DNA from: Flammeovirga sp. SJP92
Lineage (GTDB): Bacteria > Bacteroidota > Bacteroidia > Cytophagales > Flammeovirgaceae
Direction of reading: 5' to 3'
DNA: 64,000 nucleotides
NCBI RefSeq assembly: GCF_001583495.1
Contig: NZ_LQAQ01000078.1
Coordinates: 1-64,000 of the forward strand
The notes under the pieces: generated by a model
What the model was told of the DNA's origin: nothing
Database searches by the model: none
Seen by the model: only the letters and a program-made list of their open reading frames with translations
Shown here: positions 1-64,000 of the stretch, one piece after another
Layout of the letters: each line of letters begins with the position of its first letter
Numbering within the stretch: position 1 is the stretch's first letter
Program-made: the position numbers and the translations under genes

Positions 1-351
1 AACATGGAAATCGTCTTTCCACCTATTGGGTAATTTTAGTTTATAATACTGATCAGAATACCAATAGATCAATCGCCTTTGGGCGTAGAGTTGGTAATCG
101 TTTTTTCTTCTTGGGTGATGTCTGAAAGGATTTTTCTTTTTGGAACCGGCGTACTTCTTTCTTGCTAAAAATAATTTATGAGCGTACTCTGCTTCATACT
201 TTTTTGTTTTTGGGTTAGTATTTCTTTTTAGCTCACGGTAAATCGTAGACGGAGAGACCTCTAAACCTTCCGCAATTTCTGTTACGGTAAATCTTTTGTC
301 TTCAATAAGACGTTGGATGACTTTTCTATGATAAAGTTGAAGGTTTTTCAT
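1..351 (-). CDS. Helix-turn-helix protein, IS30-transposase-like N-terminus (partial, cut by window edge)
   Basis: The reading frame opens at ATG 351-349 and runs leftwards for 117 codons with no stop, so the C-terminus lies outside the window. Residues about 20-45 form a helix-turn-helix ending in SPSTIYRELKRN, very like the DNA-binding region of IS30-family transposases. The next 70 residues are rich in Lys, Arg, Tyr and Trp and do not obviously match the IS30 catalytic domain. It may therefore be a transposase start, or a free-standing short HTH protein from a mobile element. No inverted repeat was identified on the upstream side. The DNA-binding part is clear; the mobile-element assignment is inference. 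Confidence 0.55.
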   Translation of the reverse strand, partial: MKNLQLYHRKVIQRLIEDKRFTVTEIAEGLEVSPSTIYRELKRNTNPKTKKYEAEYAHKLFLARKKYAGSKKKNPFRHHPRRKNDYQLYAQRRLIYWYSDQYYKLKLPNRWKDDFHV

Positions 352-687
352 GAGATTCGTTAAACAGTCAGTTTTATAATTTCGTTAAAGAGCTATTTCA
401 AACATTCTCTAAGCTCTTTCAATGTAATACGAAATGATTAAGAATCAAATCATTTGTGGTGTTTTTTGTTTTTATTCGTAGATCCAAAATTGAAATTATG
501 GTTTTTGAGTGGTTCTACCTATCAATTTTACTTTTGTTACGCCCCGATAGCCCATGATTTTTAATCGTGGGTGGATGGTGGTTCAGTTGATGATATAAAT
601 AAAAAAGCAGAAGACATAACGCCTTCTGCTTTATTGAGATTAACCTGTTTATGTTTGTCAGATAAGTGTCACACTATTCTTTTGACT
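352..687. other. Non-coding gap with one isolated palindrome and a terminator
   Basis: There is no convincing gene. At 551-571 CCCATGAT and ATCGTGGG form an imperfect hairpin (one mismatch) resembling the small palindromes clustered at 2060-2186. The terminator of the GH117 gene is at 604-632. The rest is AT-rich sequence upstream of the HTH gene, with no clear promoter. Confidence 0.5.
601..632 (-). terminator. Rho-independent terminator of the GH117 gene
   Basis: AAAGCAGAAG (604-613) and CTTCTGCTTT (623-632) pair perfectly over 10 bp with a 9-nt loop. Read on the minus strand the stem is followed by a T-run. It lies about 55 bases past the stop of the minus-strand GH117 gene. Confidence 0.75.
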
Positions 688-1974
688 TTATTTTGACGCT
701 TTTAAAACAGCTTCATTTTCTTTTTCAACACGTGCTCTTTGTTTTTTATTTAACCCTTGAGAGAAATACACATTTGGTTTGAAATAAACATGGGCTCTCT
801 TCATGGCAGGGTCGTGTACATCTAAACTAAGGTCACAATCAAAACGGGCAATGATGGCGTGGTTTTCTTTCCAAGTTGTTACATTGGTGAAGTGAGAAAT
901 ACCCCATGTGATACCTCTTCCGTTGCCGTTGCTGTCAAAAGCATCTGGAACGTAAGGACCCGCCGCGGTTGGCATTAATGAAACAATCGATGCGATGTCG
1001 AAGTTTACACCATCTTCTGCATATTGGATGGTGTAATGCTCGCTACCGTCTCGGATCACTAATGCTGCAATACCATCTTTGAACGGAAACAATGTAGTTT
1101 CATGTCCTGAAGTGATGACTGGATTCAATGGGTGTTTTTTAAAAGGTCCCAATGGATTGTCAGCAATTGCCAAGCCTTGCATACGCACAAGGTTAGGGTC
1201 TCCATCAAAGTCAGATTTGTAGTACAAATAGATTTTCCCTTTATACACTAGAGGATAAGGATCGTGAATAGAGTATTGATCCCATTCGCCTTCTTTACCA
1301 TTTGGAATTACAATTTTGTTGGCTGGCGTCCAAGGTCCGTCAGGAGAATCGGCATAGGATACCGCTACAGGGCAGTCGTCACCACGCTTACCACTTGCTT
1401 GCATAAATCCCTGGTAATACAAGTAATATTTCCCTTTCCATTTTAAGATATCTGTCGTCGTAACAGATCTCCAGCCTACATTTGGTTTTGGAGGACGTGG
1501 TACCGCTACACCCTGCTCTTCCCAAGTAAAACCATCCTTACTTGTAGCGTACCAAATTTCTGATAAATCCCAGTCTCTTGAAGGAATTGTATCATTGCAT
1601 AAGTCAGGCCCTTGGGGTGGAGTAGGGGTGTCTCTTTTAGTATACCAAACATAGTATTGACCATTTTCAAAAATCACTTTTGACGGGTCTCTTCTTGAGA
1701 TTGTACCGTCATGATTGTTGTAGTCAAACCCTTTCAATTCAGTGTATTTGAATTGAGTGTATAGTTCATTGTCCTCAGGGCGAGCGGCAGGGTAAGAATA
1801 ATTTCTTTCCATTGCTCTACTGAGATGTCTGTCTGTTGGCTTTTCTTTTGGAAGAATAAAAGGGAAGGCCTTTTCGTTTGTTACTTCTTTTTTGTCGAAA
1901 TTAGGTTGACAAGCACTACTTCCTATTATGATCCATAACATGAAGTATTGCATTAGCTTTTTGTTTGTTTTCAT
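688..1974 (-). CDS. GH117 family 1,3-alpha-3,6-anhydro-L-galactosidase-like lipoprotein
   Basis: This 428-residue lipoprotein has a hydrophobic leader ending in lipobox SSAC (Cys22), so it is probably anchored in an envelope membrane. The rest looks like a GH117 five-bladed beta-propeller. Residues 52-57 fit the family's N-terminal SxAxxR motif, which in solved members helps form the dimer. Candidate active-site residues are Asp96 (RRDPSK), Asp238 (IHDPYP) and His291 (SGHET). Known GH117 enzymes release 3,6-anhydro-L-galactose from the non-reducing end of neoagaro-oligosaccharides, the last step of agar or porphyran breakdown. It is the final gene of a five-gene minus-strand cluster, separated from the beta-helix gene by a repeat element, so it may also have its own promoter. 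Other GH117-clade specificities cannot be excluded. Confidence 0.85.
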   Translation of the reverse strand: MKTNKKLMQYFMLWIIIGSSACQPNFDKKEVTNEKAFPFILPKEKPTDRHLSRAMERNYSYPAARPEDNELYTQFKYTELKGFDYNNHDGTISRRDPSKVIFENGQYYVWYTKRDTPTPPQGPDLCNDTIPSRDWDLSEIWYATSKDGFTWEEQGVAVPRPPKPNVGWRSVTTTDILKWKGKYYLYYQGFMQASGKRGDDCPVAVSYADSPDGPWTPANKIVIPNGKEGEWDQYSIHDPYPLVYKGKIYLYYKSDFDGDPNLVRMQGLAIADNPLGPFKKHPLNPVITSGHETTLFPFKDGIAALVIRDGSEHYTIQYAEDGVNFDIASIVSLMPTAAGPYVPDAFDSNGNGRGITWGISHFTNVTTWKENHAIIARFDCDLSLDVHDPAMKRAHVYFKPNVYFSQGLNKKQRARVEKENEAVLKASK

Positions 1975-2019
1975 TTCAATATATAGCGGTTAAATTATTT
2001 ACTTTAAATACAAATTCAA

Positions 2020-2233
2020 AAGTAAGTACTGTGACAGAAGAAAACGAGTGTTTCTTGCACCATAGTTAAAACTATGGGCAGGTGATACAACAACCTAATC
2101 AAGACTAAAGTCTTGAAGGTTGGTAACGGAGGTAACACTTTAGTGTTGTTGGAGTCAATATCACCAGTCCATGACTTCAGTCATGGTGCACGTATATTAT
2201 TGTTCCATTTTTTTTGTCACAGTATACTTACTT
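2020..2233. repeat. REP-like palindrome cluster bounded by inverted repeats
   Basis: Four short perfect hairpins lie within 130 bases: CCATAGT/ACTATGG (2060-2077), AAGACT/AGTCTT (2101-2114), AACACT/AGTGTT (2134-2147) and CCATGACT/AGTCATGG (2169-2186). The block is bounded by AAGTAAGTACTGTGAC (2020-2035) and its near-exact reverse complement at 2216-2233, which has two extra bases. The right end overlaps the stop codon of the beta-helix gene. Its structure resembles REP/BIME or small non-autonomous elements. Confidence 0.6.
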
Positions 2234-4289
2234 AGTTTTCCATTTCCAGTGGTTTGTCGTTCTCTTTCATTACTTTAGACCAGTCTCTGATTTTTGCATT
2301 TGGAACCACCGCACCAATGATATTTCCTTTAATTGGGTTGCCGAAGAAGTCCGTTTTCACTTCAAGACCACCGAAGTAAATACCGTAAGGTGTTTTGTCA
2401 GATTTTAATTTCTCAACTTTTTCACCCGAAGAAATCAAAGCTGTGTTTTTAGGCACAAAGTCAGCGGCATCAGAACCTGTTTCATTGACGAAGTCAGGAT
2501 TTCCACCCAAAGCTTTATCATCCCAGTAGCCATCAGCTAGGGCGTTCTTTACTTTAGAATATTTGTCTGTACCTTTTTCATTGTATAACATATAAATGTT
2601 ATTTCTCATGTTCAATTCCATTTTGGCCAATTCTTTCTCATTCATTGGTCGTGTATTAGCGGCAACAGAACCGTCAAATCCTTTTCCTGCTTTAGCGTTA
2701 GGTTTAGGTTCTTTTGAGATTTGGAAGTCGAAAGCCGCATCATAAGCTCCACCATCTTTCCAACGGTGCATTGACCATCCTTTATTGGCTTTTTCTTCTA
2801 ACCAGAAAATGTTGTTCATCATCACAATACCTTCATTAGAAGTAGAGATATTGAATACATTTGGGTTTTTATAAGGAGCGTTTCCAGCCTTTGTATTGAT
2901 GATTGTATTGTTATAAATGTAAGTTTGGTATGGACCTTCGTATTTTTTCTTGTGGTTGTGACCATTCACTGTTACAATACAGCCAGGCGTTCCCACTTTA
3001 CCCCAGAATGCTTGTGCAGGGTCTTTCAAGTTTCTCCACCCGTCATTCACACTGATATTGTAGCGGTAAGAACAGTTGTAGTTTAAACCCAAAATTTCAA
3101 TAAAACCACCTGCATTATAACGGCTTAAATTGTTTTGAAGCACTACATTTTTACAGTTGAAATCAATGTGTGCACCACAGCAATCTGCAATACCTTGAGC
3201 ACCTTCGAAAACATTGTATTCAAAAAGGAAATTTTGAAGACCCCAAGTCCACATACCACTTCCACGGCCCCACTTACGTTTGTCGTTTCTATTGCCTGAC
3301 TCAGTAATTCTGCTGTATTTCAAGTGGCTGTTATTACATCTGTTGAATTGCATGCCTGGGCCACCTGATTGGTAGACCGTACAAAATTCAATATGTACAT
3401 TATTGACATTGCGAGGTGCTGAACCGTCAATTTTTCCGCTTCCTTTGAAACGGATCCCCATCTGACTTACATTTTCAACTGTTACGTGTTTTACAGTGAC
3501 ATTATTAATACCTTTTCCTTTTTTCAATACTTGACCAAAAAGTCCCCAGCCCCAACCGGCACCGTCGTTCATGTTCCACTGACGGCAAGCACGAGAGACT
3601 TCAGCGCTGTTCAATAAGAAAACATCATAAATATCTACATTGTAAACAATGAAGTTTTCCATTAAACTGTGAGGGTGAGTGTCATCTGATTGGATACGGA
3701 TACCGTAGCGCTGATCTTTGAATTTATCCTTTGGACGTTTCATTAAGTTATCGTTGCTTGGTCCGCCGTTTCCTGTCATTTTTAAATCCGTAACAATCAC
3801 ATTTGAGGTGTTTTGAATCATAATACCAGCAGGGTAGCCTTTGAAGTCAATCGTAGCTTTTCCTTTTCCATAACTGCCAATATGGATTTTCTTTTTTGCT
3901 TTTGAACCTTTATTCAAATTGATTAATTCAATTGTGCCAAAGTGAGTCTGATTTCCTTTCAATAAAACCTGATCACCAAAAGTCAGATTAAATTCCTCTA
4001 GTTTTTCAAGTGATTTAATGGCTTTCTTCGTTGACAAACCGTTGTTTTTGTCATTACCATTTTTTGCGTCTACATATATCGTTCGCTTAAAAGTAAGAGA
4101 AGATTTGTATTTGATGTCGTTGTTTGTTTCTGGTTTTTCAAAAACAAAACCATTGGGTGCTTCAGGAATATCTTCAATAATAGGAGCAGAAGCCGCGTTC
4201 TTTAATGCACTTTCCAACTGCACTTGGGCAAAGAGTCCCAACGGCAAGAAGTAAAGTAATAGTGAGAGTTGTAGGAAACGATTTTTCAT
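2232..4289 (-). CDS. Secreted right-handed parallel beta-helix protein, possible polysaccharide lyase or hydrolase
   Basis: The 685-residue protein has a signal peptide ending LGLFAQ near residue 22. From about residue 70 it begins the pattern YVDAKNGNDKNNGLS, typical of the first strand of pectate-lyase-like beta-helices. The following 400 residues have the short-strand, Asn-rich turns of a right-handed helix, for example NTSNVIVTDLKMTGNGG and MQFNRCNNSHLKYSRITESG. No T9SS tail is present. I cannot assign it to a CAZy family. Its place between a sulfatase gene (68 bases upstream) and GH117 suggests a depolymerase or auxiliary enzyme for the same sulfated galactan. It could be a lyase, a GH82/GH28-like hydrolase or an uncharacterised family. 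Confidence 0.75.
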   Translation of the reverse strand: MKNRFLQLSLLLYFLPLGLFAQVQLESALKNAASAPIIEDIPEAPNGFVFEKPETNNDIKYKSSLTFKRTIYVDAKNGNDKNNGLSTKKAIKSLEKLEEFNLTFGDQVLLKGNQTHFGTIELINLNKGSKAKKKIHIGSYGKGKATIDFKGYPAGIMIQNTSNVIVTDLKMTGNGGPSNDNLMKRPKDKFKDQRYGIRIQSDDTHPHSLMENFIVYNVDIYDVFLLNSAEVSRACRQWNMNDGAGWGWGLFGQVLKKGKGINNVTVKHVTVENVSQMGIRFKGSGKIDGSAPRNVNNVHIEFCTVYQSGGPGMQFNRCNNSHLKYSRITESGNRNDKRKWGRGSGMWTWGLQNFLFEYNVFEGAQGIADCCGAHIDFNCKNVVLQNNLSRYNAGGFIEILGLNYNCSYRYNISVNDGWRNLKDPAQAFWGKVGTPGCIVTVNGHNHKKKYEGPYQTYIYNNTIINTKAGNAPYKNPNVFNISTSNEGIVMMNNIFWLEEKANKGWSMHRWKDGGAYDAAFDFQISKEPKPNAKAGKGFDGSVAANTRPMNEKELAKMELNMRNNIYMLYNEKGTDKYSKVKNALADGYWDDKALGGNPDFVNETGSDAADFVPKNTALISSGEKVEKLKSDKTPYGIYFGGLEVKTDFFGNPIKGNIIGAVVPNAKIRDWSKVMKENDKPLEMEN

Positions 4290-4357
4290 ATATTTGTTAG
4301 ATTATTTTTTGCTTAATAAAGTTTGAAAAAAGTCATAAAGATAAAGGGTGATTACAA

Positions 4358-5944
4358 CTAAGGAGCATCATGTTCATCTTCATAGTTGTTATACCTTGGA
4401 AGTATTTTCTCCAGCATCTCTTTTTCCTTTCGGTGTGCTTCGGATACTTTACTCCAATCTGTAATTACAGGGAAACTAATCAGATCGGCAGGATTTTTTG
4501 TGACATCAAAATACTTTCCATAACCATCAATCAACACCTTCTTTCCTCTGATCAATTGTTTGTCTTTATGGTAAGAATAGATCCATTCTCTATGTTGATC
4601 CGTTTTAGTGGTCAAATAAGGCATCAAACTTTTACCGTTGATTTCATATTCTTGAGGAATTTCCACCCCAGCAATTTCAGCGATGGTTGGAAGGATATCA
4701 GAGATATTCACCAAGATGTCTTGTTCTCCTTTTTTGGTGAAATTGAATCCTGGTGCATAAATGACTAATGGCACATGAGCACCTCTTTGTGATTTATAGC
4801 TCGATTTACCATATCCGCTCGTTCCATTGTCTGCACAGAAAATAAAAATGGTATTGTTTTCTTCACCCAATTCTTTCAGTTTGTTCATGTACAGCCATAC
4901 TTGATAGTCCAAGTAATTGATATGATGATGGATACCGCCGTCTGTCACAGTATTGTGAGTGTCATAAACTCCTTCGTCACCGGTAACTTTAGGTTGCGTA
5001 CGGATGTACTTGCCATTTTTCCATTTGATTTTAGGAGTGCCAGGCCACTTCTCCCTTGTTTTTACATTGGTGTCTCTGCTGAAAAAATTCCATCCATCAT
5101 GTCCTAAATGACTGGTGTGATACACAAAGAAAGGCTTATTTTCTTTCTTTTTACGCTCCATAAACGCTAAGATGTATTCCATCTCCACATCAGGACCGTA
5201 AGTATGCAAACCATATTCTTTTTTTGCTTCTTTAGTGTTAGGCCACCACTCAAATTTATTTTCTGCTTCGGGGTGATTCATCAGTTGTACGTGCGGTTGC
5301 CAATACCATCCATCTTGTGCATAATATTTTACAATCTGATCCGTGTCAGTATTGACCAGAACACGTTTGCCATCCACTTTTTTCGCTTTGATTTTAAAAT
5401 CACTATAAGGGTATTGATTCTTCTTGTTCTTCACTTCACCGGGCGTAAAAATACCCTCATCAAAACCAAATTGATCCACACCGCTCATTTGTGTTTTCCC
5501 GGCCCAGTAGGTTGCATAACCTCCTTGTTGTGCAATATGTCCAATGGTAGCCGGTGAGCTTTTGTACAAAGGGTAAGTAATTTTTTTTCCTTGAGGATTC
5601 TCCCAAGTGCCTCTGTCTTTCAAGTGCCACCACTTATGAATATGAGCGTACCTGCCCGTCATCATCATGGCTCTGCTCGGAGAACAGCTTGAAGTGGCCC
5701 AAGCGGTTTTTACATAGACTCCCTCTTTAGCCATCTGATCAATGACAGGAGTGTTAGCTCTGTACTGAGGATCAGTAGTGGTGCCCCCTTGAGGAGGAAC
5801 GCTCCATTTTGTAGAACCGTATACCGGAAGTTCCCTAGCACTGATGTCGTCAGCGAAGAGCACAATGATATTCGGTTTCTTCTGAGCAAATATTGAGGTG
5901 CTCAGAGTTATTCCAATTAAAAATTGTAGTAATAGTAATCTCAT
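4358..5944 (-). CDS. Secreted S1-type sulfatase
   Basis: This 528-residue arylsulfatase-family enzyme has a signal peptide (cleavage near IFAQ, residue 21). The calcium-site Asp pair is at 32-33 (FADD). The formylglycine motif CSPSR begins at Cys87, followed by MMMTGRY. A later ADNG motif in the second half supplies metal ligands. Cys87 must be converted to formylglycine by a maturase not encoded here. It probably removes sulfate esters from galactan oligosaccharides in the periplasm or outside the cell, but the substrate position (2-, 4- or 6-O-sulfate) cannot be read from the sequence. It is the third gene of a minus-strand cluster, 82 bases after another sulfatase and 68 before the beta-helix gene, so co-transcription is likely. 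Confidence 0.9.
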   Translation of the reverse strand: MRLLLLQFLIGITLSTSIFAQKKPNIIVLFADDISARELPVYGSTKWSVPPQGGTTTDPQYRANTPVIDQMAKEGVYVKTAWATSSCSPSRAMMMTGRYAHIHKWWHLKDRGTWENPQGKKITYPLYKSSPATIGHIAQQGGYATYWAGKTQMSGVDQFGFDEGIFTPGEVKNKKNQYPYSDFKIKAKKVDGKRVLVNTDTDQIVKYYAQDGWYWQPHVQLMNHPEAENKFEWWPNTKEAKKEYGLHTYGPDVEMEYILAFMERKKKENKPFFVYHTSHLGHDGWNFFSRDTNVKTREKWPGTPKIKWKNGKYIRTQPKVTGDEGVYDTHNTVTDGGIHHHINYLDYQVWLYMNKLKELGEENNTIFIFCADNGTSGYGKSSYKSQRGAHVPLVIYAPGFNFTKKGEQDILVNISDILPTIAEIAGVEIPQEYEINGKSLMPYLTTKTDQHREWIYSYHKDKQLIRGKKVLIDGYGKYFDVTKNPADLISFPVITDWSKVSEAHRKEKEMLEKILPRYNNYEDEHDAP

Positions 5945-6026
5945 TTTAATTCATACTTTTAAAGTAGTCACGTCATAGAATGTTGAAATTTAAAAACGAA
6001 ATACCTTACAATAAGGAGATATGCCT

Positions 6027-7817
6027 CTAATTAGGGGGGAGATATGAAATGTATGTATAATACACGCCATATTTATCACCTTTCTCCACAAAATCGTTGA
6101 CCAAAAGTGTCTTCCCTTTTTCTAGATAAACTATAAATTCTACTTCCTCTTGTTCTGGATTTACCACCTTTTCATGGATCTGATTTCCAATTTTTATGCG
6201 TGCTAACTCCGGTTGAATGGTTTGATATTCGAAAGTATGTTTAGGATGTGTAGAAGGTTTTCCATGAATTGGGCCGGCCCATTCCTGAGGCCATCTTCTG
6301 CAGCTGATTTTGTACATTCCTTCTTTGACCACTTCCAAAGCATGCGTGTTATTTTTATTCTTCATTCCAGAAGCCACTTGCTCGCATTTCCAAATGCCTT
6401 TGTCTTCCCCAATTGCATGTTGTATGGTCAACGTCACTTCATTTTGAGCAATACTGCCAATGATGGTAGAGGGCATTTCTGAGAATGTTTTTTCCTTTTT
6501 TACTTCTTGATAAAAAGTTTGATTGTCTGCTAAAAGCTGAGCAATTATATCTGGGTGTTGCTGTGCAAGGTTCTCTTTTTGAAGAGGGTCATTTTTAATG
6601 TCGTAAAGTTGCTTTCCATTGATTAATCGCCAATCATTCTGCAATACACAAGTGCCTTGAATTACAGTAGGAGGGCGCCAATCTTGTCGGTGATGCACAA
6701 ATACAGAACGTTGTATTGTTTTCTGAGCATCTTTTAAAACAGGAGATAAATCCACTCCATCTAATTTCAAACTATCCGCCAATGAAACATTGCATAAGCT
6801 TGCCAATGTAGGAAGTAAATCTACATGCGAGGCTAATGTCGGAATGTCTTTTCCTCCTTTAATACCAGCATCTGCCCACTGCATAAAGAAAGGGACTCTA
6901 TGTCCACCTTCCAGTTTTGCTCCTTTAATTCCCCTTAGGTTATAATTATAGCCTTTTTTGCCATCAGGACTGTACCCAAAGCGAGTACCGTTGTCACTCA
7001 TATAGATGATGATTGTATTTTTGTCGAGTTTTTTCTTTTTAAGAAACTTTTGAAAACGGCCAAAATTCTCATCAATATTGGCAATCATACCGTAGAGGTT
7101 AGCATCAATGATTTCGTTGTTCTCTTCAAACTTTTGGTAAGGTTTTGCATATTCCTCCGCTACAATTAATGGATCATGAGGAGCGTTGAGTGGTAAGTAG
7201 ATAAAGAAAGGCTCTTGCTGATGTTTTTCAATAAATTTCATGGTTTCATCAAACCAAACATCTGTACAATAGCCTTCAAACTGCTGTGGTTCATTGTTGA
7301 CATAATACACATCATCAAAATAAGTATTACCCCAATGATCAGAGAGTTCTCCTATACCTCCAGCATGATGTTGTACTACATGGTCAAAACCTTTATCAGA
7401 AGGCCTTACGGGGTAATTATCACCCAAATGCCATTTACCAAAAAGAGCCGTTGTGTAGCCGGCTGATTGGAACACTTCTGCAATAGTTGGTGTATTTTTC
7501 GATAAGGCATCTCTACCTTTATAAGTAGCCCAAGCCCCATTGTGTATAGGGTATTGCCCGGTCATTATTGCCGCTCGGGTGGGGGTGCAGAGCGGACTTA
7601 CATGAAAGTCTGTAAATCGGACTGCACCTTCGTAAAACTTATCAATATTGGGTGTTTTTAGCCAAGGGTTTCCGTGGCAACCCAAATCACCAATACCTTG
7701 ATCATCAGTAAGGATTAAAATTACATTCGGTTGCTTTTCATTTTGAGAAAAAGCAATAAGAGGAATTAAAATAATTCCCCCTATCGTCATAATTAATGAA
7801 TGAATTATAGGTATCAT
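6027..7817 (-). CDS. Secreted S1-type sulfatase with CTPTR active-site motif
   Basis: The protein has 596 residues with a long hydrophobic leader ending IAFSQ. DDQ at 38-40 begins the metal site. The formylglycine motif is CTPTR (Cys77), a Thr variant of the usual CxPSR that is common in bacterial arylsulfatases and still fits the maturation consensus. SDNGT follows in the middle of the protein. The C-terminal 130 residues form an extra beta-rich domain after the usual sulfatase end (from about PSTIIGSIAQNEV), perhaps carbohydrate-binding. The start codon directly abuts the TAG stop of the upstream GH3 gene with no spacer, so translation is probably coupled. A later ATG at codon 10 also leaves an intact signal peptide and cannot be excluded. 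Confidence 0.9.
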   Translation of the reverse strand: MIPIIHSLIMTIGGIILIPLIAFSQNEKQPNVILILTDDQGIGDLGCHGNPWLKTPNIDKFYEGAVRFTDFHVSPLCTPTRAAIMTGQYPIHNGAWATYKGRDALSKNTPTIAEVFQSAGYTTALFGKWHLGDNYPVRPSDKGFDHVVQHHAGGIGELSDHWGNTYFDDVYYVNNEPQQFEGYCTDVWFDETMKFIEKHQQEPFFIYLPLNAPHDPLIVAEEYAKPYQKFEENNEIIDANLYGMIANIDENFGRFQKFLKKKKLDKNTIIIYMSDNGTRFGYSPDGKKGYNYNLRGIKGAKLEGGHRVPFFMQWADAGIKGGKDIPTLASHVDLLPTLASLCNVSLADSLKLDGVDLSPVLKDAQKTIQRSVFVHHRQDWRPPTVIQGTCVLQNDWRLINGKQLYDIKNDPLQKENLAQQHPDIIAQLLADNQTFYQEVKKEKTFSEMPSTIIGSIAQNEVTLTIQHAIGEDKGIWKCEQVASGMKNKNNTHALEVVKEGMYKISCRRWPQEWAGPIHGKPSTHPKHTFEYQTIQPELARIKIGNQIHEKVVNPEQEEVEFIVYLEKGKTLLVNDFVEKGDKYGVYYTYISYLPPN

Positions 7818-10187
7818 CTACTTATTAAGCTTTTGATTTTGGATAGTTGTGGAAGAGAAAAATTCTTTACGTCCATCTCTCAGTTCCAAAGGTTCTCCTT
7901 TGATTTGTACAGAAGCACTCAATCGAATGTCCGTAGAAGAAGCGCCGATTTTAATGGCAAAATTTCCACCTTCTACTACCCATTTATTATTTTTATACTG
8001 TGCCAGCAATTGAGGTGACACTTTAAATGTAATCTCTTTTGACTCTCCTTTTTTCAGATTTACTCTTTGAAAACCTTTTAATTGAATTGGCTTCATTGTC
8101 GTATTTTTATCCAAAGGAGAAATATATAGTTGCACGATTTCCGTTCCGTCTGTTTTACCCGTATTTGTTATAGAGCATGATACTTCAATAGTATCATCAG
8201 TAAGTTGAGCTTCTTTTGACAGCTGAATGTTATCATAAGCATAAGACGTATAACTTAAACCGTAACCGAAAGGATATTGAGGTTCGTCATTTTTATCATA
8301 CCCCATTTTGTAGTCAATTTCTTTCTTTTCTTGTGTTCTTGGATACGTTACACAAAGTTTTCCCGAAGGATTGGCATTGCCCAACAAAATATCTGCTACA
8401 GCATTTCCACCTTCTTCCCCTGGGAACCATGCATTGACAACTGCCGCACAATCTTTTTCAATGTCAGCAATTACTTGTTGTCTACCACCGAAAAGTACCA
8501 AAACAACAGGTTTACCAGTAGCAATCAGTTGCTTTACAAATTCCTCTTGTTGCCCCGGAAGACCAATGCCTTTTCTCCATCTTCCTTCACCATTCAAGTA
8601 AATGTTCTCACCCATAGCAGCAATAATTACATCACTTTCCTTCGCAATTTTCATTGCTCTTTTTAAATCAGGTTGAGGAAGGTCTTGTACAGAAATCATT
8701 TTCAGTTTACTCAATCGGTCATCCCCAAAACCATCTTTATCAATTGTAGCTTCCAATGCGGCACTCCAGTCACAACCTCTTTCATGCTGAATTTTCACTT
8801 TTCTACCCACTTTACTTTCTAATCCTTCTTTAAGTGTGACCAACTTTGGGTTCAGTTCATCAAACTTGGCACTTTTCCAGAAAGCACGCATTGCTTGGTA
8901 AGTGTAGTCGCCCAATAGACAATGCACTGTAGAAGCATTTGGACCGACTAGAGCAATTTTACGAGTAGATTTTTTCAAAGGTAAAATGCCATCATTTTTT
9001 AATAAAACGATTGATTCTACTGCTGACTGATACGCCAATTGTCGGTTAGAAGCAGGGTCAAAATCCAAATCACCATCTTTGCCAATGGCAGGGTTGTCTA
9101 CGAGTAAACCCAATCGGGCTTTCATAGTTAGTGATCTTTTTACTGCTTGATCAATATCTTGTTCAGTAACTAAACCTTTTTTCAATGCCTCTTTCAAATA
9201 AGGAAAAGTCATAGGTGATGAAAGTTCGATATCCACACCTGCATTCAAAGCCATAGCACCGGCAGTCATTTGATCTGGAGCTCTTTTGTATTTTTTATAG
9301 ATCATATTAATGGCACCATAATCACTTACCACTAATCCATCAAAACCAATTTCCTTACGAAGAATCTGATCCAACATAGTAGGACTCATACTAATTGGAA
9401 GTGCTTTATATGTACCATAAGAAGGCATCACACTTTTAGCATTCCCCACTTTAATACACGCTTCATGAGGCATTAAATATTCTTCATACAGTTCTTTCAC
9501 AGAGTTGTTTTTTGTACCATATCCCGCAAAGTGTTTTACTGTAGCGGCCACACCCGTAGTCAGGTCATCACCCTGCAAACCTTGCACAAAAGCAACACCC
9601 ATTCTTGAAGTCAAATAACTGTCTTCACCATAACTTTCTTGATGTCTGTTCCAATGTGCCGTTCTGCTGATGTCAATCATTGGTGACAATGCAAAAGAAG
9701 CCCCCACTTCTCTCATGCTTTTGGAAATAGCCGAGGTGTTCTGTTGTACCAAATCCGGATTCCAAGAACATCCCATTCCTATTTGCTGAGGGAAAGTAGT
9801 GGCTTGGTAGGTCGCGAAACCAGTGATAGCTTCCTCATGAAAAATGGCAGGTATTTTTAAACGAGTTTCAGTCATTAGGTAGTTTTGTACTTCACGTACT
9901 AAATCCCTCAATTCTTCCGGTGATAATTCCTGTCCTGATGAAAATTGACAGAAATGTCCAATGCCATAAGGTATGTGTTCTCTACATTTTTCAAGAGATA
10001 CTTTTCCGTCCACCATAATATCTCGTAGACGTGTTCCTTCTATTTGAGCGATTTTTTCATCCAAAGTCATTGTTGCCATCAAGCTTTCCACTTGTTGGTC
10101 TGTTTCTTTAGTTGAAAATGAAGTTTGTCCAATAACACCCTGCATTAGAAAAAATGCGGTGATCAGTAAGTAATATTTTTTCATCAT
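7818..10187 (-). CDS. GH3 family beta-glycosidase (beta-glucosidase/beta-galactosidase-like)
   Basis: I start this at ATG 10187 (789 residues) rather than the upstream TTG. The ATG gives a clean signal peptide (MMKKYYLLITAFFLMQGVIGQ), and the TTG lies inside a TACATTTG sequence (10210-10203 on the minus strand) that looks like a Bacteroidota -7 promoter element. The protein has the three-domain GH3 layout. The N-terminal barrel includes KHFAGYG and the nucleophile Asp in VVSDYGA (about residue 289). The second sheet domain includes SIVLLKNDGILPL and the FPGEEGGNAVADILLG stretch. A C-terminal fibronectin-III-like domain follows. GH3 enzymes release terminal beta-linked sugars. It is the first gene of the cluster that continues to GH117, so it probably trims galactan oligosaccharides; the sugar is not determined. 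Confidence 0.88.
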   Translation of the reverse strand: MMKKYYLLITAFFLMQGVIGQTSFSTKETDQQVESLMATMTLDEKIAQIEGTRLRDIMVDGKVSLEKCREHIPYGIGHFCQFSSGQELSPEELRDLVREVQNYLMTETRLKIPAIFHEEAITGFATYQATTFPQQIGMGCSWNPDLVQQNTSAISKSMREVGASFALSPMIDISRTAHWNRHQESYGEDSYLTSRMGVAFVQGLQGDDLTTGVAATVKHFAGYGTKNNSVKELYEEYLMPHEACIKVGNAKSVMPSYGTYKALPISMSPTMLDQILRKEIGFDGLVVSDYGAINMIYKKYKRAPDQMTAGAMALNAGVDIELSSPMTFPYLKEALKKGLVTEQDIDQAVKRSLTMKARLGLLVDNPAIGKDGDLDFDPASNRQLAYQSAVESIVLLKNDGILPLKKSTRKIALVGPNASTVHCLLGDYTYQAMRAFWKSAKFDELNPKLVTLKEGLESKVGRKVKIQHERGCDWSAALEATIDKDGFGDDRLSKLKMISVQDLPQPDLKRAMKIAKESDVIIAAMGENIYLNGEGRWRKGIGLPGQQEEFVKQLIATGKPVVLVLFGGRQQVIADIEKDCAAVVNAWFPGEEGGNAVADILLGNANPSGKLCVTYPRTQEKKEIDYKMGYDKNDEPQYPFGYGLSYTSYAYDNIQLSKEAQLTDDTIEVSCSITNTGKTDGTEIVQLYISPLDKNTTMKPIQLKGFQRVNLKKGESKEITFKVSPQLLAQYKNNKWVVEGGNFAIKIGASSTDIRLSASVQIKGEPLELRDGRKEFFSSTTIQNQKLNK

Positions 10188-10623
10188 TCCTTTTCTTTTA
10201 CTCAAATGTATTTGAAAGAGCCGGTTTCCTTAGAAATAAATTGAATAGAAAAAGAGGGGGGAAATTGTTAGAATTGAGAATGCAAGCTTTTGTACAGTTA
10301 TTGAAGGGGATATTTTTTTGATTGTTTAAGCGGTTCTCAAACGTTTTTCTATGGATATGAAGGTTGGTTTTTAAGTGATCTTAGTGTTTTTATGACTGAA
10401 AAGCTCCTTCGTATTGGACAATAGATTAAATTTAAATTAGTTGAAATTTGCAAAGTAGTTAACACGATCAACGTTCTAATCGATACAATTTGACTGCTGT
10501 TTAAAAGATGATTTAAAGCGATTAATTCCGTTTTAAGATTTTACAACGTTACTAAAATGTTTGAGATTTCAAATTATGTTAGTTTGTAGTATTAAATGCA
10601 ACTATTATAAAACCATCACTAAT
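10188..10623. other. Divergent intergenic region
   Basis: About 430 bases separate the GH3 cluster and the divergent lipoprotein gene, so both promoters must lie here. TACATTTG on the minus strand at 10210-10203 fits the -7 element for GH3, but no good TTG -33 partner was found. I see no strong palindromic operator, RNA or small gene. Confidence 0.4.
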
Positions 10624-11349
10624 ATGAGAACGCTTTCAATCCTCTTTTTGATATCAATCTTTGCCTTATTGATCAGTTGTGATCTTCATGAAGATAAAGT
10701 GTCTTCTAATGAAAAGAAGAAATTTAATGGGATGGTTACAATGAAAAATTATGCAATCTTAGAATCATCTTATTTTTCAAAATTTGATACAACGCGTGAG
10801 GAATTTTTAACCATTACCTACAATGATGTTGACCCTACAATAGTAACGTTTAATTATGAAGCTTTTCCTAAACATTATATACAATATACATTGGATCAAT
10901 CAGGTAATCAGTTGAAAAAAATGTTGGTAGAAGTCTCTGAGCCTGAAGATGAAATTGAATATACTTTTGATAGTGAAAGGGTTTATCAAATTGATGATGA
11001 GGATTTTGTTGTGAAAAAGTTCAATTGGATTAGAGAAAAATATTATTCATGCTGTTTTGATTGTAAGGATACTTTATCAACAATTTATGTTAATAAAGAT
11101 CTTGGTGTTTTACAGGAGTATTTTCGAGGTTTTAAAACTACCACTGTTTTAGTAGAAAGTAATAAGACAGATAATCTTTCTCAACTATTTAATGCCATAA
11201 AAAAGGATAAAGCTTTTTATCCAGATGAAAAAGAAATTGCACTTAGAAAAGAACGAGAAATGGTAAAGGCCCTTCTTCGAATGATTGAGGAGGAGGATTT
11301 AGAAATTGATTTTGAAGAAGAAGTAGAACTTCCAGAATGTTTAGAATAA
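10624..11349 (+). CDS. Small lipoprotein of unknown function
   Basis: This is a 241-residue protein from ATG 10624. A TTG 63 bases upstream is in frame but would place charged and Cys residues ahead of the leader. The leader ends in lipobox LISC (Cys19). The mature part is acidic, with a KKFNGMVTMKNY start, two Cys pairs (YYSCCFDCKD) near the middle and a strongly acidic C-terminus (MIEEEDLEIDFEEEVELPE). I recognise no family. It stands alone, transcribed towards the PKD-repeat gene and sharing its terminator, and nothing ties it to polysaccharide use. Confidence 0.7.
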   Translation: MRTLSILFLISIFALLISCDLHEDKVSSNEKKKFNGMVTMKNYAILESSYFSKFDTTREEFLTITYNDVDPTIVTFNYEAFPKHYIQYTLDQSGNQLKKMLVEVSEPEDEIEYTFDSERVYQIDDEDFVVKKFNWIREKYYSCCFDCKDTLSTIYVNKDLGVLQEYFRGFKTTTVLVESNKTDNLSQLFNAIKKDKAFYPDEKEIALRKEREMVKALLRMIEEEDLEIDFEEEVELPECLE

Positions 11350-11351
11350 AA

Positions 11352-11379
11352 AAAGCTTCCCAATACATTGGGAAGCTTT
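11352..11379. terminator. Bidirectional terminator between convergent genes
   Basis: AAAGCTTCCCAAT (11352-11364) and ATTGGGAAGCTTT (11367-11379) form a perfect 13-bp inverted repeat. It lies immediately after the lipoprotein stop on the plus strand and 40 bases past the PKD protein stop on the minus strand, so it can end both transcripts. Confidence 0.8.
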
Positions 11380-11419
11380 CCAAAAGTTGAATTATTACTA
11401 TTATCAAAAAATTGTATGG

Positions 11420-14400
11420 TTATTTCTTGATCACTTTTACTACCTCTACAGCATCCTCCGATTGAATATTAATCATATAGATACCGAAGTTGTATGTTGT
11501 CAGATCAATTGCGTTGTTGCCTTTTAATAATGATACAGTTTGAAGCACCTGACCGTTTGTATTCATCACTAGGGCAGTAGCATTTTGTGCTACTTCTACG
11601 TTGATGATATTTGTCGTCGGGTTAGGATATGCATTCAAAGTAATAACGAATGAAGGATCTACTGAAGTTGGTTCTTCTACTGGATTTACTGTGATCACAA
11701 CTTCATCTGTTACTTCTTGACCAAACGCATCTGAAACTGTTAATGTGAATGTGATTTCAGTAGCTTCTTCTACATCAGGAGCAGTGAAAGAAGCTGAAGC
11801 TTTGTCTGCATCCGTAATTACAATGGTTTCATTGCTTGCAGTCCAAGCGTAAGTTACATTTTCAGAAGAATTAGAACCATCTAGTGTTACTGCGTCACCT
11901 TCATCTACCGTTTGGTCATCACCTGCATTAGCTGTAATTACTGGATAAACAGTGATCATCACTTCATCTGTTGCTGTTTGGTTGAACGCATCAGTGATTG
12001 TTAAAGTGAAAGTGATGTCAGTGGTAGCTGTTACTGCTGGTGCAGTGAAAGAAGCAGTTGCTTTATCAGCATCAGTTATAATTACCGCTTCATTGTTTGA
12101 AGCCCAAGCATAAGTTACATTTTCAGAAGAGTTAGAACCGTCTAATGTTACGTTTACACCTTCCATTACTGTTTGATCATCTCCTGCGTTAGCAGTAATT
12201 TGAGGATAAATAGTTACAACTACATCATCCGTTTTCACTTGGTTGTTTTGACCAGAAACCGTTAAGGTAAAAGTGATTTCTGTTGCAAGCGTTACCTCTG
12301 GAGCTACAAATGTTGCTGTAGCTTTATCAGCATCAACAATTGTAACATTTTCACTAGCAGTAGACCAAGCATAAGTTACATCTGATGATGAAAGTGAACC
12401 GTCTAATGTTACAGTTGAAGTAGACATTGCGGATTGATCATCACCTGCATTGGCTGTAATTTCAGGATAAACAGTTACGACTACTTGATCTGTAGCGTTG
12501 TAGTTATCATCATACGTTACCGTCAATGTTAATGTGATATCAGTTGCTACGTCTACTGCAGGAGCTGTGAATGAAGCTGTAGCAGCATCTGCATTGGTGA
12601 TCACTAAGTTTTCATCACTTGCAGTCCAAGCATAAGTTACATTTTCAGAAGTAGATTGAGAACCGTCTAATGTTACGGTTGCATTTTCGATTACACTTTG
12701 GTCATCGCCAGCATTGGCAACAATTACAGGATAAACTGAAACTACTACTACATCAGTGTCAACTTTATCTTCATAAGTTACTTTTAATGTAAATTCATAA
12801 TCTGTTTTGGCAGTGACAACTGGTGCAGTGAAAGTAGGCATTGCTACTGTTGCATCGGATAATGTAACATCTTCTGGAGCAGTCCACTCATACGTAACGG
12901 CGGCAGGAGTTGAAGCAGAACCGTCTAATGTTACCGCTTCACCTGATTGTGCAACGATATCATCACCTGCAACTGCTTTTGTGATTGGTAATACTGTAAT
13001 AACTACCTCATCCGTTGCATCCATTCCTTTATAACTAGCTGTTAACGTTAAAGTGAATGTTGTTTTCTCGTTTACAAGTGGAGCAGTGAATTTTGGTGCA
13101 GCAATATCATCAGCATCCAATACAATTCCTTCAGGAGCAGTCCACTTATAAGTTACATTCGCTGGCAATGATGCAGAAGCATCTAAAGTGACTTCTTGAT
13201 TCGCTTCAACTGCTTGATCATCACCGGCATTTGCCACTGCATTTGGAAGAGCAGTGTAAACAACGTCAACTGATTCAGTTCTTTGTCCTTTTGTAGCACT
13301 GAATGTGAAAGTATAATCTGTATCTTCTGTTACTTCAGGTACTGTGAAGCTTGCATTCATTTTGTCTGCATCAGTAATAGCAACTTGCTCTTTAGAAGAC
13401 CACATTAATGTAAATGCATCACTTGATTTATATGATCCCATTAAGTTGGCAACAGTACCCGTTCTCACTTCTTGATTTTCACCTGCACTCAACATAATAT
13501 CGGCGTCATATTCAATAATGCTGATATCATCCAAGTAAATCTCATCAAAAGGTAATGTCGATTCATCTTCAACACCAATTCCATTTCTTGGCGAAGGATA
13601 GATATTTAATTTTGAAAGCACTTCATCACCAACTCCATCAGCAGTATTTGCAGTTGTAAACTCAGGAGTAATCTGAATGACCTGCTCAAACTCAATCCAC
13701 TCATTCAATGTTAATTCTTTCCCCCAAGTGACAGTTGGTCTTGTTAAACCAATTTTTGCCTTGTCATACCACTCATCTTGAGGCATAATACGAAGATTGA
13801 TCACGTTCATACTCATATTAACGGCTTTTACTTTACCTTTTAAGATATAAGTACGACCAATTACTAAAGGCTTTTCTATGATAGCCGCAATCTCTGTTTC
13901 AGCGCTATGATAACCGCCAATTTGTGGAGCATCAGTGAAAAATTGAATACTCTTCGTTCCTTTTGCGTTCTCCGCTACATCCTCAGACGTAGTGTATTTG
14001 TCGGCTAATCCAATCCAACCTATAGTCAGTGCTTCTTCGAAAGAACCATTTTTCACTAATTCTTCACCGTAGAAAATTTCTGGTTTTACAGTGATGACAA
14101 CATTTTCAGAAGCTTCTAATTCACCGTCACTTACCGTCACTTTGAAAGTGTATTCTGTATTCTCCGTCACATCAGGAGCTGTAAATACTCTGATTCTATC
14201 TGCATTTGCTTCTGTTGCTTCCAAAGTGATAGAAGCATCAAGTGACTCCCACACATAAGTAATGTCATCTCCGTTAGGATCATAAGAAAGAGAAGCATCT
14301 AAAGTCACAACATCACCTGAAGCAACAGACCTTGGTAAACCAGGATTAGCAATTGGAGCAACATTATCTTTATCTAAAGTGATTTCAAATGTTTCACTTT

Positions 14401-15865
14401 GAGTCACATTGAAAGTGCTTGTCTTGTCTAGAAACAACTCTTTTGTGGCAGTGTATGAATACTCTTTATCAAGAATTTCACCTAATGCAGCAATACCATC
14501 AGCATCTGAAGTAGCTGTGACGTTAAATAAATTATTGTCAGTTACTGAAACTGAAACGCCTTCAATAGCATTCCCATTAGCATCCACAAACTTTAATGAA
14601 ACATCATAAGCGTTTTCATTTTCACCTAAGAATACCACATAAGTCATTTCTTCACTTTCGGTATTTACAGAACCGTTGAACGTTTTATAACCTGTTTTAG
14701 TGACTGTGAAATCATATGTACCAGGAATAAATTTCTCCACAATTTTACCTTCAGCATTTGTAGTGTATTCTTCTTCGTTGATTGTTACTGTTGCATCTGC
14801 AATTGGTGTTGTATTGTCAGAAGCAATCACTTGAAGAGGAAGAGAAGAATAAGTAGGCAGTGTTTCAAATACTGCACTTCCAAAACCTTGTAAAACGGCA
14901 TAAGAATTTTCTTTCATAACCCATTGTCCAGTCCCTTCTGTAAAGTCAAAACCCGAATAAGTAGCTTGAACAGTAAACTCATGTCCTTTTTTCACATTTA
15001 CTAAATCATGCGATGGAGTACCTTGAATTATCGTATAAATATTTTTTACAAATTCAGGATCTTCCATTAAAGTGTTAACTGAAGTAGAACCGTCAATAAA
15101 ACCATACGCAGGCTTACCTACTGTTTCCTTGTTGTATTCTTCACTTACACCATAGCTGCCATAGAATACAAGGTTCTCAAAATAACGGTCATCAGTTACG
15201 TTATCTACGTCACCAATGATACCACCATTCTTTTTATATCTTGCTCTGATTTCAACGGAAGAGAAGCAGTTTTTCATTGTTGTTCCCCAGTTGGCTTTGC
15301 CTAATAGACCACCTACTTTTGTTTCGCCTTCAATTGAACCGCCAATCACAAAACAGTTTTCGATAGTTGTTGAAGAAGCATTACCTACGATAGGTCCAAC
15401 TCTTTCTGACAAACCATTGATATAAGGATTGATTAAACCTAAGTTTGCGATTCTGCAATTTAATGTACTACCAAAAAGTCCGTGTCCAATATTTTTGGTG
15501 CTTTCACGGACATCAGAGATTGAGAGGTTGCGGATCACGTGATAGTCACCGTCCACTTTACCTTGAAATTGATTTTTTGTTGCACCTCCTGTAAATTCAT
15601 AACCAATACATCTCATATCAGTAATACTTGACATGTCAATGTCTGCAGTAAGTTTATAGTACTTGTCAGCGGCCCAGTGTCCAGCTTCAAAAGTAGTCAC
15701 CAAACTCAGATCATATAAATCTTGAGCTGTACTAATAAGGAATGGATCTTCTTCTGTACCTGTACCTCCTGAATAGGTAGGGGTTTGTGCAAATACGGAC
15801 GTGTTTACAAAAGTGGCTAAACTAAGTATAGCCATAGTAATTAATGTAAAGTAACTTCTTTTCAT
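11420..15865 (-). CDS. Giant secreted PKD-repeat protein with carbohydrate-binding-like domain and T9SS sorting tail
   Basis: The protein has 1481 residues. In order: a signal peptide ending VFAQ (about 27); a beta-helical domain with GLUG-type motifs (VGGLLGKA, NGGIIGDV) to about 240; two carboxypeptidase-regulatory/PEGA-like beta domains (about 345-500); one PKD-like domain (from PGLPRSVASGD); a CBM4/9-like domain (ELVKNGSFEEALTIGW to DDISIIEY, about 605-790); seven tandem PKD/Ig-like repeats, most starting ANAGDDQ and containing VTLDGS and VTYAW; and a type A T9SS tail (YPNPTTNIINVEV to VVKVIKK). It is therefore exported across the outer membrane and probably attached to the surface. With no catalytic motif, a role in adhesion or polysaccharide binding is the best guess. 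It is flanked by galactan-degradation genes but transcribed alone. Confidence 0.85.
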   Translation of the reverse strand: MKRSYFTLITMAILSLATFVNTSVFAQTPTYSGGTGTEEDPFLISTAQDLYDLSLVTTFEAGHWAADKYYKLTADIDMSSITDMRCIGYEFTGGATKNQFQGKVDGDYHVIRNLSISDVRESTKNIGHGLFGSTLNCRIANLGLINPYINGLSERVGPIVGNASSTTIENCFVIGGSIEGETKVGGLLGKANWGTTMKNCFSSVEIRARYKKNGGIIGDVDNVTDDRYFENLVFYGSYGVSEEYNKETVGKPAYGFIDGSTSVNTLMEDPEFVKNIYTIIQGTPSHDLVNVKKGHEFTVQATYSGFDFTEGTGQWVMKENSYAVLQGFGSAVFETLPTYSSLPLQVIASDNTTPIADATVTINEEEYTTNAEGKIVEKFIPGTYDFTVTKTGYKTFNGSVNTESEEMTYVVFLGENENAYDVSLKFVDANGNAIEGVSVSVTDNNLFNVTATSDADGIAALGEILDKEYSYTATKELFLDKTSTFNVTQSETFEITLDKDNVAPIANPGLPRSVASGDVVTLDASLSYDPNGDDITYVWESLDASITLEATEANADRIRVFTAPDVTENTEYTFKVTVSDGELEASENVVITVKPEIFYGEELVKNGSFEEALTIGWIGLADKYTTSEDVAENAKGTKSIQFFTDAPQIGGYHSAETEIAAIIEKPLVIGRTYILKGKVKAVNMSMNVINLRIMPQDEWYDKAKIGLTRPTVTWGKELTLNEWIEFEQVIQITPEFTTANTADGVGDEVLSKLNIYPSPRNGIGVEDESTLPFDEIYLDDISIIEYDADIMLSAGENQEVRTGTVANLMGSYKSSDAFTLMWSSKEQVAITDADKMNASFTVPEVTEDTDYTFTFSATKGQRTESVDVVYTALPNAVANAGDDQAVEANQEVTLDASASLPANVTYKWTAPEGIVLDADDIAAPKFTAPLVNEKTTFTLTLTASYKGMDATDEVVITVLPITKAVAGDDIVAQSGEAVTLDGSASTPAAVTYEWTAPEDVTLSDATVAMPTFTAPVVTAKTDYEFTLKVTYEDKVDTDVVVVSVYPVIVANAGDDQSVIENATVTLDGSQSTSENVTYAWTASDENLVITNADAATASFTAPAVDVATDITLTLTVTYDDNYNATDQVVVTVYPEITANAGDDQSAMSTSTVTLDGSLSSSDVTYAWSTASENVTIVDADKATATFVAPEVTLATEITFTLTVSGQNNQVKTDDVVVTIYPQITANAGDDQTVMEGVNVTLDGSNSSENVTYAWASNNEAVIITDADKATASFTAPAVTATTDITFTLTITDAFNQTATDEVMITVYPVITANAGDDQTVDEGDAVTLDGSNSSENVTYAWTASNETIVITDADKASASFTAPDVEEATEITFTLTVSDAFGQEVTDEVVITVNPVEEPTSVDPSFVITLNAYPNPTTNIINVEVAQNATALVMNTNGQVLQTVSLLKGNNAIDLTTYNFGIYMINIQSEDAVEVVKVIKK
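11690..13500. repeat. Tandem repeat array coding for seven PKD-like domains
   Basis: Within the giant gene, units of about 260-265 bases repeat head to tail. Each is recognisable by the block coding for NAGDDQ, found near 11920, 12180, 12440, 12710, 12960 and 13220. The two repeats nearest the 3' end of the gene are the most alike, suggesting recent duplication by recombination or slippage. Confidence 0.75.
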
Positions 15866-16366
15866 TTCTAGTAAAAAAAATAGTTTAATGTAAGAATTAT
15901 AGTCGTACTGTATTTTCGGATTTACTTCAGATGTAGACTTTTTCTTTAAGTAGTTGTAAAATTATTCTTGAGTTCGTTTATCATTTTCATTCCGAAAACT
16001 TTTTGTTCTAGTACAGGTCCAATATTAGAAGTTCCTTTTGGAAGGATTGCAAACAAATTTCTCATAAATAGTGGGGGATATTTAAAGTCGTTAACGGAAT
16101 TTGAAGTTTTCAAAACTTATTTCAACTCGAAAAACGTCAAAATTACTATTAATTGAGATTGAAAGGTGTGTAAATGATTGGATAGAAGGGGGAGAGATCT
16201 TTTTTCGTTTTTTTTGTGGAATAGTAGAAAAAAAATAGGTGTTATACTTGCCTTTGTATTAAGACAGAAACAAAAACGGAAAATTATTCTAAAGTGAATT
16301 TGAATTAATACTTGTCTTCCAATAAGGAAATGAATTAAAAAGATCAAACATACTTGAAGTAGAGAA
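15866..16366. other. Divergent intergenic region, no gene seen
   Basis: About 500 AT-rich bases separate the divergent PKD-protein and GH2 genes. Both promoters must lie here. Short open frames in it have no ribosome-site or composition support. A TGCCTTTG near 16249 is one base from the TAnnTTTG -7 consensus for the GH2 gene, but this is weak. Confidence 0.4.
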
Positions 16367-18871
16367 ATGAGAATTAATAATTATTTGTGGCTATTATTCT
16401 TAATGGCATTGCCGGCGTCAGTTTGGGCACAGTCCCAAGGACAAGTTGACTTTAATAAAGACTGGAAGTTTTATAAAGGAGCAGTAGAAAACGGAGAAAA
16501 AAGTTCGATTAATGATGACAAGTGGGAATCGGTACGCATTCCTCATGACTGGGCTATTGAAGGACCATTTTCTAGAGAGTATAATGCAAGGAGCGGAGGA
16601 CTTCCGTTTCATGGTGAAGGATGGTATAGAAAACATTTTACTTTGGCCAACACTCAAAAAAATAAACAAGTGGCCATTGAATTTGAAGGGGTGATGAACA
16701 ACTCTGAAGTTTGGATCAATGAACATTATTTAGGGAAAAGACCTTTCGGTTATATAGGTTTTGAATATGACCTAACACCTTATCTAAACAAAGACGGTGA
16801 AAATGTGATTGCCGTAAAAGTAGCTCCAGAAGATCTTTCTTCAAGATGGTATCCTGGTGCAGGTATGTATAGAAAAGTATGGTTGAATGTCAATAATCCT
16901 ATTCATATTGCTCATTGGGGAACTTTCGTAAAAGCAACGAACGTCACTTCAAGAGTAGCGACAGTAGAAATTGAAGTTGAGGTTGAAAACCACCAGAAAA
17001 ATGATGAGGTGATCTCTATTATTCAAAAAGTAATTTCTCCTGCTGGAAAAGTGGTGGAAATGCTAGAAACAAAAACAGTGGCGGAAGCTGGAAAAACGAT
17101 TCATGCCTTCAAGTCATTCAATATGTTGAAGCCTGAATTATGGTCGCAGGAAAACCCAAATCTGTATCATTTAAAAACAGAAATTAAAAACCAAAAAGGG
17201 GAAGTAACAGATACTTATGTCTCTCGTTTTGGTATTAGAGATATTAAATTCACAGCAAAAGAAGGCTTTTTCTTAAATGGCAAATTGACAAAGTTCAAAG
17301 GTGTTTGTTTGCATCATGACTTAGGACCTATTGGTGCGGCCGTGAACCGTAGAGCAACTGAACGTCAATTGCAAATCATGATGTCTATGGGTGTGAATGC
17401 TATTCGTACTTCTCATAATCCTCCAAGTAGAGAGCTGTTGGAGCTATGTGATGAAATGGGATTGGTAGTATTAGATGAAGCGTTTGATGAGTGGGGCATT
17501 GCAAAAATTGAGAATGGTTACCATAAGTATTTTGATGAGTGGCATGAGCGTGATCTTAGAGATATGATCCGTAGAGATAGAAACCACCCGTCGATCATTA
17601 TGTGGAGTATTGGTAATGAAATTTTAGAACAAGGTCAGAAAGACGGTTGGAAAGTAGCACAACGTTTGGCAGAAATCTGTCATGAGGAAGACCCTTCAAG
17701 ACCAAGCACTGCAGGATTCAATAATTATTATGGTTCAATTAAAAATAAATTAGCTGATCAAATTGATATTGTTGGTTTTAACTATAAACCAGCAAAATAT
17801 AAGGAAGTGGTAGCGGAGCATCCAGATTGGATCATCTACGGTTCAGAAACAGAGTCAGTAACAAGTTCAAGAGGTGTTTATCATGATACATTCTTAAAGA
17901 AATACGATAAGTTTGCGGATCACCAAGTAACAAGTTATGATATTGTGGGGCCAGTATGGGCATATCCTCCTGACATGGAATTCAAATTCCAAGAAGAAAA
18001 TCCTTCAATTATGGGTGAGTTTATGTGGACAGGTTTTGATTACTATGGTGAGCCAACACCTTATGGCGGTAGAGACAATTCAACAAATGGTTATTGGAAC
18101 GATGACTGGCCTTCAAAATCTTCTTACTTTGGAGCTGTAGATTTATGTGGTTTTCCTAAAGACCGTTATTTCTTATATCAAAGTCAGTGGACGGATGCTC
18201 CAATGGTACATGTACTGCCACACTGGAATTGGAAAGGTTTTGAAGGAAAAGAAATTCCAGTTTTTGCTTACACTAACGCTGAAGAAGTGGAGTTATTCTT
18301 AAACGGTAAGTCTTTAGGTAAAAAAGTGAAGGGAGTGGATAAAGGAATTATTCCAGTGAAATTCAGATTCTATGAAGGACCAAACGAATTTGCCTCTCCT
18401 TATAGGCTGCGTTGGGATGTTCCTTACACTGAAGGAGAATTGAAAGCAGTAGCTTATACGGATGGAAAAGTAGTGAGTGAGGAAATCATCAAAACAGCTG
18501 GAAAAGCAAAAAATATTGAACTTTCAGCGGATCGTAAGGTGATTTCATGTAATAATGGAGAAGACTTAGTATACGTGACTGCGAAAGCTGTAGATCAAAA
18601 TGGTAATTTCTGTGCAACATTCAATGGTGAATTACAATTGGATGTGAAAGGGACAGGTACTTTTGAAGCTTCAGGAAATGGAGACGCCGCTACATTAATC
18701 ACTCCGAACAGTAAGAAATTGAAATTCTTCAATGGTTTGGCTTTAATTATTGCAAGAGCCAATGAAGGTCAGGAAGGTATGATCACAATTTCTGCTAAAG
18801 GAAAAGGATTAAAGTCGACTTCTATTCAAGTGGAAACGAAAAAGACAAAAGAGCCAGCAGGCTTATTATAG
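16367..18871 (+). CDS. GH2 family beta-galactosidase-like enzyme
   Basis: This 834-residue protein has a signal peptide ending SVWAQ (residue 22). The sugar-binding domain includes RIPHDWAIEGPF and the GGLPFHGEGWYRK segment. An Ig-like domain is followed by the TIM barrel with GVCLHHD, IRTSHNP and WSIGNE (acid/base Glu418). The nucleophile is most likely Glu494 in YGSETES, the pattern of Bacteroidota GH2 beta-galactosidases. C-terminal Ig-like domains follow. GH2 enzymes of this group remove terminal beta-D-galactose, which fits neoagaro- or porphyran oligosaccharides. The gene is 114 bases upstream of GH86, with a hairpin between them, so they may be one unit with partial read-through. Beta-glucuronidase activity is the main alternative. 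Confidence 0.88.
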   Translation: MRINNYLWLLFLMALPASVWAQSQGQVDFNKDWKFYKGAVENGEKSSINDDKWESVRIPHDWAIEGPFSREYNARSGGLPFHGEGWYRKHFTLANTQKNKQVAIEFEGVMNNSEVWINEHYLGKRPFGYIGFEYDLTPYLNKDGENVIAVKVAPEDLSSRWYPGAGMYRKVWLNVNNPIHIAHWGTFVKATNVTSRVATVEIEVEVENHQKNDEVISIIQKVISPAGKVVEMLETKTVAEAGKTIHAFKSFNMLKPELWSQENPNLYHLKTEIKNQKGEVTDTYVSRFGIRDIKFTAKEGFFLNGKLTKFKGVCLHHDLGPIGAAVNRRATERQLQIMMSMGVNAIRTSHNPPSRELLELCDEMGLVVLDEAFDEWGIAKIENGYHKYFDEWHERDLRDMIRRDRNHPSIIMWSIGNEILEQGQKDGWKVAQRLAEICHEEDPSRPSTAGFNNYYGSIKNKLADQIDIVGFNYKPAKYKEVVAEHPDWIIYGSETESVTSSRGVYHDTFLKKYDKFADHQVTSYDIVGPVWAYPPDMEFKFQEENPSIMGEFMWTGFDYYGEPTPYGGRDNSTNGYWNDDWPSKSSYFGAVDLCGFPKDRYFLYQSQWTDAPMVHVLPHWNWKGFEGKEIPVFAYTNAEEVELFLNGKSLGKKVKGVDKGIIPVKFRFYEGPNEFASPYRLRWDVPYTEGELKAVAYTDGKVVSEEIIKTAGKAKNIELSADRKVISCNNGEDLVYVTAKAVDQNGNFCATFNGELQLDVKGTGTFEASGNGDAATLITPNSKKLKFFNGLALIIARANEGQEGMITISAKGKGLKSTSIQVETKKTKEPAGLL

Positions 18872-18875
18872 CAAA

Positions 18876-18957
18876 TGAGAAGGTAGTGTTTTGTGGATCA
18901 TTCAATGGATTTGTGACTATTTGTACACAGAACATTACCTTCTCCCATTAAAATATT
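18876..18957 (+). terminator. Long hairpin between GH2 and GH86
   Basis: TGAGAAGGTAGTGTTTTGTG (18876-18895) pairs imperfectly over about 20 positions with the sequence at 18926-18947, followed by an A/T-rich run with seven or more T. It looks like an attenuating or full terminator after the GH2 gene. Confidence 0.6.
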
Positions 18958-18985
18958 TTTTTAACTGTTACTTTTTTACAAAGGA

Positions 18986-20836
18986 ATGAATACAAAATTA
19001 TCGAAGTGGATCAGTACTACAATAGTAGGAATGAGTCTACTTTCTACAGCAAGCTATGCACAAAATACAATCACGGTAAAACCAACAATCCAACGCTATT
19101 TAGGAGAAAGCACTTCTAAACTAGACCGTGACAAATACATGCAGGCACATATTTGGTTTGGAGATAAAGAAGATAAGGAGTTTGAAGCTTTTAAAAGAGC
19201 TTATAATATCAACCCTGAATACAAAGGTTCAAGAAGATTTTGGAGCCCTTTGAGTACGGTGAAAGCAGGGAAAAGGCCAAAGGTAAAAAATAGATATAAA
19301 GGAGTAAGAGAGGTGACGCCTTTTTCTGTTAGTACAGGCAGGGCTACAACTTTTTTCTATGATAGAAGTGTGGACTACTCAGAAATGGATGTTACGGAAT
19401 ATTCTAAAGATTTAGCGGCATACTTGGCGGAGCGTTTTAAAAAAGACTGGCAAGAAATGCCGGCTATTTATGAACCTTATAACGAACCGATGGTACATGC
19501 TAAAGATTTGTATCCGGGTAAAGGCCAAAAAGACAAATCTAATAAAGCAATTATCAAAGTTTCTGAATCATTGAGAGAAATTGGAAGAGCGATCCATGCC
19601 GTTCCAGAATTACAAAATATGAAAGTAGCAGGCTACGCTTCAGCTTGGCCAGCTTTTGAGGTGAATGACTTTGATGTTTGGGATACAAGATACCGTTCGT
19701 TTATTGACATTGCAGGCAAAGATATGGACATCTTATCGGTGCATCTTTATGACGGTAAAGGTTTGAACAACTCAGGTGGGCGTAGATCAGGTTCTAATGC
19801 AGAAGCGATTTTGGATTTGATTGAGGCTTACAGTTATATCAGTATAGGTGAGGTAAAACCGATTGCCATCACAGAATATGGACGTCTGGTAGATGATCAA
19901 CCGGGTTGGACTGCAAAGAATGGAAAATCAAATTACCATCCAATTGAAAACTCACAGGCAGTAAGATCTCAAATGCATATGGCAATGGCATTTATGGAAA
20001 GAGGAGATAATTTGGTGTGTGCAATTCCTTTTTCTACCAGTAAGCAATCGCCTACAAAGAAGTTTGCAAAAGCGGGTCTGTGGACAAAAGGAGAGAGTGG
20101 AGAATGGGAATTGACTTCTAGAAAATATTTCTTTGAAGTACTGAAAGATGTGAAAGGAAACCGTGTTCATATTGGTTCTGATAATGTCGATATCCAAACA
20201 CAAGCTTTTGTAGATGGAAAGCAACTGTATGTGATCCTTAATAATTTGAATGAGGAAACGGAGACATTGAACTTAGCCATTGATGAGACAAAAGGTTTGA
20301 AAAATGTGAAGATCAAAAGAATCAAGACCTATGTAAATCAGTTGCCTGAGTTGGTAAATGAATCTTCTAAAAAGGCTCCTTCTACAATTGATATCGCATA
20401 CGGTGAAACCATCGTTTTAACTTACAATTTCTCAAAACCTCTTGCAACGAAAAAGATAGAATATAGCACAAAATATTACGCTAGTGAATACCTAAAGCCT
20501 ATCAAAGCCAATCAGGCCAACACTTTTGCATTCCAAGATGTAGTGGCAGATGGAAAAGGAAGTGCGGTTTTACGTTTGGGGGTAGGAAGAGCACATGGCA
20601 AAAGCCTTCAGCCCAAAGTGGTAGTCAATGGCAAAGAAGTGACGCTTCCTGAAGACGTAATCAGAGGTTACGATCAGCACAATAGAAAGCAGTTTTTTGG
20701 TCTTTTGGAAATTCCTGTACCTGCTGAATTTCTAAAATCAGGTGATAATATAGTAAGTATCACTTTCCCTGATACTAATGGTAGAATCAGTTCAGCAGTA
20801 TTGAAAGTAATTGGTTTTTCAAAGAAGAGCAGTTAA
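18986..20836 (+). CDS. GH86 family beta-agarase/beta-porphyranase
   Basis: The 616-residue protein has a signal peptide ending ASYAQ (26). The TIM-barrel catalytic domain has YEPYNEPMVHA with acid/base Glu167 and AITEYGRL with nucleophile Glu297. SVHLYDG at 251-257 is also typical of GH86. Two beta-sandwich domains follow (about 400-610). Characterised GH86 enzymes are endo-acting on agarose or porphyran, releasing neoagaro-oligosaccharides or L-galactose-6-sulfate-containing oligosaccharides. With GH117 and GH2 in the same window it supports a red-algal galactan pathway. Porphyran rather than agarose would be favoured by the many sulfatases, but specificity cannot be read directly. There is no lipobox or T9SS tail, so its final location is uncertain. 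Confidence 0.88.
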   Translation: MNTKLSKWISTTIVGMSLLSTASYAQNTITVKPTIQRYLGESTSKLDRDKYMQAHIWFGDKEDKEFEAFKRAYNINPEYKGSRRFWSPLSTVKAGKRPKVKNRYKGVREVTPFSVSTGRATTFFYDRSVDYSEMDVTEYSKDLAAYLAERFKKDWQEMPAIYEPYNEPMVHAKDLYPGKGQKDKSNKAIIKVSESLREIGRAIHAVPELQNMKVAGYASAWPAFEVNDFDVWDTRYRSFIDIAGKDMDILSVHLYDGKGLNNSGGRRSGSNAEAILDLIEAYSYISIGEVKPIAITEYGRLVDDQPGWTAKNGKSNYHPIENSQAVRSQMHMAMAFMERGDNLVCAIPFSTSKQSPTKKFAKAGLWTKGESGEWELTSRKYFFEVLKDVKGNRVHIGSDNVDIQTQAFVDGKQLYVILNNLNEETETLNLAIDETKGLKNVKIKRIKTYVNQLPELVNESSKKAPSTIDIAYGETIVLTYNFSKPLATKKIEYSTKYYASEYLKPIKANQANTFAFQDVVADGKGSAVLRLGVGRAHGKSLQPKVVVNGKEVTLPEDVIRGYDQHNRKQFFGLLEIPVPAEFLKSGDNIVSITFPDTNGRISSAVLKVIGFSKKSS

Positions 20837-20915
20837 TAGATTAATGTTTCTGCTATTGTAATAATTTCATCTAATATTTTTTCAATATACTTAGCTTAGG
20901 TTTATTTTTTATTCG

Positions 20916-20945
20916 AAAGGCAGGATTCATTTCCTGTCTTTTTTC
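20916..20945 (+). terminator. Rho-independent terminator of GH86
   Basis: AAAGGCAGGA (20916-20925) pairs with TCCTGTCTTT (20932-20941) with one G-U pair and a 6-nt loop, followed by a T-run. It lies about 80 bases after the GH86 stop. Confidence 0.78.
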
Positions 20946-21090
20946 GTCTAAAAATAAATTTTGTAGCCAGATATTTGAAAATAATAAACAGTGTAAAATA
21001 TTATTTACTTTGTTGTTTTAATTTATTTACAATAATATGCCGTAAGTCATGATTTTTGTGTAAGTTGTGGAAACAACATTTAATAAACAG

Positions 21091-21879
21091 ATGAACAGAT
21101 TACTTTACTTCTTTATATTCATTTTTTCGTTGCCTTTGTATGCCAGTGAACCTGGAAAATGGTGCATCATTTCCTATGACAGCCGTACTACAGAAGAGGA
21201 CAGACATGAACGAACCAATTACCTAGGTTTAAACCAAATCGTTATGACCAATACACTGGACCAAAACGAATTAAAGCATTATTTCTTTTCTGCATTCCAT
21301 TCCATTGGTGACTCAAAAATAAGCCAACATTTAAAACTAGAAGATATAGAAATAGAATTCTTCAACTCGAAAAAAGAAGCTAAAAAACGATATCAAGAAA
21401 AATGGAATAATATTGAAAAAATGGCAACCAATCCGTATCCGTTTAAGGCAGTAGAAACTCATCATACTGCATTTGAGTTACAAAAAAATGAAGAAGCATT
21501 GCCAGAGATATTCTATACAGTTTATACCATCACCCTAATGTCATCACCTTCTTATCTTTTATATGACCATGATAAGGGGCAATTTATTACTTGGTTAGAT
21601 ACTCCTTTTGGTCAAACCACTGTAGTAGCAAAAAACGTCCAATGGTCTGATGACTTCAATTTAATTCAAGGTAAAAAATCAGAAAGCTATTTTAATTGTG
21701 AAATAAAAGAGCACACAAAAAACAATCAAGTAAAAATGCTTATTGCTGATGGAGAGCTAACACCAATGACAAAAGAAGTGTTGCACCAAAAAGGTTTATG
21801 TCAAACTATTTTGGAGAAATATGCTTTTAAACCAACTTCCATTGATAAAGTAAGGAGACAGAAAGCAGTGGCGAATTGA
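21091..21879 (+). CDS. Secreted protein of unknown function
   Basis: I start at ATG 21091 (262 residues), since it opens directly on the signal peptide MNRLLYFFIFIFSLPLYAS. An in-frame GTG 24 bases upstream is less likely. The mature protein is charged and mixed alpha/beta, with no lipobox, no membrane segment and no motif I recognise. It is the first gene of the accessory island after the GH86 terminator and is followed by a promoter for the next gene. Confidence 0.65.
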   Translation: MNRLLYFFIFIFSLPLYASEPGKWCIISYDSRTTEEDRHERTNYLGLNQIVMTNTLDQNELKHYFFSAFHSIGDSKISQHLKLEDIEIEFFNSKKEAKKRYQEKWNNIEKMATNPYPFKAVETHHTAFELQKNEEALPEIFYTVYTITLMSSPSYLLYDHDKGQFITWLDTPFGQTTVVAKNVQWSDDFNLIQGKKSESYFNCEIKEHTKNNQVKMLIADGELTPMTKEVLHQKGLCQTILEKYAFKPTSIDKVRRQKAVAN

Positions 21880-21907
21880 TAGAAAAAATGAAAGAGAATC
21901 GGAAAGT

Positions 21908-21937
21908 TTGTAATGTCTTTTTTATATAGTAGATTTG
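21908..21937 (+). promoter_or_regulatory. Bacteroidota-type promoter for the F-repeat membrane protein
   Basis: TTG (21908-21910), a 19-base spacer and TAGATTTG (21930-21937) match the Bacteroidota TTG/TAnnTTTG promoter with its usual 17-23 spacing. It is 35 bases upstream of the ATG at 21972. Confidence 0.6.
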
Positions 21938-21971
21938 TAATCAACTGTAAATCAGCTAAAATTAACTAAAG

Positions 21972-23468
21972 ATGAAGCAACTTCTACTTTCTATTACCCT
22001 TTTCTTGTCTGTCTTAAATCTTTATGGTCAGGAATGCAAATATCCCTCTAGTAATTATTACTTAGATAAAAATGATCTAAAAAAGCAAGTTTGCTATGAT
22101 TCTATCATAAAAATACCATTCGATAAAGATAAAAAACTATTAATGAAGACATACTTTATTAAATCAAGTTTCACTTCGGGGGCAAATTTTTCTAGAATAA
22201 TATTTGAAACAAGAGCAAACTTTACAGAAGCAAAATTTAATTTTGAAACAAATTTTTCAGATTCAGAATTTAATTCTCTTGCAATATTTTTTAATAGTAA
22301 ATTCTGTTCAACTTCAACTTTTTCAGATTGTAAATTTCATTCAGAGACAAATTTTTTTAATGTCGGATTTGATTCATTAATTGATTTTACTAATGTTGAA
22401 TTTGATTCATCAATAACATTTTTTGGAGGTAATTTTAATTCAATAGCTATTTTTAAAAAATCAATATTTAAAAGTAATGCTAAGTTTTCAGAAGCTAGGT
22501 TTAAATCATCTTTGGATTTTTCTGAAGCTGATTTTAGAAGTGAAGTAGTATTTACAGGAACTAAGTTTAATTCAACTGTGAATTTTTCAAAAACCAAGTT
22601 TAAGTCAAAGTTAAATTTTTTTGAAGCAAAGTTTGATTCTAGTGTTAATTTTTGTAATTCAGAATTTGATTCGACTGTTGATTTCTCTGAAGTTTCAGTT
22701 AATGGTAAAATTATTTTCGATTATATTATTTTACCCGACTCCTTAATTTTTGATCACTTTTATTCAAATGATATTATAGATTTGAGTTTAGCTAGACTGC
22801 AAACAGATACAAGTAGATGTGTTATTAACCTTTCTGCTACAAATATTGAAAAGTTTAAATTTGATTATAGTCAAGGCTTTGTATTAGATAAAGATTCTTT
22901 AAAAAATTATACCGTAACAGTTTCAGTCTATGAACAATTAATGAAAATGCAAAAGAGGTACGGTTATACAAGCGGATATGAAAAAGCTGATAAAGAAAAG
23001 AAGAAGTATATCTATTTTGAAAAGGCTAAACATGGTCCTTGGAAATTTGTTAAGAATATGATGTTAAATTTTTTGGATAGATATTGGTGGGATTACGGGT
23101 ATAATAAAACATTGGTTTTCAAAAATGTAATTTTAATATTTTTCTTTTTCTATTTCATCAATATCATTTATTCCATTCCATATTCTTATAGTTTTAAAAA
23201 TAGAGTATTAAGAAAAAGAAATGTGCAAAATAAATTAGTATTGACTTATGATATGAAACCTATTGATTTTCTTTTGAAGAGTAAAAAAAGATGGGTTAGA
23301 TATGGATACTATACTCTTTTGTATACTGCATTTATATTTTTTGGTTTGAAAATGGATTTTAAAGAAATAAAGTATCATAAGATTGGAAACGCGTTCTTGA
23401 TCTATTTCCAATATGCAGTAGGTTTAATTTGTTTGGCCTATTTAGCAAATACTATAATTATTGGGTAA
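21972..23468 (+). CDS. Phenylalanine-rich pentapeptide-type repeat protein with C-terminal membrane segments
   Basis: The 498-residue protein opens with a signal peptide (ending NLYGQ, 20). From about residue 60 to 235 it has near-perfect repeats with Phe every five residues (patterns such as KFNSTVNFSKTKFKSKLNFF), which fits the Pentapeptide_3 type of right-handed quadrilateral beta-helix. A linker with YEQLMKMQKRYGYTSGYEKADKEKKK follows, then three hydrophobic segments (about 377-400, 440-458, 473-497). A periplasmic beta-helix joined to a membrane domain is the likely topology. The gene is markedly more AT-rich than the polysaccharide genes. Function is unknown; I found no ion-channel or enzyme signature. 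Confidence 0.75.
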   Translation: MKQLLLSITLFLSVLNLYGQECKYPSSNYYLDKNDLKKQVCYDSIIKIPFDKDKKLLMKTYFIKSSFTSGANFSRIIFETRANFTEAKFNFETNFSDSEFNSLAIFFNSKFCSTSTFSDCKFHSETNFFNVGFDSLIDFTNVEFDSSITFFGGNFNSIAIFKKSIFKSNAKFSEARFKSSLDFSEADFRSEVVFTGTKFNSTVNFSKTKFKSKLNFFEAKFDSSVNFCNSEFDSTVDFSEVSVNGKIIFDYIILPDSLIFDHFYSNDIIDLSLARLQTDTSRCVINLSATNIEKFKFDYSQGFVLDKDSLKNYTVTVSVYEQLMKMQKRYGYTSGYEKADKEKKKYIYFEKAKHGPWKFVKNMMLNFLDRYWWDYGYNKTLVFKNVILIFFFFYFINIIYSIPYSYSFKNRVLRKRNVQNKLVLTYDMKPIDFLLKSKKRWVRYGYYTLLYTAFIFFGLKMDFKEIKYHKIGNAFLIYFQYAVGLICLAYLANTIIIG

Positions 23469-23541
23469 GCTTATTTATAAAACTTTGTCATTGACAAAAT
23501 GTATAGGAGTGTCGACCTTTTGAATTACAGGAAGTTTAATG

Positions 23542-23818
23542 ATTGAAAGTAATTTTGGAAACTTTTTAGGACTGTTTTACCAGTCACTCTTTCTAATTTG
23601 TGGGGAAGAAAACAGCACAGCCAAGTACCATTCCGCTTTTACCTTCAATGATGCTTGTGGTAAGCGGTAGCATTGGTTTTAGAGGATTAGTGTATTTGTC
23701 AGCAGGTCAAATCGCTATAGGTCAGCATGATTTTATTCAAATGTTTATAGTAGCGTTGACCATGGGAGCTGGTTTTTTTGTAGGCAATATGATTACTAAA
23801 GCAGTCCCTAGTATGTAG
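23542..23818 (+). pseudogene. Degraded C-terminal remnant of a ThrE-type threonine/serine exporter
   Basis: From 23600 a 72-codon frame encodes PSTIPLLPSMMLVVSGSIGF, then GLVYLSAGQ and the hydrophobic FIVALTMGAGFFVGN. This closely follows the end of the ThrE (DUF3815-type) exporter family. The matching upstream part (GNFLGLFYQSLF) sits in a different frame with a stop between them, around 23590-23610, so a frameshift has broken the gene. The N-terminal three-quarters of a normal exporter is missing. It is read here as a relic; expression of the short frame from GTG 23600 is unlikely but not excluded. Confidence 0.6.
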
Positions 23819-23926
23819 TTGAATTTCGAAATTACGCTAATGTTGCACTATGTTATTCAGAATATTCTTTCGAATATCAAATAATAAGTATTAATATTGT
23901 GCATCACAAAATTTAAAAACTATACT

Positions 23927-24121
23927 ATGTCTTTTCAGGAGCAAACTAACATTGGTATCATTGAACAGTTCAAGACTCTTCAAAAAAAGAAAGAGGATAT
24001 CTATGAGGATAATGAAGTAGAGGATGAATACTTAAAGGAGATATTGCAATTTGTAAGTGAAAACTCAGAAGTTATCAAAAATATCTTGGTACCAATAGAA
24101 AAATGGGTTGCGAATTTTTAA
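23927..24121 (+). CDS. Short paralogue of the two following genes, unknown function
   Basis: ATG 23927 gives 64 residues; a TTG 30 bases earlier is rejected because homology begins at MSFQEQTN. Residues 6-53 (QTNIGIIEQFK to SENSEVIKN) align with the N-terminus of the proteins at 24262 and 25274 (QTNFDIIKQLN to NQNPEVIKD). The remaining 160 residues of those proteins are absent. It is either a truncated copy or a short family member that may pair with the longer ones. There is no signal peptide, so it is probably cytoplasmic. Confidence 0.6.
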   Translation: MSFQEQTNIGIIEQFKTLQKKKEDIYEDNEVEDEYLKEILQFVSENSEVIKNILVPIEKWVANF

Positions 24122-24261
24122 ATCATAGAAGTACCCGTGAAAAAGAAATAGAAGAAATGGTTTTTCTTCTAAAATAGAGTGTAAATTATAAGTGCTAACC
24201 AAAAATTTTTGATAACAGAGAATTTTGTTTGTCTTGGTACTTAGTATTATGAAACAATAGA

Positions 24262-24945
24262 ATGTCAACAAAAACGCAGACTGGTTTGGATTTAATAGCC
24301 CAATTGAAAGCATATGAAAACGTGGATAGAGAGGTGTCAGGTTTTGATTATGACTTAGATGATAGGTTAGAAGATGAGCTTACTAACAAGGTATACGAAT
24401 ATGCTAATCAATATCCCGATCAAATCAAGAAGTTTTGTAGAACCAATAAATTAAAAGGATATGATTCTGCAAACTACCTGGTTTACATAGGATTGACTTC
24501 CGAGGAAGGTTCTACATGGTACCCTTTTCTTTTTGAGGAATTAAAAAGAATTGTGAAGTTGGTCAATAATCATGATGTTGATTTAGATGGCTTAGTAGCA
24601 TTGAATGGTATTTTCACTTTTGATATTTACTACGATGATCATGATTTATATAATGAAATGATGTCATTTGCCATTTCTAACTTGGACCTTAAGAAGGGAG
24701 AAGAATATAATCTAGCATTTATTAAACTAGTAGATTCTCTTGCCTCACCACATGATGAAACAGAATTTAAAGACTTTTCAAGATCACAAAAATGGATAGA
24801 TCAATTGGTGTTTTTTGCCAATAACGGTCCGCTAAAGGTAAAACTTTATGCACGGAAAATTATCGAAAAAAATGGTTATAAAATTGAATTCAAGCCATTT
24901 TCATTGATGGAGAAAATCAAAAAGAAATTTATAAAAATTTATTAG
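24262..24945 (+). CDS. Unknown cytoplasmic protein, paralogue of the gene at 25274
   Basis: The protein has 227 residues, is acidic to neutral and has no signal peptide or membrane segment. It is about half identical to the neighbour at 25274. Shared motifs are FCRTN/YCRTN, TSEEGSTW/TSKEGSQW, LVNNHDVDLD/LVNNQDVELD, IYYDDHDLYNE, HDETEFKDFSRS and the Lys-rich end. Predicted mostly helical. I do not recognise the family. Immunity-type or repeat-scaffold proteins are possible, given tandem duplication in an accessory island, but nothing in the sequence shows it. Confidence 0.7.
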   Translation: MSTKTQTGLDLIAQLKAYENVDREVSGFDYDLDDRLEDELTNKVYEYANQYPDQIKKFCRTNKLKGYDSANYLVYIGLTSEEGSTWYPFLFEELKRIVKLVNNHDVDLDGLVALNGIFTFDIYYDDHDLYNEMMSFAISNLDLKKGEEYNLAFIKLVDSLASPHDETEFKDFSRSQKWIDQLVFFANNGPLKVKLYARKIIEKNGYKIEFKPFSLMEKIKKKFIKIY

Positions 24946-25273
24946 AAATGGAAGCCAAAAAGCATGTTTGAAACATTTCATTTAGTAAAAATCTACTCTT
25001 TCAGAACGTGAGTTTGTTAACTCCCTCACAACCTAAAATGGAAAATTTTTATTTCTAAAGTATATATCAAATATGTTCTAAGAAAAGAACAGGATATTTC
25101 TACATTGAAGTTACTAATTTGTATCAATCTATCTCAAAAACATGACTTAAACCCAAGTAAGTCTGACTATAATATCCTGTTGAATAAGTTCTCTCGAAAA
25201 CCATTTTTAAGATTAATATCATAAAGAAAAAACAATATTAATTGATGAATTACAATCTATAAATAAGTATAAA
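24946..25273. other. Intergenic region with nested inverted repeats
   Basis: There is no coding sequence or third paralogue remnant. AACAGGATATT (25088-25098) and AATATCCTGTT (25171-25181) form an exact 11-bp inverted repeat around 72 bases. Inside it GACTTA (25144-25149) pairs with TAAGTC (25158-25163). This could be an untranslated structured leader or a decayed small element. Confidence 0.35.
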
Positions 25274-25948
25274 ATGCCAACAAATACCCAAAATCAGACT
25301 AATTTTGATATTATTAAACAGTTAAACTATCATCAAGAAAACAATCAAGTGTTTTTTAATGAACATGATGGTGGTAACGAAAAAGAGTTTGCGTTTGTAA
25401 AACAAGTCTTTCATTTCGCAAACCAGAACCCGGAAGTCATTAAAGATTACTGTAGGACTAATACCTTGTCCTATTTTGCGAGTAATCAATGGGTCTACAG
25501 TGCGGTGACATCTAAAGAGGGCTCTCAATGGCACACATTTATTTTTGAGGAAATAAAACGAGTTGTAGGTCTAGTGAATAATCAAGACGTTGAGCTCGAT
25601 GCACTTTCCCAACTTTGGGGAATAAGTACTTTGGAAATCTATTATGACAATCATGATCTGTACAATGAAATCATGGAATTTATGACTGTACATCTTGACC
25701 TAAGAAAAGGAGAAGATTACAATGTACTATTTCTAAAACTGATGGACTTCCTTGTCAGAGGTCATGATGAAAATGAGTTCAAAGATTTCTCTAGATCAGA
25801 ACGTTGGTTAAAACGGTTGGTATTTTTTGCCAATAAAAGTCCTTTAAAAATTAAACTTCAAGCTAGAGAAGTATTAGAAACTGTAGGTTATCAATATGGA
25901 GTCGCCTCACTTTCTTTGATGGAAAACCTGAAGAAGTGTTTTATTTAA
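25274..25948 (+). CDS. Unknown cytoplasmic protein, paralogue of the gene at 24262
   Basis: This 224-residue protein has the same architecture and conserved blocks as its upstream paralogue (EGSQWHTFIFEEIKRVV, IYYDNHDLYNE, HDENEFKDFSRSERW, FFANKSPLKIKLQAR). It diverges most in the N-terminal 40 residues, where it is closer to the short copy at 23927. The 328-base gap upstream suggests its own promoter. Function is unknown. Confidence 0.7.
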   Translation: MPTNTQNQTNFDIIKQLNYHQENNQVFFNEHDGGNEKEFAFVKQVFHFANQNPEVIKDYCRTNTLSYFASNQWVYSAVTSKEGSQWHTFIFEEIKRVVGLVNNQDVELDALSQLWGISTLEIYYDNHDLYNEIMEFMTVHLDLRKGEDYNVLFLKLMDFLVRGHDENEFKDFSRSERWLKRLVFFANKSPLKIKLQAREVLETVGYQYGVASLSLMENLKKCFI

Positions 25949-25987
25949 GAGCAATAAAATACTGACCTGTTTTGATAGAATGTGTAA

Positions 25988-26024
25988 AAACAAAGGATCT
26001 AACTTCATGCTAGATCCTTTGTTT
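25988..26024. terminator. Bidirectional terminator between convergent genes
   Basis: AAACAAAGGATCTA (25988-26001) and TAGATCCTTTGTTT (26011-26024) pair perfectly over 14 bp with a 9-nt loop, between the plus-strand paralogue and the minus-strand barrel gene. Confidence 0.82.
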
Positions 26025-26051
26025 ATTATAACAGAAATTGAACACCTTTAC

Positions 26052-26768
26052 CTAAAAACAAATCCCCATATTGATACTATAGCTGAAGTAATTGGTGTTG
26101 GTGGACAATTTGTAAAACTCATGTCCTAGAGAAAGGTAAGCAGAAGCATTTTTGTAATAACGGTATTTTACACCTACAGAGGGATTAAAGACAAAAACAT
26201 TTGCTTTGTATTCATGCTCACTATTGGAGGAAATAGAACCATAACCAGACTCAAAACCTAAAAAAGGACGTAATTTTGTTTTAGTTATATCAACTCTAAA
26301 AGAGCCAAGAAGGGAAACCATTTGTTCTTCTGCGGGTGTATTTTGAAATGTGTTATACCCAATACCCGCACCAATTTGTAACATAGGTAAAGCATAGAAT
26401 TGTAATAACCCTTTCAATTTTATATGGTGAGCATTACTCTCTGATGTAGAACGATAGGCTTTTCCTAATTCTATGGCAATGCCCATTTTCTTTGCCCTTT
26501 CTTCAGCAGTAAATCTAAAATGATTCAAAGGGTATCTTTTATCATTCTGTGTTACTTTTTGAATGTCTTTCATCAGACAGATGGAATTATGGCCGTTTGC
26601 ATTCACTACCTCGATGTATTTCATATTATGTTCGGAAATCACTTTGCCCGAAATAATCCCCCCGGTTTTAAGGTAAATATTTACAGTGTCTGCTATCTGA
26701 GCATAAGAGCATAACTGGGTACACAAAATGAAATAAAAGAGAGAAAAAATAAATTTGAAGTTTGTCAT
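26052..26768 (-). CDS. Outer-membrane beta-barrel protein, unknown function
   Basis: The protein has 238 residues with a signal peptide ending CSYAQ (24). Residues 25-75 form a small beta domain (VNIYLKTGGIISGKVIS to IQKVTQ). From about residue 100 the alternating amphipathic strands (LLQFYALPMLQIGAGIGYNTF, VGVKYRYYKNASAYLSLGHEFY) and the terminal Phe (NMGICF) are typical of a small outer-membrane barrel. A role in envelope structure or uptake is possible, but no family was recognised. Confidence 0.65.
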   Translation of the reverse strand: MTNFKFIFSLFYFILCTQLCSYAQIADTVNIYLKTGGIISGKVISEHNMKYIEVVNANGHNSICLMKDIQKVTQNDKRYPLNHFRFTAEERAKKMGIAIELGKAYRSTSESNAHHIKLKGLLQFYALPMLQIGAGIGYNTFQNTPAEEQMVSLLGSFRVDITKTKLRPFLGFESGYGSISSNSEHEYKANVFVFNPSVGVKYRYYKNASAYLSLGHEFYKLSTNTNYFSYSINMGICF

Positions 26769-27031
26769 ATGTTTGCTGTTCTATATAATAACATACAAAA
26801 TTAAATTTTTGTAATTGCATATCTTAGTATTACTTTACTTTTTTTGTACATGAATGAAATTGAAGAAAAGGCATTACGGTGTTTTGTTATTAATCTGTTC
26901 AATTACAATAGTAAAGAGGGTGATATTTTTTCAATTTAGTGGGAGAAATTAAATAATCGTTGTATTGATATTTTTTTTGTCTGTTGTCCATTGAAACCTA
27001 TCCTATTTTTGATTCGAAATGAATTGAAATT

Positions 27032-29626
27032 ATGAAGAAAGACATTACTCCGCTATTATTTTTTAGTTTACTGCTATCACTGTTTTTACTGAATACTATT
27101 GAGGCACAAAACAGTAATACTACTTTTTTTAAAAAGATAAGAGATGAAAAGGTGGTTTCCGATCCTTCTATAGTATGGAAGAATTTCGGCCCAGGTATGT
27201 CAGGCTACTGTGAAGAGTTCTGGTGCCATCCGACAGATCCTAAAGTGATGTTTATGGGACCAGATATGCATGTAACTTTTGGTACTTGGGATGGAGGTGA
27301 ATCATGGCACACTGTAAAAGATTCTGATGGTATGGGTTATGATTTAGAACGTACTCATGATATTCAATTCTCAAAAAACAATCCTAATTTTGGTGTTGCT
27401 ATTGAAAGACAAGGTGGTGTGTACCTTTCAGAAGATAGAGGAAGGTCTTGGAAGCTGGTGGCTGATATTGAAAAAGCATATACCAAATTGGCTATTGATC
27501 CCATAGATGATCAAACGTGGTATATTGGTGCAGGTGATTTCTGGAATGTAAAAAACAATCATAGAGCTTTAAATAACCTTCAAGGAATACAACATAATAG
27601 AGCCAACTATGGTCATATCTTAAAGACAACTAACGGAGGGAAATCCTTCAAAAAAATAGCTACTTCAATTGCTAACGATCTGGATGTAGGAAGAATTATC
27701 ATTCATCCCACAAAGCCCCACTTAATTTGGATTGCTACAAATCATGGTGTTTTCAAAAGTAAGAATGCAGGGAAGTCTTGGAAAGCTTGTGGAAACGGAT
27801 TACCTAACAACTTACCAAGAGACATGACAGGACACTATGATGAAAAAAGTGGAACATTTACGTTATTATTAGTTGAACAGACATTTTATACTGAGGAGAA
27901 TAAATCAGTTACAGCAAAGGGCGGAGTTTATAAGAGTAATGATTTAGGGAATAACTGGGAAGATATTACAGGCAATTTATATTTCGATTTAAATAAGATT
28001 TCCTTCACTGCCGAACATGATCGCTTTCATAGAGCGATGGGTTATTGGTTTGGTATTTCAAAGAAAGAAGCAAAGCAAAAGTTTACCGTTTTACCACAAA
28101 AGACACTTTCAGTATTTAATCGTATAGTTGTGAACCCTCTAGATGCAAATGAAATTCATGTTGCTTTTAATAAAAAGCATGATTTTACGTTTGGTCCTGG
28201 TGATTTATGGTCTACAAAAGATGGAGGGAAAACTTGGATTGTAAGTGCAAGGCAAGGGAAGTATTGGTTAGAAAATAAAAATAAAGCGTATTGGACACAA
28301 AGAAATAATCCTACAGGAACAAATGTGAAATTTGCACATTTACAACATTATATGGATTTAGAACCTGCCCGTTCCGGCAATAGAATGTTGGCGGTGAATT
28401 CATTAGGGGAGTTGTTTATTGGAATCGATCAGCAGACATTGAAATCTACAGATCATGGAGCAAGCTGGATTCAGATTGACGACGATGAAACCGCCGCTGG
28501 AAGTCAACAATGGATAGGAAGAGGAGGAAGCAATTTGCCAGGTCGTTTTATGTTGCTGGAAACAGGAATTCCACAGCGTAGATTACTTTGTAGTGGTGAA
28601 CATGGGCTATGGGAAACTACAAGTATTGGCAATTGGAAAGACAATCAGGCAGTCGCAGTTCAGCAGTTGGAAGGGCAGGTAAATCATTTTGGGATGCATT
28701 CCGTTTCTACGGTGGCCGTTCACCCCAAAGATCCAAATATTGTTTACATTTTAGGGTGGCGACAAAGCCATAGAGGAAAACTTCGACGATCAATTGATGG
28801 CGGAAAAAGTTGGGAGAATATTGCTGCAATTTTTGATTCGAATAGCCCATTACACAAAAAATTAGCATCTCAAAACTCATTGACAATTGATCCTGAAAAT
28901 CCAGATAACATGTACTTCTGTGCCACTTATCAGATGATTTCTGAAGTAAGTGCGGGTAAAGGACCAAAATTAACCAAAGGTGAGTATGGTTTTTATAGAT
29001 CAAAAGATGGTGGTTATACTTGGGAAGTTAGTAATAAAGGAATTGATCATAAAGGAGCGAGTATCAGAAGAATCATTATAGATCCCGATCAGTCCACTAC
29101 TTTATATGCAGCAGCTAATGATAATAATGGAGGTCTCTTTAAGTCAATAGATAAAGGGAGCAATTGGAAGAAAATGTCAATTCCTTCAGAGATAAAAGCC
29201 GTTAATAATGTATACATAGATAGAAATACAAAACACATTTTTATTACAGCAGGAAGAAGAACCGGAGAGTACAATGAGGGTGGTGTTTGGAAAAGCGAGG
29301 ACAAGGGTAAAACATGGAAAAAGATATTCAGTGCTCCATTTGTATGGCAAGCGGAAACTTCACCTATAAACCCAGAATTGATGGTGATTAGTGTAGCGGG
29401 ACAGGCAGGGGCAAAAAAAGATAGTTTTAAAAATCCTGGTGTTTACTTATCCAATAATGGAGGTGAAACATGGAAGAAAATTAATAAAGGACTAGGGCAA
29501 CCTAATAAAATTGTAGATGTGAAACCAGACCCATATAATGAAAATGTACTTTGGTGCGCATCATGGGGATGTGGGTGGTACATCACCTATTTAAATGATG
29601 ATAAAAATGGCTGGCTTACTCAATAG
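27032..29626 (+). CDS. Secreted double beta-propeller with many Asp-box repeats, possible new glycosidase
   Basis: The 864-residue protein has a signal peptide ending TIEAQ (26). About a dozen Asp-box motifs (S/T-x-D/N-x-G-x-S/T-W: TWDGGESW, SEDRGRSW, SKNAGKSW, STKDGGKTW, STDHGASW, SIDGGKSW, SKDGGYTW, SIDKGSNW, SEDKGKTW, SNNGGETW) are spread over its whole length. This fits two beta-propellers, as in GH74 xyloglucanases or the Vps10 group. I cannot place it in GH74 with confidence and see no sialidase Arg triad. It has no T9SS tail. It heads a closely spaced operon of secreted proteins next to galactan enzymes, so a glycosidase or lyase role is likely but unproven. Confidence 0.75.
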   Translation: MKKDITPLLFFSLLLSLFLLNTIEAQNSNTTFFKKIRDEKVVSDPSIVWKNFGPGMSGYCEEFWCHPTDPKVMFMGPDMHVTFGTWDGGESWHTVKDSDGMGYDLERTHDIQFSKNNPNFGVAIERQGGVYLSEDRGRSWKLVADIEKAYTKLAIDPIDDQTWYIGAGDFWNVKNNHRALNNLQGIQHNRANYGHILKTTNGGKSFKKIATSIANDLDVGRIIIHPTKPHLIWIATNHGVFKSKNAGKSWKACGNGLPNNLPRDMTGHYDEKSGTFTLLLVEQTFYTEENKSVTAKGGVYKSNDLGNNWEDITGNLYFDLNKISFTAEHDRFHRAMGYWFGISKKEAKQKFTVLPQKTLSVFNRIVVNPLDANEIHVAFNKKHDFTFGPGDLWSTKDGGKTWIVSARQGKYWLENKNKAYWTQRNNPTGTNVKFAHLQHYMDLEPARSGNRMLAVNSLGELFIGIDQQTLKSTDHGASWIQIDDDETAAGSQQWIGRGGSNLPGRFMLLETGIPQRRLLCSGEHGLWETTSIGNWKDNQAVAVQQLEGQVNHFGMHSVSTVAVHPKDPNIVYILGWRQSHRGKLRRSIDGGKSWENIAAIFDSNSPLHKKLASQNSLTIDPENPDNMYFCATYQMISEVSAGKGPKLTKGEYGFYRSKDGGYTWEVSNKGIDHKGASIRRIIIDPDQSTTLYAAANDNNGGLFKSIDKGSNWKKMSIPSEIKAVNNVYIDRNTKHIFITAGRRTGEYNEGGVWKSEDKGKTWKKIFSAPFVWQAETSPINPELMVISVAGQAGAKKDSFKNPGVYLSNNGGETWKKINKGLGQPNKIVDVKPDPYNENVLWCASWGCGWYITYLNDDKNGWLTQ

Positions 29627-29711
29627 TCAGCATTCATTGGACTTTTTATGGAATGAAGGTAAACAAAATACGGACTTCACTTTTTCCCTTTTTAAATAAA
29701 GCACACTATCT

Positions 29712-29999
29712 ATGAATAGAAGGATTACTACTCTAATTTTTTTAAGCTTACTTCCCTGCTTCGGTTGGGCACAGGATGATACTTTCTCTTCATTATTAAA
29801 GAATGAGAGCGCTTCATTAAGATATGAAATAATAGGAAATCAATTAGTGCATAGGAATACAGGTTACCTTAACTTTTTAAGTTGTTATTCCGTCTATCCT
29901 GATCAAGATATTGATTTAACATATTCACAGACAGGTGTTTATATCTGTGGATTTTCTCAACATGAGAAGATATACACCATCAAATTACTCAAAAAATAA
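29712..29999 (+). CDS. Minimal secreted protein: signal peptide plus T9SS-like sorting tail
   Basis: The 95-residue protein has a signal peptide (ending FGWAQ, 21). About 74 further residues look almost entirely like the end of a type A T9SS sorting domain: IDLTYSQTGVYICGF followed by YTIKLLKK, compared with the IDLSxLxxGIYxVxI and VKVVKK pattern of other tails in this window. There is no room for a passenger domain. It sits 85 bases after the propeller gene and 14 before the next secreted gene. It might be the detached tail of the propeller protein, or a decoy or regulatory stub. A read-through or frameshift origin is possible, but no missing frame is evident. Confidence 0.6.
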   Translation: MNRRITTLIFLSLLPCFGWAQDDTFSSLLKNESASLRYEIIGNQLVHRNTGYLNFLSCYSVYPDQDIDLTYSQTGVYICGFSQHEKIYTIKLLKK

Positions 30000-30013
30000 C
30001 AATTACTACACCG

Positions 30014-31834
30014 ATGAATAACGCAAAATTCTCCTTACTAACAGTATTATTTTTATGTATTGCCACTTTTGGTTTCAGCCAGAAGAACATACATTATGGT
30101 GAAGATTTTATTGCTTTTGAAGCAGAAGATACATCATCCCCTTTAGGGACGTGGAAATTAAGAACACCAGAAGATCCACTTTATTACAAAGGAGATGGTA
30201 TTGAGGCACTCAATCAGACTTATATTGAGTTCAGAGGTGCTTGGGCCTCTAAGGAATCTCCATTGACTTACAAATTCAAATGTCCCAAAACAGGAGATTA
30301 TAGAATGCTGATGCGCTTGTATCAACCTTTGGAAGAGGGAGAAAAAGGGGACAAGAAAAACGATATGTTTGTTCGCTTGGAAGGGAACTACACAAGTGCA
30401 ACCACTAAACCGAAGTCTGAGTTAGAAAAAGATCATAAGTTTTGGGGTAGAGGTGTAAGAGTATGGGGAACTTGTCATAGCCTAGAAATTGGTTCACATG
30501 CTCATGCAACTTATGGGTTGATAGAAGGGGAAGAGTATACCTTAGTCATGTCAGGAAGATCGGCAGGGGCTAGTATTGATTATATTTTATTCTATTTGGA
30601 TAATCCTCCAAAATCAATTAGTAATCAAGATTTAGCAGTACAGTTTCCTGAAGAATATCGACCATTTGTTGCACCGACGGCAATTAATTTAGTACAAGAG
30701 GAGATCACAAAAATAAGAAAAGGGTCGTCTTTGCAATTTGATATAGAATTGCAACCAGTAAATACAAAAAAAGAAGTGACATGGGCTTCTTCTGATAAAA
30801 ATGTATTGACAGTTGAAGATGGAAAAATAACCGCGGTGGGTGAAATTGGTACTTCAGCAACAATTACCGCCACTGCCGTAAATGGTTTGTCGACGAGTTG
30901 GACGATGACAATAGAGGAGTGGTATGCTATTGAAGTAGAAAGTATTGAGGTAACTCCTGATCCAATTGTAGTTCCAGCTACAAAAACACTCCCAATTTCT
31001 ATTGATATTCAGCCATTCGGAGCTGATCACCCTGAGGTGGAATGGAAGATAAAAGATACTTCTATTGCGACGATAGATGAAAAAGGTGTTATCACTGGCG
31101 TAGCAGAAGGGCAAACAATTTTGGTAGTGACTTCAAAAGAGAATAAAGAAATAACCACAGAAGTTGCCATTACGGTTGGTGAATATATTGAAACCTTTAT
31201 TAAATTTTCAGCAACTAATGAAGAACTATTAAATGCAAAATATGAGGTAGGTAAAGCATTGCCTGTGAAGTTTGAATATCATGCTGGTACGGGAGAGACC
31301 GTTGGTGAATCCATCAAATTAAAATTACGACATATCAAAGATGATAATGGATGGCAGGTGATGGATGATATTGCGTTAGATCTTGAAGATTATGTCGGAA
31401 CAGTCAGTGGAACAGTTGAAACAGAAATTCCATTGGAAAATATCAAGTCTGTGGAGGAAATTGCCAGTAATGAGTTCTATTATCTTTTTGTACAAATGAC
31501 CACGTCAAATGGCATTAAAAAGAGTGTTGGAGTTCAACCTATACAGATTATATCATCGGAAGATACAGATACACCTCCAGTATTAAGTACATTCCAAGTT
31601 ACGGAGGATGAAATGTCAATTTATCCCAACCCTAACACTGGAAAATTAACGATACAATCGGACCTTCATACTTCTGGTAATTTCAAGGTTTTTGATACAT
31701 ATGGCAGGTTATTAAAAGAAGGAAGTTTTATTTCTAATGTTCAGAATGATGTATCTGATCTCACAGCAGGATTTTATTATTTACATATAAAAGTGGCTTC
31801 GGGCAATGCCGTCTTTAAGTTGCTGAAAAAATAA
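30014..31834 (+). CDS. Secreted multi-domain carbohydrate-binding-like protein with T9SS tail
   Basis: The 606-residue protein has a signal peptide ending FGFSQ (23). Residues 25-200 form a CBM6/malectin-like beta sandwich (FIAFEAEDTSSPLGTW, TYIEFRGAW, YRMLMRLYQP, ASIDYILFYLD). Two bacterial Ig-like (BIG2) domains follow (about 220-300 with VTWASSDKNVLTV, about 305-390 with VEWKIKDTSIATI). Then comes a further beta domain and a type A T9SS tail (SIYPNPNTGKLTIQS to AVFKLLKK). It has no catalytic motif. It is probably exported to the cell surface to bind polysaccharide for its operon partners. It follows the stub gene by 14 bases and precedes the next gene by 7. Confidence 0.8.
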   Translation: MNNAKFSLLTVLFLCIATFGFSQKNIHYGEDFIAFEAEDTSSPLGTWKLRTPEDPLYYKGDGIEALNQTYIEFRGAWASKESPLTYKFKCPKTGDYRMLMRLYQPLEEGEKGDKKNDMFVRLEGNYTSATTKPKSELEKDHKFWGRGVRVWGTCHSLEIGSHAHATYGLIEGEEYTLVMSGRSAGASIDYILFYLDNPPKSISNQDLAVQFPEEYRPFVAPTAINLVQEEITKIRKGSSLQFDIELQPVNTKKEVTWASSDKNVLTVEDGKITAVGEIGTSATITATAVNGLSTSWTMTIEEWYAIEVESIEVTPDPIVVPATKTLPISIDIQPFGADHPEVEWKIKDTSIATIDEKGVITGVAEGQTILVVTSKENKEITTEVAITVGEYIETFIKFSATNEELLNAKYEVGKALPVKFEYHAGTGETVGESIKLKLRHIKDDNGWQVMDDIALDLEDYVGTVSGTVETEIPLENIKSVEEIASNEFYYLFVQMTTSNGIKKSVGVQPIQIISSEDTDTPPVLSTFQVTEDEMSIYPNPNTGKLTIQSDLHTSGNFKVFDTYGRLLKEGSFISNVQNDVSDLTAGFYYLHIKVASGNAVFKLLKK

Positions 31835-31841
31835 TTCTCTT

Positions 31842-33500
31842 ATGAAAACCTATTTTATTACACTGATCAGCTTTCTGATGTTTACAACATTCAGTTATGG
31901 TCAAATTAAAGTTTGGAAAACGAAAAAAGAAAAAGAGCAAATTGCTACTCCACAGTGGGTGGTAAATGATATTATTTTCAAGAGTAAGAAAAAGGTGAAA
32001 AACCCTCTTCAAAAGAATGTTTTTGCTTTTGTGCAAGATGAGGCACAAGAGACTCAAAAGATACCTTTGTTTTACAATGGAGATAATGAATGGGTTCTTC
32101 GTTATTCTAGCGGAGTTGAAGGTGTAAAACACTATTTGCTTACTTCAGAAGTGGAAGAATTAGATGGGTTGAAAGGGTTAATTCTTGTGACAGAAAATGA
32201 GAAACCGGATCGTCATGGTGGGATAGTTTTGAAGCAAAATAACCCTCGACATTTCTTCTATGAAGATGGAAAACATTACTTCAATATGGCTTTTGAGTGT
32301 GATTGGTTATTTGCATTAGATTATGGTCAAGAGGAAATTAATAAGACGAAACATCTGTTGAAGGTGCTAGAAGAGTATCAATTCAATCAAGTAGTGATGA
32401 ATGTATATTCTTATGATGTGAAATGGAAAAAGGATCCAAAACTGAAGGATTATCCTGCTTTTGAGTATGGTGGCAGAGAAGACATTTATCCTTTTCTTGG
32501 GTCAAATTCAACTCCTGATTTCAGTACTTTAAATATTGATTTTTTCAAGCATTTTGATAAAGTGATTTCCGAAATGCATGACCGTGAAATTGTATCTCAT
32601 TTGATGATTTATGTTTGGAATAAATTGGTCAATTGGCCTGAGATGAATTCAGAATCTGATAATCTCTATTATGATTACGTCATTAAAAGGTATCAAGCTT
32701 TTCCAAATATCATTTGGGATGTTTCTAAAGAAGCATTGCTATATGGCAGGGCCACAGAAGAATACATCAAAGAAAGAATTGATAGAACTCGAGACTTAGA
32801 TGCCTATGGTCGTTTGGTTTCAGTACATGATTTTGGTTTTTGTAAAAGAAATAGCGGGAAGGTGGATTTTATCTCAATGCAAAATTGGGAACACACTCTT
32901 TACCAAAATATGTTGCAAGCTAGAAACAGTTTCAAGGATAAGCCAGTATTGAATATCGAACATGGAGGGTATGAGGAAAGTCCATTTAGGGTGTTCCCAG
33001 GTGCTTATATTAATGCTGAAGCATGTTTAAGAAGAAATTATCAATGTCTATTCGCAGGAGGATACACCACGTATTATTGGCAAGGTACCTCATGGAATGT
33101 TGTAATTCACAATCCATTTGAACAGCCAGCTTCTTTCAAAAAGCCTCATTTTGAGTATTTCAAGCATATGAGAACACTTTTTGAACACTATAATTTTGAA
33201 AACTTTGTTCCTCTTTCACATCACAATTCCAGCGGGTTTAATCTCACCAACAAAAAAGATGGTGTCGTAATGATGTACACCCCAAAGGAAAATCAATGGA
33301 TTGGGGTACATAAAGTCTTGAAGAAAAATTTTGATTATTCTAAAGCTCAGCAACAGTGGTTCAACACATTGACGGGTGAATATTCAAAAAAAGAAAATTA
33401 CAACACAGAACCTTTCGATTTTTGGTATGAAAGACCATGGAAAGGGGAAGCTGATGTGATTCTGATTATATCAAATTTAAAATCTAATTCGTTAAACTAA
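31842..33500 (+). CDS. DUF5060/DUF4038-type TIM-barrel glycoside hydrolase, secreted
   Basis: The 552-residue protein has a signal peptide ending FSYGQ (21). An N-terminal Ig-like domain of the DUF5060 kind (WVVNDIIFKSKKKVKNP, then FYNGDNEWVLRY) is followed by a DUF4038/GH140-like TIM barrel (RHFFYEDGKHYFNMAFECDW). Likely catalytic residues are Glu297 in WDVSKE at the end of a strand and Glu373 in LNIEHGG, the usual two carboxylates of clan GH-A. Family members are apiosidase-like or unassigned. In this context a galactan-oligosaccharide hydrolase is a reasonable inference. It lies 7 bases after the CBM-like protein and 12 before a small secreted helical protein. Confidence 0.75.
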   Translation: MKTYFITLISFLMFTTFSYGQIKVWKTKKEKEQIATPQWVVNDIIFKSKKKVKNPLQKNVFAFVQDEAQETQKIPLFYNGDNEWVLRYSSGVEGVKHYLLTSEVEELDGLKGLILVTENEKPDRHGGIVLKQNNPRHFFYEDGKHYFNMAFECDWLFALDYGQEEINKTKHLLKVLEEYQFNQVVMNVYSYDVKWKKDPKLKDYPAFEYGGREDIYPFLGSNSTPDFSTLNIDFFKHFDKVISEMHDREIVSHLMIYVWNKLVNWPEMNSESDNLYYDYVIKRYQAFPNIIWDVSKEALLYGRATEEYIKERIDRTRDLDAYGRLVSVHDFGFCKRNSGKVDFISMQNWEHTLYQNMLQARNSFKDKPVLNIEHGGYEESPFRVFPGAYINAEACLRRNYQCLFAGGYTTYYWQGTSWNVVIHNPFEQPASFKKPHFEYFKHMRTLFEHYNFENFVPLSHHNSSGFNLTNKKDGVVMMYTPKENQWIGVHKVLKKNFDYSKAQQQWFNTLTGEYSKKENYNTEPFDFWYERPWKGEADVILIISNLKSNSLN

Positions 33501-33512
33501 ACTTTGTAAATT

Positions 33513-33881
33513 ATGAAAAAGATTATTGCGGTAACAGTATTTTTAATGATGTCTATTGTATCCTTCGCACAGGATATTCCAGTACCTGGTAAATGGGCAA
33601 AAAAGAATACAGAACAGTTCGTGGAGTTTGCTTCTAAAGAGTGGAAATTGAATGAGGAACAAAAAAGTGTAGTATATGATTATCGCTTGGACTTCATTGC
33701 TAAACGTGCTTATATCAATAAACAAAAAAAGGAAGGTACTTTAAGCCAGGAAGAAGCAAAAGCGCAGGTACAAGCAGCTCAGAAAGAAGTATCACAAGGT
33801 GTTTCAAAGTATTTGAACATCAAGGTAAAAGAATATTACCGTGTCAATAAAGCATTCAATGAAAGCAAAAGCGGTAAATAA
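33513..33881 (+). CDS. Small secreted helical protein, first of a tandem pair
   Basis: The 122-residue protein has a signal peptide ending VSFAQ (20). The rest is charged and helical with the motif WKLNEEQKSVVYDYRLDFIAKRAY, reminiscent of LTxxQ (Spy/CpxP-like) periplasmic proteins. It is about 45 percent identical to the protein at 34506, sharing PVPGKW/PAPGEW, EFASKEW/DFAGKEW, KKEG and KEYYRVN/REYYRVN. It ends the 27-33.9 kb operon. The role is unknown; periplasmic chaperone-like activity is possible. Confidence 0.7.
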   Translation: MKKIIAVTVFLMMSIVSFAQDIPVPGKWAKKNTEQFVEFASKEWKLNEEQKSVVYDYRLDFIAKRAYINKQKKEGTLSQEEAKAQVQAAQKEVSQGVSKYLNIKVKEYYRVNKAFNESKSGK

Positions 33882-34505
33882 TTTTGAGTAAGTACATTGT
33901 AAACTAATTGTTCAAATATTTATGGTTTAGAAATCAGGAGATTTCTGATGATATGTAGGGCACGAATGACGCTTACGCTTAACATTCGCGCCAGTGGGCT
34001 TTCTACCATTATTGTCTGGTAGTATTCCCCCTGGCATTGAAGGGAAAAGCGTTAAGAATTTCATGAATTAAGCTGTTTAAAAATGATTTTCTTGTTTGAG
34101 CAAAGCGAGTTTAAAATCATTTAGGCGAGTGGAATGAAATTTAGCTTTTGACTTCACAGCCTAGATTTTTTGCTTCGTTTTTCATCAATGGAAAAATGAA
34201 GAAGAAGGAAGGTTGAAAGTAGAACTTTCAAAGCTTGTAGAAATGCTGAGTGAAAGTTGATGATAATTTAGTTTACAATGTAGTAAGTGCTAAGCCTAAA
34301 ATAATTGATGTCTTAGCACTTGGTAGCGAAGCCTGTTATGCATTGACTATGTGAAGAGAATTATTGTTTATATATAAATGAATTCGCAGGTAGTAATGAA
34401 TCAGTATTCTTTTACATCTGATTTGTATATCGGGTTTCGCCTCTACTTTTCAAAATACCAAATTGACAAATTATTAATCTCATTGACATTAAATTCAACT
34501 ACATC
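33882..34505. other. Intergenic region carrying a MITE-like element
   Basis: Most of this gap is the element at 33894-34281. The remaining 220 bases before the next gene hold no gene I can support. Confidence 0.6.
33894..34281 (+). mobile_element. MITE-like element, copy 1 (intact ends, target duplication)
   Basis: This is a 388-bp element. ACATTGTAAACTAA (33894-33907) is exactly inverted at 34268-34281, giving 14-bp terminal inverted repeats. Both ends are flanked by AGTAAGT (33887-33893 and 34282-34288), a perfect 7-bp direct repeat expected of a target-site duplication. No transposase frame is present, so it would need one in trans. It lies between two tandem paralogous genes. Related copies are at 42859-43236 (opposite orientation), 49370-49541 and 47037-47229. 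Confidence 0.8.
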
Positions 34506-34865
34506 ATGAAAAAGATCATTATCCTAACTTCATTATTATTGATTTCAGTTATCTCTTTTGGCCAATCTGTTCCTGCACCAGGAGAATGGGTACAAAAAAG
34601 TGCTCAAGATTATATTGATTTTGCCGGCAAAGAATGGAATTTATCCCAAATTCAAAAGGATCATATTTACGATTACTATCTTAATTTTCTCGCCCACAGA
34701 TCGTATTATTTCAAAAGAAAAAAAGAAGGGGCTTTGACTGCTGAAGAAACGTCATTATTGCTAAGGTCAATACAAGAGGAAACCACTCAGAAGATCACAA
34801 AATACTTAGGAATTGACTGGAGAGAATATTATAGAGTCAACCGAGAATATATGAAAAAAGGCTAA
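34506..34865 (+). CDS. Small secreted helical protein, second of a tandem pair
   Basis: The 119-residue protein has a signal peptide ending ISFGQ (20). It shares the layout of its paralogue at 33513, including EWNLSQIQKDHIYDYYLNFLAHR and REYYRVNREY. It is separated from that gene by the MITE-like element and therefore probably has its own promoter. Function is unknown. Confidence 0.7.
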   Translation: MKKIIILTSLLLISVISFGQSVPAPGEWVQKSAQDYIDFAGKEWNLSQIQKDHIYDYYLNFLAHRSYYFKRKKEGALTAEETSLLLRSIQEETTQKITKYLGIDWREYYRVNREYMKKG

Positions 34866-35040
34866 TTATTAAAGTGACTGAAATGTTGATTGTGTGTTTC
34901 ATTTTTTAAAATTCAAGGGGTTTAAAAAAAATGATTAATGGGGGGCAAATTTATAATCTTTCGATTTGGCATAATTTAAACAGAAGAACATATGGATCTG
35001 TCATTTCTTTGTCTTAAACTAGACATTAAGAACTACTGAA

Positions 35041-37569
35041 ATGAAAGGATTAATTGTACTCCTATTGGGGATTTGGCTTATGTCATGCTCCCAACAGCAA
35101 ACAAACTTACAAAGAGAAATAGACTTCAATTTTGATTGGAAATTTACTTTAGTTAAAGACACATTACCACCTACTCAGGTGCCTTTGGTTGATCAAGATT
35201 GGAGAGCTATCAGATTACCTCATGACTGGAGTGTGGAAGCTTCTTTCGACTCTACTTTAGAAGGATGTGTGGGCTATTTGCCCGGCGGTGTTGGCATTTA
35301 CCAAAAGCATTTTAAAACACCTGTTGACTTAAAAGATAATAATGTATTTATCCTATTTGATGGCGTTTATAACAATGCCACTTTTTGGATCAATGGAAGA
35401 AAACTAGGTTTCAATCCTTATGGTTATTCACCCCTTTATTTTGACCTTTCGTCTTACCTTCATCAAGATGATAAAGACAATGTGATTACTGTACATGTAG
35501 ATCATTCTCGTTTTGCGGACAGCAGATGGTATGCGGGAAGTGGTATTTATAGAAATGTAAAATTAGTAACGGTTGATAAATTACATATTCCTATTTGGGG
35601 TACTTTTATCACAACGCCAGAAGTAACAAAAGAACAATCAAAAGTTCACCTTCAGGTTGAATTAGAGAATCATTATGCTACAGAGCAAAAGGTAGAAGTG
35701 GTTACAAGCATTTTGGATGAGAATGGAAAATCCATTGTTCAAACATCTTCTCATTCAACCCTAAAATCAAATCAAAAAAATAAAATAGAACAAGACCTTA
35801 CAGTAAAATCACCAAAACTGTGGTCGCCTGATACTCCCGTACTTTATAATGCATTGACGCAATTGAAAGTGGAAGGAAAAGTAGTGGATGAATACAGTAC
35901 TCCTTTCGGTATAAGGTCAATTGAGTTTAAAGTCAATGAAGGCTTCTATTTAAATGGAGAAAATACTTTAGTAAAAGGTGTGTGTTTACATCATGACGCT
36001 GGATTGGTAGGAACAGCAGTTCCTCTGGGCGTTTGGGAACGTAGATTAAGACTATTAAAAGAAGGAGGAGTAAATGCGATTCGTACTTCTCATAATCCAT
36101 TCTCAAAAGAATTTTTGGACCTTTGTGACAGAATGGGTTTCCTAGTTCAAAATGAACTATTTGATGAGTTTGATTACCCTAAAGACAAGCGTCAAAACTT
36201 CCATGACCGCCACTCAGATTATGCTACTAGAGGTTATGATGAGTACTTTCAGAAGTGGGCAAAAAGCGATTTGCAAAGAACCATGAGAAGAGATCGTAAT
36301 CATCCATCTGTGTTTCAATGGAGTATTGGTAATGAGATTGAGTGGACGTATTTGCATTACAGGTACATTACTGGTTTTTACACGGACCCTGAAAATCCGA
36401 ACAAGAACAAAGGTTTCTTTGGAAAACCACCAATGTTTACACCTGAAGAATTAAAAGTGCGTTATGACAATTGGGAAAAAGGGGATTATATCTTAGCAAA
36501 AACAGCCCAAAAACTAAATGATTGGGCGAAGGAAATGGATGATACTCGTCCAACAACAGCGAACTTGATTATTCCACAGGTGAGCCATGTGAGTGGATAT
36601 GCTGATGCTGTGGATATTCCAGGTTATAGTTATAGAAACGTAATTTTCCCTTGGGCCAAAAAGTATTTTCCAGACACACAGGTCACTACCAATGAGTGTC
36701 CTGGTACTTGGGACGATTGGAAGCAGGTTTTAGAGTACCCTGGCGTGTTTAGTATTTTTATGTGGACGGGTATTGATTATATCGGTGAAAGAAATGACCG
36801 TTGGCCAGAGAAAAGTGCTTGGGGCGATATGCTTGATTTAGCAGGTTTTAAAGTGACAGGTTGGAATTACTTTAAGAGTATTTGGAAAGATGAACCACAT
36901 ATTTCTATTGGAACTATACCATTGAAAAAATCAGGCTTTAAAGCACACGAAATGTCTGGATTACCAGTAGCAAAAAAGAAGAATGCATACAAATGGAGGA
37001 ACAGTAACTGGCACTGGAATTACAAAAAAGGAGAACAGGTTTTGGTTGAGGTGACTTCCAATTATTCTACCGTTGAACTCTTATTGAATGGAAAGTCATT
37101 GGGTTATAGAAGTATGTCTGATAGTCCCGGTCGAATCATGCGATGGGTAGTTCCATTTGAGGAAGGTGAATTGGTAGCAAGAGCCAAATTTGGCAAAGAA
37201 GAAACGGTAACTACATTAAAAACAGCTGGCAAACCTGTCAAAACAACTATTACAGCAGATAAAAAACAACTGAAAGCAGATGCTTATGATGTATCTCATA
37301 TTGTTTTTCAGTTAGAAGATAAAGACGGATATCCTGTCAAAACGGAAAATGTAAAAGTCACTTTTGAGGTAGAAGGTAACGCAAAACTTCTGGGTGTGGA
37401 CAATGGTGCTTGGACTAATATTCAAGACTTCAAATCCAATACACTGACCACTTCTAAAGGTAGAGCTTTGACGATCATTCAATCTACCAAAGAAGCAGGT
37501 GACATTAATATTACAGCCAAAGTGGACGGTTATCCTGATCAAACAATAATGCTAAAATCATCAAAATAA
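35041..37569 (+). CDS. GH2 family beta-galactosidase-like lipoprotein
   Basis: The 842-residue protein has lipobox LMSC (Cys16). It shows the GH2 order: sugar-binding domain (IRLPHDWSVEASF, GYLPGGVGIYQKHF), Ig-like domain, and TIM barrel with GVCLHHDAG, IRTSHNP and WSIGNE (acid/base Glu432). The nucleophile is probably Glu552 in TTNECPGTW, which differs from the GSETES form of the other GH2 in the window and suggests a different subfamily and substrate. An Ig-like domain and a DUF4982-like region end it. It is anchored to an envelope membrane and heads a four-gene operon with GH28-like, sulfatase and GH3 genes (13-base gap, then two overlaps). Confidence 0.87.
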   Translation: MKGLIVLLLGIWLMSCSQQQTNLQREIDFNFDWKFTLVKDTLPPTQVPLVDQDWRAIRLPHDWSVEASFDSTLEGCVGYLPGGVGIYQKHFKTPVDLKDNNVFILFDGVYNNATFWINGRKLGFNPYGYSPLYFDLSSYLHQDDKDNVITVHVDHSRFADSRWYAGSGIYRNVKLVTVDKLHIPIWGTFITTPEVTKEQSKVHLQVELENHYATEQKVEVVTSILDENGKSIVQTSSHSTLKSNQKNKIEQDLTVKSPKLWSPDTPVLYNALTQLKVEGKVVDEYSTPFGIRSIEFKVNEGFYLNGENTLVKGVCLHHDAGLVGTAVPLGVWERRLRLLKEGGVNAIRTSHNPFSKEFLDLCDRMGFLVQNELFDEFDYPKDKRQNFHDRHSDYATRGYDEYFQKWAKSDLQRTMRRDRNHPSVFQWSIGNEIEWTYLHYRYITGFYTDPENPNKNKGFFGKPPMFTPEELKVRYDNWEKGDYILAKTAQKLNDWAKEMDDTRPTTANLIIPQVSHVSGYADAVDIPGYSYRNVIFPWAKKYFPDTQVTTNECPGTWDDWKQVLEYPGVFSIFMWTGIDYIGERNDRWPEKSAWGDMLDLAGFKVTGWNYFKSIWKDEPHISIGTIPLKKSGFKAHEMSGLPVAKKKNAYKWRNSNWHWNYKKGEQVLVEVTSNYSTVELLLNGKSLGYRSMSDSPGRIMRWVVPFEEGELVARAKFGKEETVTTLKTAGKPVKTTITADKKQLKADAYDVSHIVFQLEDKDGYPVKTENVKVTFEVEGNAKLLGVDNGAWTNIQDFKSNTLTTSKGRALTIIQSTKEAGDINITAKVDGYPDQTIMLKSSK

Positions 37570-37582
37570 ATTGTAATAAGGT

Positions 37583-39034
37583 ATGAAATTAAATGTCCTC
37601 TTTTTGATCACTTACTTACTATCTCTTTCACTTTATGCTCAAGAAAAAGTGCTGAAAGTCACAGACTATGGCGCCAAGGGTGATGGAGAAACACTGAACA
37701 CTGCTTATTTCCAAAAGGCCATAGATGCTTGTGAAAAAGAGGGAGGTGGTATTGTGAAAGTAGAAAAAGGAGTGTTTCGAATAGGGACAATTTTTCTAAA
37801 AGATAATGTAAAACTGTGGGTAGCAGAAGGAGCGGAAATCATTGGGAGTGAGAACCCAATGGACTACAAAAGTATCGCTCCTTTTGTGGACGCCACAGGA
37901 CAACCAAGAGGAAAGTGTTTGATTGGTGCCGAAAAAGCGAAAGGAATAGCGATTTACGGTAAAGGTGTGATTGATGGCCGAGGTAAGAATTTCTTGTATG
38001 AAAATATGAAAGATATTTTGGAGCAATTAGGTATTGCAAAAGAGAAGAGAAAACCATTGATAGCAGACCGCCCTTTCTTGATACGATTGGTAGGGTGTGA
38101 AGATATTAAACTCCATCAAATTACATTAAGACAGTCTTCAGCGTGGACCCTGCATTTCTTCCAATGTAAAAATGCACAAGTAGAAGATATCAAAATTTAC
38201 AGTCATGCTCACCGTAATAATGATGGCATTGACATCGATTCAAGTACAGATATTTCTATTAAAGACTCTAATATTGATGCAGGTGATGACGCCGTTTGTA
38301 TCAAAGCAACAAGTCCACTGCCTACTCAAAACGTTGATGTTGACAATTGTGTCTTGAAGAGTGATTGGGGAGCAATTAAATTCGGAACGGAGTCAATGGG
38401 TGATTTTAAAGATATTCATATTCGGAATTGTACTATTAATGAAACTTTAGGGGGAGGAATTAAAATCTTGACGGTTGATGGTGCAAACATCGAAAATGTG
38501 GTCATTGAAAACATAAAAATGTATGGTGTAGATATGCCAATTTTTGTCCGTTTAGGAGAACGCTTAAGAACCTATAGAAATGCTCCACAAGAAGAAGTGG
38601 GAAGCATAAAAAATGTGTTATTAAAGAATATTTATGCTGAAGTTTTACCTCAAGAAAAAACAAGGGTAGAAGTACCAAGTGGGATATTGATTACAGGAAC
38701 AGACGATCATATGATTGAGGATCTTCAATTAGAAAAGATTGAAATTAAGATTCAAAGCGAAGGAGAGAAAGCACAAAGAGAAAATGTAGTGCCTACTTTA
38801 GAAAAGAAGTATCCTGAATATATCCCGTTTGGAGTTTTACCTGCTTACGGAATGTACGCGAGAAATATCAAAAAAATTTCCATCAAAAACCTTCACTTTT
38901 ATCAAAATGGAAAGGATCACCGCTATCCAATATTATTTGATAATGTGGTTTCAAATTCTTCTAAAAACCTGAAAGTTAACGATGAAAAGGTAACTATTCA
39001 CTTTACAGATACTGACAATGAAAAAGATTTGTAA
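37583..39034 (+). CDS. GH28-like beta-helix hydrolase with altered active-site motif
   Basis: The 483-residue protein has a signal peptide ending SLYAQ (20) and a right-handed beta-helix. GVIDGRGKNF, NNDGIDIDSS (Asp214, Asp217) and DAGDDAVCIKA (Asp235, Asp236) match the GH28 polygalacturonase core. The usual GHG block is replaced by SDWGAIKFGTES, so the conserved His is missing. Such forms occur among non-polygalacturonase members, so a galacturonic substrate should not be assumed. The gene overlaps the downstream sulfatase by 17 bases, which implies coupled expression and a shared substrate, probably a sulfated oligosaccharide. Confidence 0.8.
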   Translation: MKLNVLFLITYLLSLSLYAQEKVLKVTDYGAKGDGETLNTAYFQKAIDACEKEGGGIVKVEKGVFRIGTIFLKDNVKLWVAEGAEIIGSENPMDYKSIAPFVDATGQPRGKCLIGAEKAKGIAIYGKGVIDGRGKNFLYENMKDILEQLGIAKEKRKPLIADRPFLIRLVGCEDIKLHQITLRQSSAWTLHFFQCKNAQVEDIKIYSHAHRNNDGIDIDSSTDISIKDSNIDAGDDAVCIKATSPLPTQNVDVDNCVLKSDWGAIKFGTESMGDFKDIHIRNCTINETLGGGIKILTVDGANIENVVIENIKMYGVDMPIFVRLGERLRTYRNAPQEEVGSIKNVLLKNIYAEVLPQEKTRVEVPSGILITGTDDHMIEDLQLEKIEIKIQSEGEKAQRENVVPTLEKKYPEYIPFGVLPAYGMYARNIKKISIKNLHFYQNGKDHRYPILFDNVVSNSSKNLKVNDEKVTIHFTDTDNEKDL

Positions 39035-40565
39035 GATAGTAATACTGCTTGCTTTATGGGCCGGTAAGGCTGCAGGGCAACAGCCCAATGTGGTGTTAAT
39101 TTATACAGATGATCATCGCTATAGTGGTATACATGCTTTGGGAGGACAAGCTGTTGAGACTCCAAATATGGACAAGTTATCAGAGGAAGGGGTAGTCTTT
39201 GATAATGCCTATCTGATGGGATCTTTTGCAGGAGCAACATGTATTCCAAGCCGTGCAATGCTGTTGTCTGGACGCCCGCTTTTTCAGTTGAAGAGACAGG
39301 GACATCTTATTCCAAAAGAGCATACCACCATTTCGGAGGCTTTCCATAGTGCAGGTTATCGGACACATATTGTTGGAAAGTGGCATCAAGACAAAGCTTC
39401 AGTTTCAAGAGCTTTTGACTCAGGTGGACAAGTGATGGGCTTGGGTGCTTATTTGGTAGATCACTATAGAATGCCACTATGGAAATGGAATGATCAAGGG
39501 AAGTACCCCAAAAGTGAAGCATATTTAATTTCCTATGACAAAAAAAATAATAGAGTCAAGGAAGCTTTTGTAGCAACTGAACGTGTAAGAGGGCCGATAG
39601 GAACGGAAGAAAATGGACCTCATACTTCTGAAATTTTTGCAGAAGATGCGATTGATTTTATAGAAAATTATAAAGAGCAAAACCCTTTCTTCATGTACTT
39701 GGCGTTTCATGCTCCCCATGACCCAAGACAAGCTCCAAAGCGATTTAAAAAGAAATACCCTGAGGAGAAAATTCAGCTTCCTCCTTCGTATATGTCTCAG
39801 CATCCTTTTGACAATGGACATATGTACTTGAGAGATGAAGCATTGGCGGTTTGGCCAAGAACGGAAGCCGTTTCTCAAAAAGAGTTATCGGATTATTATG
39901 CCATTATTACCCATTTGGATGAGCAAATTGGGAAGGTGATTGCATCACTCAAAGCGAGTGGGAAGTATGAAAATACAATTATTGTGTTAGCGGGAGATAG
40001 TGGCTTGGCAGTAGGAAATCATGGACTCATGGGTAAGCAGAATGTATATGATGAAGACGGTCTGCATATTCCATTGATCATTGGAGGAGGTGCCATCAAA
40101 ACACCACAAAGGAAAGATGCTTTATGTTATACACATGATATTTATCCCACTATTTGTGATTTGGCAAAAGTGAAAATTCCTTCTTCTGTAATAGGGAAGA
40201 GCTTACTTCCAGTTATCAATAATCAGAAAGATCAAATCAGAGATTATACATATCATGCCTACCGTCAATTTCAAAGAGCCTATAGAAAAGGAGATTACAA
40301 ATTGATTGAATATGTTAGGGCAGCTGATTTCACAAAAAAAGAGGGAGATCAGGTGAGAGGATCGCGTGTAACACAACTTTTCAATTATAAAAAAGACCCT
40401 TGGGAAACACAGGATTTATCCTTTTTTCCAGAGTATCAAGAAATACTAAAAGAAATGCAGTCTGAGATCAAAGAGATTGCTAAAAAAGAAGATGATTATA
40501 AAGAAAAAGTCGGTTATGGTTTTGATTTTTGGGACTATTATAACCCGACATTAATTGTTAAATAA
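39018..40565 (+). CDS. Secreted S1-type sulfatase
   Basis: The 515-residue protein has a signal peptide ending GKAAGQ. DD at 31-32 and CIPSR at Cys75 (formylglycine site, GATCIPSRAML) are followed by HAPHDPR and GDSGLAVGNHGLMGKQ, the second metal-binding stretch, which resembles choline-sulfatase/iduronate-sulfatase-type members. It overlaps GH28 at its start by 17 bases and the GH3 gene at its stop (TAATG) by one base, so all three are probably translated together. Substrate position is unknown. Confidence 0.88.
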   Translation: MKKICKIVILLALWAGKAAGQQPNVVLIYTDDHRYSGIHALGGQAVETPNMDKLSEEGVVFDNAYLMGSFAGATCIPSRAMLLSGRPLFQLKRQGHLIPKEHTTISEAFHSAGYRTHIVGKWHQDKASVSRAFDSGGQVMGLGAYLVDHYRMPLWKWNDQGKYPKSEAYLISYDKKNNRVKEAFVATERVRGPIGTEENGPHTSEIFAEDAIDFIENYKEQNPFFMYLAFHAPHDPRQAPKRFKKKYPEEKIQLPPSYMSQHPFDNGHMYLRDEALAVWPRTEAVSQKELSDYYAIITHLDEQIGKVIASLKASGKYENTIIVLAGDSGLAVGNHGLMGKQNVYDEDGLHIPLIIGGGAIKTPQRKDALCYTHDIYPTICDLAKVKIPSSVIGKSLLPVINNQKDQIRDYTYHAYRQFQRAYRKGDYKLIEYVRAADFTKKEGDQVRGSRVTQLFNYKKDPWETQDLSFFPEYQEILKEMQSEIKEIAKKEDDYKEKVGYGFDFWDYYNPTLIVK

Positions 40566-42781
40566 TGAATGAAATGAAGACTAAGTTTACAACAATATTA
40601 TTATTACTATCCTTTGTAGGAGCACTTCACGGGCAGGAAGTGAACTTCTCTTATTTCGATGAGTCTTTACCTTTAGAGGAAAGATCAGAAATACTTGTAA
40701 GTCAAATGACATTGGAAGAAAAAATAGAGCAATTGGTCAACAGTGCTCCAGCAATTCCAAGGTTGAATGTACCTGCTTATGATTGGTGGAATGAAGCATT
40801 GCATGGTATTGCAAGAAACGGGAAGGCCACTATTTTTCCTCAAGGCATTGGAATGGCGGCAACTTTTGACACCACTTTGGTTTTTCAAATGGCTGATGCA
40901 ATTTCAACAGAGGCGAGAGCAAAGTTCAAAATCTCCCAAGCTATGGGCAACACAAGTAAATATGCAGGACTTACCTTTTGGACTCCTAACGTCAACATCT
41001 TTAGAGATCCACGTTGGGGAAGGGGGCAGGAGACTTACGGAGAAGATCCTTATTTAACATCAAGAATTGGATTGTCATTTGTAAAAGGTTTACAAGGCAC
41101 TGATGACAAGATGTTGAAAACAGCGGCTTGTGCCAAACACTTTGCGGTGCACTCAGGTCCAGAAAGTGAAAGACATACTTTTGATGCTCAACCTACTAAG
41201 AAAGATTTATATGAGACGTATTTACCTGCATTTGAAGCGTTAGTGGTAGAAGGAAAAGTGGAAGGCGTTATGGGTGCTTACAATGCAGTCTATGGTGTTC
41301 CATCTTGTGCAAGTACATTTTTATTAGATGACCTATTAAGAAAAGAATGGGGTTTTGATGGTTATATCACTTCAGATTGTGGTGCAATTAATGGTATGTT
41401 CTATAAAATGAAATACGTAAAAAGTGCCCCTGAAGCAGCCGCAACAGGATTAAACGAAGGTGTAAATCTGAATTGCGGACGTACTTATCTGAAATTGATG
41501 AAAGCTGTAGAACAAGGTTTAATCACTGAAGAAACTATTCATCAACGTACAGTTCAACTGTTCAAAACAAGGTTTAGATTGGGCATGTTCAATAAAGACA
41601 ATTCCCACCCGTATTATAATGTGGAGAAAGAACATATTCACTCTCCAGAACATGTTGCTTTAGCAAGAAAAGCCGCTCAAAAATCAATTGTTTTATTAAA
41701 GAACAAAGACAATATTTTACCACTTCCTAAAGACATTAAAGTGCCTTATGTTACAGGTCCTTTTGCCAATTCAGCTGATATGTTGATGGGTAGTTATTAT
41801 GGAATCAGTCCGAATTTGGTAACTATTTTAGAAGGCATTGCGGATAAAGTGTCTTTGGGAACGTCGTTGAATTACAGAAGTGGAGCATTGCCATTCCAGA
41901 AAAATCTTAATCCTAAAAACTGGGCTCCAAATGTGGCGGCAGAATCGGATGTTACAATCTGTGTGGTTGGAATTACAGCAGATATGGAAGGGGAAGAAGT
42001 GGATGCTATTGCTTCTGAAAATATTGGGGATAGAAAAGACCTTAAATTACCTGAAAATCAACTTAATTATGTCAAAGAAATTATTGAGCGTAAGAAAGGT
42101 CCATTGGTTTTAGTAGTAGCAAGTGGTAGCCCTGTTTCATTGGAAGGAATTGAAGAACACTGTGATGCTATTTTACACATTTGGTACCCTGGTGAACAAG
42201 GAGGAAATGCTGTTGCTGATATTTTGTTCGGAGATATCTCACCTTCAGGGAAATTACCAATCACATTCCCGAAAAGTATTGCCCAACTTCCATCTTATGA
42301 TGATTATTCAATGAAAGGAAGAACGTATAAATTCATGAAAGAAGAACCTTTATTCCCCTTCGGATTTGGTTTAACATATACTGATTTTACGTTTGAGAAT
42401 TTAGAATTATCGTCGTCTACTTTAAAACAAAAAGACAAATTGCAACTCTCTTTTACAGTAAGTAATACAGGAAAAGTAGATAGTGAAGACGTTGTTCAGC
42501 TTTATATTTCTCCTAAGACACAAGAAGAATTGACGCCTCAGTATATTCTTCAAGGTTTTCAGCGTATTGCCTTAAAGGCAGGAGAAACAAAGGAATATTC
42601 TTTTGAATTGACTTCGGATGATTTCAAACTTTTCAATGAAAATGGAGAGAAAGAATGGCTGAGAGGAGAATACGATATTAGTGTATCAAATGCTTTGCCA
42701 TCTGAAAGAAGTGTGGAACTTGGAGCTTCAAAACCATTAGTGAAAACTGTAAAATTGGTGGGAAGAAAGTCAAGTAAATAA
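40565..42781 (+). CDS. GH3 family beta-xylosidase-like glycosidase
   Basis: The 738-residue protein has a leader ending LHGQ (24); a second ATG at codon 4 is equally possible. YDWWNEALHGIAR, WGRGQETYGEDP and KHFAVHSGPE are GH3 landmarks, with nucleophile Asp271 in ITSDCGAI, the pattern of the beta-xylosidase branch. WYPGEQGGNAVADILFG marks the second domain, and a fibronectin-III-like domain ends the protein. It differs from the other GH3 (VSDYGA type). It is the last gene of the 35-42.8 kb operon and is followed by a strong terminator. In this setting xylose, galactose or a sulfated sugar could be the target. Confidence 0.87.
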   Translation: MNEMKTKFTTILLLLSFVGALHGQEVNFSYFDESLPLEERSEILVSQMTLEEKIEQLVNSAPAIPRLNVPAYDWWNEALHGIARNGKATIFPQGIGMAATFDTTLVFQMADAISTEARAKFKISQAMGNTSKYAGLTFWTPNVNIFRDPRWGRGQETYGEDPYLTSRIGLSFVKGLQGTDDKMLKTAACAKHFAVHSGPESERHTFDAQPTKKDLYETYLPAFEALVVEGKVEGVMGAYNAVYGVPSCASTFLLDDLLRKEWGFDGYITSDCGAINGMFYKMKYVKSAPEAAATGLNEGVNLNCGRTYLKLMKAVEQGLITEETIHQRTVQLFKTRFRLGMFNKDNSHPYYNVEKEHIHSPEHVALARKAAQKSIVLLKNKDNILPLPKDIKVPYVTGPFANSADMLMGSYYGISPNLVTILEGIADKVSLGTSLNYRSGALPFQKNLNPKNWAPNVAAESDVTICVVGITADMEGEEVDAIASENIGDRKDLKLPENQLNYVKEIIERKKGPLVLVVASGSPVSLEGIEEHCDAILHIWYPGEQGGNAVADILFGDISPSGKLPITFPKSIAQLPSYDDYSMKGRTYKFMKEEPLFPFGFGLTYTDFTFENLELSSSTLKQKDKLQLSFTVSNTGKVDSEDVVQLYISPKTQEELTPQYILQGFQRIALKAGETKEYSFELTSDDFKLFNENGEKEWLRGEYDISVSNALPSERSVELGASKPLVKTVKLVGRKSSK

Positions 42782-42805
42782 TAGAACTAAAATAGCTATA
42801 TTGTG

Positions 42806-42839
42806 TAGGAGCTTCAATTGCTTTTGAAGCTCCTATTTT
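42806..42839 (+). terminator. Rho-independent terminator of the GH2-GH28-sulfatase-GH3 operon
   Basis: TAGGAGCTTCAA (42806-42817) and TTGAAGCTCCTA (42824-42835) form a perfect 12-bp stem with a 6-nt loop, followed by TTTT, 25 bases after the GH3 stop. Confidence 0.85.
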
Positions 42840-43274
42840 GTTATCAATAAGATTAATGACTCTGTAAACTAAATTATCGTCAACTTTCACTCAACATTTC
42901 TACAAGCTTTGAAGGCTCTACTTTCAAGCATCCTTCTTCTTCATTTTTCCATTGATGAAAAACGAAGCAAAAAATCTAGGCTTAGAAGTCAAAAGCTAAA
43001 TTTCACTCCACTCGCCTCAATGATTTTAAACTCGCTTTGCTCAAACAAGAAAATCATTTTTAACGGCTCAATACATGAAATTCTTAACGCTTTTCCCTTC
43101 AATGCCAGGGGGGTACTACCAAACTATAACGGAAGAAAGCTCAATGGCACGAATGTTAAGCTTTCGTGTCCTTCAGATCATCAGAAATCTCCTGATTTCT
43201 AAACACTATAAATAACGCAAACTTCGTTTACATTGTGCCATAACATGTTTGGAAAATATATTCAAAACAAGCTT
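42840..43274. other. Intergenic region filled by a MITE-like element
   Basis: After the operon terminator nearly all of this gap is MITE copy 2 (42859-43236). No gene is supported; the open frame on the plus strand here is within the element and has no coding signature. Confidence 0.6.
42859..43236 (-). mobile_element. MITE-like element, copy 2 (inverted relative to copy 1)
   Basis: About 378 bp, nearly full length and clearly homologous (roughly 85 percent by eye) to the reverse complement of copy 1. The ends are decayed: ACTCTGTAAACTAA on the left and GTTTACATTGT on the right. No flanking duplication is recognisable. It lies between the GH3 operon terminator and the convergent sulfatase gene. 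Confidence 0.75.
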
Positions 43275-45185
43275 TTAAGTTTTATTTTTATAGTTATTCT
43301 CCACAACGCCCAAACTTCCTAAAAAGTCCAATGAAGCAACTTTTACATTGTACTCCCTTTTTAATTCATATACTTTCTGCATAGTAGAAATAAACGGTTT
43401 TTTTTGCTCATCATTGAAGTAATTGATTAGGTTGATGGCAAGTAAAGCGTCCTGCATATTTTCACTCAAACAGAAGTTTTCCAATTTTACTTTTGCATCT
43501 TGATCACCATAAAGGTCATATGCAATTATTGAAGCAATAATTGCAGCAGGTGAATACTGATCTTGCATAGCTTGAAGAATACTCTCTTTATATGAAAGTA
43601 CATTTTTTTTGGGCTGACTTCTAATACCTAATAACGCCCAGTACCTTTCAATTGCATTCTCACTATTTAAAAACTGCAATTGTATTTTGAGTGCTTCATT
43701 AGTTGTTTCGCCAGAAAGGAATGCAATATCAAAAATATTGTCAATGGGGCAGTTTTCATTGTTCAAACGGAATTCATACGGCGTACCTGTTTCGGAAATC
43801 TTATAGAGTTCATATTCAGGTAAAAACATCACATCTCTTCTTTCTAATAAATCAGCTTTTAAGTGTTTTTTCATTTTTTCTTTGATTTTATGAAAAGCAG
43901 GATCATCAGCAAGATTATTCGTTTCCCATTGATCATTTTGAATGTCGAAAAGGTATTCTTTAGGTCTCGGCTCAAAGATACTTTTTTGAAGTGAATCTAA
44001 TTGATTGTTTTTTAAGTCCGTCCGCATTTGATTGACGATATCTGAAATTTCCATATAACGGATATAGCGTTGTTGAGGAATAAACGGCATAAAGTTTCTG
44101 GAATAAATATACCTTCCGTCGGTCACTGTTCTAACTAAGTCAATACCGTTGTCAGATCGGTCAGATGATAAAGTAATGAGCTCCTTTTTCTTGGATCTGT
44201 TGTCTCCCATTAGGATTCTTCCTTTGAGGTGTTTCGGTAATTTCCCTCCCGCTAAATCAATAAGTGTAGGGGCTAGGTCTTCAAAATTGATGAGTTCATC
44301 TGTTACACCTCCATTTGTTTTCCAAGGTGAGAGGTGCTTATATTTTTCGGGAAACCAAACAACAAAAGGAACACGATACCCATAGTCTATACCATTGGTT
44401 TTTCCTCTTGGCATTCCTTCACCATGGTCAGCAAAAAAGAAAATGATTGTTTCCTCTTTCAAGCCTTCTTTATCGAGTCTTTCAAGAAGGTGACCAATTT
44501 TCTTATCCGTCATTGAAATGGAATTGTATACGCGGGCAAACTGTTTACGCATTTCAGGAGTGTCCTTGTAAATTGGAGGCATATTAAATGCATTTTCATC
44601 TATCTTTTCCTCCTTGTTCAGTTTGTTATATATCTTTTCCATGTACCAAGAATAGGGATTAGTCATGGTACGGGATTGGTGGGAATCTTCGAAATTAAAG
44701 ACAGCAAAGAAAGGTTGATCCTTCTTTCTATTCCACCAGCCTGCTTTTTTAGAACTTTCATTCCAGGCATCTTTAATAAATGCTTTTCCATTTCTAAGGT
44801 TATAATCCGTCTTTGCATTGTTAGTGACATAGTATCCTGCTTTTTTCATGTAATAAGGGAAACCATGAATCTGAGAGGGAATAGGGTACGAACTTCGGTG
44901 ATTACCAGTGCCCATTTCAAAAGTACGAACTCCTGTAATCAATGTACTTCTACTAGGTGAACAAACGGTGCCTGTGGAAAATGCATTTGTGAATCGAACA
45001 CCTTCTTCCGCTAATTGATCAATATGAGGAGTATGTGCGTTTTCATTGCCGTAACACCCAATAAATTGTGGAGAAGTGTCTTCAATGGTTATCCAAAGTA
45101 TGTTTGGTTTTGAAGTGGTTGGAGTGGAAGTTTTACACCCATAAAAGAAGGCGCTTACCAAAAGGAGTTTAAAGATATATTTCAT
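43275..45185 (-). CDS. S1-type sulfatase lipoprotein with C-terminal helical domain
   Basis: The 636-residue protein has lipobox FYGC (Cys17). The metal site begins with IED (34-36). The formylglycine motif CSPSR is at Cys75 (GTVCSPSRSTL), and ADHGEGMPRG supplies further ligands. After residue 510 the sulfatase fold is followed by about 120 residues of HEAT-like helices (QYSPAAIIASIIAYDLYG, DALLAINLINYF), as in heparan-N-sulfatase-like bacterial members. It is transcribed alone on the minus strand. A TTGCTA-N3-TAGCAA palindrome lies 87 bases upstream of its start, so it probably belongs to the regulon described in the findings. Confidence 0.9.
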   Translation of the reverse strand: MKYIFKLLLVSAFFYGCKTSTPTTSKPNILWITIEDTSPQFIGCYGNENAHTPHIDQLAEEGVRFTNAFSTGTVCSPSRSTLITGVRTFEMGTGNHRSSYPIPSQIHGFPYYMKKAGYYVTNNAKTDYNLRNGKAFIKDAWNESSKKAGWWNRKKDQPFFAVFNFEDSHQSRTMTNPYSWYMEKIYNKLNKEEKIDENAFNMPPIYKDTPEMRKQFARVYNSISMTDKKIGHLLERLDKEGLKEETIIFFFADHGEGMPRGKTNGIDYGYRVPFVVWFPEKYKHLSPWKTNGGVTDELINFEDLAPTLIDLAGGKLPKHLKGRILMGDNRSKKKELITLSSDRSDNGIDLVRTVTDGRYIYSRNFMPFIPQQRYIRYMEISDIVNQMRTDLKNNQLDSLQKSIFEPRPKEYLFDIQNDQWETNNLADDPAFHKIKEKMKKHLKADLLERRDVMFLPEYELYKISETGTPYEFRLNNENCPIDNIFDIAFLSGETTNEALKIQLQFLNSENAIERYWALLGIRSQPKKNVLSYKESILQAMQDQYSPAAIIASIIAYDLYGDQDAKVKLENFCLSENMQDALLAINLINYFNDEQKKPFISTMQKVYELKREYNVKVASLDFLGSLGVVENNYKNKT

Positions 45186-45271
45186 CTCATTGTTTGTTGT
45201 TGAATAGTAACTTGCTTTTTATCCTAGAATGTGAGATGCTTTAAAACATCATTAAGCTCTAGAAAATTATA

Positions 45272-45288
45272 ATTGCTATTATAGCAAT
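45272..45288. promoter_or_regulatory. Operator-like palindrome, site 1
   Basis: ATTGCTATTATAGCAAT has perfect 8-bp arms around one central base. It lies 87 bases upstream of the minus-strand sulfatase start at 45185. The same TTGCTA-N3-TAGCAA core occurs at 48319, 49598 and 54562. Confidence 0.7.
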
Positions 45289-45390
45289 AAAAATAATTCA
45301 ATCTAAAACAATAACCAAATCAATGCATTAAAAAGTCATTCGGGTTGCATCATCTTTACAATCACTTTGGCTTATTGCATAAAAAATAAA

Positions 45391-45417
45391 TGGCTCCATA
45401 GTAAATTACTAGGAGCC
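45391..45417 (-). terminator. Terminator of the sulfatase gene at 45479-47026
   Basis: TGGCTCC-A-TAGTA pairs with TACTA-GGAGCCA with one bulged base and a short AAT loop. On the minus strand a T-rich run follows. Confidence 0.65.
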
Positions 45418-45478
45418 AAGTTGTTTGTTAAGTGTAGTTGCTAATTAAATTCTAAACTAAATATAAGTAGTCTGATTC

Positions 45479-47026
45479 TTATTTGGTTTGATGCTTTTTG
45501 TCTTCACCTCTGATGGTTTTGAATTCGTCATATAACGCTTCTACAAGCTGAGGATTTTCCTGTGCTATATTTTTACGTTGTGAAGGATCTTCTTTGAGAT
45601 TGTAAAGAGCCATTTCTTTACTGTTCCCCAATTCTATATTTACTTTTTTATTGATTTTACCCCCTTTGTAGGGAGGGATCAAAACATAGTTTCCTTTTCT
45701 GAAAGCCGTTCTAGAAGTCGCCTCAATGACTAAATTTTGACGTCCTTCTTTGGATTTTCCGACTAAGGCATCCAATACATTTTCAGAGTCAGTTGCCATT
45801 TCATCACTTCCTACTAAAGAGGCTAAAGAAGCAAATAAATCAAGCTGACAAACTAGAGCATCAGATGCCAGAGGATGAATTTGACCTTTCCAGTAAGTGA
45901 TAAAAGGAACGTGAGTACCGGCTTCAAAAAGTGAATATTTTCCTCCTCTTAAACCGCCAGCTGGATCATGATCACCAAGAAGTTCCACTGCATCATCATA
46001 GTATCCGTCGTTAAGTACCGGACCATTGTCAGAAGAAAGAATGATCAAAGTATTTTCTTCAATACCTGCTTCTTGAATCGACTTGATCAGTTCACCAATA
46101 CACCAATCCGCTTCTACAATCACATCACCTCTAGGTCCTTTTCCAGATTTACCTACAAATCTTGGATGAGGAGTTCTTGGCACATGTGGTTGTTGCATAG
46201 TATACGCCAAGAAGAAAGGTTGTTTTTTGGAAGAATTTATTTTGATATAGTCTTTAACCTTATCCAAAAAATGATCTGCCATTTCTACATCATTCCAAAG
46301 GGCCGATTGACCACCTTTCATATAACCAATTCTTGGAATACCGTTAATAATGGTGTTATTATGCTCATGATGCCATTTCATAGTGGTCAACTCAGGATTT
46401 TTCTTTCCTGTAGGTTGTCCTTCAAAATTCTTTTTATAATTGACTTCAATAGGGTCATTAGGATCAAGGCCTACTACATTTCCATTCTCAATGTAAACTG
46501 TAGGCACACGGTCTTGAGTTGCCGCCATAATGTAAGATTGATCAAACCCAACTTCATTAGGACCAGGAGAAATATGCTTGTTCCAATTCTTTTCACCTTG
46601 TCCAAGTCCAAGGTGCCATTTTCCAATGATTGCAGTTTGATATCCTTCTTTTCTCAACATTTTTGGAAGAGTGATTTGTGCTGTATCAATGAGTAATGGA
46701 TCTGTTCCAGAAAGAATATGTGCTCCTTTTTTCTTCCAAGGGTATTGCCCTGTCATCAGTGCATATCTTGAGGGAGTACAAGTAGCTGAAGAAGCGTAGG
46801 CATTCGTAAAGTTGACACCATTTTGAGCAAGGAAATCAATATTTGGAGTGGTAAATCCTTTAGCTCCATTGACGCTTATGTCACCATAACCTAAATCATC
46901 AAGGTAAACTAAAATAATATTAGGTTTGAGATGGGTTTTATCTTCTGACTTTGAAGTTTGTTTATTGCCCCCACATCCGAACAATAGGAATGAGAGTGTA
47001 AAAAAGATATATATATTTTTCATCAT
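45479..47026 (-). CDS. S1-type sulfatase lipoprotein
   Basis: The 515-residue protein has lipobox LFGC (Cys18). DD at 43-44 (YLDDLGYGD), CTPSR at Cys83 (ATCTPSRYALMTGQYPW) and SSDNGPVL are the canonical sulfatase motifs, with GKWHLGLGQ between them. It is a single-gene unit ended by the hairpin at 45391-45417. MITE copy 4 ends just upstream of its start and may have altered its promoter. Unlike its neighbours it has no TTGCTA palindrome in front. Substrate unknown. Confidence 0.9.
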   Translation of the reverse strand: MMKNIYIFFTLSFLLFGCGGNKQTSKSEDKTHLKPNIILVYLDDLGYGDISVNGAKGFTTPNIDFLAQNGVNFTNAYASSATCTPSRYALMTGQYPWKKKGAHILSGTDPLLIDTAQITLPKMLRKEGYQTAIIGKWHLGLGQGEKNWNKHISPGPNEVGFDQSYIMAATQDRVPTVYIENGNVVGLDPNDPIEVNYKKNFEGQPTGKKNPELTTMKWHHEHNNTIINGIPRIGYMKGGQSALWNDVEMADHFLDKVKDYIKINSSKKQPFFLAYTMQQPHVPRTPHPRFVGKSGKGPRGDVIVEADWCIGELIKSIQEAGIEENTLIILSSDNGPVLNDGYYDDAVELLGDHDPAGGLRGGKYSLFEAGTHVPFITYWKGQIHPLASDALVCQLDLFASLASLVGSDEMATDSENVLDALVGKSKEGRQNLVIEATSRTAFRKGNYVLIPPYKGGKINKKVNIELGNSKEMALYNLKEDPSQRKNIAQENPQLVEALYDEFKTIRGEDKKHQTK

Positions 47027-47036
47027 TAAAATTAAT

Positions 47037-47229
47037 TTGCTGTAAACTAAGTGATATACTGTTTTAGTCTCCTTTTAGATCATACCATCTAGTTCTTAAT
47101 TTTGAATTGAATCAAAAGCAAGGATAATAGAAGTCATAAAAGGTAGAGGTTAAAGCAAGCACATTGATGCTTGCAGATGATCAGAAATAGTCTAATTGTC
47201 TAAAACTGAAACAACTTAGTTTATAATAA
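47037..47229 (-). mobile_element. MITE-like element, copy 4 (short, decayed)
   Basis: About 193 bp bounded by TGTAAACTAAG on the left and CTTAGTTTATAA on the right, the same terminal repeats as copies 1-3. The internal segment GATGATCAGAAATAGTC near 47178 matches the corresponding part of copy 2. It is internally deleted and diverged. It occupies the promoter side of the sulfatase gene starting at 47026. Confidence 0.55.
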
Positions 47230-47247
47230 TTAGGATTGAGATATGTA

Positions 47248-47276
47248 AAAGCCCAAGTAAAGAGTACATGGGCTTT
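47248..47276 (-). terminator. Terminator of the lipoprotein gene at 47304-48224
   Basis: AAAGCCCA (47248-47255) and TGGGCTTT (47269-47276) pair, with a weak extension into the loop. On the minus strand TTTT follows. Confidence 0.65.
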
Positions 47277-47303
47277 ATGTATTTAATTGAAATGAATGAA
47301 ATA

Positions 47304-48224
47304 TTATTCTACTAAACCAACTAAAGAGTTGAATGATTTTAAGTTCGCGTCCGTTTCAAATTGAGTGTGTAAAACAAAAGGTTTGGCATTTTGCTTTGTG
47401 TCACTCATTTTAATTGTCACAAATTCTTTACCTGCACTTTGATTAGTTTTTAAGAAATCTGTGATTTCATAACTTAATCGTCTCATCTCTCCTAATTCAA
47501 AGACTAATTCATCTTCAGTAATTAGCTCAAATTGATCTTCAATGGCCATCACATCATCGTATAATGTTCCAGCTTCAATTTTTTCTCCAATTCCTGAGAT
47601 AGCTAAATTAATAGGAGCATTTTTACCTTCTTCCATACCACCATAAATAGAAAGAATAACTTTATTCTCATCTGACAGTTCACCAAGGTCAGAAAGCTTG
47701 ATGACTAATAGTGTATGAACTTGATCATTTTTATGATTTCTGACAACCAAACGGTCATCAACATGAGCTTCATCGGGGTTGGTGTACCATTCTGCAGCAT
47801 TACTGCCTTTAAAAGATTGTACATATCCTGTGTATGAAAATGGAATTTGCCCAATTTCACTGGTCAATAAGACTTCTGCTTGTCCTTCAACTTCACCTTC
47901 ACCCGCTTTTCCTTTAGTAGATACAGGCGTGAAAGAGAGAGAAACATCTGTCACGACAGGGATTTCATAAATACGGCTTTCTTCTGCATGGAAAGTGTAT
48001 TCATTTCCTTTAGAGTCTTTATATACTAGATCATGAGGAGGAGTTCCATCAAATTTTGCGGTGAAATAAGAATTAACAGTATCGCCTGCACTTTCAACAC
48101 TAAAAAGACTTTCTCCTTCTAAGGTTACTGATGCAGGTCGGGTTGGTAAGCTTTCTTCACTATCACAAGAGGCGAAAAGGCTTCCAGCCATGATAAGTAA
48201 TGGTAATATACTATTTCGTTTCAT
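47304..48224 (-). CDS. Lipoprotein with CBM96-like carbohydrate-binding domain
   Basis: The 306-residue protein has lipobox FASC (Cys20). Residues 30-140 look like an Ig-like domain (PASVTLEGESLFSVES). From about 150 the pattern VDDRLVVRN, TLLVIKLSDLGEL and NKVILSIYGG resembles the CBM96/DNRLRE-type domain found in alginate- and galactan-related secreted proteins. No catalytic residues are visible. It is likely a surface glycan-binding or structural lipoprotein. A TTGCTA-N3-TAGCAA palindrome lies 95 bases upstream, linking it to the sulfatases and symporter of the same region. Confidence 0.6.
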   Translation of the reverse strand: MKRNSILPLLIMAGSLFASCDSEESLPTRPASVTLEGESLFSVESAGDTVNSYFTAKFDGTPPHDLVYKDSKGNEYTFHAEESRIYEIPVVTDVSLSFTPVSTKGKAGEGEVEGQAEVLLTSEIGQIPFSYTGYVQSFKGSNAAEWYTNPDEAHVDDRLVVRNHKNDQVHTLLVIKLSDLGELSDENKVILSIYGGMEEGKNAPINLAISGIGEKIEAGTLYDDVMAIEDQFELITEDELVFELGEMRRLSYEITDFLKTNQSAGKEFVTIKMSDTKQNAKPFVLHTQFETDANLKSFNSLVGLVE

Positions 48225-48711
48225 TTTAAGATTAATTAAAAAATCAATGTAAACAGGACATTGTATTTGAACAGATGCTTTCTTTTATAATAGTAAAATC
48301 AATAATTTTACCGACAACGTTGCTAATATAGCAATTTGTTTGTATAATTGTACCATATTTACGAAGTTAAATTGTTAAAATTTCCATTTTCAAAGAAAAT
48401 CGATAGCAAACCGATCAAGAATAAAGGTTATTTTCATTTTTTAAGTACTAAGACAAAATAGGTGATAAATTAATTTTTAATTATTGTATTGGGAGTACAA
48501 CTCTGTGAAAGGGATGAATAGAAGTTCTGTAAAACGTTTTCATAAAGGCAGTAATCGCAAAATAATAATACACATTAATGATATTACTTTTGTAGTAGAA
48601 CTTACGATAAAGTAAACATCAAAGACTTCATGCATCGTTTATCATTCATCTCAACTTGAAGCAATAAACCTTTTTCTGTCTGGTAAGGTATCGATTAAAA
48701 ACTTTTAAGTT
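48225..48711. other. Divergent intergenic region with operator
   Basis: It holds the palindrome at 48319-48335 and the promoters of both flanking genes. TACTTTTG at 48585-48592 fits a -7 element for the plus-strand gene at 48712 but lacks a TTG partner at normal spacing. No other gene is seen. Confidence 0.45.
48319..48335. promoter_or_regulatory. Operator-like palindrome, site 2
   Basis: GTTGCTAATATAGCAAT contains TTGCTA-ATA-TAGCAA. It lies 95 bases upstream of the minus-strand lipoprotein start at 48224. Confidence 0.68.
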
Positions 48712-49314
48712 ATGAAAAAGTTCATCTTACTCAACATTTTTCTTGTGCTATTGGGACAATTTGTATTTGCACAGGATGACAAAACTGAAAAGAAAATTAA
48801 TAATTATATCTCTTATATGAATAAAACATTGGGAGGTACCCTCACAGGCGATCAAATTGTGTTGCTAAAAGCACAGCGTATTGATTTTCTTAAGGAATTA
48901 CAAAAAGTTGATAAATACGCAGTGAAAGAAAAAAGAAAGCTGGAAAAAGAATTTAAAGAAAACAGAAATAGAATTCTGACAGAAAATCAAATTACCGTTT
49001 TGGCTATCTCAAGATTGACGCGTAAAGAACTTTCTGTATTAAGGCAAATGTTCTCAATCTCTAAAGAACAACAAGGAGAATTGAAAGGGGAGTTAAAGCG
49101 AATGAATAAAATGCTCATTAGTGCTAGAAAGGTTTATGAGATAGATAGTCAACAATATTTAGAAATTGATTCATTGGTGGTAACCTCAAAGGAATATGCT
49201 TTCAATGAGATTTTTGATGTTGAGCAAAAGAAAAAGTTTGAAGAATTCAAGGGTAGGTATAATACGATTATTGTGAAGTATTCTGAAAGGATTGGTGTAG
49301 AGCTTCGAAATTAA
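48712..49314 (+). CDS. Secreted helical protein, LTxxQ/Spy-like
   Basis: The 200-residue protein has a signal peptide ending FVFAQ (20). The rest is highly charged helix with LTGDQIVLLKAQRIDFLKEL and ILTENQITVLAI, repeating the LTxxQ element of Spy/CpxP-like periplasmic proteins. It resembles the small proteins at 33513 and 34506 in style but is longer and only distantly similar. It is transcribed alone, divergent from the lipoprotein. A periplasmic chaperone or envelope-stress role is speculative. Confidence 0.65.
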   Translation: MKKFILLNIFLVLLGQFVFAQDDKTEKKINNYISYMNKTLGGTLTGDQIVLLKAQRIDFLKELQKVDKYAVKEKRKLEKEFKENRNRILTENQITVLAISRLTRKELSVLRQMFSISKEQQGELKGELKRMNKMLISARKVYEIDSQQYLEIDSLVVTSKEYAFNEIFDVEQKKKFEEFKGRYNTIIVKYSERIGVELRN

Positions 49315-49369
49315 TATTAATATATTCTTTTATTCATGTTTACACTGCTTTGTCATAAGTGGTGTAAGC

Positions 49370-49541
49370 ACTCTGTAAATTAAGTTTTTGAGTGTAAAAA
49401 TCTAGTTATTTCTGAAATATAGCTTTTGTTTCGTTTTTATTTTAAGACTAAAATGAAGAAAAAGTAAGTTTGGAAGTAGGGTCTGAAAAGCTTGTAGGAA
49501 ATCTGACTGAAGGTGGTTGACAACAATTTAGTTTATAATGT
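49370..49541 (+). mobile_element. MITE-like element, copy 3 (internally deleted)
   Basis: 172 bp in the orientation of copy 1. Ends are ACTCTGTAAATTAA and TTAGTTTATAATGT. The interior matches the right half of copy 1 (AAGCTTGTAG, GTTTCGTTTTTA); the left half is missing. Flanking 7-mers TGTAAGC and AATAAGC agree at five of seven positions, consistent with an old target duplication. Confidence 0.65.
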
Positions 49542-49597
49542 AATAAGCCTATTTTTTGGAGTGTTGATGGGCCTTTTATTAAATATATTTACATTAA

Positions 49598-49614
49598 GTT
49601 GCTATTATAGCAAT
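49598..49614. promoter_or_regulatory. Operator-like palindrome, site 3
   Basis: GTTGCTATTATAGCAAT contains TTGCTA-TTA-TAGCAA. It is about 80 bases upstream of the preferred sulfatase start at 49695. Confidence 0.7.
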
Positions 49615-49694
49615 AATGTTATATAATTGTATGAATAACACTATAAAGCGTTACAAGTAAACTTATGATATACGTACAGCGAGTTTGGAATTTG

Positions 49695-51152
49695 ATGGAT
49701 ATTAATTATCGTCTGCTGATTAGTTTTCTCTTCCCATTTTTCATTCCTGATGTGGGATTAGGACAAGTTGTCAACGATCAGCCCAATATTGTATTTTTCT
49801 TTGTAGATGATATGGGGATCAGCGATCTGTCTTGTTATGGTTCTGACTTTCATCAGAGCCCCAATATTGACAAGTTGGCCAATACTGGTATGAGATTTAC
49901 GAACGCTTATGCCGCCTGTACTGTATGTTCACCTTCAAGAGCAGCATTAATGACGGGACAATACCCTGCTCGATTACGAATAACGGATTGGATTGACGGT
50001 TGGTTTATGCCTTATGCCTCCATGAAAATTCCAGAATGGCAGTTGTTTCTACCTTCTGAAAGCAAAACATTGCCGGAAGAATTAAGAAAAAACGGATATA
50101 AAACCATCCATGTTGGCAAATGGCATTTAGGTGATAACGAAAAAGACTGGCCTTTGTCGCATGGTTTTGATGTAAATATAGGAGGCTGGAAGGCTGGATC
50201 ACCGGCTACCAACAAAGGAAGTTACTTTTCTCCGTATAATAACCAAACGTTAGCCGATGGTAAAAAAGGAGAATATTTGACGGATCGTTTAGTTAAAGAA
50301 GCGATCCAGCAAATTGAAAATTCGAAAGAACAGCCTTTTTATTTACAATTCAATTTTTACAATGTTCATACTCCTTTACAAGCGAAGCCTGAAAAGGTAG
50401 AGAAATATCAACACTTGATAGAAAACGGTAAGGGAGGTAAGCATCATCAAAATCCTACGTATGCCGCAATGGTCGAACATGTAGATGATGCGGTTGGTCA
50501 AATAGTGGATAAATTAGAAAAAGAAGGTATTCTTGATAATACCATCATTGTATTGAGCAGTGATAATGGTGGTTTGGAATTAAAAACCAATAAAAAAGGA
50601 AGGAAACCTAAAAGCAATTATCCTTACAGAGCCGGAAAAGGGAACTTTTATGAAGGTGGTGTAAGAGTGCCAATGATTGTGAAATGGGTTGGTCATATAC
50701 CAAAAGCAGAAAGTGATGTGCCAGCAATGACAATTGATTTTATGCCTACATTACTTTCTTTAACCTCAACTAAATACAAAAAGAAAACAGTTGATGGAGT
50801 AGATTTACGTCAAGTTTTGACTCAAAAAGAAAAGATAGACAGAACACTTTTTTGGCATTATCCGCACTACCACATACAAGGGGCAGAACCATACAGTGCA
50901 GTACTGAAAGGTCGCTGGAAGTATTACAGAATTTATGGCCAAAGAAATGAACTCTATGATTTATCTAATGATATTGGAGAAGCCAATAATGTGATTGATA
51001 AATATGAAGAGGTGGCCAATGAAATGGAGAAGGAACTGAATAGATGGTTAAAGCAAACAAAGGCACAATTGCCAGAGGCCAATCCTTATTTTGATCCAAT
51101 GAAAGAAAAGAAAACCAAACCCTACAATTTGAGAGATCAATTTTGGCAGTAG
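49695..51152 (+). CDS. Secreted S1-type sulfatase
   Basis: I prefer ATG 49695 (485 residues): it opens on the signal peptide MDINYRLLISFLFPFFIPD, while ATG 49665 adds ten residues with no leader character. DDM follows the first strand. CSPSR (Cys78 from this start, CTVCSPSRAALMTGQYP), GKWHLGDNEKDWP and SSDNGGLE are canonical. The C-terminal stretch carries LFWHYPHYHIQG, common in exo-acting galactan sulfatases. It is downstream of an operator-like palindrome and 136 bases upstream of the CBM-bearing glycosidase, so it may head that transcript. Confidence 0.9.
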   Translation: MDINYRLLISFLFPFFIPDVGLGQVVNDQPNIVFFFVDDMGISDLSCYGSDFHQSPNIDKLANTGMRFTNAYAACTVCSPSRAALMTGQYPARLRITDWIDGWFMPYASMKIPEWQLFLPSESKTLPEELRKNGYKTIHVGKWHLGDNEKDWPLSHGFDVNIGGWKAGSPATNKGSYFSPYNNQTLADGKKGEYLTDRLVKEAIQQIENSKEQPFYLQFNFYNVHTPLQAKPEKVEKYQHLIENGKGGKHHQNPTYAAMVEHVDDAVGQIVDKLEKEGILDNTIIVLSSDNGGLELKTNKKGRKPKSNYPYRAGKGNFYEGGVRVPMIVKWVGHIPKAESDVPAMTIDFMPTLLSLTSTKYKKKTVDGVDLRQVLTQKEKIDRTLFWHYPHYHIQGAEPYSAVLKGRWKYYRIYGQRNELYDLSNDIGEANNVIDKYEEVANEMEKELNRWLKQTKAQLPEANPYFDPMKEKKTKPYNLRDQFWQ

Positions 51153-51288
51153 GGATTTTTATAATGAGATGAATTTTTATCATTTATTGAATGGCTCTCT
51201 AATTCAATTTAAAAAGAATCATCCTTCTTGTAGATGTCTTTTTAAATGAATGTTTATTCAGTAAAGCAATTTTTTAAAACATAATTCA

Positions 51289-54200
51289 ATGAGAAAACTA
51301 CTTACCTTTTTATTAGGTAGCTTATTAGCTACGTCTAATTTGTGGGCACAGAGTATTTCTGTGGACATCAGTAAGAAACAACAGCAGTTTTTAGGAGCTG
51401 GGGGAACCTGTGACAGTTACATTGGTCACTGGTTAAGTATGTCAGATGAGAATAGGCTTTTGGCATCGAAAATGGTGGCAGAAGATATTCACCTTGATTT
51501 TGTCAAGCATTATATCAATGGCAGACCTACAGAGGAGAATGAAAAACAATACAACAACTTTACAGCTTTTGTAGAAGACATCCGTAAGATCAATCCAGAT
51601 ATCAAAGTACAAATGTGTGTGCAGGATATTCCTGAAGATCTAAGAAGAGATCCAGATAAGAAAAAAGAATTTGATGATAGTGATCCTGAAATTTATGATA
51701 AAATGGCTCAATATTACTATTCTGTAATTGAGGGTTTTCATGATAGAGGTGTGCAGATTGATGAATTAGATATTCTCAACGAGCCAGGAGGTACAGGTTT
51801 TGCCGTTTACTATGGTGGCCTTTATAAATATTCAGTGCCGAAATTGCGTGAAATGATTGAAGATCCTTCTATCAATACTAAAGGAATGAAAATGCCTCAT
51901 ATTGGAGGTACCAGTCAGTGGAGCGTTTTGGGTGTAATCAAATGGTTTGACGTATGGAAAGCAGAAATTCCTGAAGCATATGATGAAATTGATGTAGTGT
52001 CTACACATGGTTATAGAAACGGATGGGATGAGAAAAACTATAAAGATATCTATGACTACATTGATGGTTTACCTTTCCAAAATAATGAGCAAACTGGTAA
52101 ATTACAGAAAGGTGATGGTTTATATGAAATCTTCGAACAATCTGAGCCAGATTATATTGGTGATGTTTCAATGGGTATGCGTATCAGTGATGCCATTAAT
52201 GGAGGTGTGAACCACTTTTTCATTTTCAATATCAATAACTCTTCAGGAAATAACGCAGCACTTCTTCAAACACCTTCAGGTGGTTCTCCAGTTAAATCAA
52301 AAGTGTATGATGGTTTCAAACAATTGACATCTTCATATCCTCTTGGCTCTTACTGTTTGCCAGAAAGAGGAATGAAAGATATGGAGCTTACACGTGTATT
52401 GGCGATGAGAGATGGTGATGAAAATGTAGTATACCTAAACATTACCAATATTGCTCCTGAAGCACAGACGATCTCTATTGATTTTAATGACAATGGTGCT
52501 AATCAAGGTATTGCTGCTGTTCAATCATGGGTGAGTACGCAAGCTTACGATATTGAGGAAGTAATGAACCTTAACTATACGCAGTCAGTAGATAAAATTT
52601 CATTCGATGCTTCTCCATTTAGTGTAAATACACTTAAAATCACTTTAGATCCAAATGGTGGAGCTGTTTCATTAAAGCCTCAAACTATTGAATTTCCTGC
52701 AATCGAAGAGCAGTTTTTAAGAAGCACTTATACATTAGATGCTGTGACTAGTTCAGGATTGCCTGTTCAATATGAAGTAGTAGATGGTCCTGCAGTGATT
52801 AATGATGGTGTGATGACTTTTTCTGGAGAAGGACAAGTGAAAATCAGAGCTTATCATATGGGTAATGAAGAGTTTGATGGTGCACCTTCAGTGATAAGAT
52901 CATTTAAAGTAATTACAGGCGCATTGGTGAATGTTGCTAAAGGGAAGACTATCTTTTCAGTAACAAATGAAGATGCGAACTATCCTGCTAAATACCTTAT
53001 CGATGGAGATAAAATAAATAAAACCAGCCGTTGGATTACTGAAAAGGATATTCCTTTGCCACATGAAGTTGTGATTGATTTGGAAGAACCTTATGATATT
53101 ACTGGAGTTGGAATGTGGTCTGGTAGTTCAGATGGAGTATATAGCAATCCATTAGTTGGATTTGAAATGAGTGTGGAAGTTGATGGACAATGGATCAAAG
53201 TGTTGGAAGAAACAGATAACAGAAACCCAGAGTATATTAAATTCTTTGATAAAATAACTGCTCAAAAAGTAAAGCTTCAAGTCAATAACTTAGATAAAGG
53301 TACGGACACAAGAATGCGAATGTTTGAGCTAGAGGTTTATGCCGCGGACGATACTGAAATTGAGTGGAATTTGGAGGAAGGAATTGTGATGTTAGGGGAT
53401 GAAATTCAGATGGAAGCCACTTCTTCAACCGGAGAACCTGTAACTTTTGCAACAAGTGATGAGAGTATTGCAACACTGAATGAGACCAACTTACTTACAA
53501 TTGTAGGAGCTGGTAATGTTCAAATTTCAGCTACTACTAACACAGCACAAGGGGTACCGGTGACGTTCAATAAAACATTGAATGCAAGAAAAGAAAACAC
53601 AATCACTTGGGAGCAGGATATTGCCAAACTTGCAGTTGGAGGTGCTTACTCTTTAGCCGCACAAGGGGGCTCAAAAGTGAAATATTTATTAAAAGAAGAT
53701 TCCGATGCTGCTATTCTTGAAGGAAGCTCATTGAGAGGTAATGAAGTTGGTAATATTACGGTAATTGCATACGCAGAAGCGGATCAAGTATATATTGAGT
53801 CTGAAAGATTAGAAAAAGCAGTAGTAGTTAAATATCAAGATGAGATTGATTGGAGTGAGCAAGTCACTACACTTAAAGTAGGAGGAGAGGTATCTTTGAC
53901 AGCCTTTTCAATTTACACAGATCAAGAAGTAAATTTCATCGTTGATGATGCGTCTATTGCAGTAGTTGAAGAGGGTAAATTAGTTGGCAAATCCGCAGGA
54001 TCAGTGACCTTGAAAGCGATGACATCAGAGACTGAAACACTTTTTGCGGCGGTTGAAGTTTCCAAGACCTTTAAAGTTGAAACAGATGATGTGACAAGCG
54101 TAGATGTACCTTCATTGGATCAATTGGTATACCCTAACCCAAATAATGGATTATTCCAAATCAGAAACTTGAAGGCAAATGAAGTCATTCATGTATTTAA

Positions 54201-54336
54201 TGGAGTGGGTGTATTAGTGAAATCTATTGATATCCAAGACCCTGCAGGAACAATTGACCTGTCAGATTTGGTGAAAGGTATTTACTATATCAAAACATCA
54301 AATAATACAAACAACCTCAAAATATTAATTAAGTAA
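51289..54336 (+). CDS. Secreted clan-A (GH30-like) glycosidase with F5/8-type CBM and T9SS tail
   Basis: The 1015-residue protein has a signal peptide ending NLWAQ (21). A TIM barrel (about 25-400) has acid/base Glu165 in LDILNEPGG and a likely nucleophile at Glu286 (FEQSEPDYIG; Glu283 is an alternative). A beta domain follows, then an F5/8 type C (CBM32-like) domain (NVAKGKTIFSVTNE to RMFELEVYA, about 545-685). Ig-like BIG2 repeats (about 690-930) lead to a type A T9SS tail (LVYPNPNNGLFQIRN to NLKILIK). It is thus exported to the cell surface. The barrel looks GH30/GH39-like but I cannot fix the family. The position between a sulfatase and the symporter suggests it makes the sugar that the symporter imports. 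Confidence 0.78.
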   Translation: MRKLLTFLLGSLLATSNLWAQSISVDISKKQQQFLGAGGTCDSYIGHWLSMSDENRLLASKMVAEDIHLDFVKHYINGRPTEENEKQYNNFTAFVEDIRKINPDIKVQMCVQDIPEDLRRDPDKKKEFDDSDPEIYDKMAQYYYSVIEGFHDRGVQIDELDILNEPGGTGFAVYYGGLYKYSVPKLREMIEDPSINTKGMKMPHIGGTSQWSVLGVIKWFDVWKAEIPEAYDEIDVVSTHGYRNGWDEKNYKDIYDYIDGLPFQNNEQTGKLQKGDGLYEIFEQSEPDYIGDVSMGMRISDAINGGVNHFFIFNINNSSGNNAALLQTPSGGSPVKSKVYDGFKQLTSSYPLGSYCLPERGMKDMELTRVLAMRDGDENVVYLNITNIAPEAQTISIDFNDNGANQGIAAVQSWVSTQAYDIEEVMNLNYTQSVDKISFDASPFSVNTLKITLDPNGGAVSLKPQTIEFPAIEEQFLRSTYTLDAVTSSGLPVQYEVVDGPAVINDGVMTFSGEGQVKIRAYHMGNEEFDGAPSVIRSFKVITGALVNVAKGKTIFSVTNEDANYPAKYLIDGDKINKTSRWITEKDIPLPHEVVIDLEEPYDITGVGMWSGSSDGVYSNPLVGFEMSVEVDGQWIKVLEETDNRNPEYIKFFDKITAQKVKLQVNNLDKGTDTRMRMFELEVYAADDTEIEWNLEEGIVMLGDEIQMEATSSTGEPVTFATSDESIATLNETNLLTIVGAGNVQISATTNTAQGVPVTFNKTLNARKENTITWEQDIAKLAVGGAYSLAAQGGSKVKYLLKEDSDAAILEGSSLRGNEVGNITVIAYAEADQVYIESERLEKAVVVKYQDEIDWSEQVTTLKVGGEVSLTAFSIYTDQEVNFIVDDASIAVVEEGKLVGKSAGSVTLKAMTSETETLFAAVEVSKTFKVETDDVTSVDVPSLDQLVYPNPNNGLFQIRNLKANEVIHVFNGVGVLVKSIDIQDPAGTIDLSDLVKGIYYIKTSNNTNNLKILIK

Positions 54337-54387
54337 CACCTCATAGAAACACCTAGAATAACGAATAAATAGTTGGAATAAGTTGAT

Positions 54388-54431
54388 AAAGTCATCCCTT
54401 GTTTACTTGTAAATAGAGGGGTGGCTTTTTT
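54388..54431 (+). terminator. Terminator after the CBM-bearing glycosidase
   Basis: AAAGTCATCCCTT pairs with GAGGGGTGGCTTT using G-U pairs across a 14-nt loop, followed by TTTTTT. It ends the glycosidase transcript and separates it from the symporter gene. Confidence 0.65.
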
Positions 54432-54561
54432 CATTTTTAATGAAAAGTCAGGGCTGATAGGTTATGGATTTCAATTCATTTAGCTTTAAGGAGATAAAAT
54501 CAACATTTTTTCCTAAAGAATTTTAAAATAGTAGAATAAATATTTAAAACTTAAATCTATA

Positions 54562-54578
54562 ATTGCTATATTAGCAAT
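54562..54578. promoter_or_regulatory. Operator-like palindrome, site 4
   Basis: ATTGCTATATTAGCAAT contains TTGCTA-TAT-TAGCAA and ends only 26 bases before the symporter start at 54604. At that distance it would overlap the transcription start or leader, suited to repression. Confidence 0.72.
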
Positions 54579-54603
54579 ATAATAAAGAAACTAGTTTTTT
54601 AAG

Positions 54604-56280
54604 ATGGGAGCGTTTGATTTTTTAGTGATACTAATTTTTTCCCTAATTGTATTAGGTGTAGGAATTACATTTTCGAGAGAGAAAGATTTAAAGGGGTTTT
54701 TCGCAGGCGGTGGAGCAGTGCCTTGGGGTATGAGCGGTTTATCGCTTTTTATGGGCTTCTTCTCTGCAGGAACTTTTGTAGTATGGGGAGCCATTGCTTA
54801 TGAGTATGGTGCAGTGGCAATTGCGATTCAATGGACGATGTGTATAGCAGGCTTCTTAGTAGGTAAACTGATTGTAGAGAAGTGGCATAAAACGGGTGCT
54901 GTGACAGTCGCAGAATATTTGAGATTTAGATTTGATGGTGACACACAAAAGGTATTTACTTATTTATTTTTATTAATGTCTTTTGCCTACACAGGGGCTT
55001 TCTTATATCCTGTAGCAAAGATTATCAGCGTGTCATTAGATGCGTCAATCTATACTTGTATTTTGGTATTGGGCATATTTATGATCTTATATACCACACT
55101 TGGAGGATTAAAAGCAGTAATGGTCACAGATGTATTGCAGTTTGTTATTTTATTGTCCGCCATCATTATTGTCATTCCTTTAGCTTTGAATTATGTGGGT
55201 GGTGTAGACAATTTTGTAAATAATTCACCAGAAGGATTCTTTGAATTGGTCAACAAGCAATACTCTCCATTATTTTTATTGTCGTTTGGAGTATACAATT
55301 CAATTTTTATTGGTGGTAACTGGGCCTACGTCCAACGCTACACTTCCGTATCAACTCCAAAAGCAGCGAAAAAGGTAGCTTACTTATTTGGAGGGTTATA
55401 TATTTTCAGTCCAATTTTATGGATGTTGCCTCCAATGATTTATAAAGTAGTTGATCCCAATCTAATGGGACTTGAGATAGAAGGAGCATATTTATTAATG
55501 TGTCAGAAAGTATTGCCGGAAGGAATGTTAGGTTTGATGATCGGAGGAATGTTGTTCGCTACAGCAAGTTCCGTAAATGGCTCCCTAAATATTTCAGCAG
55601 CGGTGATTACAAATGATATTGTTTTAAAACTGAAACCGAATTTATCAGACAAACAAAAAATACAAGTGGCCCGAATGGCAACAATCTTTTGTGGAGTCTT
55701 TGCTATCGGTGTGGCACTTTTAGTTCCATCAGTAGGAGGTATTGTCAATGTGGTACTCAGCATTAGTGCCGTAACCGGAACATCGCTTTACGCTCCTCCA
55801 ATCTGGAGTTTGTTTTCAGAGCGATTGGGAAAATCACAAATAATTAAAATTACAATTGCAAGTTTGTTGATTAATGTAATACTTAAAATTCTGCCAATGG
55901 TGATGGATTGGGAAGGTTTAAGTAGGGCAATTGAAATGTTAGTAGGTGTCGTTGTTCCGTTTTCGTTATTAGCAATAAACGAATTGCTTCAAAAAGCAAA
56001 AGACAGCATTGAACTTCATCAAGTCAATGAGATAGCAAAAAGGAGAGAGGAAGTGGTTGAAACTGCAGGAACAAATGCTTTCAGCTTAAAAGTAATGAGT
56101 TATTCATTATTTGCGGTTTGTATCTTATTCTTAGGGATTGCCACTACAGGAGAAGACGGTTGGACTTGGCTCGTGGGAATAGGGGCAATCATTGCAGTGA
56201 TGGCTTATGTTTTACTGAGAAAAGCCAATAATGCGGTGAAAGAAGAAGAACATTTAGAATTAAAAGTAAAGAGAAATTAA
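54604..56280 (+). CDS. Sodium:solute symporter (SSS family)
   Basis: The 558-residue integral inner-membrane protein has about 13-14 hydrophobic segments and the SSS-family pattern: TM1 DFLVILIFSLIVLGVGITF, then GGAVPWGMSGLSLFMGFFSAGTF, and LYTTLGGLKAVMVTDVLQF in TM5-6. It would couple Na+ entry to uptake of a sugar, uronate or related solute. No SusC/SusD is present, so this is the only transporter in the window and probably imports a released monosaccharide. The palindrome just upstream suggests regulation by the same factor as neighbouring sulfatases. FAD oxidoreductase and IclR genes follow on the same strand. Confidence 0.88.
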   Translation: MGAFDFLVILIFSLIVLGVGITFSREKDLKGFFAGGGAVPWGMSGLSLFMGFFSAGTFVVWGAIAYEYGAVAIAIQWTMCIAGFLVGKLIVEKWHKTGAVTVAEYLRFRFDGDTQKVFTYLFLLMSFAYTGAFLYPVAKIISVSLDASIYTCILVLGIFMILYTTLGGLKAVMVTDVLQFVILLSAIIIVIPLALNYVGGVDNFVNNSPEGFFELVNKQYSPLFLLSFGVYNSIFIGGNWAYVQRYTSVSTPKAAKKVAYLFGGLYIFSPILWMLPPMIYKVVDPNLMGLEIEGAYLLMCQKVLPEGMLGLMIGGMLFATASSVNGSLNISAAVITNDIVLKLKPNLSDKQKIQVARMATIFCGVFAIGVALLVPSVGGIVNVVLSISAVTGTSLYAPPIWSLFSERLGKSQIIKITIASLLINVILKILPMVMDWEGLSRAIEMLVGVVVPFSLLAINELLQKAKDSIELHQVNEIAKRREEVVETAGTNAFSLKVMSYSLFAVCILFLGIATTGEDGWTWLVGIGAIIAVMAYVLLRKANNAVKEEEHLELKVKRN

Positions 56281-56291
56281 AAAATAGCTAT

Positions 56292-56356
56292 AGCTCCAGT
56301 GATGTGTCTGCCTTATCACTTTTGGAAATGCGAATCACATTTTCAACACTGGAGCT
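56292..56356 (+). terminator. Possible hairpin after the symporter gene
   Basis: AGCTCCAGTG (56292-56301) is inverted as CACTGGAGCT (56347-56356), with an inner ATGTG/CACAT pair. There is no good T-run, so termination is uncertain. Confidence 0.4.
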
Positions 56357-56426
56357 TCGTTATTATCAGTGAATAATTAATCGTTATTCAAAATAATAAT
56401 AGTTGAAAAAACTAGACTGAAGAATT

Positions 56427-58706
56427 ATGATTCAAGAATCTTATAGCAAAAACAGAAGCCTTAAGGAAGTTTCAATTGAAACGGACTTATTAATTGTAGG
56501 TGGAGGATTATCAGGGACTTGTGCGGCAATTACAGCGGCTCGTCAGGGTGTAAAGGTAGTTTTGGTACAAGACAGGCCAGTATTAGGGGGAAATGCCTCT
56601 AGTGAAGTGAGATTGTGGGCTTTAGGGGCTACTTCCCATATGGGAAACAACAATAGATGGTCTAGAGAAACAGGTGTGACAGGTGAAATTCTAGAAGAAA
56701 ATCTCTATAGAAATAAAGAAGGTAATGCTTTGATCTTCGATACTATTCTGATTGAAAAGGTAAAGCAGGAAGAAAACATTACTTTGTTGCTGAATACATC
56801 TGCTTTTGAAGTAGCACATGAGAATACAAGTATTCAAGCTGTCAAGGCTTTTAATAGCCAAAATTCAACACTTTATACTCTAAGTGCCAAGCGTTTTTGT
56901 GATGCATCTGGAGATGGCGTATTGTCATTCTTGGCAGGGGCTTCATTTAGAATGGGGGCTGAAACAATAGAGGAATTTGGTGAAAAAATGGCTCCAAATG
57001 TAGAGCAGTATGGAGAATTATTAGGTCATACTATTTATTTCTACACCAAAGACACAGGAAAACCCGTCAATTTTACTCCTCCAGCGTATGCTTTGAAGGA
57101 CATTACTGAGTTGCCAAGATTTAAAAATATCCAGGCAGATCATACCGGTTGTAATTACTGGTGGATTGAATATGGAGGACGTTTTGATACAATTCACGAA
57201 ACGGAGAACATCAAATATGAGCTTTGGAAAATCGTTTATGGTATCTGGAATTATATCAAGAACTCTGGTAAGTTTCCTGAAGCGGAAAATATGACGCTGG
57301 AGTGGGTAGGAACAGTACCAGGTAAGCGTGAAAGTAGACGTTTTGAGGGCTTATACATGATGAAACAGCAAGATGTCATTGAGCAAAGAAAGTTTGATGA
57401 TGCAATTGCACATGGTGGTTGGGCACTTGATTTACACCCTTCTGATGGTGTGTATTCTTCACTGCCTAGTTGTACGCAGTGGCACTCAAAAGGGACGTAT
57501 CAAATTCCTTTAAGTACAGCCATCAGTAGAGATATTGATAATTTGTACTTTGCTGGTAGACTGATTAGTGTTTCACATGTGGCGTTTGGATCTACAAGAG
57601 TAATGCTGACAAGTGCAGTTGCGGCAGAAGGTACGGCAGTAGCAGCGGCTTATTCTATCAAAAATGATGTGCTTCCAAAGGATACTGTGGAGAAAGAACA
57701 TATTGAGAAAATTCAGCAAGCACTTTTAGAGAAGTCCTCTTACATCCCTCATTTGAAGTTGGATAAGTCTAACTTCTTGAGTGCGAAAGCAAAGGTTACT
57801 GTATCATCAGAGTTGAATTTAGCAGAATTGAGACCTTCAAATACTTGGAAAACATTACAAATGCCAACAGCTCAGATGTTGCCGATCACCAGTGATCAAA
57901 AGACATTGGAGTTGAGAGTTCCAATTATTGCGGGGAAAGAAACTACTGTAGATGTGGAGTTGAAAGTCAGCCTTGATGCAACCAACTTTACACCTGAAAA
58001 AGTAGTAGGAATTCAATCAAAAGAAATAGAAAAAGGACATCAATTTGTTGATTTAAAATTTGATGTGTCTGACTTAGAAGATCGATATGTTTTTGTTTGT
58101 TTTGCCCCTAATCCAGACTTGCAATTGAATTATTCAGAGGATAGAATTACGGGTATATTATCTGTTTTCAGAAAAGAAAATAAAGCCGTGTCGAATTTCG
58201 GTCAGCAAGAACCACCATCGGATATTGGTATCGATGCATTTGAATTCTGGACACCTCAACGCCGTCCTGAAGGTCAAAATATCACAATGCAACTTCAGAC
58301 GCCATTATTCATTGGTAAGAAAGAGCATTTAGATTCAGGAATTATTAGGCCTGTAACATCTACCAATGCATGGATTGCCGCTCTGGATGATGCCTATCCA
58401 ACATTGACATTAGAATGGGAAAATGTGGAGGAAATTTCTTCGATGAAACTTTATTTTGATGCAGATTTGGACCATGCCATGGAGAGTACGCAATTTGGCC
58501 ATCCAGAGTCAATTGTCCCTTATTGTGTGGAATCTTTCAGAATAAAAGATGAGAATGGAAAATGTCTATTTCAAACCGAAAACAATCATACTACACTCTG
58601 TGAAATAACTTTTGATCAACCTGTAAAAACATCGAAGTTAACGGTAGAATTTGATCGTAAGGATAGCAGAATTCCAGTATCTCTTTTTGATGTAATTTGT
58701 GACTAA
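56427..58706 (+). CDS. FAD-dependent oxidoreductase
   Basis: The 759-residue protein has no signal peptide and is probably cytoplasmic. Residues 22-50 hold the Rossmann dinucleotide motif (LLIVGGGLSGTCAAITAARQ) with acidic end VVLVQDR, then VLGGNASSEVRLW, as in the FAD_oxidored group. GRLISVSHVAFGSTR near residue 380 is the second FAD-contacting region. The C-terminal 290 residues are a beta-rich extension of unknown role. The partner and substrate are not evident; members of this group often sit next to carbohydrate genes, and oxidation of an imported sugar is an inference only. It is 146 bases after the symporter and 165 before the IclR gene. Confidence 0.82.
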   Translation: MIQESYSKNRSLKEVSIETDLLIVGGGLSGTCAAITAARQGVKVVLVQDRPVLGGNASSEVRLWALGATSHMGNNNRWSRETGVTGEILEENLYRNKEGNALIFDTILIEKVKQEENITLLLNTSAFEVAHENTSIQAVKAFNSQNSTLYTLSAKRFCDASGDGVLSFLAGASFRMGAETIEEFGEKMAPNVEQYGELLGHTIYFYTKDTGKPVNFTPPAYALKDITELPRFKNIQADHTGCNYWWIEYGGRFDTIHETENIKYELWKIVYGIWNYIKNSGKFPEAENMTLEWVGTVPGKRESRRFEGLYMMKQQDVIEQRKFDDAIAHGGWALDLHPSDGVYSSLPSCTQWHSKGTYQIPLSTAISRDIDNLYFAGRLISVSHVAFGSTRVMLTSAVAAEGTAVAAAYSIKNDVLPKDTVEKEHIEKIQQALLEKSSYIPHLKLDKSNFLSAKAKVTVSSELNLAELRPSNTWKTLQMPTAQMLPITSDQKTLELRVPIIAGKETTVDVELKVSLDATNFTPEKVVGIQSKEIEKGHQFVDLKFDVSDLEDRYVFVCFAPNPDLQLNYSEDRITGILSVFRKENKAVSNFGQQEPPSDIGIDAFEFWTPQRRPEGQNITMQLQTPLFIGKKEHLDSGIIRPVTSTNAWIAALDDAYPTLTLEWENVEEISSMKLYFDADLDHAMESTQFGHPESIVPYCVESFRIKDENGKCLFQTENNHTTLCEITFDQPVKTSKLTVEFDRKDSRIPVSLFDVICD

Positions 58707-58871
58707 AAGTTAATAGTTGTGATAATTTAACTGAGAGTTGATGTTTTTGTAAAAAAAATAGATTTTCACCCCCTTTTTGATGAAATAAGTTAATAAAAGG
58801 CTGTTACATTTTTGTACATTGCAAAGAAATATGTCAGCGAGTATTAATCAAATTTCTAATGAACACTAACT

Positions 58872-59591
58872 ATGATTAGATCAAAAAGACCGGCACAGCC
58901 AATACAAGGCTTAATTGATGGATTGGAAGTGTTACAGACATTAACCGTATTAGATAAACCGGCTTCAGTTAAGGATATATCTGAGATGCTAAACATGGAA
59001 AAAACCAAAGTGAACCGTCTACTTAGAACGCTTTCCTTTTTAGGCTATACCTATCAAGATAGCCAAAGAAGGTACATTCCAGGTGCGGCGGTGCATGTTT
59101 TAGCCGCTCATTCATTACATGCTTCTAAAGTATTTCAGATTGCGTTCAAGTATATCGAACCGCTTTTGGAATTAGATTGTGTAGTGGCAATTGGGGTTTT
59201 ATGGAACAATCATGTTTCTTATTTGTATCACTGGTCACCGGGTATGTCTACAATGGAAGCCATTGGTAAAATGGCCGTTTATCCTTTAGAAAAATCTTCT
59301 ATTGGACAAATTTTATTAGCACATAGAGACGAAGTAGATTTGGACTATGTAGTGAAAGACTTAAAACTGAGCAAAGAATATACAGATCAGTTGAAAATAG
59401 ATAAAGAAAACGGTTATAGCGTTATTAAAAACGAGAAGACAAGTATTGCAGTAAGAGTGAATACAGCAGATGATATTGCTATCGCTCTTTCTGATTTTGA
59501 TGGAAACCATACAAACGAAGAAGTGGTTGAGTTATTGAAGAAAACAACACTTCAAATTCAATCTGCTTTTCAGGCGGCTTCCGGAAGATAA
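58872..59591 (+). CDS. IclR-family transcriptional regulator
   Basis: The 239-residue protein has an N-terminal winged helix-turn-helix (about 12-75: GLEVLQTLTVLDKPASVKDI, then KVNRLLRTLSFLGY) and a C-terminal IclR effector-binding domain (about 85-235: PLEKSSIGQILLAHRDE, SIAVRVNTADDIAIALS). IclR proteins bind small ligands and short palindromic operators. It is the only complete candidate regulator in the window. It is 56 bases upstream of a GH30-like gene and downstream of the symporter and FAD genes. Control of the TTGCTA-N3-TAGCAA sites is a plausible inference. Confidence 0.9.
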   Translation: MIRSKRPAQPIQGLIDGLEVLQTLTVLDKPASVKDISEMLNMEKTKVNRLLRTLSFLGYTYQDSQRRYIPGAAVHVLAAHSLHASKVFQIAFKYIEPLLELDCVVAIGVLWNNHVSYLYHWSPGMSTMEAIGKMAVYPLEKSSIGQILLAHRDEVDLDYVVKDLKLSKEYTDQLKIDKENGYSVIKNEKTSIAVRVNTADDIAIALSDFDGNHTNEEVVELLKKTTLQIQSAFQAASGR

Positions 59592-59647
59592 TTTCAAACT
59601 GACAAGTCTATCGTTTCTATTAGCGAAACATTTTGTGATTAAAAGAA

Positions 59648-61150
59648 ATGAAAAGACTTTGTATTATTCTAATAGCACTACTTTCCTGTGCCAGCCTTAC
59701 GGCACAGGAAAGTAGTCCTTCACTTCACCTTCATCTTGATAAATCTGAACAACATCAGAAAATAGACCACTTTGGGGCTTCAGATGCTTGGAGTATACAA
59801 TATGTGGGCAAAGATTGGGAAGAAGAGAAGAAAGAGAAAATGGCCCAGTGGCTTTTTTCTAAAACGTTAGGGGAAGATGGCACTCCATTAGGAATTGGCT
59901 TGAGTACCTGGCGATTTAATATTGGTGCAGGGAGTGCCCAGCAGGGTGATGCATCAGAAATAAAAGATCCATGGAGAAGATCTTTTGGAATTTATGATTC
60001 ACTTACGCATAAAGTGCAAATCTCAAATCAAGAGGGGCAACTTTGGTTCCTTCAAAAAGCCAAAGAATTAGGAGTTGAACATTTTACGGCATTTGCCAAT
60101 TCTCCCCCATATGCACTAACAAAAAATCAATTGGCACATGGTAATGCTGAGACCACTTTAAATCTTCCAAAAGAAAATTACGCTCTCTATGCTCAGTTTC
60201 TAACTGACTTTTTGATTGAAATGGAAAAAAAGAAGATACACTTCAATTTAATTTCTCCATTCAATGAACCTCAGTGGGATTGGGGCAAAAAGAACGGACA
60301 AGAAGGTACAGCAGTACAAAATGATGAAGTGGCACCAATTGTAAGATTAATGAATGAAGCTTTTCTTCAAAATGATTTAACCACAAAAATTGAAGTAGCT
60401 GAAAGTGCACAGTACAATTATGTTTATGATCCGTCTTCTAATCGCCCTCAAAGAGATCATCAGTTGTGGAGTTTCTTCCATCCTGAAAGTTCTAATTATA
60501 TCGGTGATTTGAAATTAGTTTCCCCTTCATTTTCTGCACATGCTTATTTTACCACTTTTCCATTGAGTAAACTGAAAAGCAGTAGACAGGTAATTGGAAA
60601 CTTGATGAAGGATTACAAAAACCTTTCTTTTTATCAAAGTGAATATTGTTTGTTAGAAAATAATGAAGAGATAAAAGGAAAAGGAAAAGATTTAGGGATG
60701 GATCCAGCTTTGTATATGGCAAAAGTGATACATTATGATTTGACGATTGCCAATGCTTCCTCTTGGCAATGGTGGCTAGCTGTAAGTCCTTACAATTTTA
60801 AAGATGGTCTGATTTACGTAGATAAAAAAGACAAGTCCATTGTTGAAGATTCGAAATGTCTGTGGGTACTCGGTAATTTCTCTCGTTTTGTGAGACCTGG
60901 CATGCATAGAGTTACTGCAGATTTGAAAGGTCAGTTTGATCAGGACCAATTATTAGTTTCCGCTTATCAATCCAGAAAAGAAACAGTTGTAGTGATGGTA
61001 AATTTATCCCATCAATCTATTGACATAGCATTGCCAAATAAGAAAAAGAAGAAAACTTATAGAACGTCTTCAGCAGAAAACTTAAAATATACTATTTGTA
61101 CAGACCACGTCATACTTCAGCCAAGATCTGTCACCACAATAGTGGAATAA
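59648..61150 (+). CDS. GH30-like secreted glycosidase
   Basis: The 500-residue protein has a signal peptide ending SLTAQ (20). FGASDAWS near 42-49 and LGIGLSTWRFNIGAGS, together with FANSPP, follow the GH30 glucosylceramidase/endo-galactanase pattern. Catalytic residues are probably Glu207 (SPFNEPQWDW, acid/base) and Glu332 (YQSEYCLL, nucleophile). A short beta domain closes the barrel (about 405-500). Beta-1,6-galactanase or a related exo-activity is the nearest guess. It sits 56 bases after the IclR gene and 36 before a sulfatase, on the same strand, so one transcript is likely. Confidence 0.8.
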   Translation: MKRLCIILIALLSCASLTAQESSPSLHLHLDKSEQHQKIDHFGASDAWSIQYVGKDWEEEKKEKMAQWLFSKTLGEDGTPLGIGLSTWRFNIGAGSAQQGDASEIKDPWRRSFGIYDSLTHKVQISNQEGQLWFLQKAKELGVEHFTAFANSPPYALTKNQLAHGNAETTLNLPKENYALYAQFLTDFLIEMEKKKIHFNLISPFNEPQWDWGKKNGQEGTAVQNDEVAPIVRLMNEAFLQNDLTTKIEVAESAQYNYVYDPSSNRPQRDHQLWSFFHPESSNYIGDLKLVSPSFSAHAYFTTFPLSKLKSSRQVIGNLMKDYKNLSFYQSEYCLLENNEEIKGKGKDLGMDPALYMAKVIHYDLTIANASSWQWWLAVSPYNFKDGLIYVDKKDKSIVEDSKCLWVLGNFSRFVRPGMHRVTADLKGQFDQDQLLVSAYQSRKETVVVMVNLSHQSIDIALPNKKKKKTYRTSSAENLKYTICTDHVILQPRSVTTIVE

Positions 61151-61186
61151 ACAAGAAAGAAACGAATTATTACAAACAGCATAAAT

Positions 61187-62680
61187 ATGAAAAACAACTT
61201 CAATTATTTTTTATTCCTTATTGCATGTGTTTTGTGTGCATGCTCTACGAATAAATACCAACAGCATCTGGAAAATAAGAAGCCGTTGGGCAAGCAACCG
61301 AATATTGTTTTTATACTGGTAGATGACGCCGGTTGGGGTGATTTCAGTTGCTATGGACAAGAGAAATTTACCACACCAAATATTGATGCTTTGGCCAAAA
61401 GCGGTATGAAATTCAATAGTCATTACGCGGGCAGTACAGTTTGTGCCCCTTCTCGATCCACTCTGATGACAGGATTGCACACCGGTCATTCACCCATTCG
61501 AGGAAACAAAGAAGTAAAGCCAGAAGGACAAGTTCCAATTCCAGCAGATATTGCTTCCTTACCAAAAATGATGCAGTCCAAAGGTTATACAACAGGGATG
61601 TTTGGGAAATGGGGATTAGGTTACCCAGGTTCTGAAGGAGCACCAAACAATCAAGGATTTGATGAGTTTTATGGTTATAACTGTCAAAGATTAGCACATA
61701 CTTATTATCCTTTGTATTTGCGTCATAATGGACAGAAAGTGATGTTGGAAGGCAACGAGGAAGGTGGTCAGAAAGAATACACTCATCATTTAATTCATGA
61801 TCAAGCGTTGAATTTTATTGATGATAACAAAGACAAGCCATTTTTCCTTTATTTGCCATATACCATTCCACATGCGGAAGTGGTTGCCCCAGAAGATTCT
61901 ATTTTCCAGCATTACAAAGAAGTATATCCTAAAGGGAAACCTTATATCAACAAGAGAAATCACAATCCAAACCTGACGCATGAGCAACGTTTTATGATGG
62001 GAACTTATGCCGATCAAGAATTCCCAAGAGCCGCTTTTGCTACAATGATGCATCACTTGGATATTTCTGTAGGAGAAATTATGGACAAGTTGAAAGAGCA
62101 TGGCTTGGATGATAATACCATCATTTTTTTCTCCTCAGACAATGGTCCTCATTCAGCTGGAGGTGCAGACCCTAAGTTCTTTAATTCCAATGGACCTTTC
62201 AGAGGTATAAAAAGAGACCTTTATGAAGGAGGTATCCGAGTGCCAATGATTGTTTCTTGGCCAAATGTGATCAAGAAAAATACAGAAACAGACCATCCTT
62301 CTGCTTTCTGGGATGTATTCCCAACGTTAGCTGATATTGTGAATGCAGATATTGATGCGAAAGCTAACATAGATGGAATTTCGTTTTTACCTACTTTGTT
62401 AGGTGAAGATCATAAGCAAAAACAGCATGAATTTTTCTATTGGGAATTTCATGAGCGTGGTGGATCAAGAGCTGTGCGTATTGGAGATTGGAAAGTGGTT
62501 CAAAACAAATTGAAGCAACCTGAAAAAAGCAAAGTGGAAGTGTATCATTTGCCTTCTGATCCAGGTGAAGAGAATGATGTGTCGGCAAAGCAACCAGAAA
62601 TTGTAAAACAAGGAATGGAGTTGTTTAAATCAGCAAGAGTCCCAAATCAGACATTCCGTTTTCCAGCTGATAATATCTAA
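61187..62680 (+). CDS. S1-type sulfatase, probable lipoprotein
   Basis: The 497-residue protein has a leader ending LCAC (Cys19; Cys at -2 makes the lipobox slightly unusual). DDAGWGD begins the metal site. CAPSR at Cys86 (STVCAPSRSTLMTG) is the formylglycine motif, and SSDNGPHSAGG and GKWGLGYPG follow. Length is typical. It lies 36 bases after the GH30-like gene and 4 bases before the next sulfatase, so it is very likely co-transcribed and translationally linked. Confidence 0.9.
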   Translation: MKNNFNYFLFLIACVLCACSTNKYQQHLENKKPLGKQPNIVFILVDDAGWGDFSCYGQEKFTTPNIDALAKSGMKFNSHYAGSTVCAPSRSTLMTGLHTGHSPIRGNKEVKPEGQVPIPADIASLPKMMQSKGYTTGMFGKWGLGYPGSEGAPNNQGFDEFYGYNCQRLAHTYYPLYLRHNGQKVMLEGNEEGGQKEYTHHLIHDQALNFIDDNKDKPFFLYLPYTIPHAEVVAPEDSIFQHYKEVYPKGKPYINKRNHNPNLTHEQRFMMGTYADQEFPRAAFATMMHHLDISVGEIMDKLKEHGLDDNTIIFFSSDNGPHSAGGADPKFFNSNGPFRGIKRDLYEGGIRVPMIVSWPNVIKKNTETDHPSAFWDVFPTLADIVNADIDAKANIDGISFLPTLLGEDHKQKQHEFFYWEFHERGGSRAVRIGDWKVVQNKLKQPEKSKVEVYHLPSDPGEENDVSAKQPEIVKQGMELFKSARVPNQTFRFPADNI

Positions 62681-62684
62681 AGTA

Positions 62685-64000
62685 ATGAAGAGAATAGTAG
62701 CATTATTATTATTGCCTTTATGCTTGTCTTTGACAGTATTGGGAGCAGATAAAAAGCCAAAAAAGCCTAATATTATTTTATTTTTTGTAGATGATATGGG
62801 CTGGAAGGATCCTTCATTTATGGGTTCTGATTATCATGAAACGCCATTTTTAGATCAAATGGCAAAAGAAGGAATGGTGTTTTATAACGCCTATTCGTCG
62901 GGTCCGAATTGTGCCCCTTCAAGAGCGTCAATGATCTCAGGACAATATACACCACGTCATGGAAAAATTGCAGTTTGGGATGCAAAAAGAGGTCCTGAAG
63001 ATAAAATGCGTTTAGAACCGGTGCCAGATCAAGAGCTTTCATTGGACAACTATACTATGGGAGAAGCGCTTAAAGATGGAGGTTATGTTACGGGAATTTT
63101 TGGAAAATGGCACATTGCAGGAGAAGCTTCCGAGCAAGGTTTTATGGTAGATCAATCTACAGAACCTAAGGAAATCAAATTCAAAAAGACCAACGACCCA
63201 AAAGATATCTATAAGTTGACAGACGAGGCTTGTACGTTTATGGAGGAGAATAAAGACCAACCATTTTTCCTTTATTTGCCCCATCATGCTGTACATGCAA
63301 AATGGGAAGCACGTCAGGAAATGCTAACGTATTTTCAATCCAAAGAAAAAGGAAAATTACACAACAATCCTGTCTATGCAGGAATGGTGAAACATACAGA
63401 TGAGAGCTTGGGAACGGTGATGAACAAAGTGAAAGAACTTGGAATTGAGGAAAATACCATCATTATTTTTACTTCAGATAATGGTTCATTAGGTAAGATT
63501 CATCAAGATCCACTGAGGGGAGTGAAAGGAATGCTTTATGAAGGAGGCATTAGAGTACCAATGGTTGTTTGGTACCCTTCTAAAGTGAAAGCAGGTTCTT
63601 CTTCTACCGTTTCTGTTGTAAATACTGACTTTTATCCCACGTTTTTAGACTTAGCTGGTTTGAAAAAACCAAAGGATAAAATTCTGGATGGAGAAAGTTT
63701 GAAGGCATTGTTTTTTGGAGAAAAAGAAACATTGAAAAGAAAATCAATCTTCTATCATTATCCTAATTATTTAGATGGGAAAAATCAGCGAGGAGGTAGA
63801 GACCCATACTTTAGAAACCGCCCTGTAACGGTGGTGATCAATGGGGATTGGAAGTTGTTATTTTTCCATGAAGAATATGTTTTAGATGGCGGATTCGATC
63901 AAATTGATACCAATAATATGGTTGAGCTTTATAATATTAAAGAGGACATTTCCGAATCAAAAAATCTAGCCTTAGAACATAAAGACGTTAGAGATCAACT
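62685..64000 (+). CDS. Secreted S1-type sulfatase (partial, cut by window edge)
   Basis: The gene opens at ATG 62685, four bases after the previous stop, and continues open to the window end (438 codons). A signal peptide ends LTVLGA (about 21). DDMGWKD, CAPSR at Cys76 (GPNCAPSRASMISGQY), GKWHIAGEAS and TSDNGSLGK are canonical. YHYPNYLDGKNQRGG near residue 360 resembles the C-terminal substrate region of related enzymes. The true stop lies beyond the window. It continues the sulfatase-rich operon. Confidence 0.88.
   Translation, partial: MKRIVALLLLPLCLSLTVLGADKKPKKPNIILFFVDDMGWKDPSFMGSDYHETPFLDQMAKEGMVFYNAYSSGPNCAPSRASMISGQYTPRHGKIAVWDAKRGPEDKMRLEPVPDQELSLDNYTMGEALKDGGYVTGIFGKWHIAGEASEQGFMVDQSTEPKEIKFKKTNDPKDIYKLTDEACTFMEENKDQPFFLYLPHHAVHAKWEARQEMLTYFQSKEKGKLHNNPVYAGMVKHTDESLGTVMNKVKELGIEENTIIIFTSDNGSLGKIHQDPLRGVKGMLYEGGIRVPMVVWYPSKVKAGSSSTVSVVNTDFYPTFLDLAGLKKPKDKILDGESLKALFFGEKETLKRKSIFYHYPNYLDGKNQRGGRDPYFRNRPVTVVINGDWKLLFFHEEYVLDGGFDQIDTNNMVELYNIKEDISESKNLALEHKDVRDQ

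Follow-up and report, generated by a model that had tools for sequence, protein, structure and literature searches.

We identified a 15-bp palindrome, TTGCTANNNTAGCAA, that recurs in front of the transcription units of a sulfatase-rich gene cluster in Flammeovirga sp. SJP92. Its extended form, RTTGCTA-WWW-TAGCAAY, is likely to serve as operator for a local one-component regulon, repressed by an IclR-family protein encoded in the cluster, as judged from sequence comparison. The circuit is most likely real but not exotic, IclR-type control being already known as a kind. Descriptions of IclR control are rare in Bacteroidota, and here the sites provide a specific, testable operator and a candidate regulator for a cluster of that phylum directed at a red-algal galactan. 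They also flag genes that the cell probably uses jointly for a single substrate.

Perfect copies of the palindrome are confined to one gene cluster

In the window, by which we mean the whole 64,000-nucleotide stretch that was analyzed, a motif search and an ORF map placed four perfect copies of TTGCTANNNTAGCAA at 45273-45287, 48320-48334, 49599-49613, and 54563-54577, all of them intergenic. An order-2 Markov model trained on 800 kb of the same genome predicts 0.0067 perfect copies for the window and 0.89 for the whole genome. The first-pass annotation had reported four perfect intergenic copies in excess of chance, and these claims hold, apart from start positions that were one base too low. 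TTGCTA was also the sole arm of a 6-3-6 palindrome to occur more than once in the window. When up to two mismatches were allowed, the window count was unremarkable (8 matches, compared to a shuffle mean of 4.42, with 8 of 100 shuffles reaching 8), and thus the signal is confined to the perfect copies. The upstream regions at 0 to 43 kb lack the site, as had been noted before; the only matches in that interval carry two mismatches (6800, 12841, and 30846) and lie inside ORFs.

The 8.49-Mb genome contains 10 perfect copies, compared to 0 for a backward-read control. Six are found within one 40-kb stretch of contig C78, which carries the window, and two of these fall just beyond the window, at C78:64504 (before susC) and C78:84992 (before a GH16 gene). 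The remaining four (on C61, C63, C77, and C98), more than the 0.89 expected, are inside ORFs. The genome-wide search had been set as a test that could refute a local regulon; it found perfect intergenic copies in one gene cluster only. The regulon is supported because sites predicted from the window recurred beyond it, at susC and the GH16 gene, while the proposed extent of four sites was too small, as there are six, plus a seventh in one relative. Exactly one mismatch was found at 34 further genomic sites, with 22 control matches at up to one mismatch. ORFs of at least 100 amino acids contain 30 of the 33 one-mismatch sites checked, and the 34th (C78:90758) is within ORF 86665-91731. Outside such ORFs are three sites: C20:8762, upstream of two paired genes (AAA/OLD-like and UvrD); C32:79432; and C14:128563, where visual inspection suggests overlap with the beginning of a short opposite-strand reading frame.

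The sites head the units of a polysaccharide utilization locus

The six sites, S1 to S6, are as follows.

S1, 45273-45287: TTGCTATTATAGCAA on the + strand, 87 bp before the start of the sulfatase gene 43275-45185 (- strand)
S2, 48320-48334: flanked by divergent genes, whose starts are 95 bp (47304-48224, - strand) and 377 bp (48712-49314, + strand) away
S3, 49599-49613: 51 bp before the sulfatase gene 49665-51152 (+ strand)
S4, 54563-54577: 26 bp before the symporter gene 54604-56280 (+ strand), heading the unit that contains the IclR gene
S5, C78:64504-64518: beyond the window, preceding susC
S6, C78:84992-85006: beyond the window, preceding the GH16 gene

The genes behind S1 to S4, which are presumably cotranscribed when they follow the same site, are listed here.

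43275-45185, - strand: sulfatase gene of unit S1 (PF00884)
45479-47026, - strand: sulfatase gene, second in the - strand unit of S2 (PF00884)
47304-48224, - strand: 306-amino-acid protein, first in the - strand unit of S2, without a Pfam or NCBIfam match
48712-49314, + strand: 200-amino-acid protein on the + side of S2, without a Pfam or NCBIfam match
49665-51152, + strand: sulfatase gene of unit S3, nearest solved relative the kappa-carrageenan sulfatase S1_16
51289-54336, + strand: secreted protein of unit S3 with an F5/8-type-C domain and a Por secretion tail
54604-56280, + strand: sodium/solute symporter gene, first in unit S4 (PF00474)
56427-58706, + strand: FAD-dependent oxidoreductase gene of unit S4 (PF12831)
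58872-59591, + strand: IclR-family regulator of 239 amino acids, third in unit S4 (PF09339)
59648-61150, + strand: GH30-like glycosidase gene of unit S4 (PF14587)
61187-62680, + strand: sulfatase gene of unit S4 (PF00884)
C78:62685-64106, beyond the window: further sulfatase gene, end of unit S4

The earlier view that each copy heads one unit therefore needs amendment for the copy at 48320, which sits between divergent genes. Overall, the cluster comprises 24 ORFs of at least 100 amino acids between 43275 and roughly 91731 of contig C78, the last of which possibly falls outside, in about six transcription units, each headed by a site. It holds nine sulfatase genes, two GH2 genes, one GH16 gene, one GH30-like gene, and a SusC/SusD pair, and this pair with matching hydrolases and sulfatases makes it a polysaccharide utilization locus. 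Four of the nine sulfatases were compared with solved structures, and their nearest relatives were carrageenan sulfatases. The GH16 protein reached 48.7 of 350 bits against the kappa-carrageenase model, and its solved relatives were weak and mixed, the best being a beta-glucanase (3.3e-7) and a porphyranase (6.1e-6). From this gene content, the cluster probably digests a carrageenan-like sulfated red-algal galactan.

The sites are conserved in other Flammeovirga genomes

All six sites were found at matching places in three of three relatives, giving 24 of 24 sites across four Flammeovirga genomes. In this set, 72 of 72 arm columns were invariant, compared to 334 of 480 flanking columns. The arms of S3 are intact in the relatives although its flanks diverge, while the entire neighborhood of S2 is highly conserved. 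One relative, Flammeovirga sp. EKP202 (G009), has a seventh site on another contig, C43, preceding a sulfatase gene; this sulfatase had no match at an E value of ≤1e-100 in the other eight genomes of the genus, so its site has no counterpart for comparison. Two other genomes (G006 and G015) have single perfect sites inside ORFs. Of the nine genomes of the genus, the four with an IclR orthologue are the same four that have a site cluster, and the other five lack both. The susC gene of the cluster is confined to the same four genomes, which makes this co-occurrence weak evidence, as it does not distinguish the IclR gene from the other cluster genes, which are present or missing along with it.

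The IclR-family protein is the candidate regulator

The protein encoded at 58872-59591 has an IclR-type N-terminal helix-turn-helix (PF09339, 33.8 bits; cutoff, 22), and residues 80 to 168 match the PF01614 effector domain at 23.6 bits, just below the cutoff of 24. Solved IclR proteins (5tjj, 5whm, and 5y6i) gave weak full-length-like matches (E values of 0.0009 to 0.003), and the best NCBIfam scores for the named subfamilies (PcaR/PcaU/PobR, KdgR, and AllR) were far under their cutoffs, e.g., 51.2 of 284.75 bits. Orthologues in the three relatives are 91 to 94% identical. In a search for distant relatives, the only match was in the genome under study itself (G000), both among 395 genomes of the phylum (E ≤ 1e-10) and among 395 genomes of the class (E ≤ 1e-5), and a contig search returned three Flammeovirga loci only. 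A structure model from a 4-row alignment had a mean pLDDT of 39.7, too poor for use. Among the 24 ORFs of the cluster, the IclR protein alone carries a recognized DNA-binding Pfam domain; its gene is third behind S4, and sites flank the adjacent units. This protein, already named as the nearest candidate in the first-pass annotation, is most likely the binder of the sites, a prediction strengthened by the gene content of the cluster, the position of the gene, its co-occurrence with the sites, and the geometry of the motif.

Suvorova and Gelfand (2021, PMC8222616) describe, for IclR group 1, a WTT-11-AAW motif class with the half-site TTYCRY, to which Bacteroidetes/Chlorobi contribute just 0.65%, and a usual location 20 to 80 bp before the start codon. 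As in that class, the palindrome described here has an odd length, TT/AA ends 11 bp apart, a C at position 4, and a central A/T triplet; the 15-bp TT-11-AA frame with an A/T center was present in 24 of 24 sites. In contrast to the class, the half-site is TTGCTA, which departs from TTYCRY at positions 3, 5, and 6. Three sites fall in the usual range, with centers 31 to 59 bp ahead of start codons, and three others are centered 95 to 106 bp upstream. IclR proteins often have tandem sites, but none were found here: none of the 24 sites has a second copy with up to two mismatches within 80 bp, the best having three mismatches. According to the same paper (PMC8222616), TphR from Comamonas sp. E6 has the operator TTGC-N7-GCAA, which shares these ends in a 6-3-6 frame with the center ATA; this operator differs in having GC at the inner half-site positions, where TA is found here, and TphR acts on terephthalate rather than polysaccharide genes.

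Direction of control and alternative explanations

We infer a circuit in which an IclR dimer would bind each site and block transcription, that of its own unit included. The sulfatases and galactosidases of the cluster would release a sugar or oligosaccharide acting as the effector, perhaps galactose or a derivative of anhydrogalactose, which would free the sites, so that all units switch on together. The spacing of the sites bears on the direction of control. S4 and S6 end 21 to 29 bp short of the ATG in each of the four genomes, as does S1 in one of them (G004), leaving little room for a downstream promoter, and this spacing favors repression. However, S1 in the other three genomes, S2, and S5 lie 87 to 99 bp before the start codon, which would suit an activator, and the IclR family includes activators (PMC8222616); we consider it unlikely, given the close sites, that the protein acts as an activator or dual regulator. 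There is a similarly small chance that the operator set is genuine but bound by a regulator encoded elsewhere, e.g., of the MarR or TetR type, with the IclR protein acting at other targets. The three of six half-site positions that differ from the IclR consensus fit such a regulator; the lack of any other recognized DNA-binding domain in the cluster, the placement of the IclR gene in a site-headed unit, the IclR-like frame of the motif, and the shared absence of orthologue and site cluster from five of nine genomes argue against it.

Two further explanations do without a DNA-binding protein. The inverted repeat, with a stem of six bases and a loop of three, could fall in the leader of a gene where it is near the ATG and act as an RNA hairpin, but the 24 sites show no compensatory arm change, both arms being letter-identical, which points to sequence recognition; in addition, S2 lies between divergent genes, and the window has no Rfam match at the gathering threshold. 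We regard a hairpin as very improbable. The location of most one-mismatch copies in ORFs, and their number, not far above that of the control, might suggest chance or a dispersed repeat. This explanation is refuted by conservation, as 24 of 24 orthologous places are kept while flanks diverge; far less than one perfect copy is expected in the window, and a site comparison found nothing common to the sites beyond about 17 bp. Its probability is negligible.

The Bacteroidetes -7 box is TAnnTTTG, and across 439 upstream regions taken from this genome the motif was enriched on the coding strand (114, compared to 59 on the other strand). We considered TATATTAG, within the palindrome, as a -7 box and dropped this reading because TAnnTTAG was not enriched in the same regions (35 on the coding strand, compared to 39). 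The sequence TATAATTG is common to S2 (+ strand) and S3, eight bases past the site, and was also not enriched (4, compared to 6 on the other strand, in the 439 regions).

Comparison with related loci

In the open-access literature searched, Flammeovirga and IclR occurred together in one paper, on xylan loci, none of four spellings of the operator was found, and for IclR with carrageenan or polysaccharide utilization loci there was nothing relevant among the matches listed. Tentatively, and with somewhat less than even confidence, we propose that, in this lineage of Flammeovirga, the whole carrageenan-type cluster has come under one IclR repressor, whose operator departs from the published IclR consensus letters, in place of sigma/anti-sigma or LacI control. 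The cell would then detect a late breakdown product inside its cytoplasm, and the regulon could also recruit a distant sulfatase gene that carries a site, as in G009.

We compared 14 related stretches from 8 genomes, 13 of them (7 genomes) found through susC proteins 39 to 45% identical and one through the IclR protein of G013. The one copy of the site with a single mismatch in these stretches lies within an ORF of G001, and the only IclR protein is that of G013, which is 30% identical and has no site at up to one mismatch in its 20-kb stretch. In other Bacteroidota, ECF sigma and FecR genes precede the susC relatives in two genomes (G011 and G125), an ORF with a FecR domain is found in a third (G179), and a LacI gene lies beside the related symporter-oxidoreductase pair in G001, so that these genes occupy the place expected for a regulator of the susC/susD unit. 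In contrast, a sigma, FecR, LacI, or two-component domain was not found in any of the 24 ORFs of the Flammeovirga cluster, which instead has a lone IclR protein and an operator common to its units.

Distribution of the predicted operator

Scanning the window, we found perfect copies of TTGCTANNNTAGCAA, a predicted operator with TTGCTA arms and a three-base spacer, at 45273, 48320, 49599 and 54563 (S1 to S4). The first-pass annotation had reported four such copies, all intergenic and beyond chance; each does lie between ORFs of the ORF map, although the starts it gave were one base too far left. From 800 kb of the Flammeovirga sp. SJP92 genome we derived an order-2 Markov model, under which 0.0067 perfect copies are expected for the window and 0.89 for the whole 8.49 Mb; no 6-3-6 palindrome arm other than TTGCTA was seen more than once in the window. 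With up to two mismatches, the 8 matches in the window are unremarkable compared to a shuffle mean of 4.42; the signal resides in the perfect copies, not in the two-mismatch set.

The whole genome contains 10 perfect copies, compared to none for a backward-read control. Six are on this contig (C78), namely, S1 to S4 and two beyond the window:

C78:64504 (S5), 98 bp upstream of susC
C78:84992 (S6), 23 bp upstream of a GH16 gene

The remaining four (contigs C61, C63, C77, and C98), more than the 0.89 expected, each lie within an ORF. Thus, the genome-wide search that the first-pass annotation had proposed limits perfect intergenic copies to one 40-kb stretch. There are 34 one-mismatch copies, compared to 22 control copies with up to one mismatch; 30 of the 33 checked are within ORFs of at least 100 aa, and the 34th (C78:90758) is within ORF 86665-91731. 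Outside such ORFs are C32:79432 and C14:128563, the latter probably in a short reading frame, as judged by eye. Another one-mismatch copy (contig C20, locus L060, 8762-8776) lies upstream of two defence-like genes, AAA/OLD-like and UvrD, with a different IclR gene (3031-3801) some 5 kb away; its position before this pair is probably due to chance.

A separate galactan region at 688-42781 of the window carries GH2, GH3, GH28, GH43, and sulfatase genes and encodes a porphyranase-type protein (18986-20836). As noted earlier from the sequence, the operator is absent from these genes, since every match at 0-43 kb has at least two mismatches. When the ORFs at 0-43 kb were compared with the 17 to 26 kb beside the gene block described below in Flammeovirga sp. 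OC4 and EKP202, the best match was 36% identical, placing these galactan genes outside the conserved block.

Conservation of the sites and of the gene block

All six sites are perfect at corresponding places in strains OC4 and EKP202 and in F. aprica JL-4 (24 of 24, including SJP92). The local regulon proposed earlier is well supported and is larger than first described, with six sites instead of four. When the upstream regions of the six sites were aligned, 72 of 72 arm columns were invariant, compared to 16 of 18 in the spacer and 334 of 480 in the flanks (60 columns before and 20 after each site, gaps scored as changes; Fisher P ~6e-11). Descent contributes to this conservation, since the relatives are close kin (the IclR regulator is 91 to 94% identical); at S1 and S3, the arms are intact although the flanks have strongly diverged. 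Spacer letters vary among relatives while spacer length is constant, and the 24 sites together give RTTGCTAWWWTAGCAAY as the longer motif (A 19 and G 5 on the left; T 20 and C 4 on the right). An inverted repeat could also work as an RNA hairpin, but this is unlikely because the arms lack compensatory change across the 24 sites.

The site cluster is absent from the other five genus genomes (G003, G005, G006, G007, and G010); G006 and G015 have single perfect sites, within ORFs. EKP202 has a seventh perfect site off the cluster contig (C43:26876-26890, locus L047), upstream of a sulfatase gene (27062-28609) that adjoins a GH88 gene; a search of the other eight genus genomes at E <= 1e-100 yielded no match to this sulfatase gene.

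The block spans 24 ORFs of at least 100 aa, from 43275 to 91731, and encodes:

nine sulfatases
SusC and SusD
two GH2 proteins, a GH16 protein, and a GH30-like protein
a sodium/solute symporter and an FAD oxidoreductase
one IclR-type regulator

Gene order is conserved in the three relatives, split over two contigs in F. aprica, and 23 of the 24 ORFs are matched in all three. The one exception, ORF 71148-71654, apparently corresponds to a section of a longer gene in the relatives: a 508-aa sulfatase ORF (69617-71143) precedes this 168-aa ORF in SJP92, compared to a single 642-aa ORF in the relatives, and the gene may be split in the genome or in the assembly. Carrageenan sulfatases are the closest solved relatives of all four sulfatases tested of the nine. 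The likeness of the GH16 protein to the kappa-carrageenase model is far below the model cut-off, and its matches among solved proteins are weak and of mixed type, so the exact galactan can be named only tentatively. The sulfatase at 81549-82946 is 96 to 98% identical in the relatives, compared to 75 to 95% for other matched block ORFs; its orthologues are as follows:

F. aprica JL-4, C287:26730-28127
OC4, C139:56917-58314
EKP202, C65:111304-112701

Candidate regulator and probable mode of control

Among the 24 ORFs, a Pfam scan found a DNA-binding domain only in 58872-59591, the IclR protein (helix-turn-helix at 33.8 bits against a cut-off of 22; effector domain at 23.6 bits, just below the cut-off of 24). 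Its gene is the third downstream of S4, which predicts self-control if the unit is cotranscribed. Orthologues occur in four of nine genus genomes, and the site cluster is present in precisely these four; since the block susC is likewise confined to them (other genus matches, 35 to 39% identical), this co-occurrence alone is weak evidence. Genus genomes have two to five PF09339 matches each, and searches of 395 genomes from the phylum and 395 from the class found no close relative of the protein outside SJP92. We consider it probable that this protein, the candidate named in the first-pass annotation, binds the sites.

We also analyzed stretches around susC relatives (39 to 45% identical) in seven other genomes (G011, G125, G179, G001, G364, G207, and G081), with Pfam applied to selected neighbors in the first four. 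Sigma factor and FecR genes lie upstream of susC in G011 and G125, a FecR-domain ORF does so in G179, and a LacI gene adjoins a related symporter-oxidoreductase pair in G001. None of these stretches contains a perfect site. These regulators and the lack of perfect sites suggest, without proving, that IclR control is special to the Flammeovirga cluster.

In the classification of Suvorova and Gelfand (PMC8222616), IclR motifs fall into two types, and the class WTT-11-AAW has the consensus WTTYCRYW3RYGRAAW. The 15-bp Flammeovirga site resembles this class in its TT/AA ends, C at position 4, and A/T center, but departs at positions 3, 5, and 6; the TphR operator given there contains TTGCGC-ATA-GCGCAA, with the same TTGC ends and frame. 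The predicted operator thus departs from the published IclR letters. We did not find it, in four spellings, in the open-access literature searched, where the single match for Flammeovirga together with IclR concerns xylan loci. Most site centers in PMC8222616 are 20 to 80 bp upstream of the start codon (commonest, 22), a range that includes three of the six in SJP92 (~31 bp for S6, 34 for S4, 59 for S3, 95 for S1, 103 for S2, and 106 for S5).

In all four genomes, S4 and S6 end 21 to 29 bp from the ATG, as does S1 in F. aprica (24 bp). A normal promoter hardly fits downstream of these sites, so a protein bound there would cover the promoter or first transcribed bases. Repression is therefore the simplest reading of these distances and the one we consider probable; distances at the other sites do not decide. 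A reading of the palindrome as a TAnnTTAG promoter was unsupported by genome statistics, and promoters could not be placed.

Dispersed repeat

No Rfam match was found within the window. An intergenic repeat of about 385 bp (copies 84 to 92% alike) has about 30 further matches in 800 kb of the genome and occurs here as follows:

window, 33894-34277 and 42861-43236
contig C78, 77583-77956, 86222-86607, and 91928-92313

A remnant (49424-49535) ends 63 bp upstream of S3, and one copy occupies a gap of 950 bp within the cluster, where the three relatives have <200 bp.
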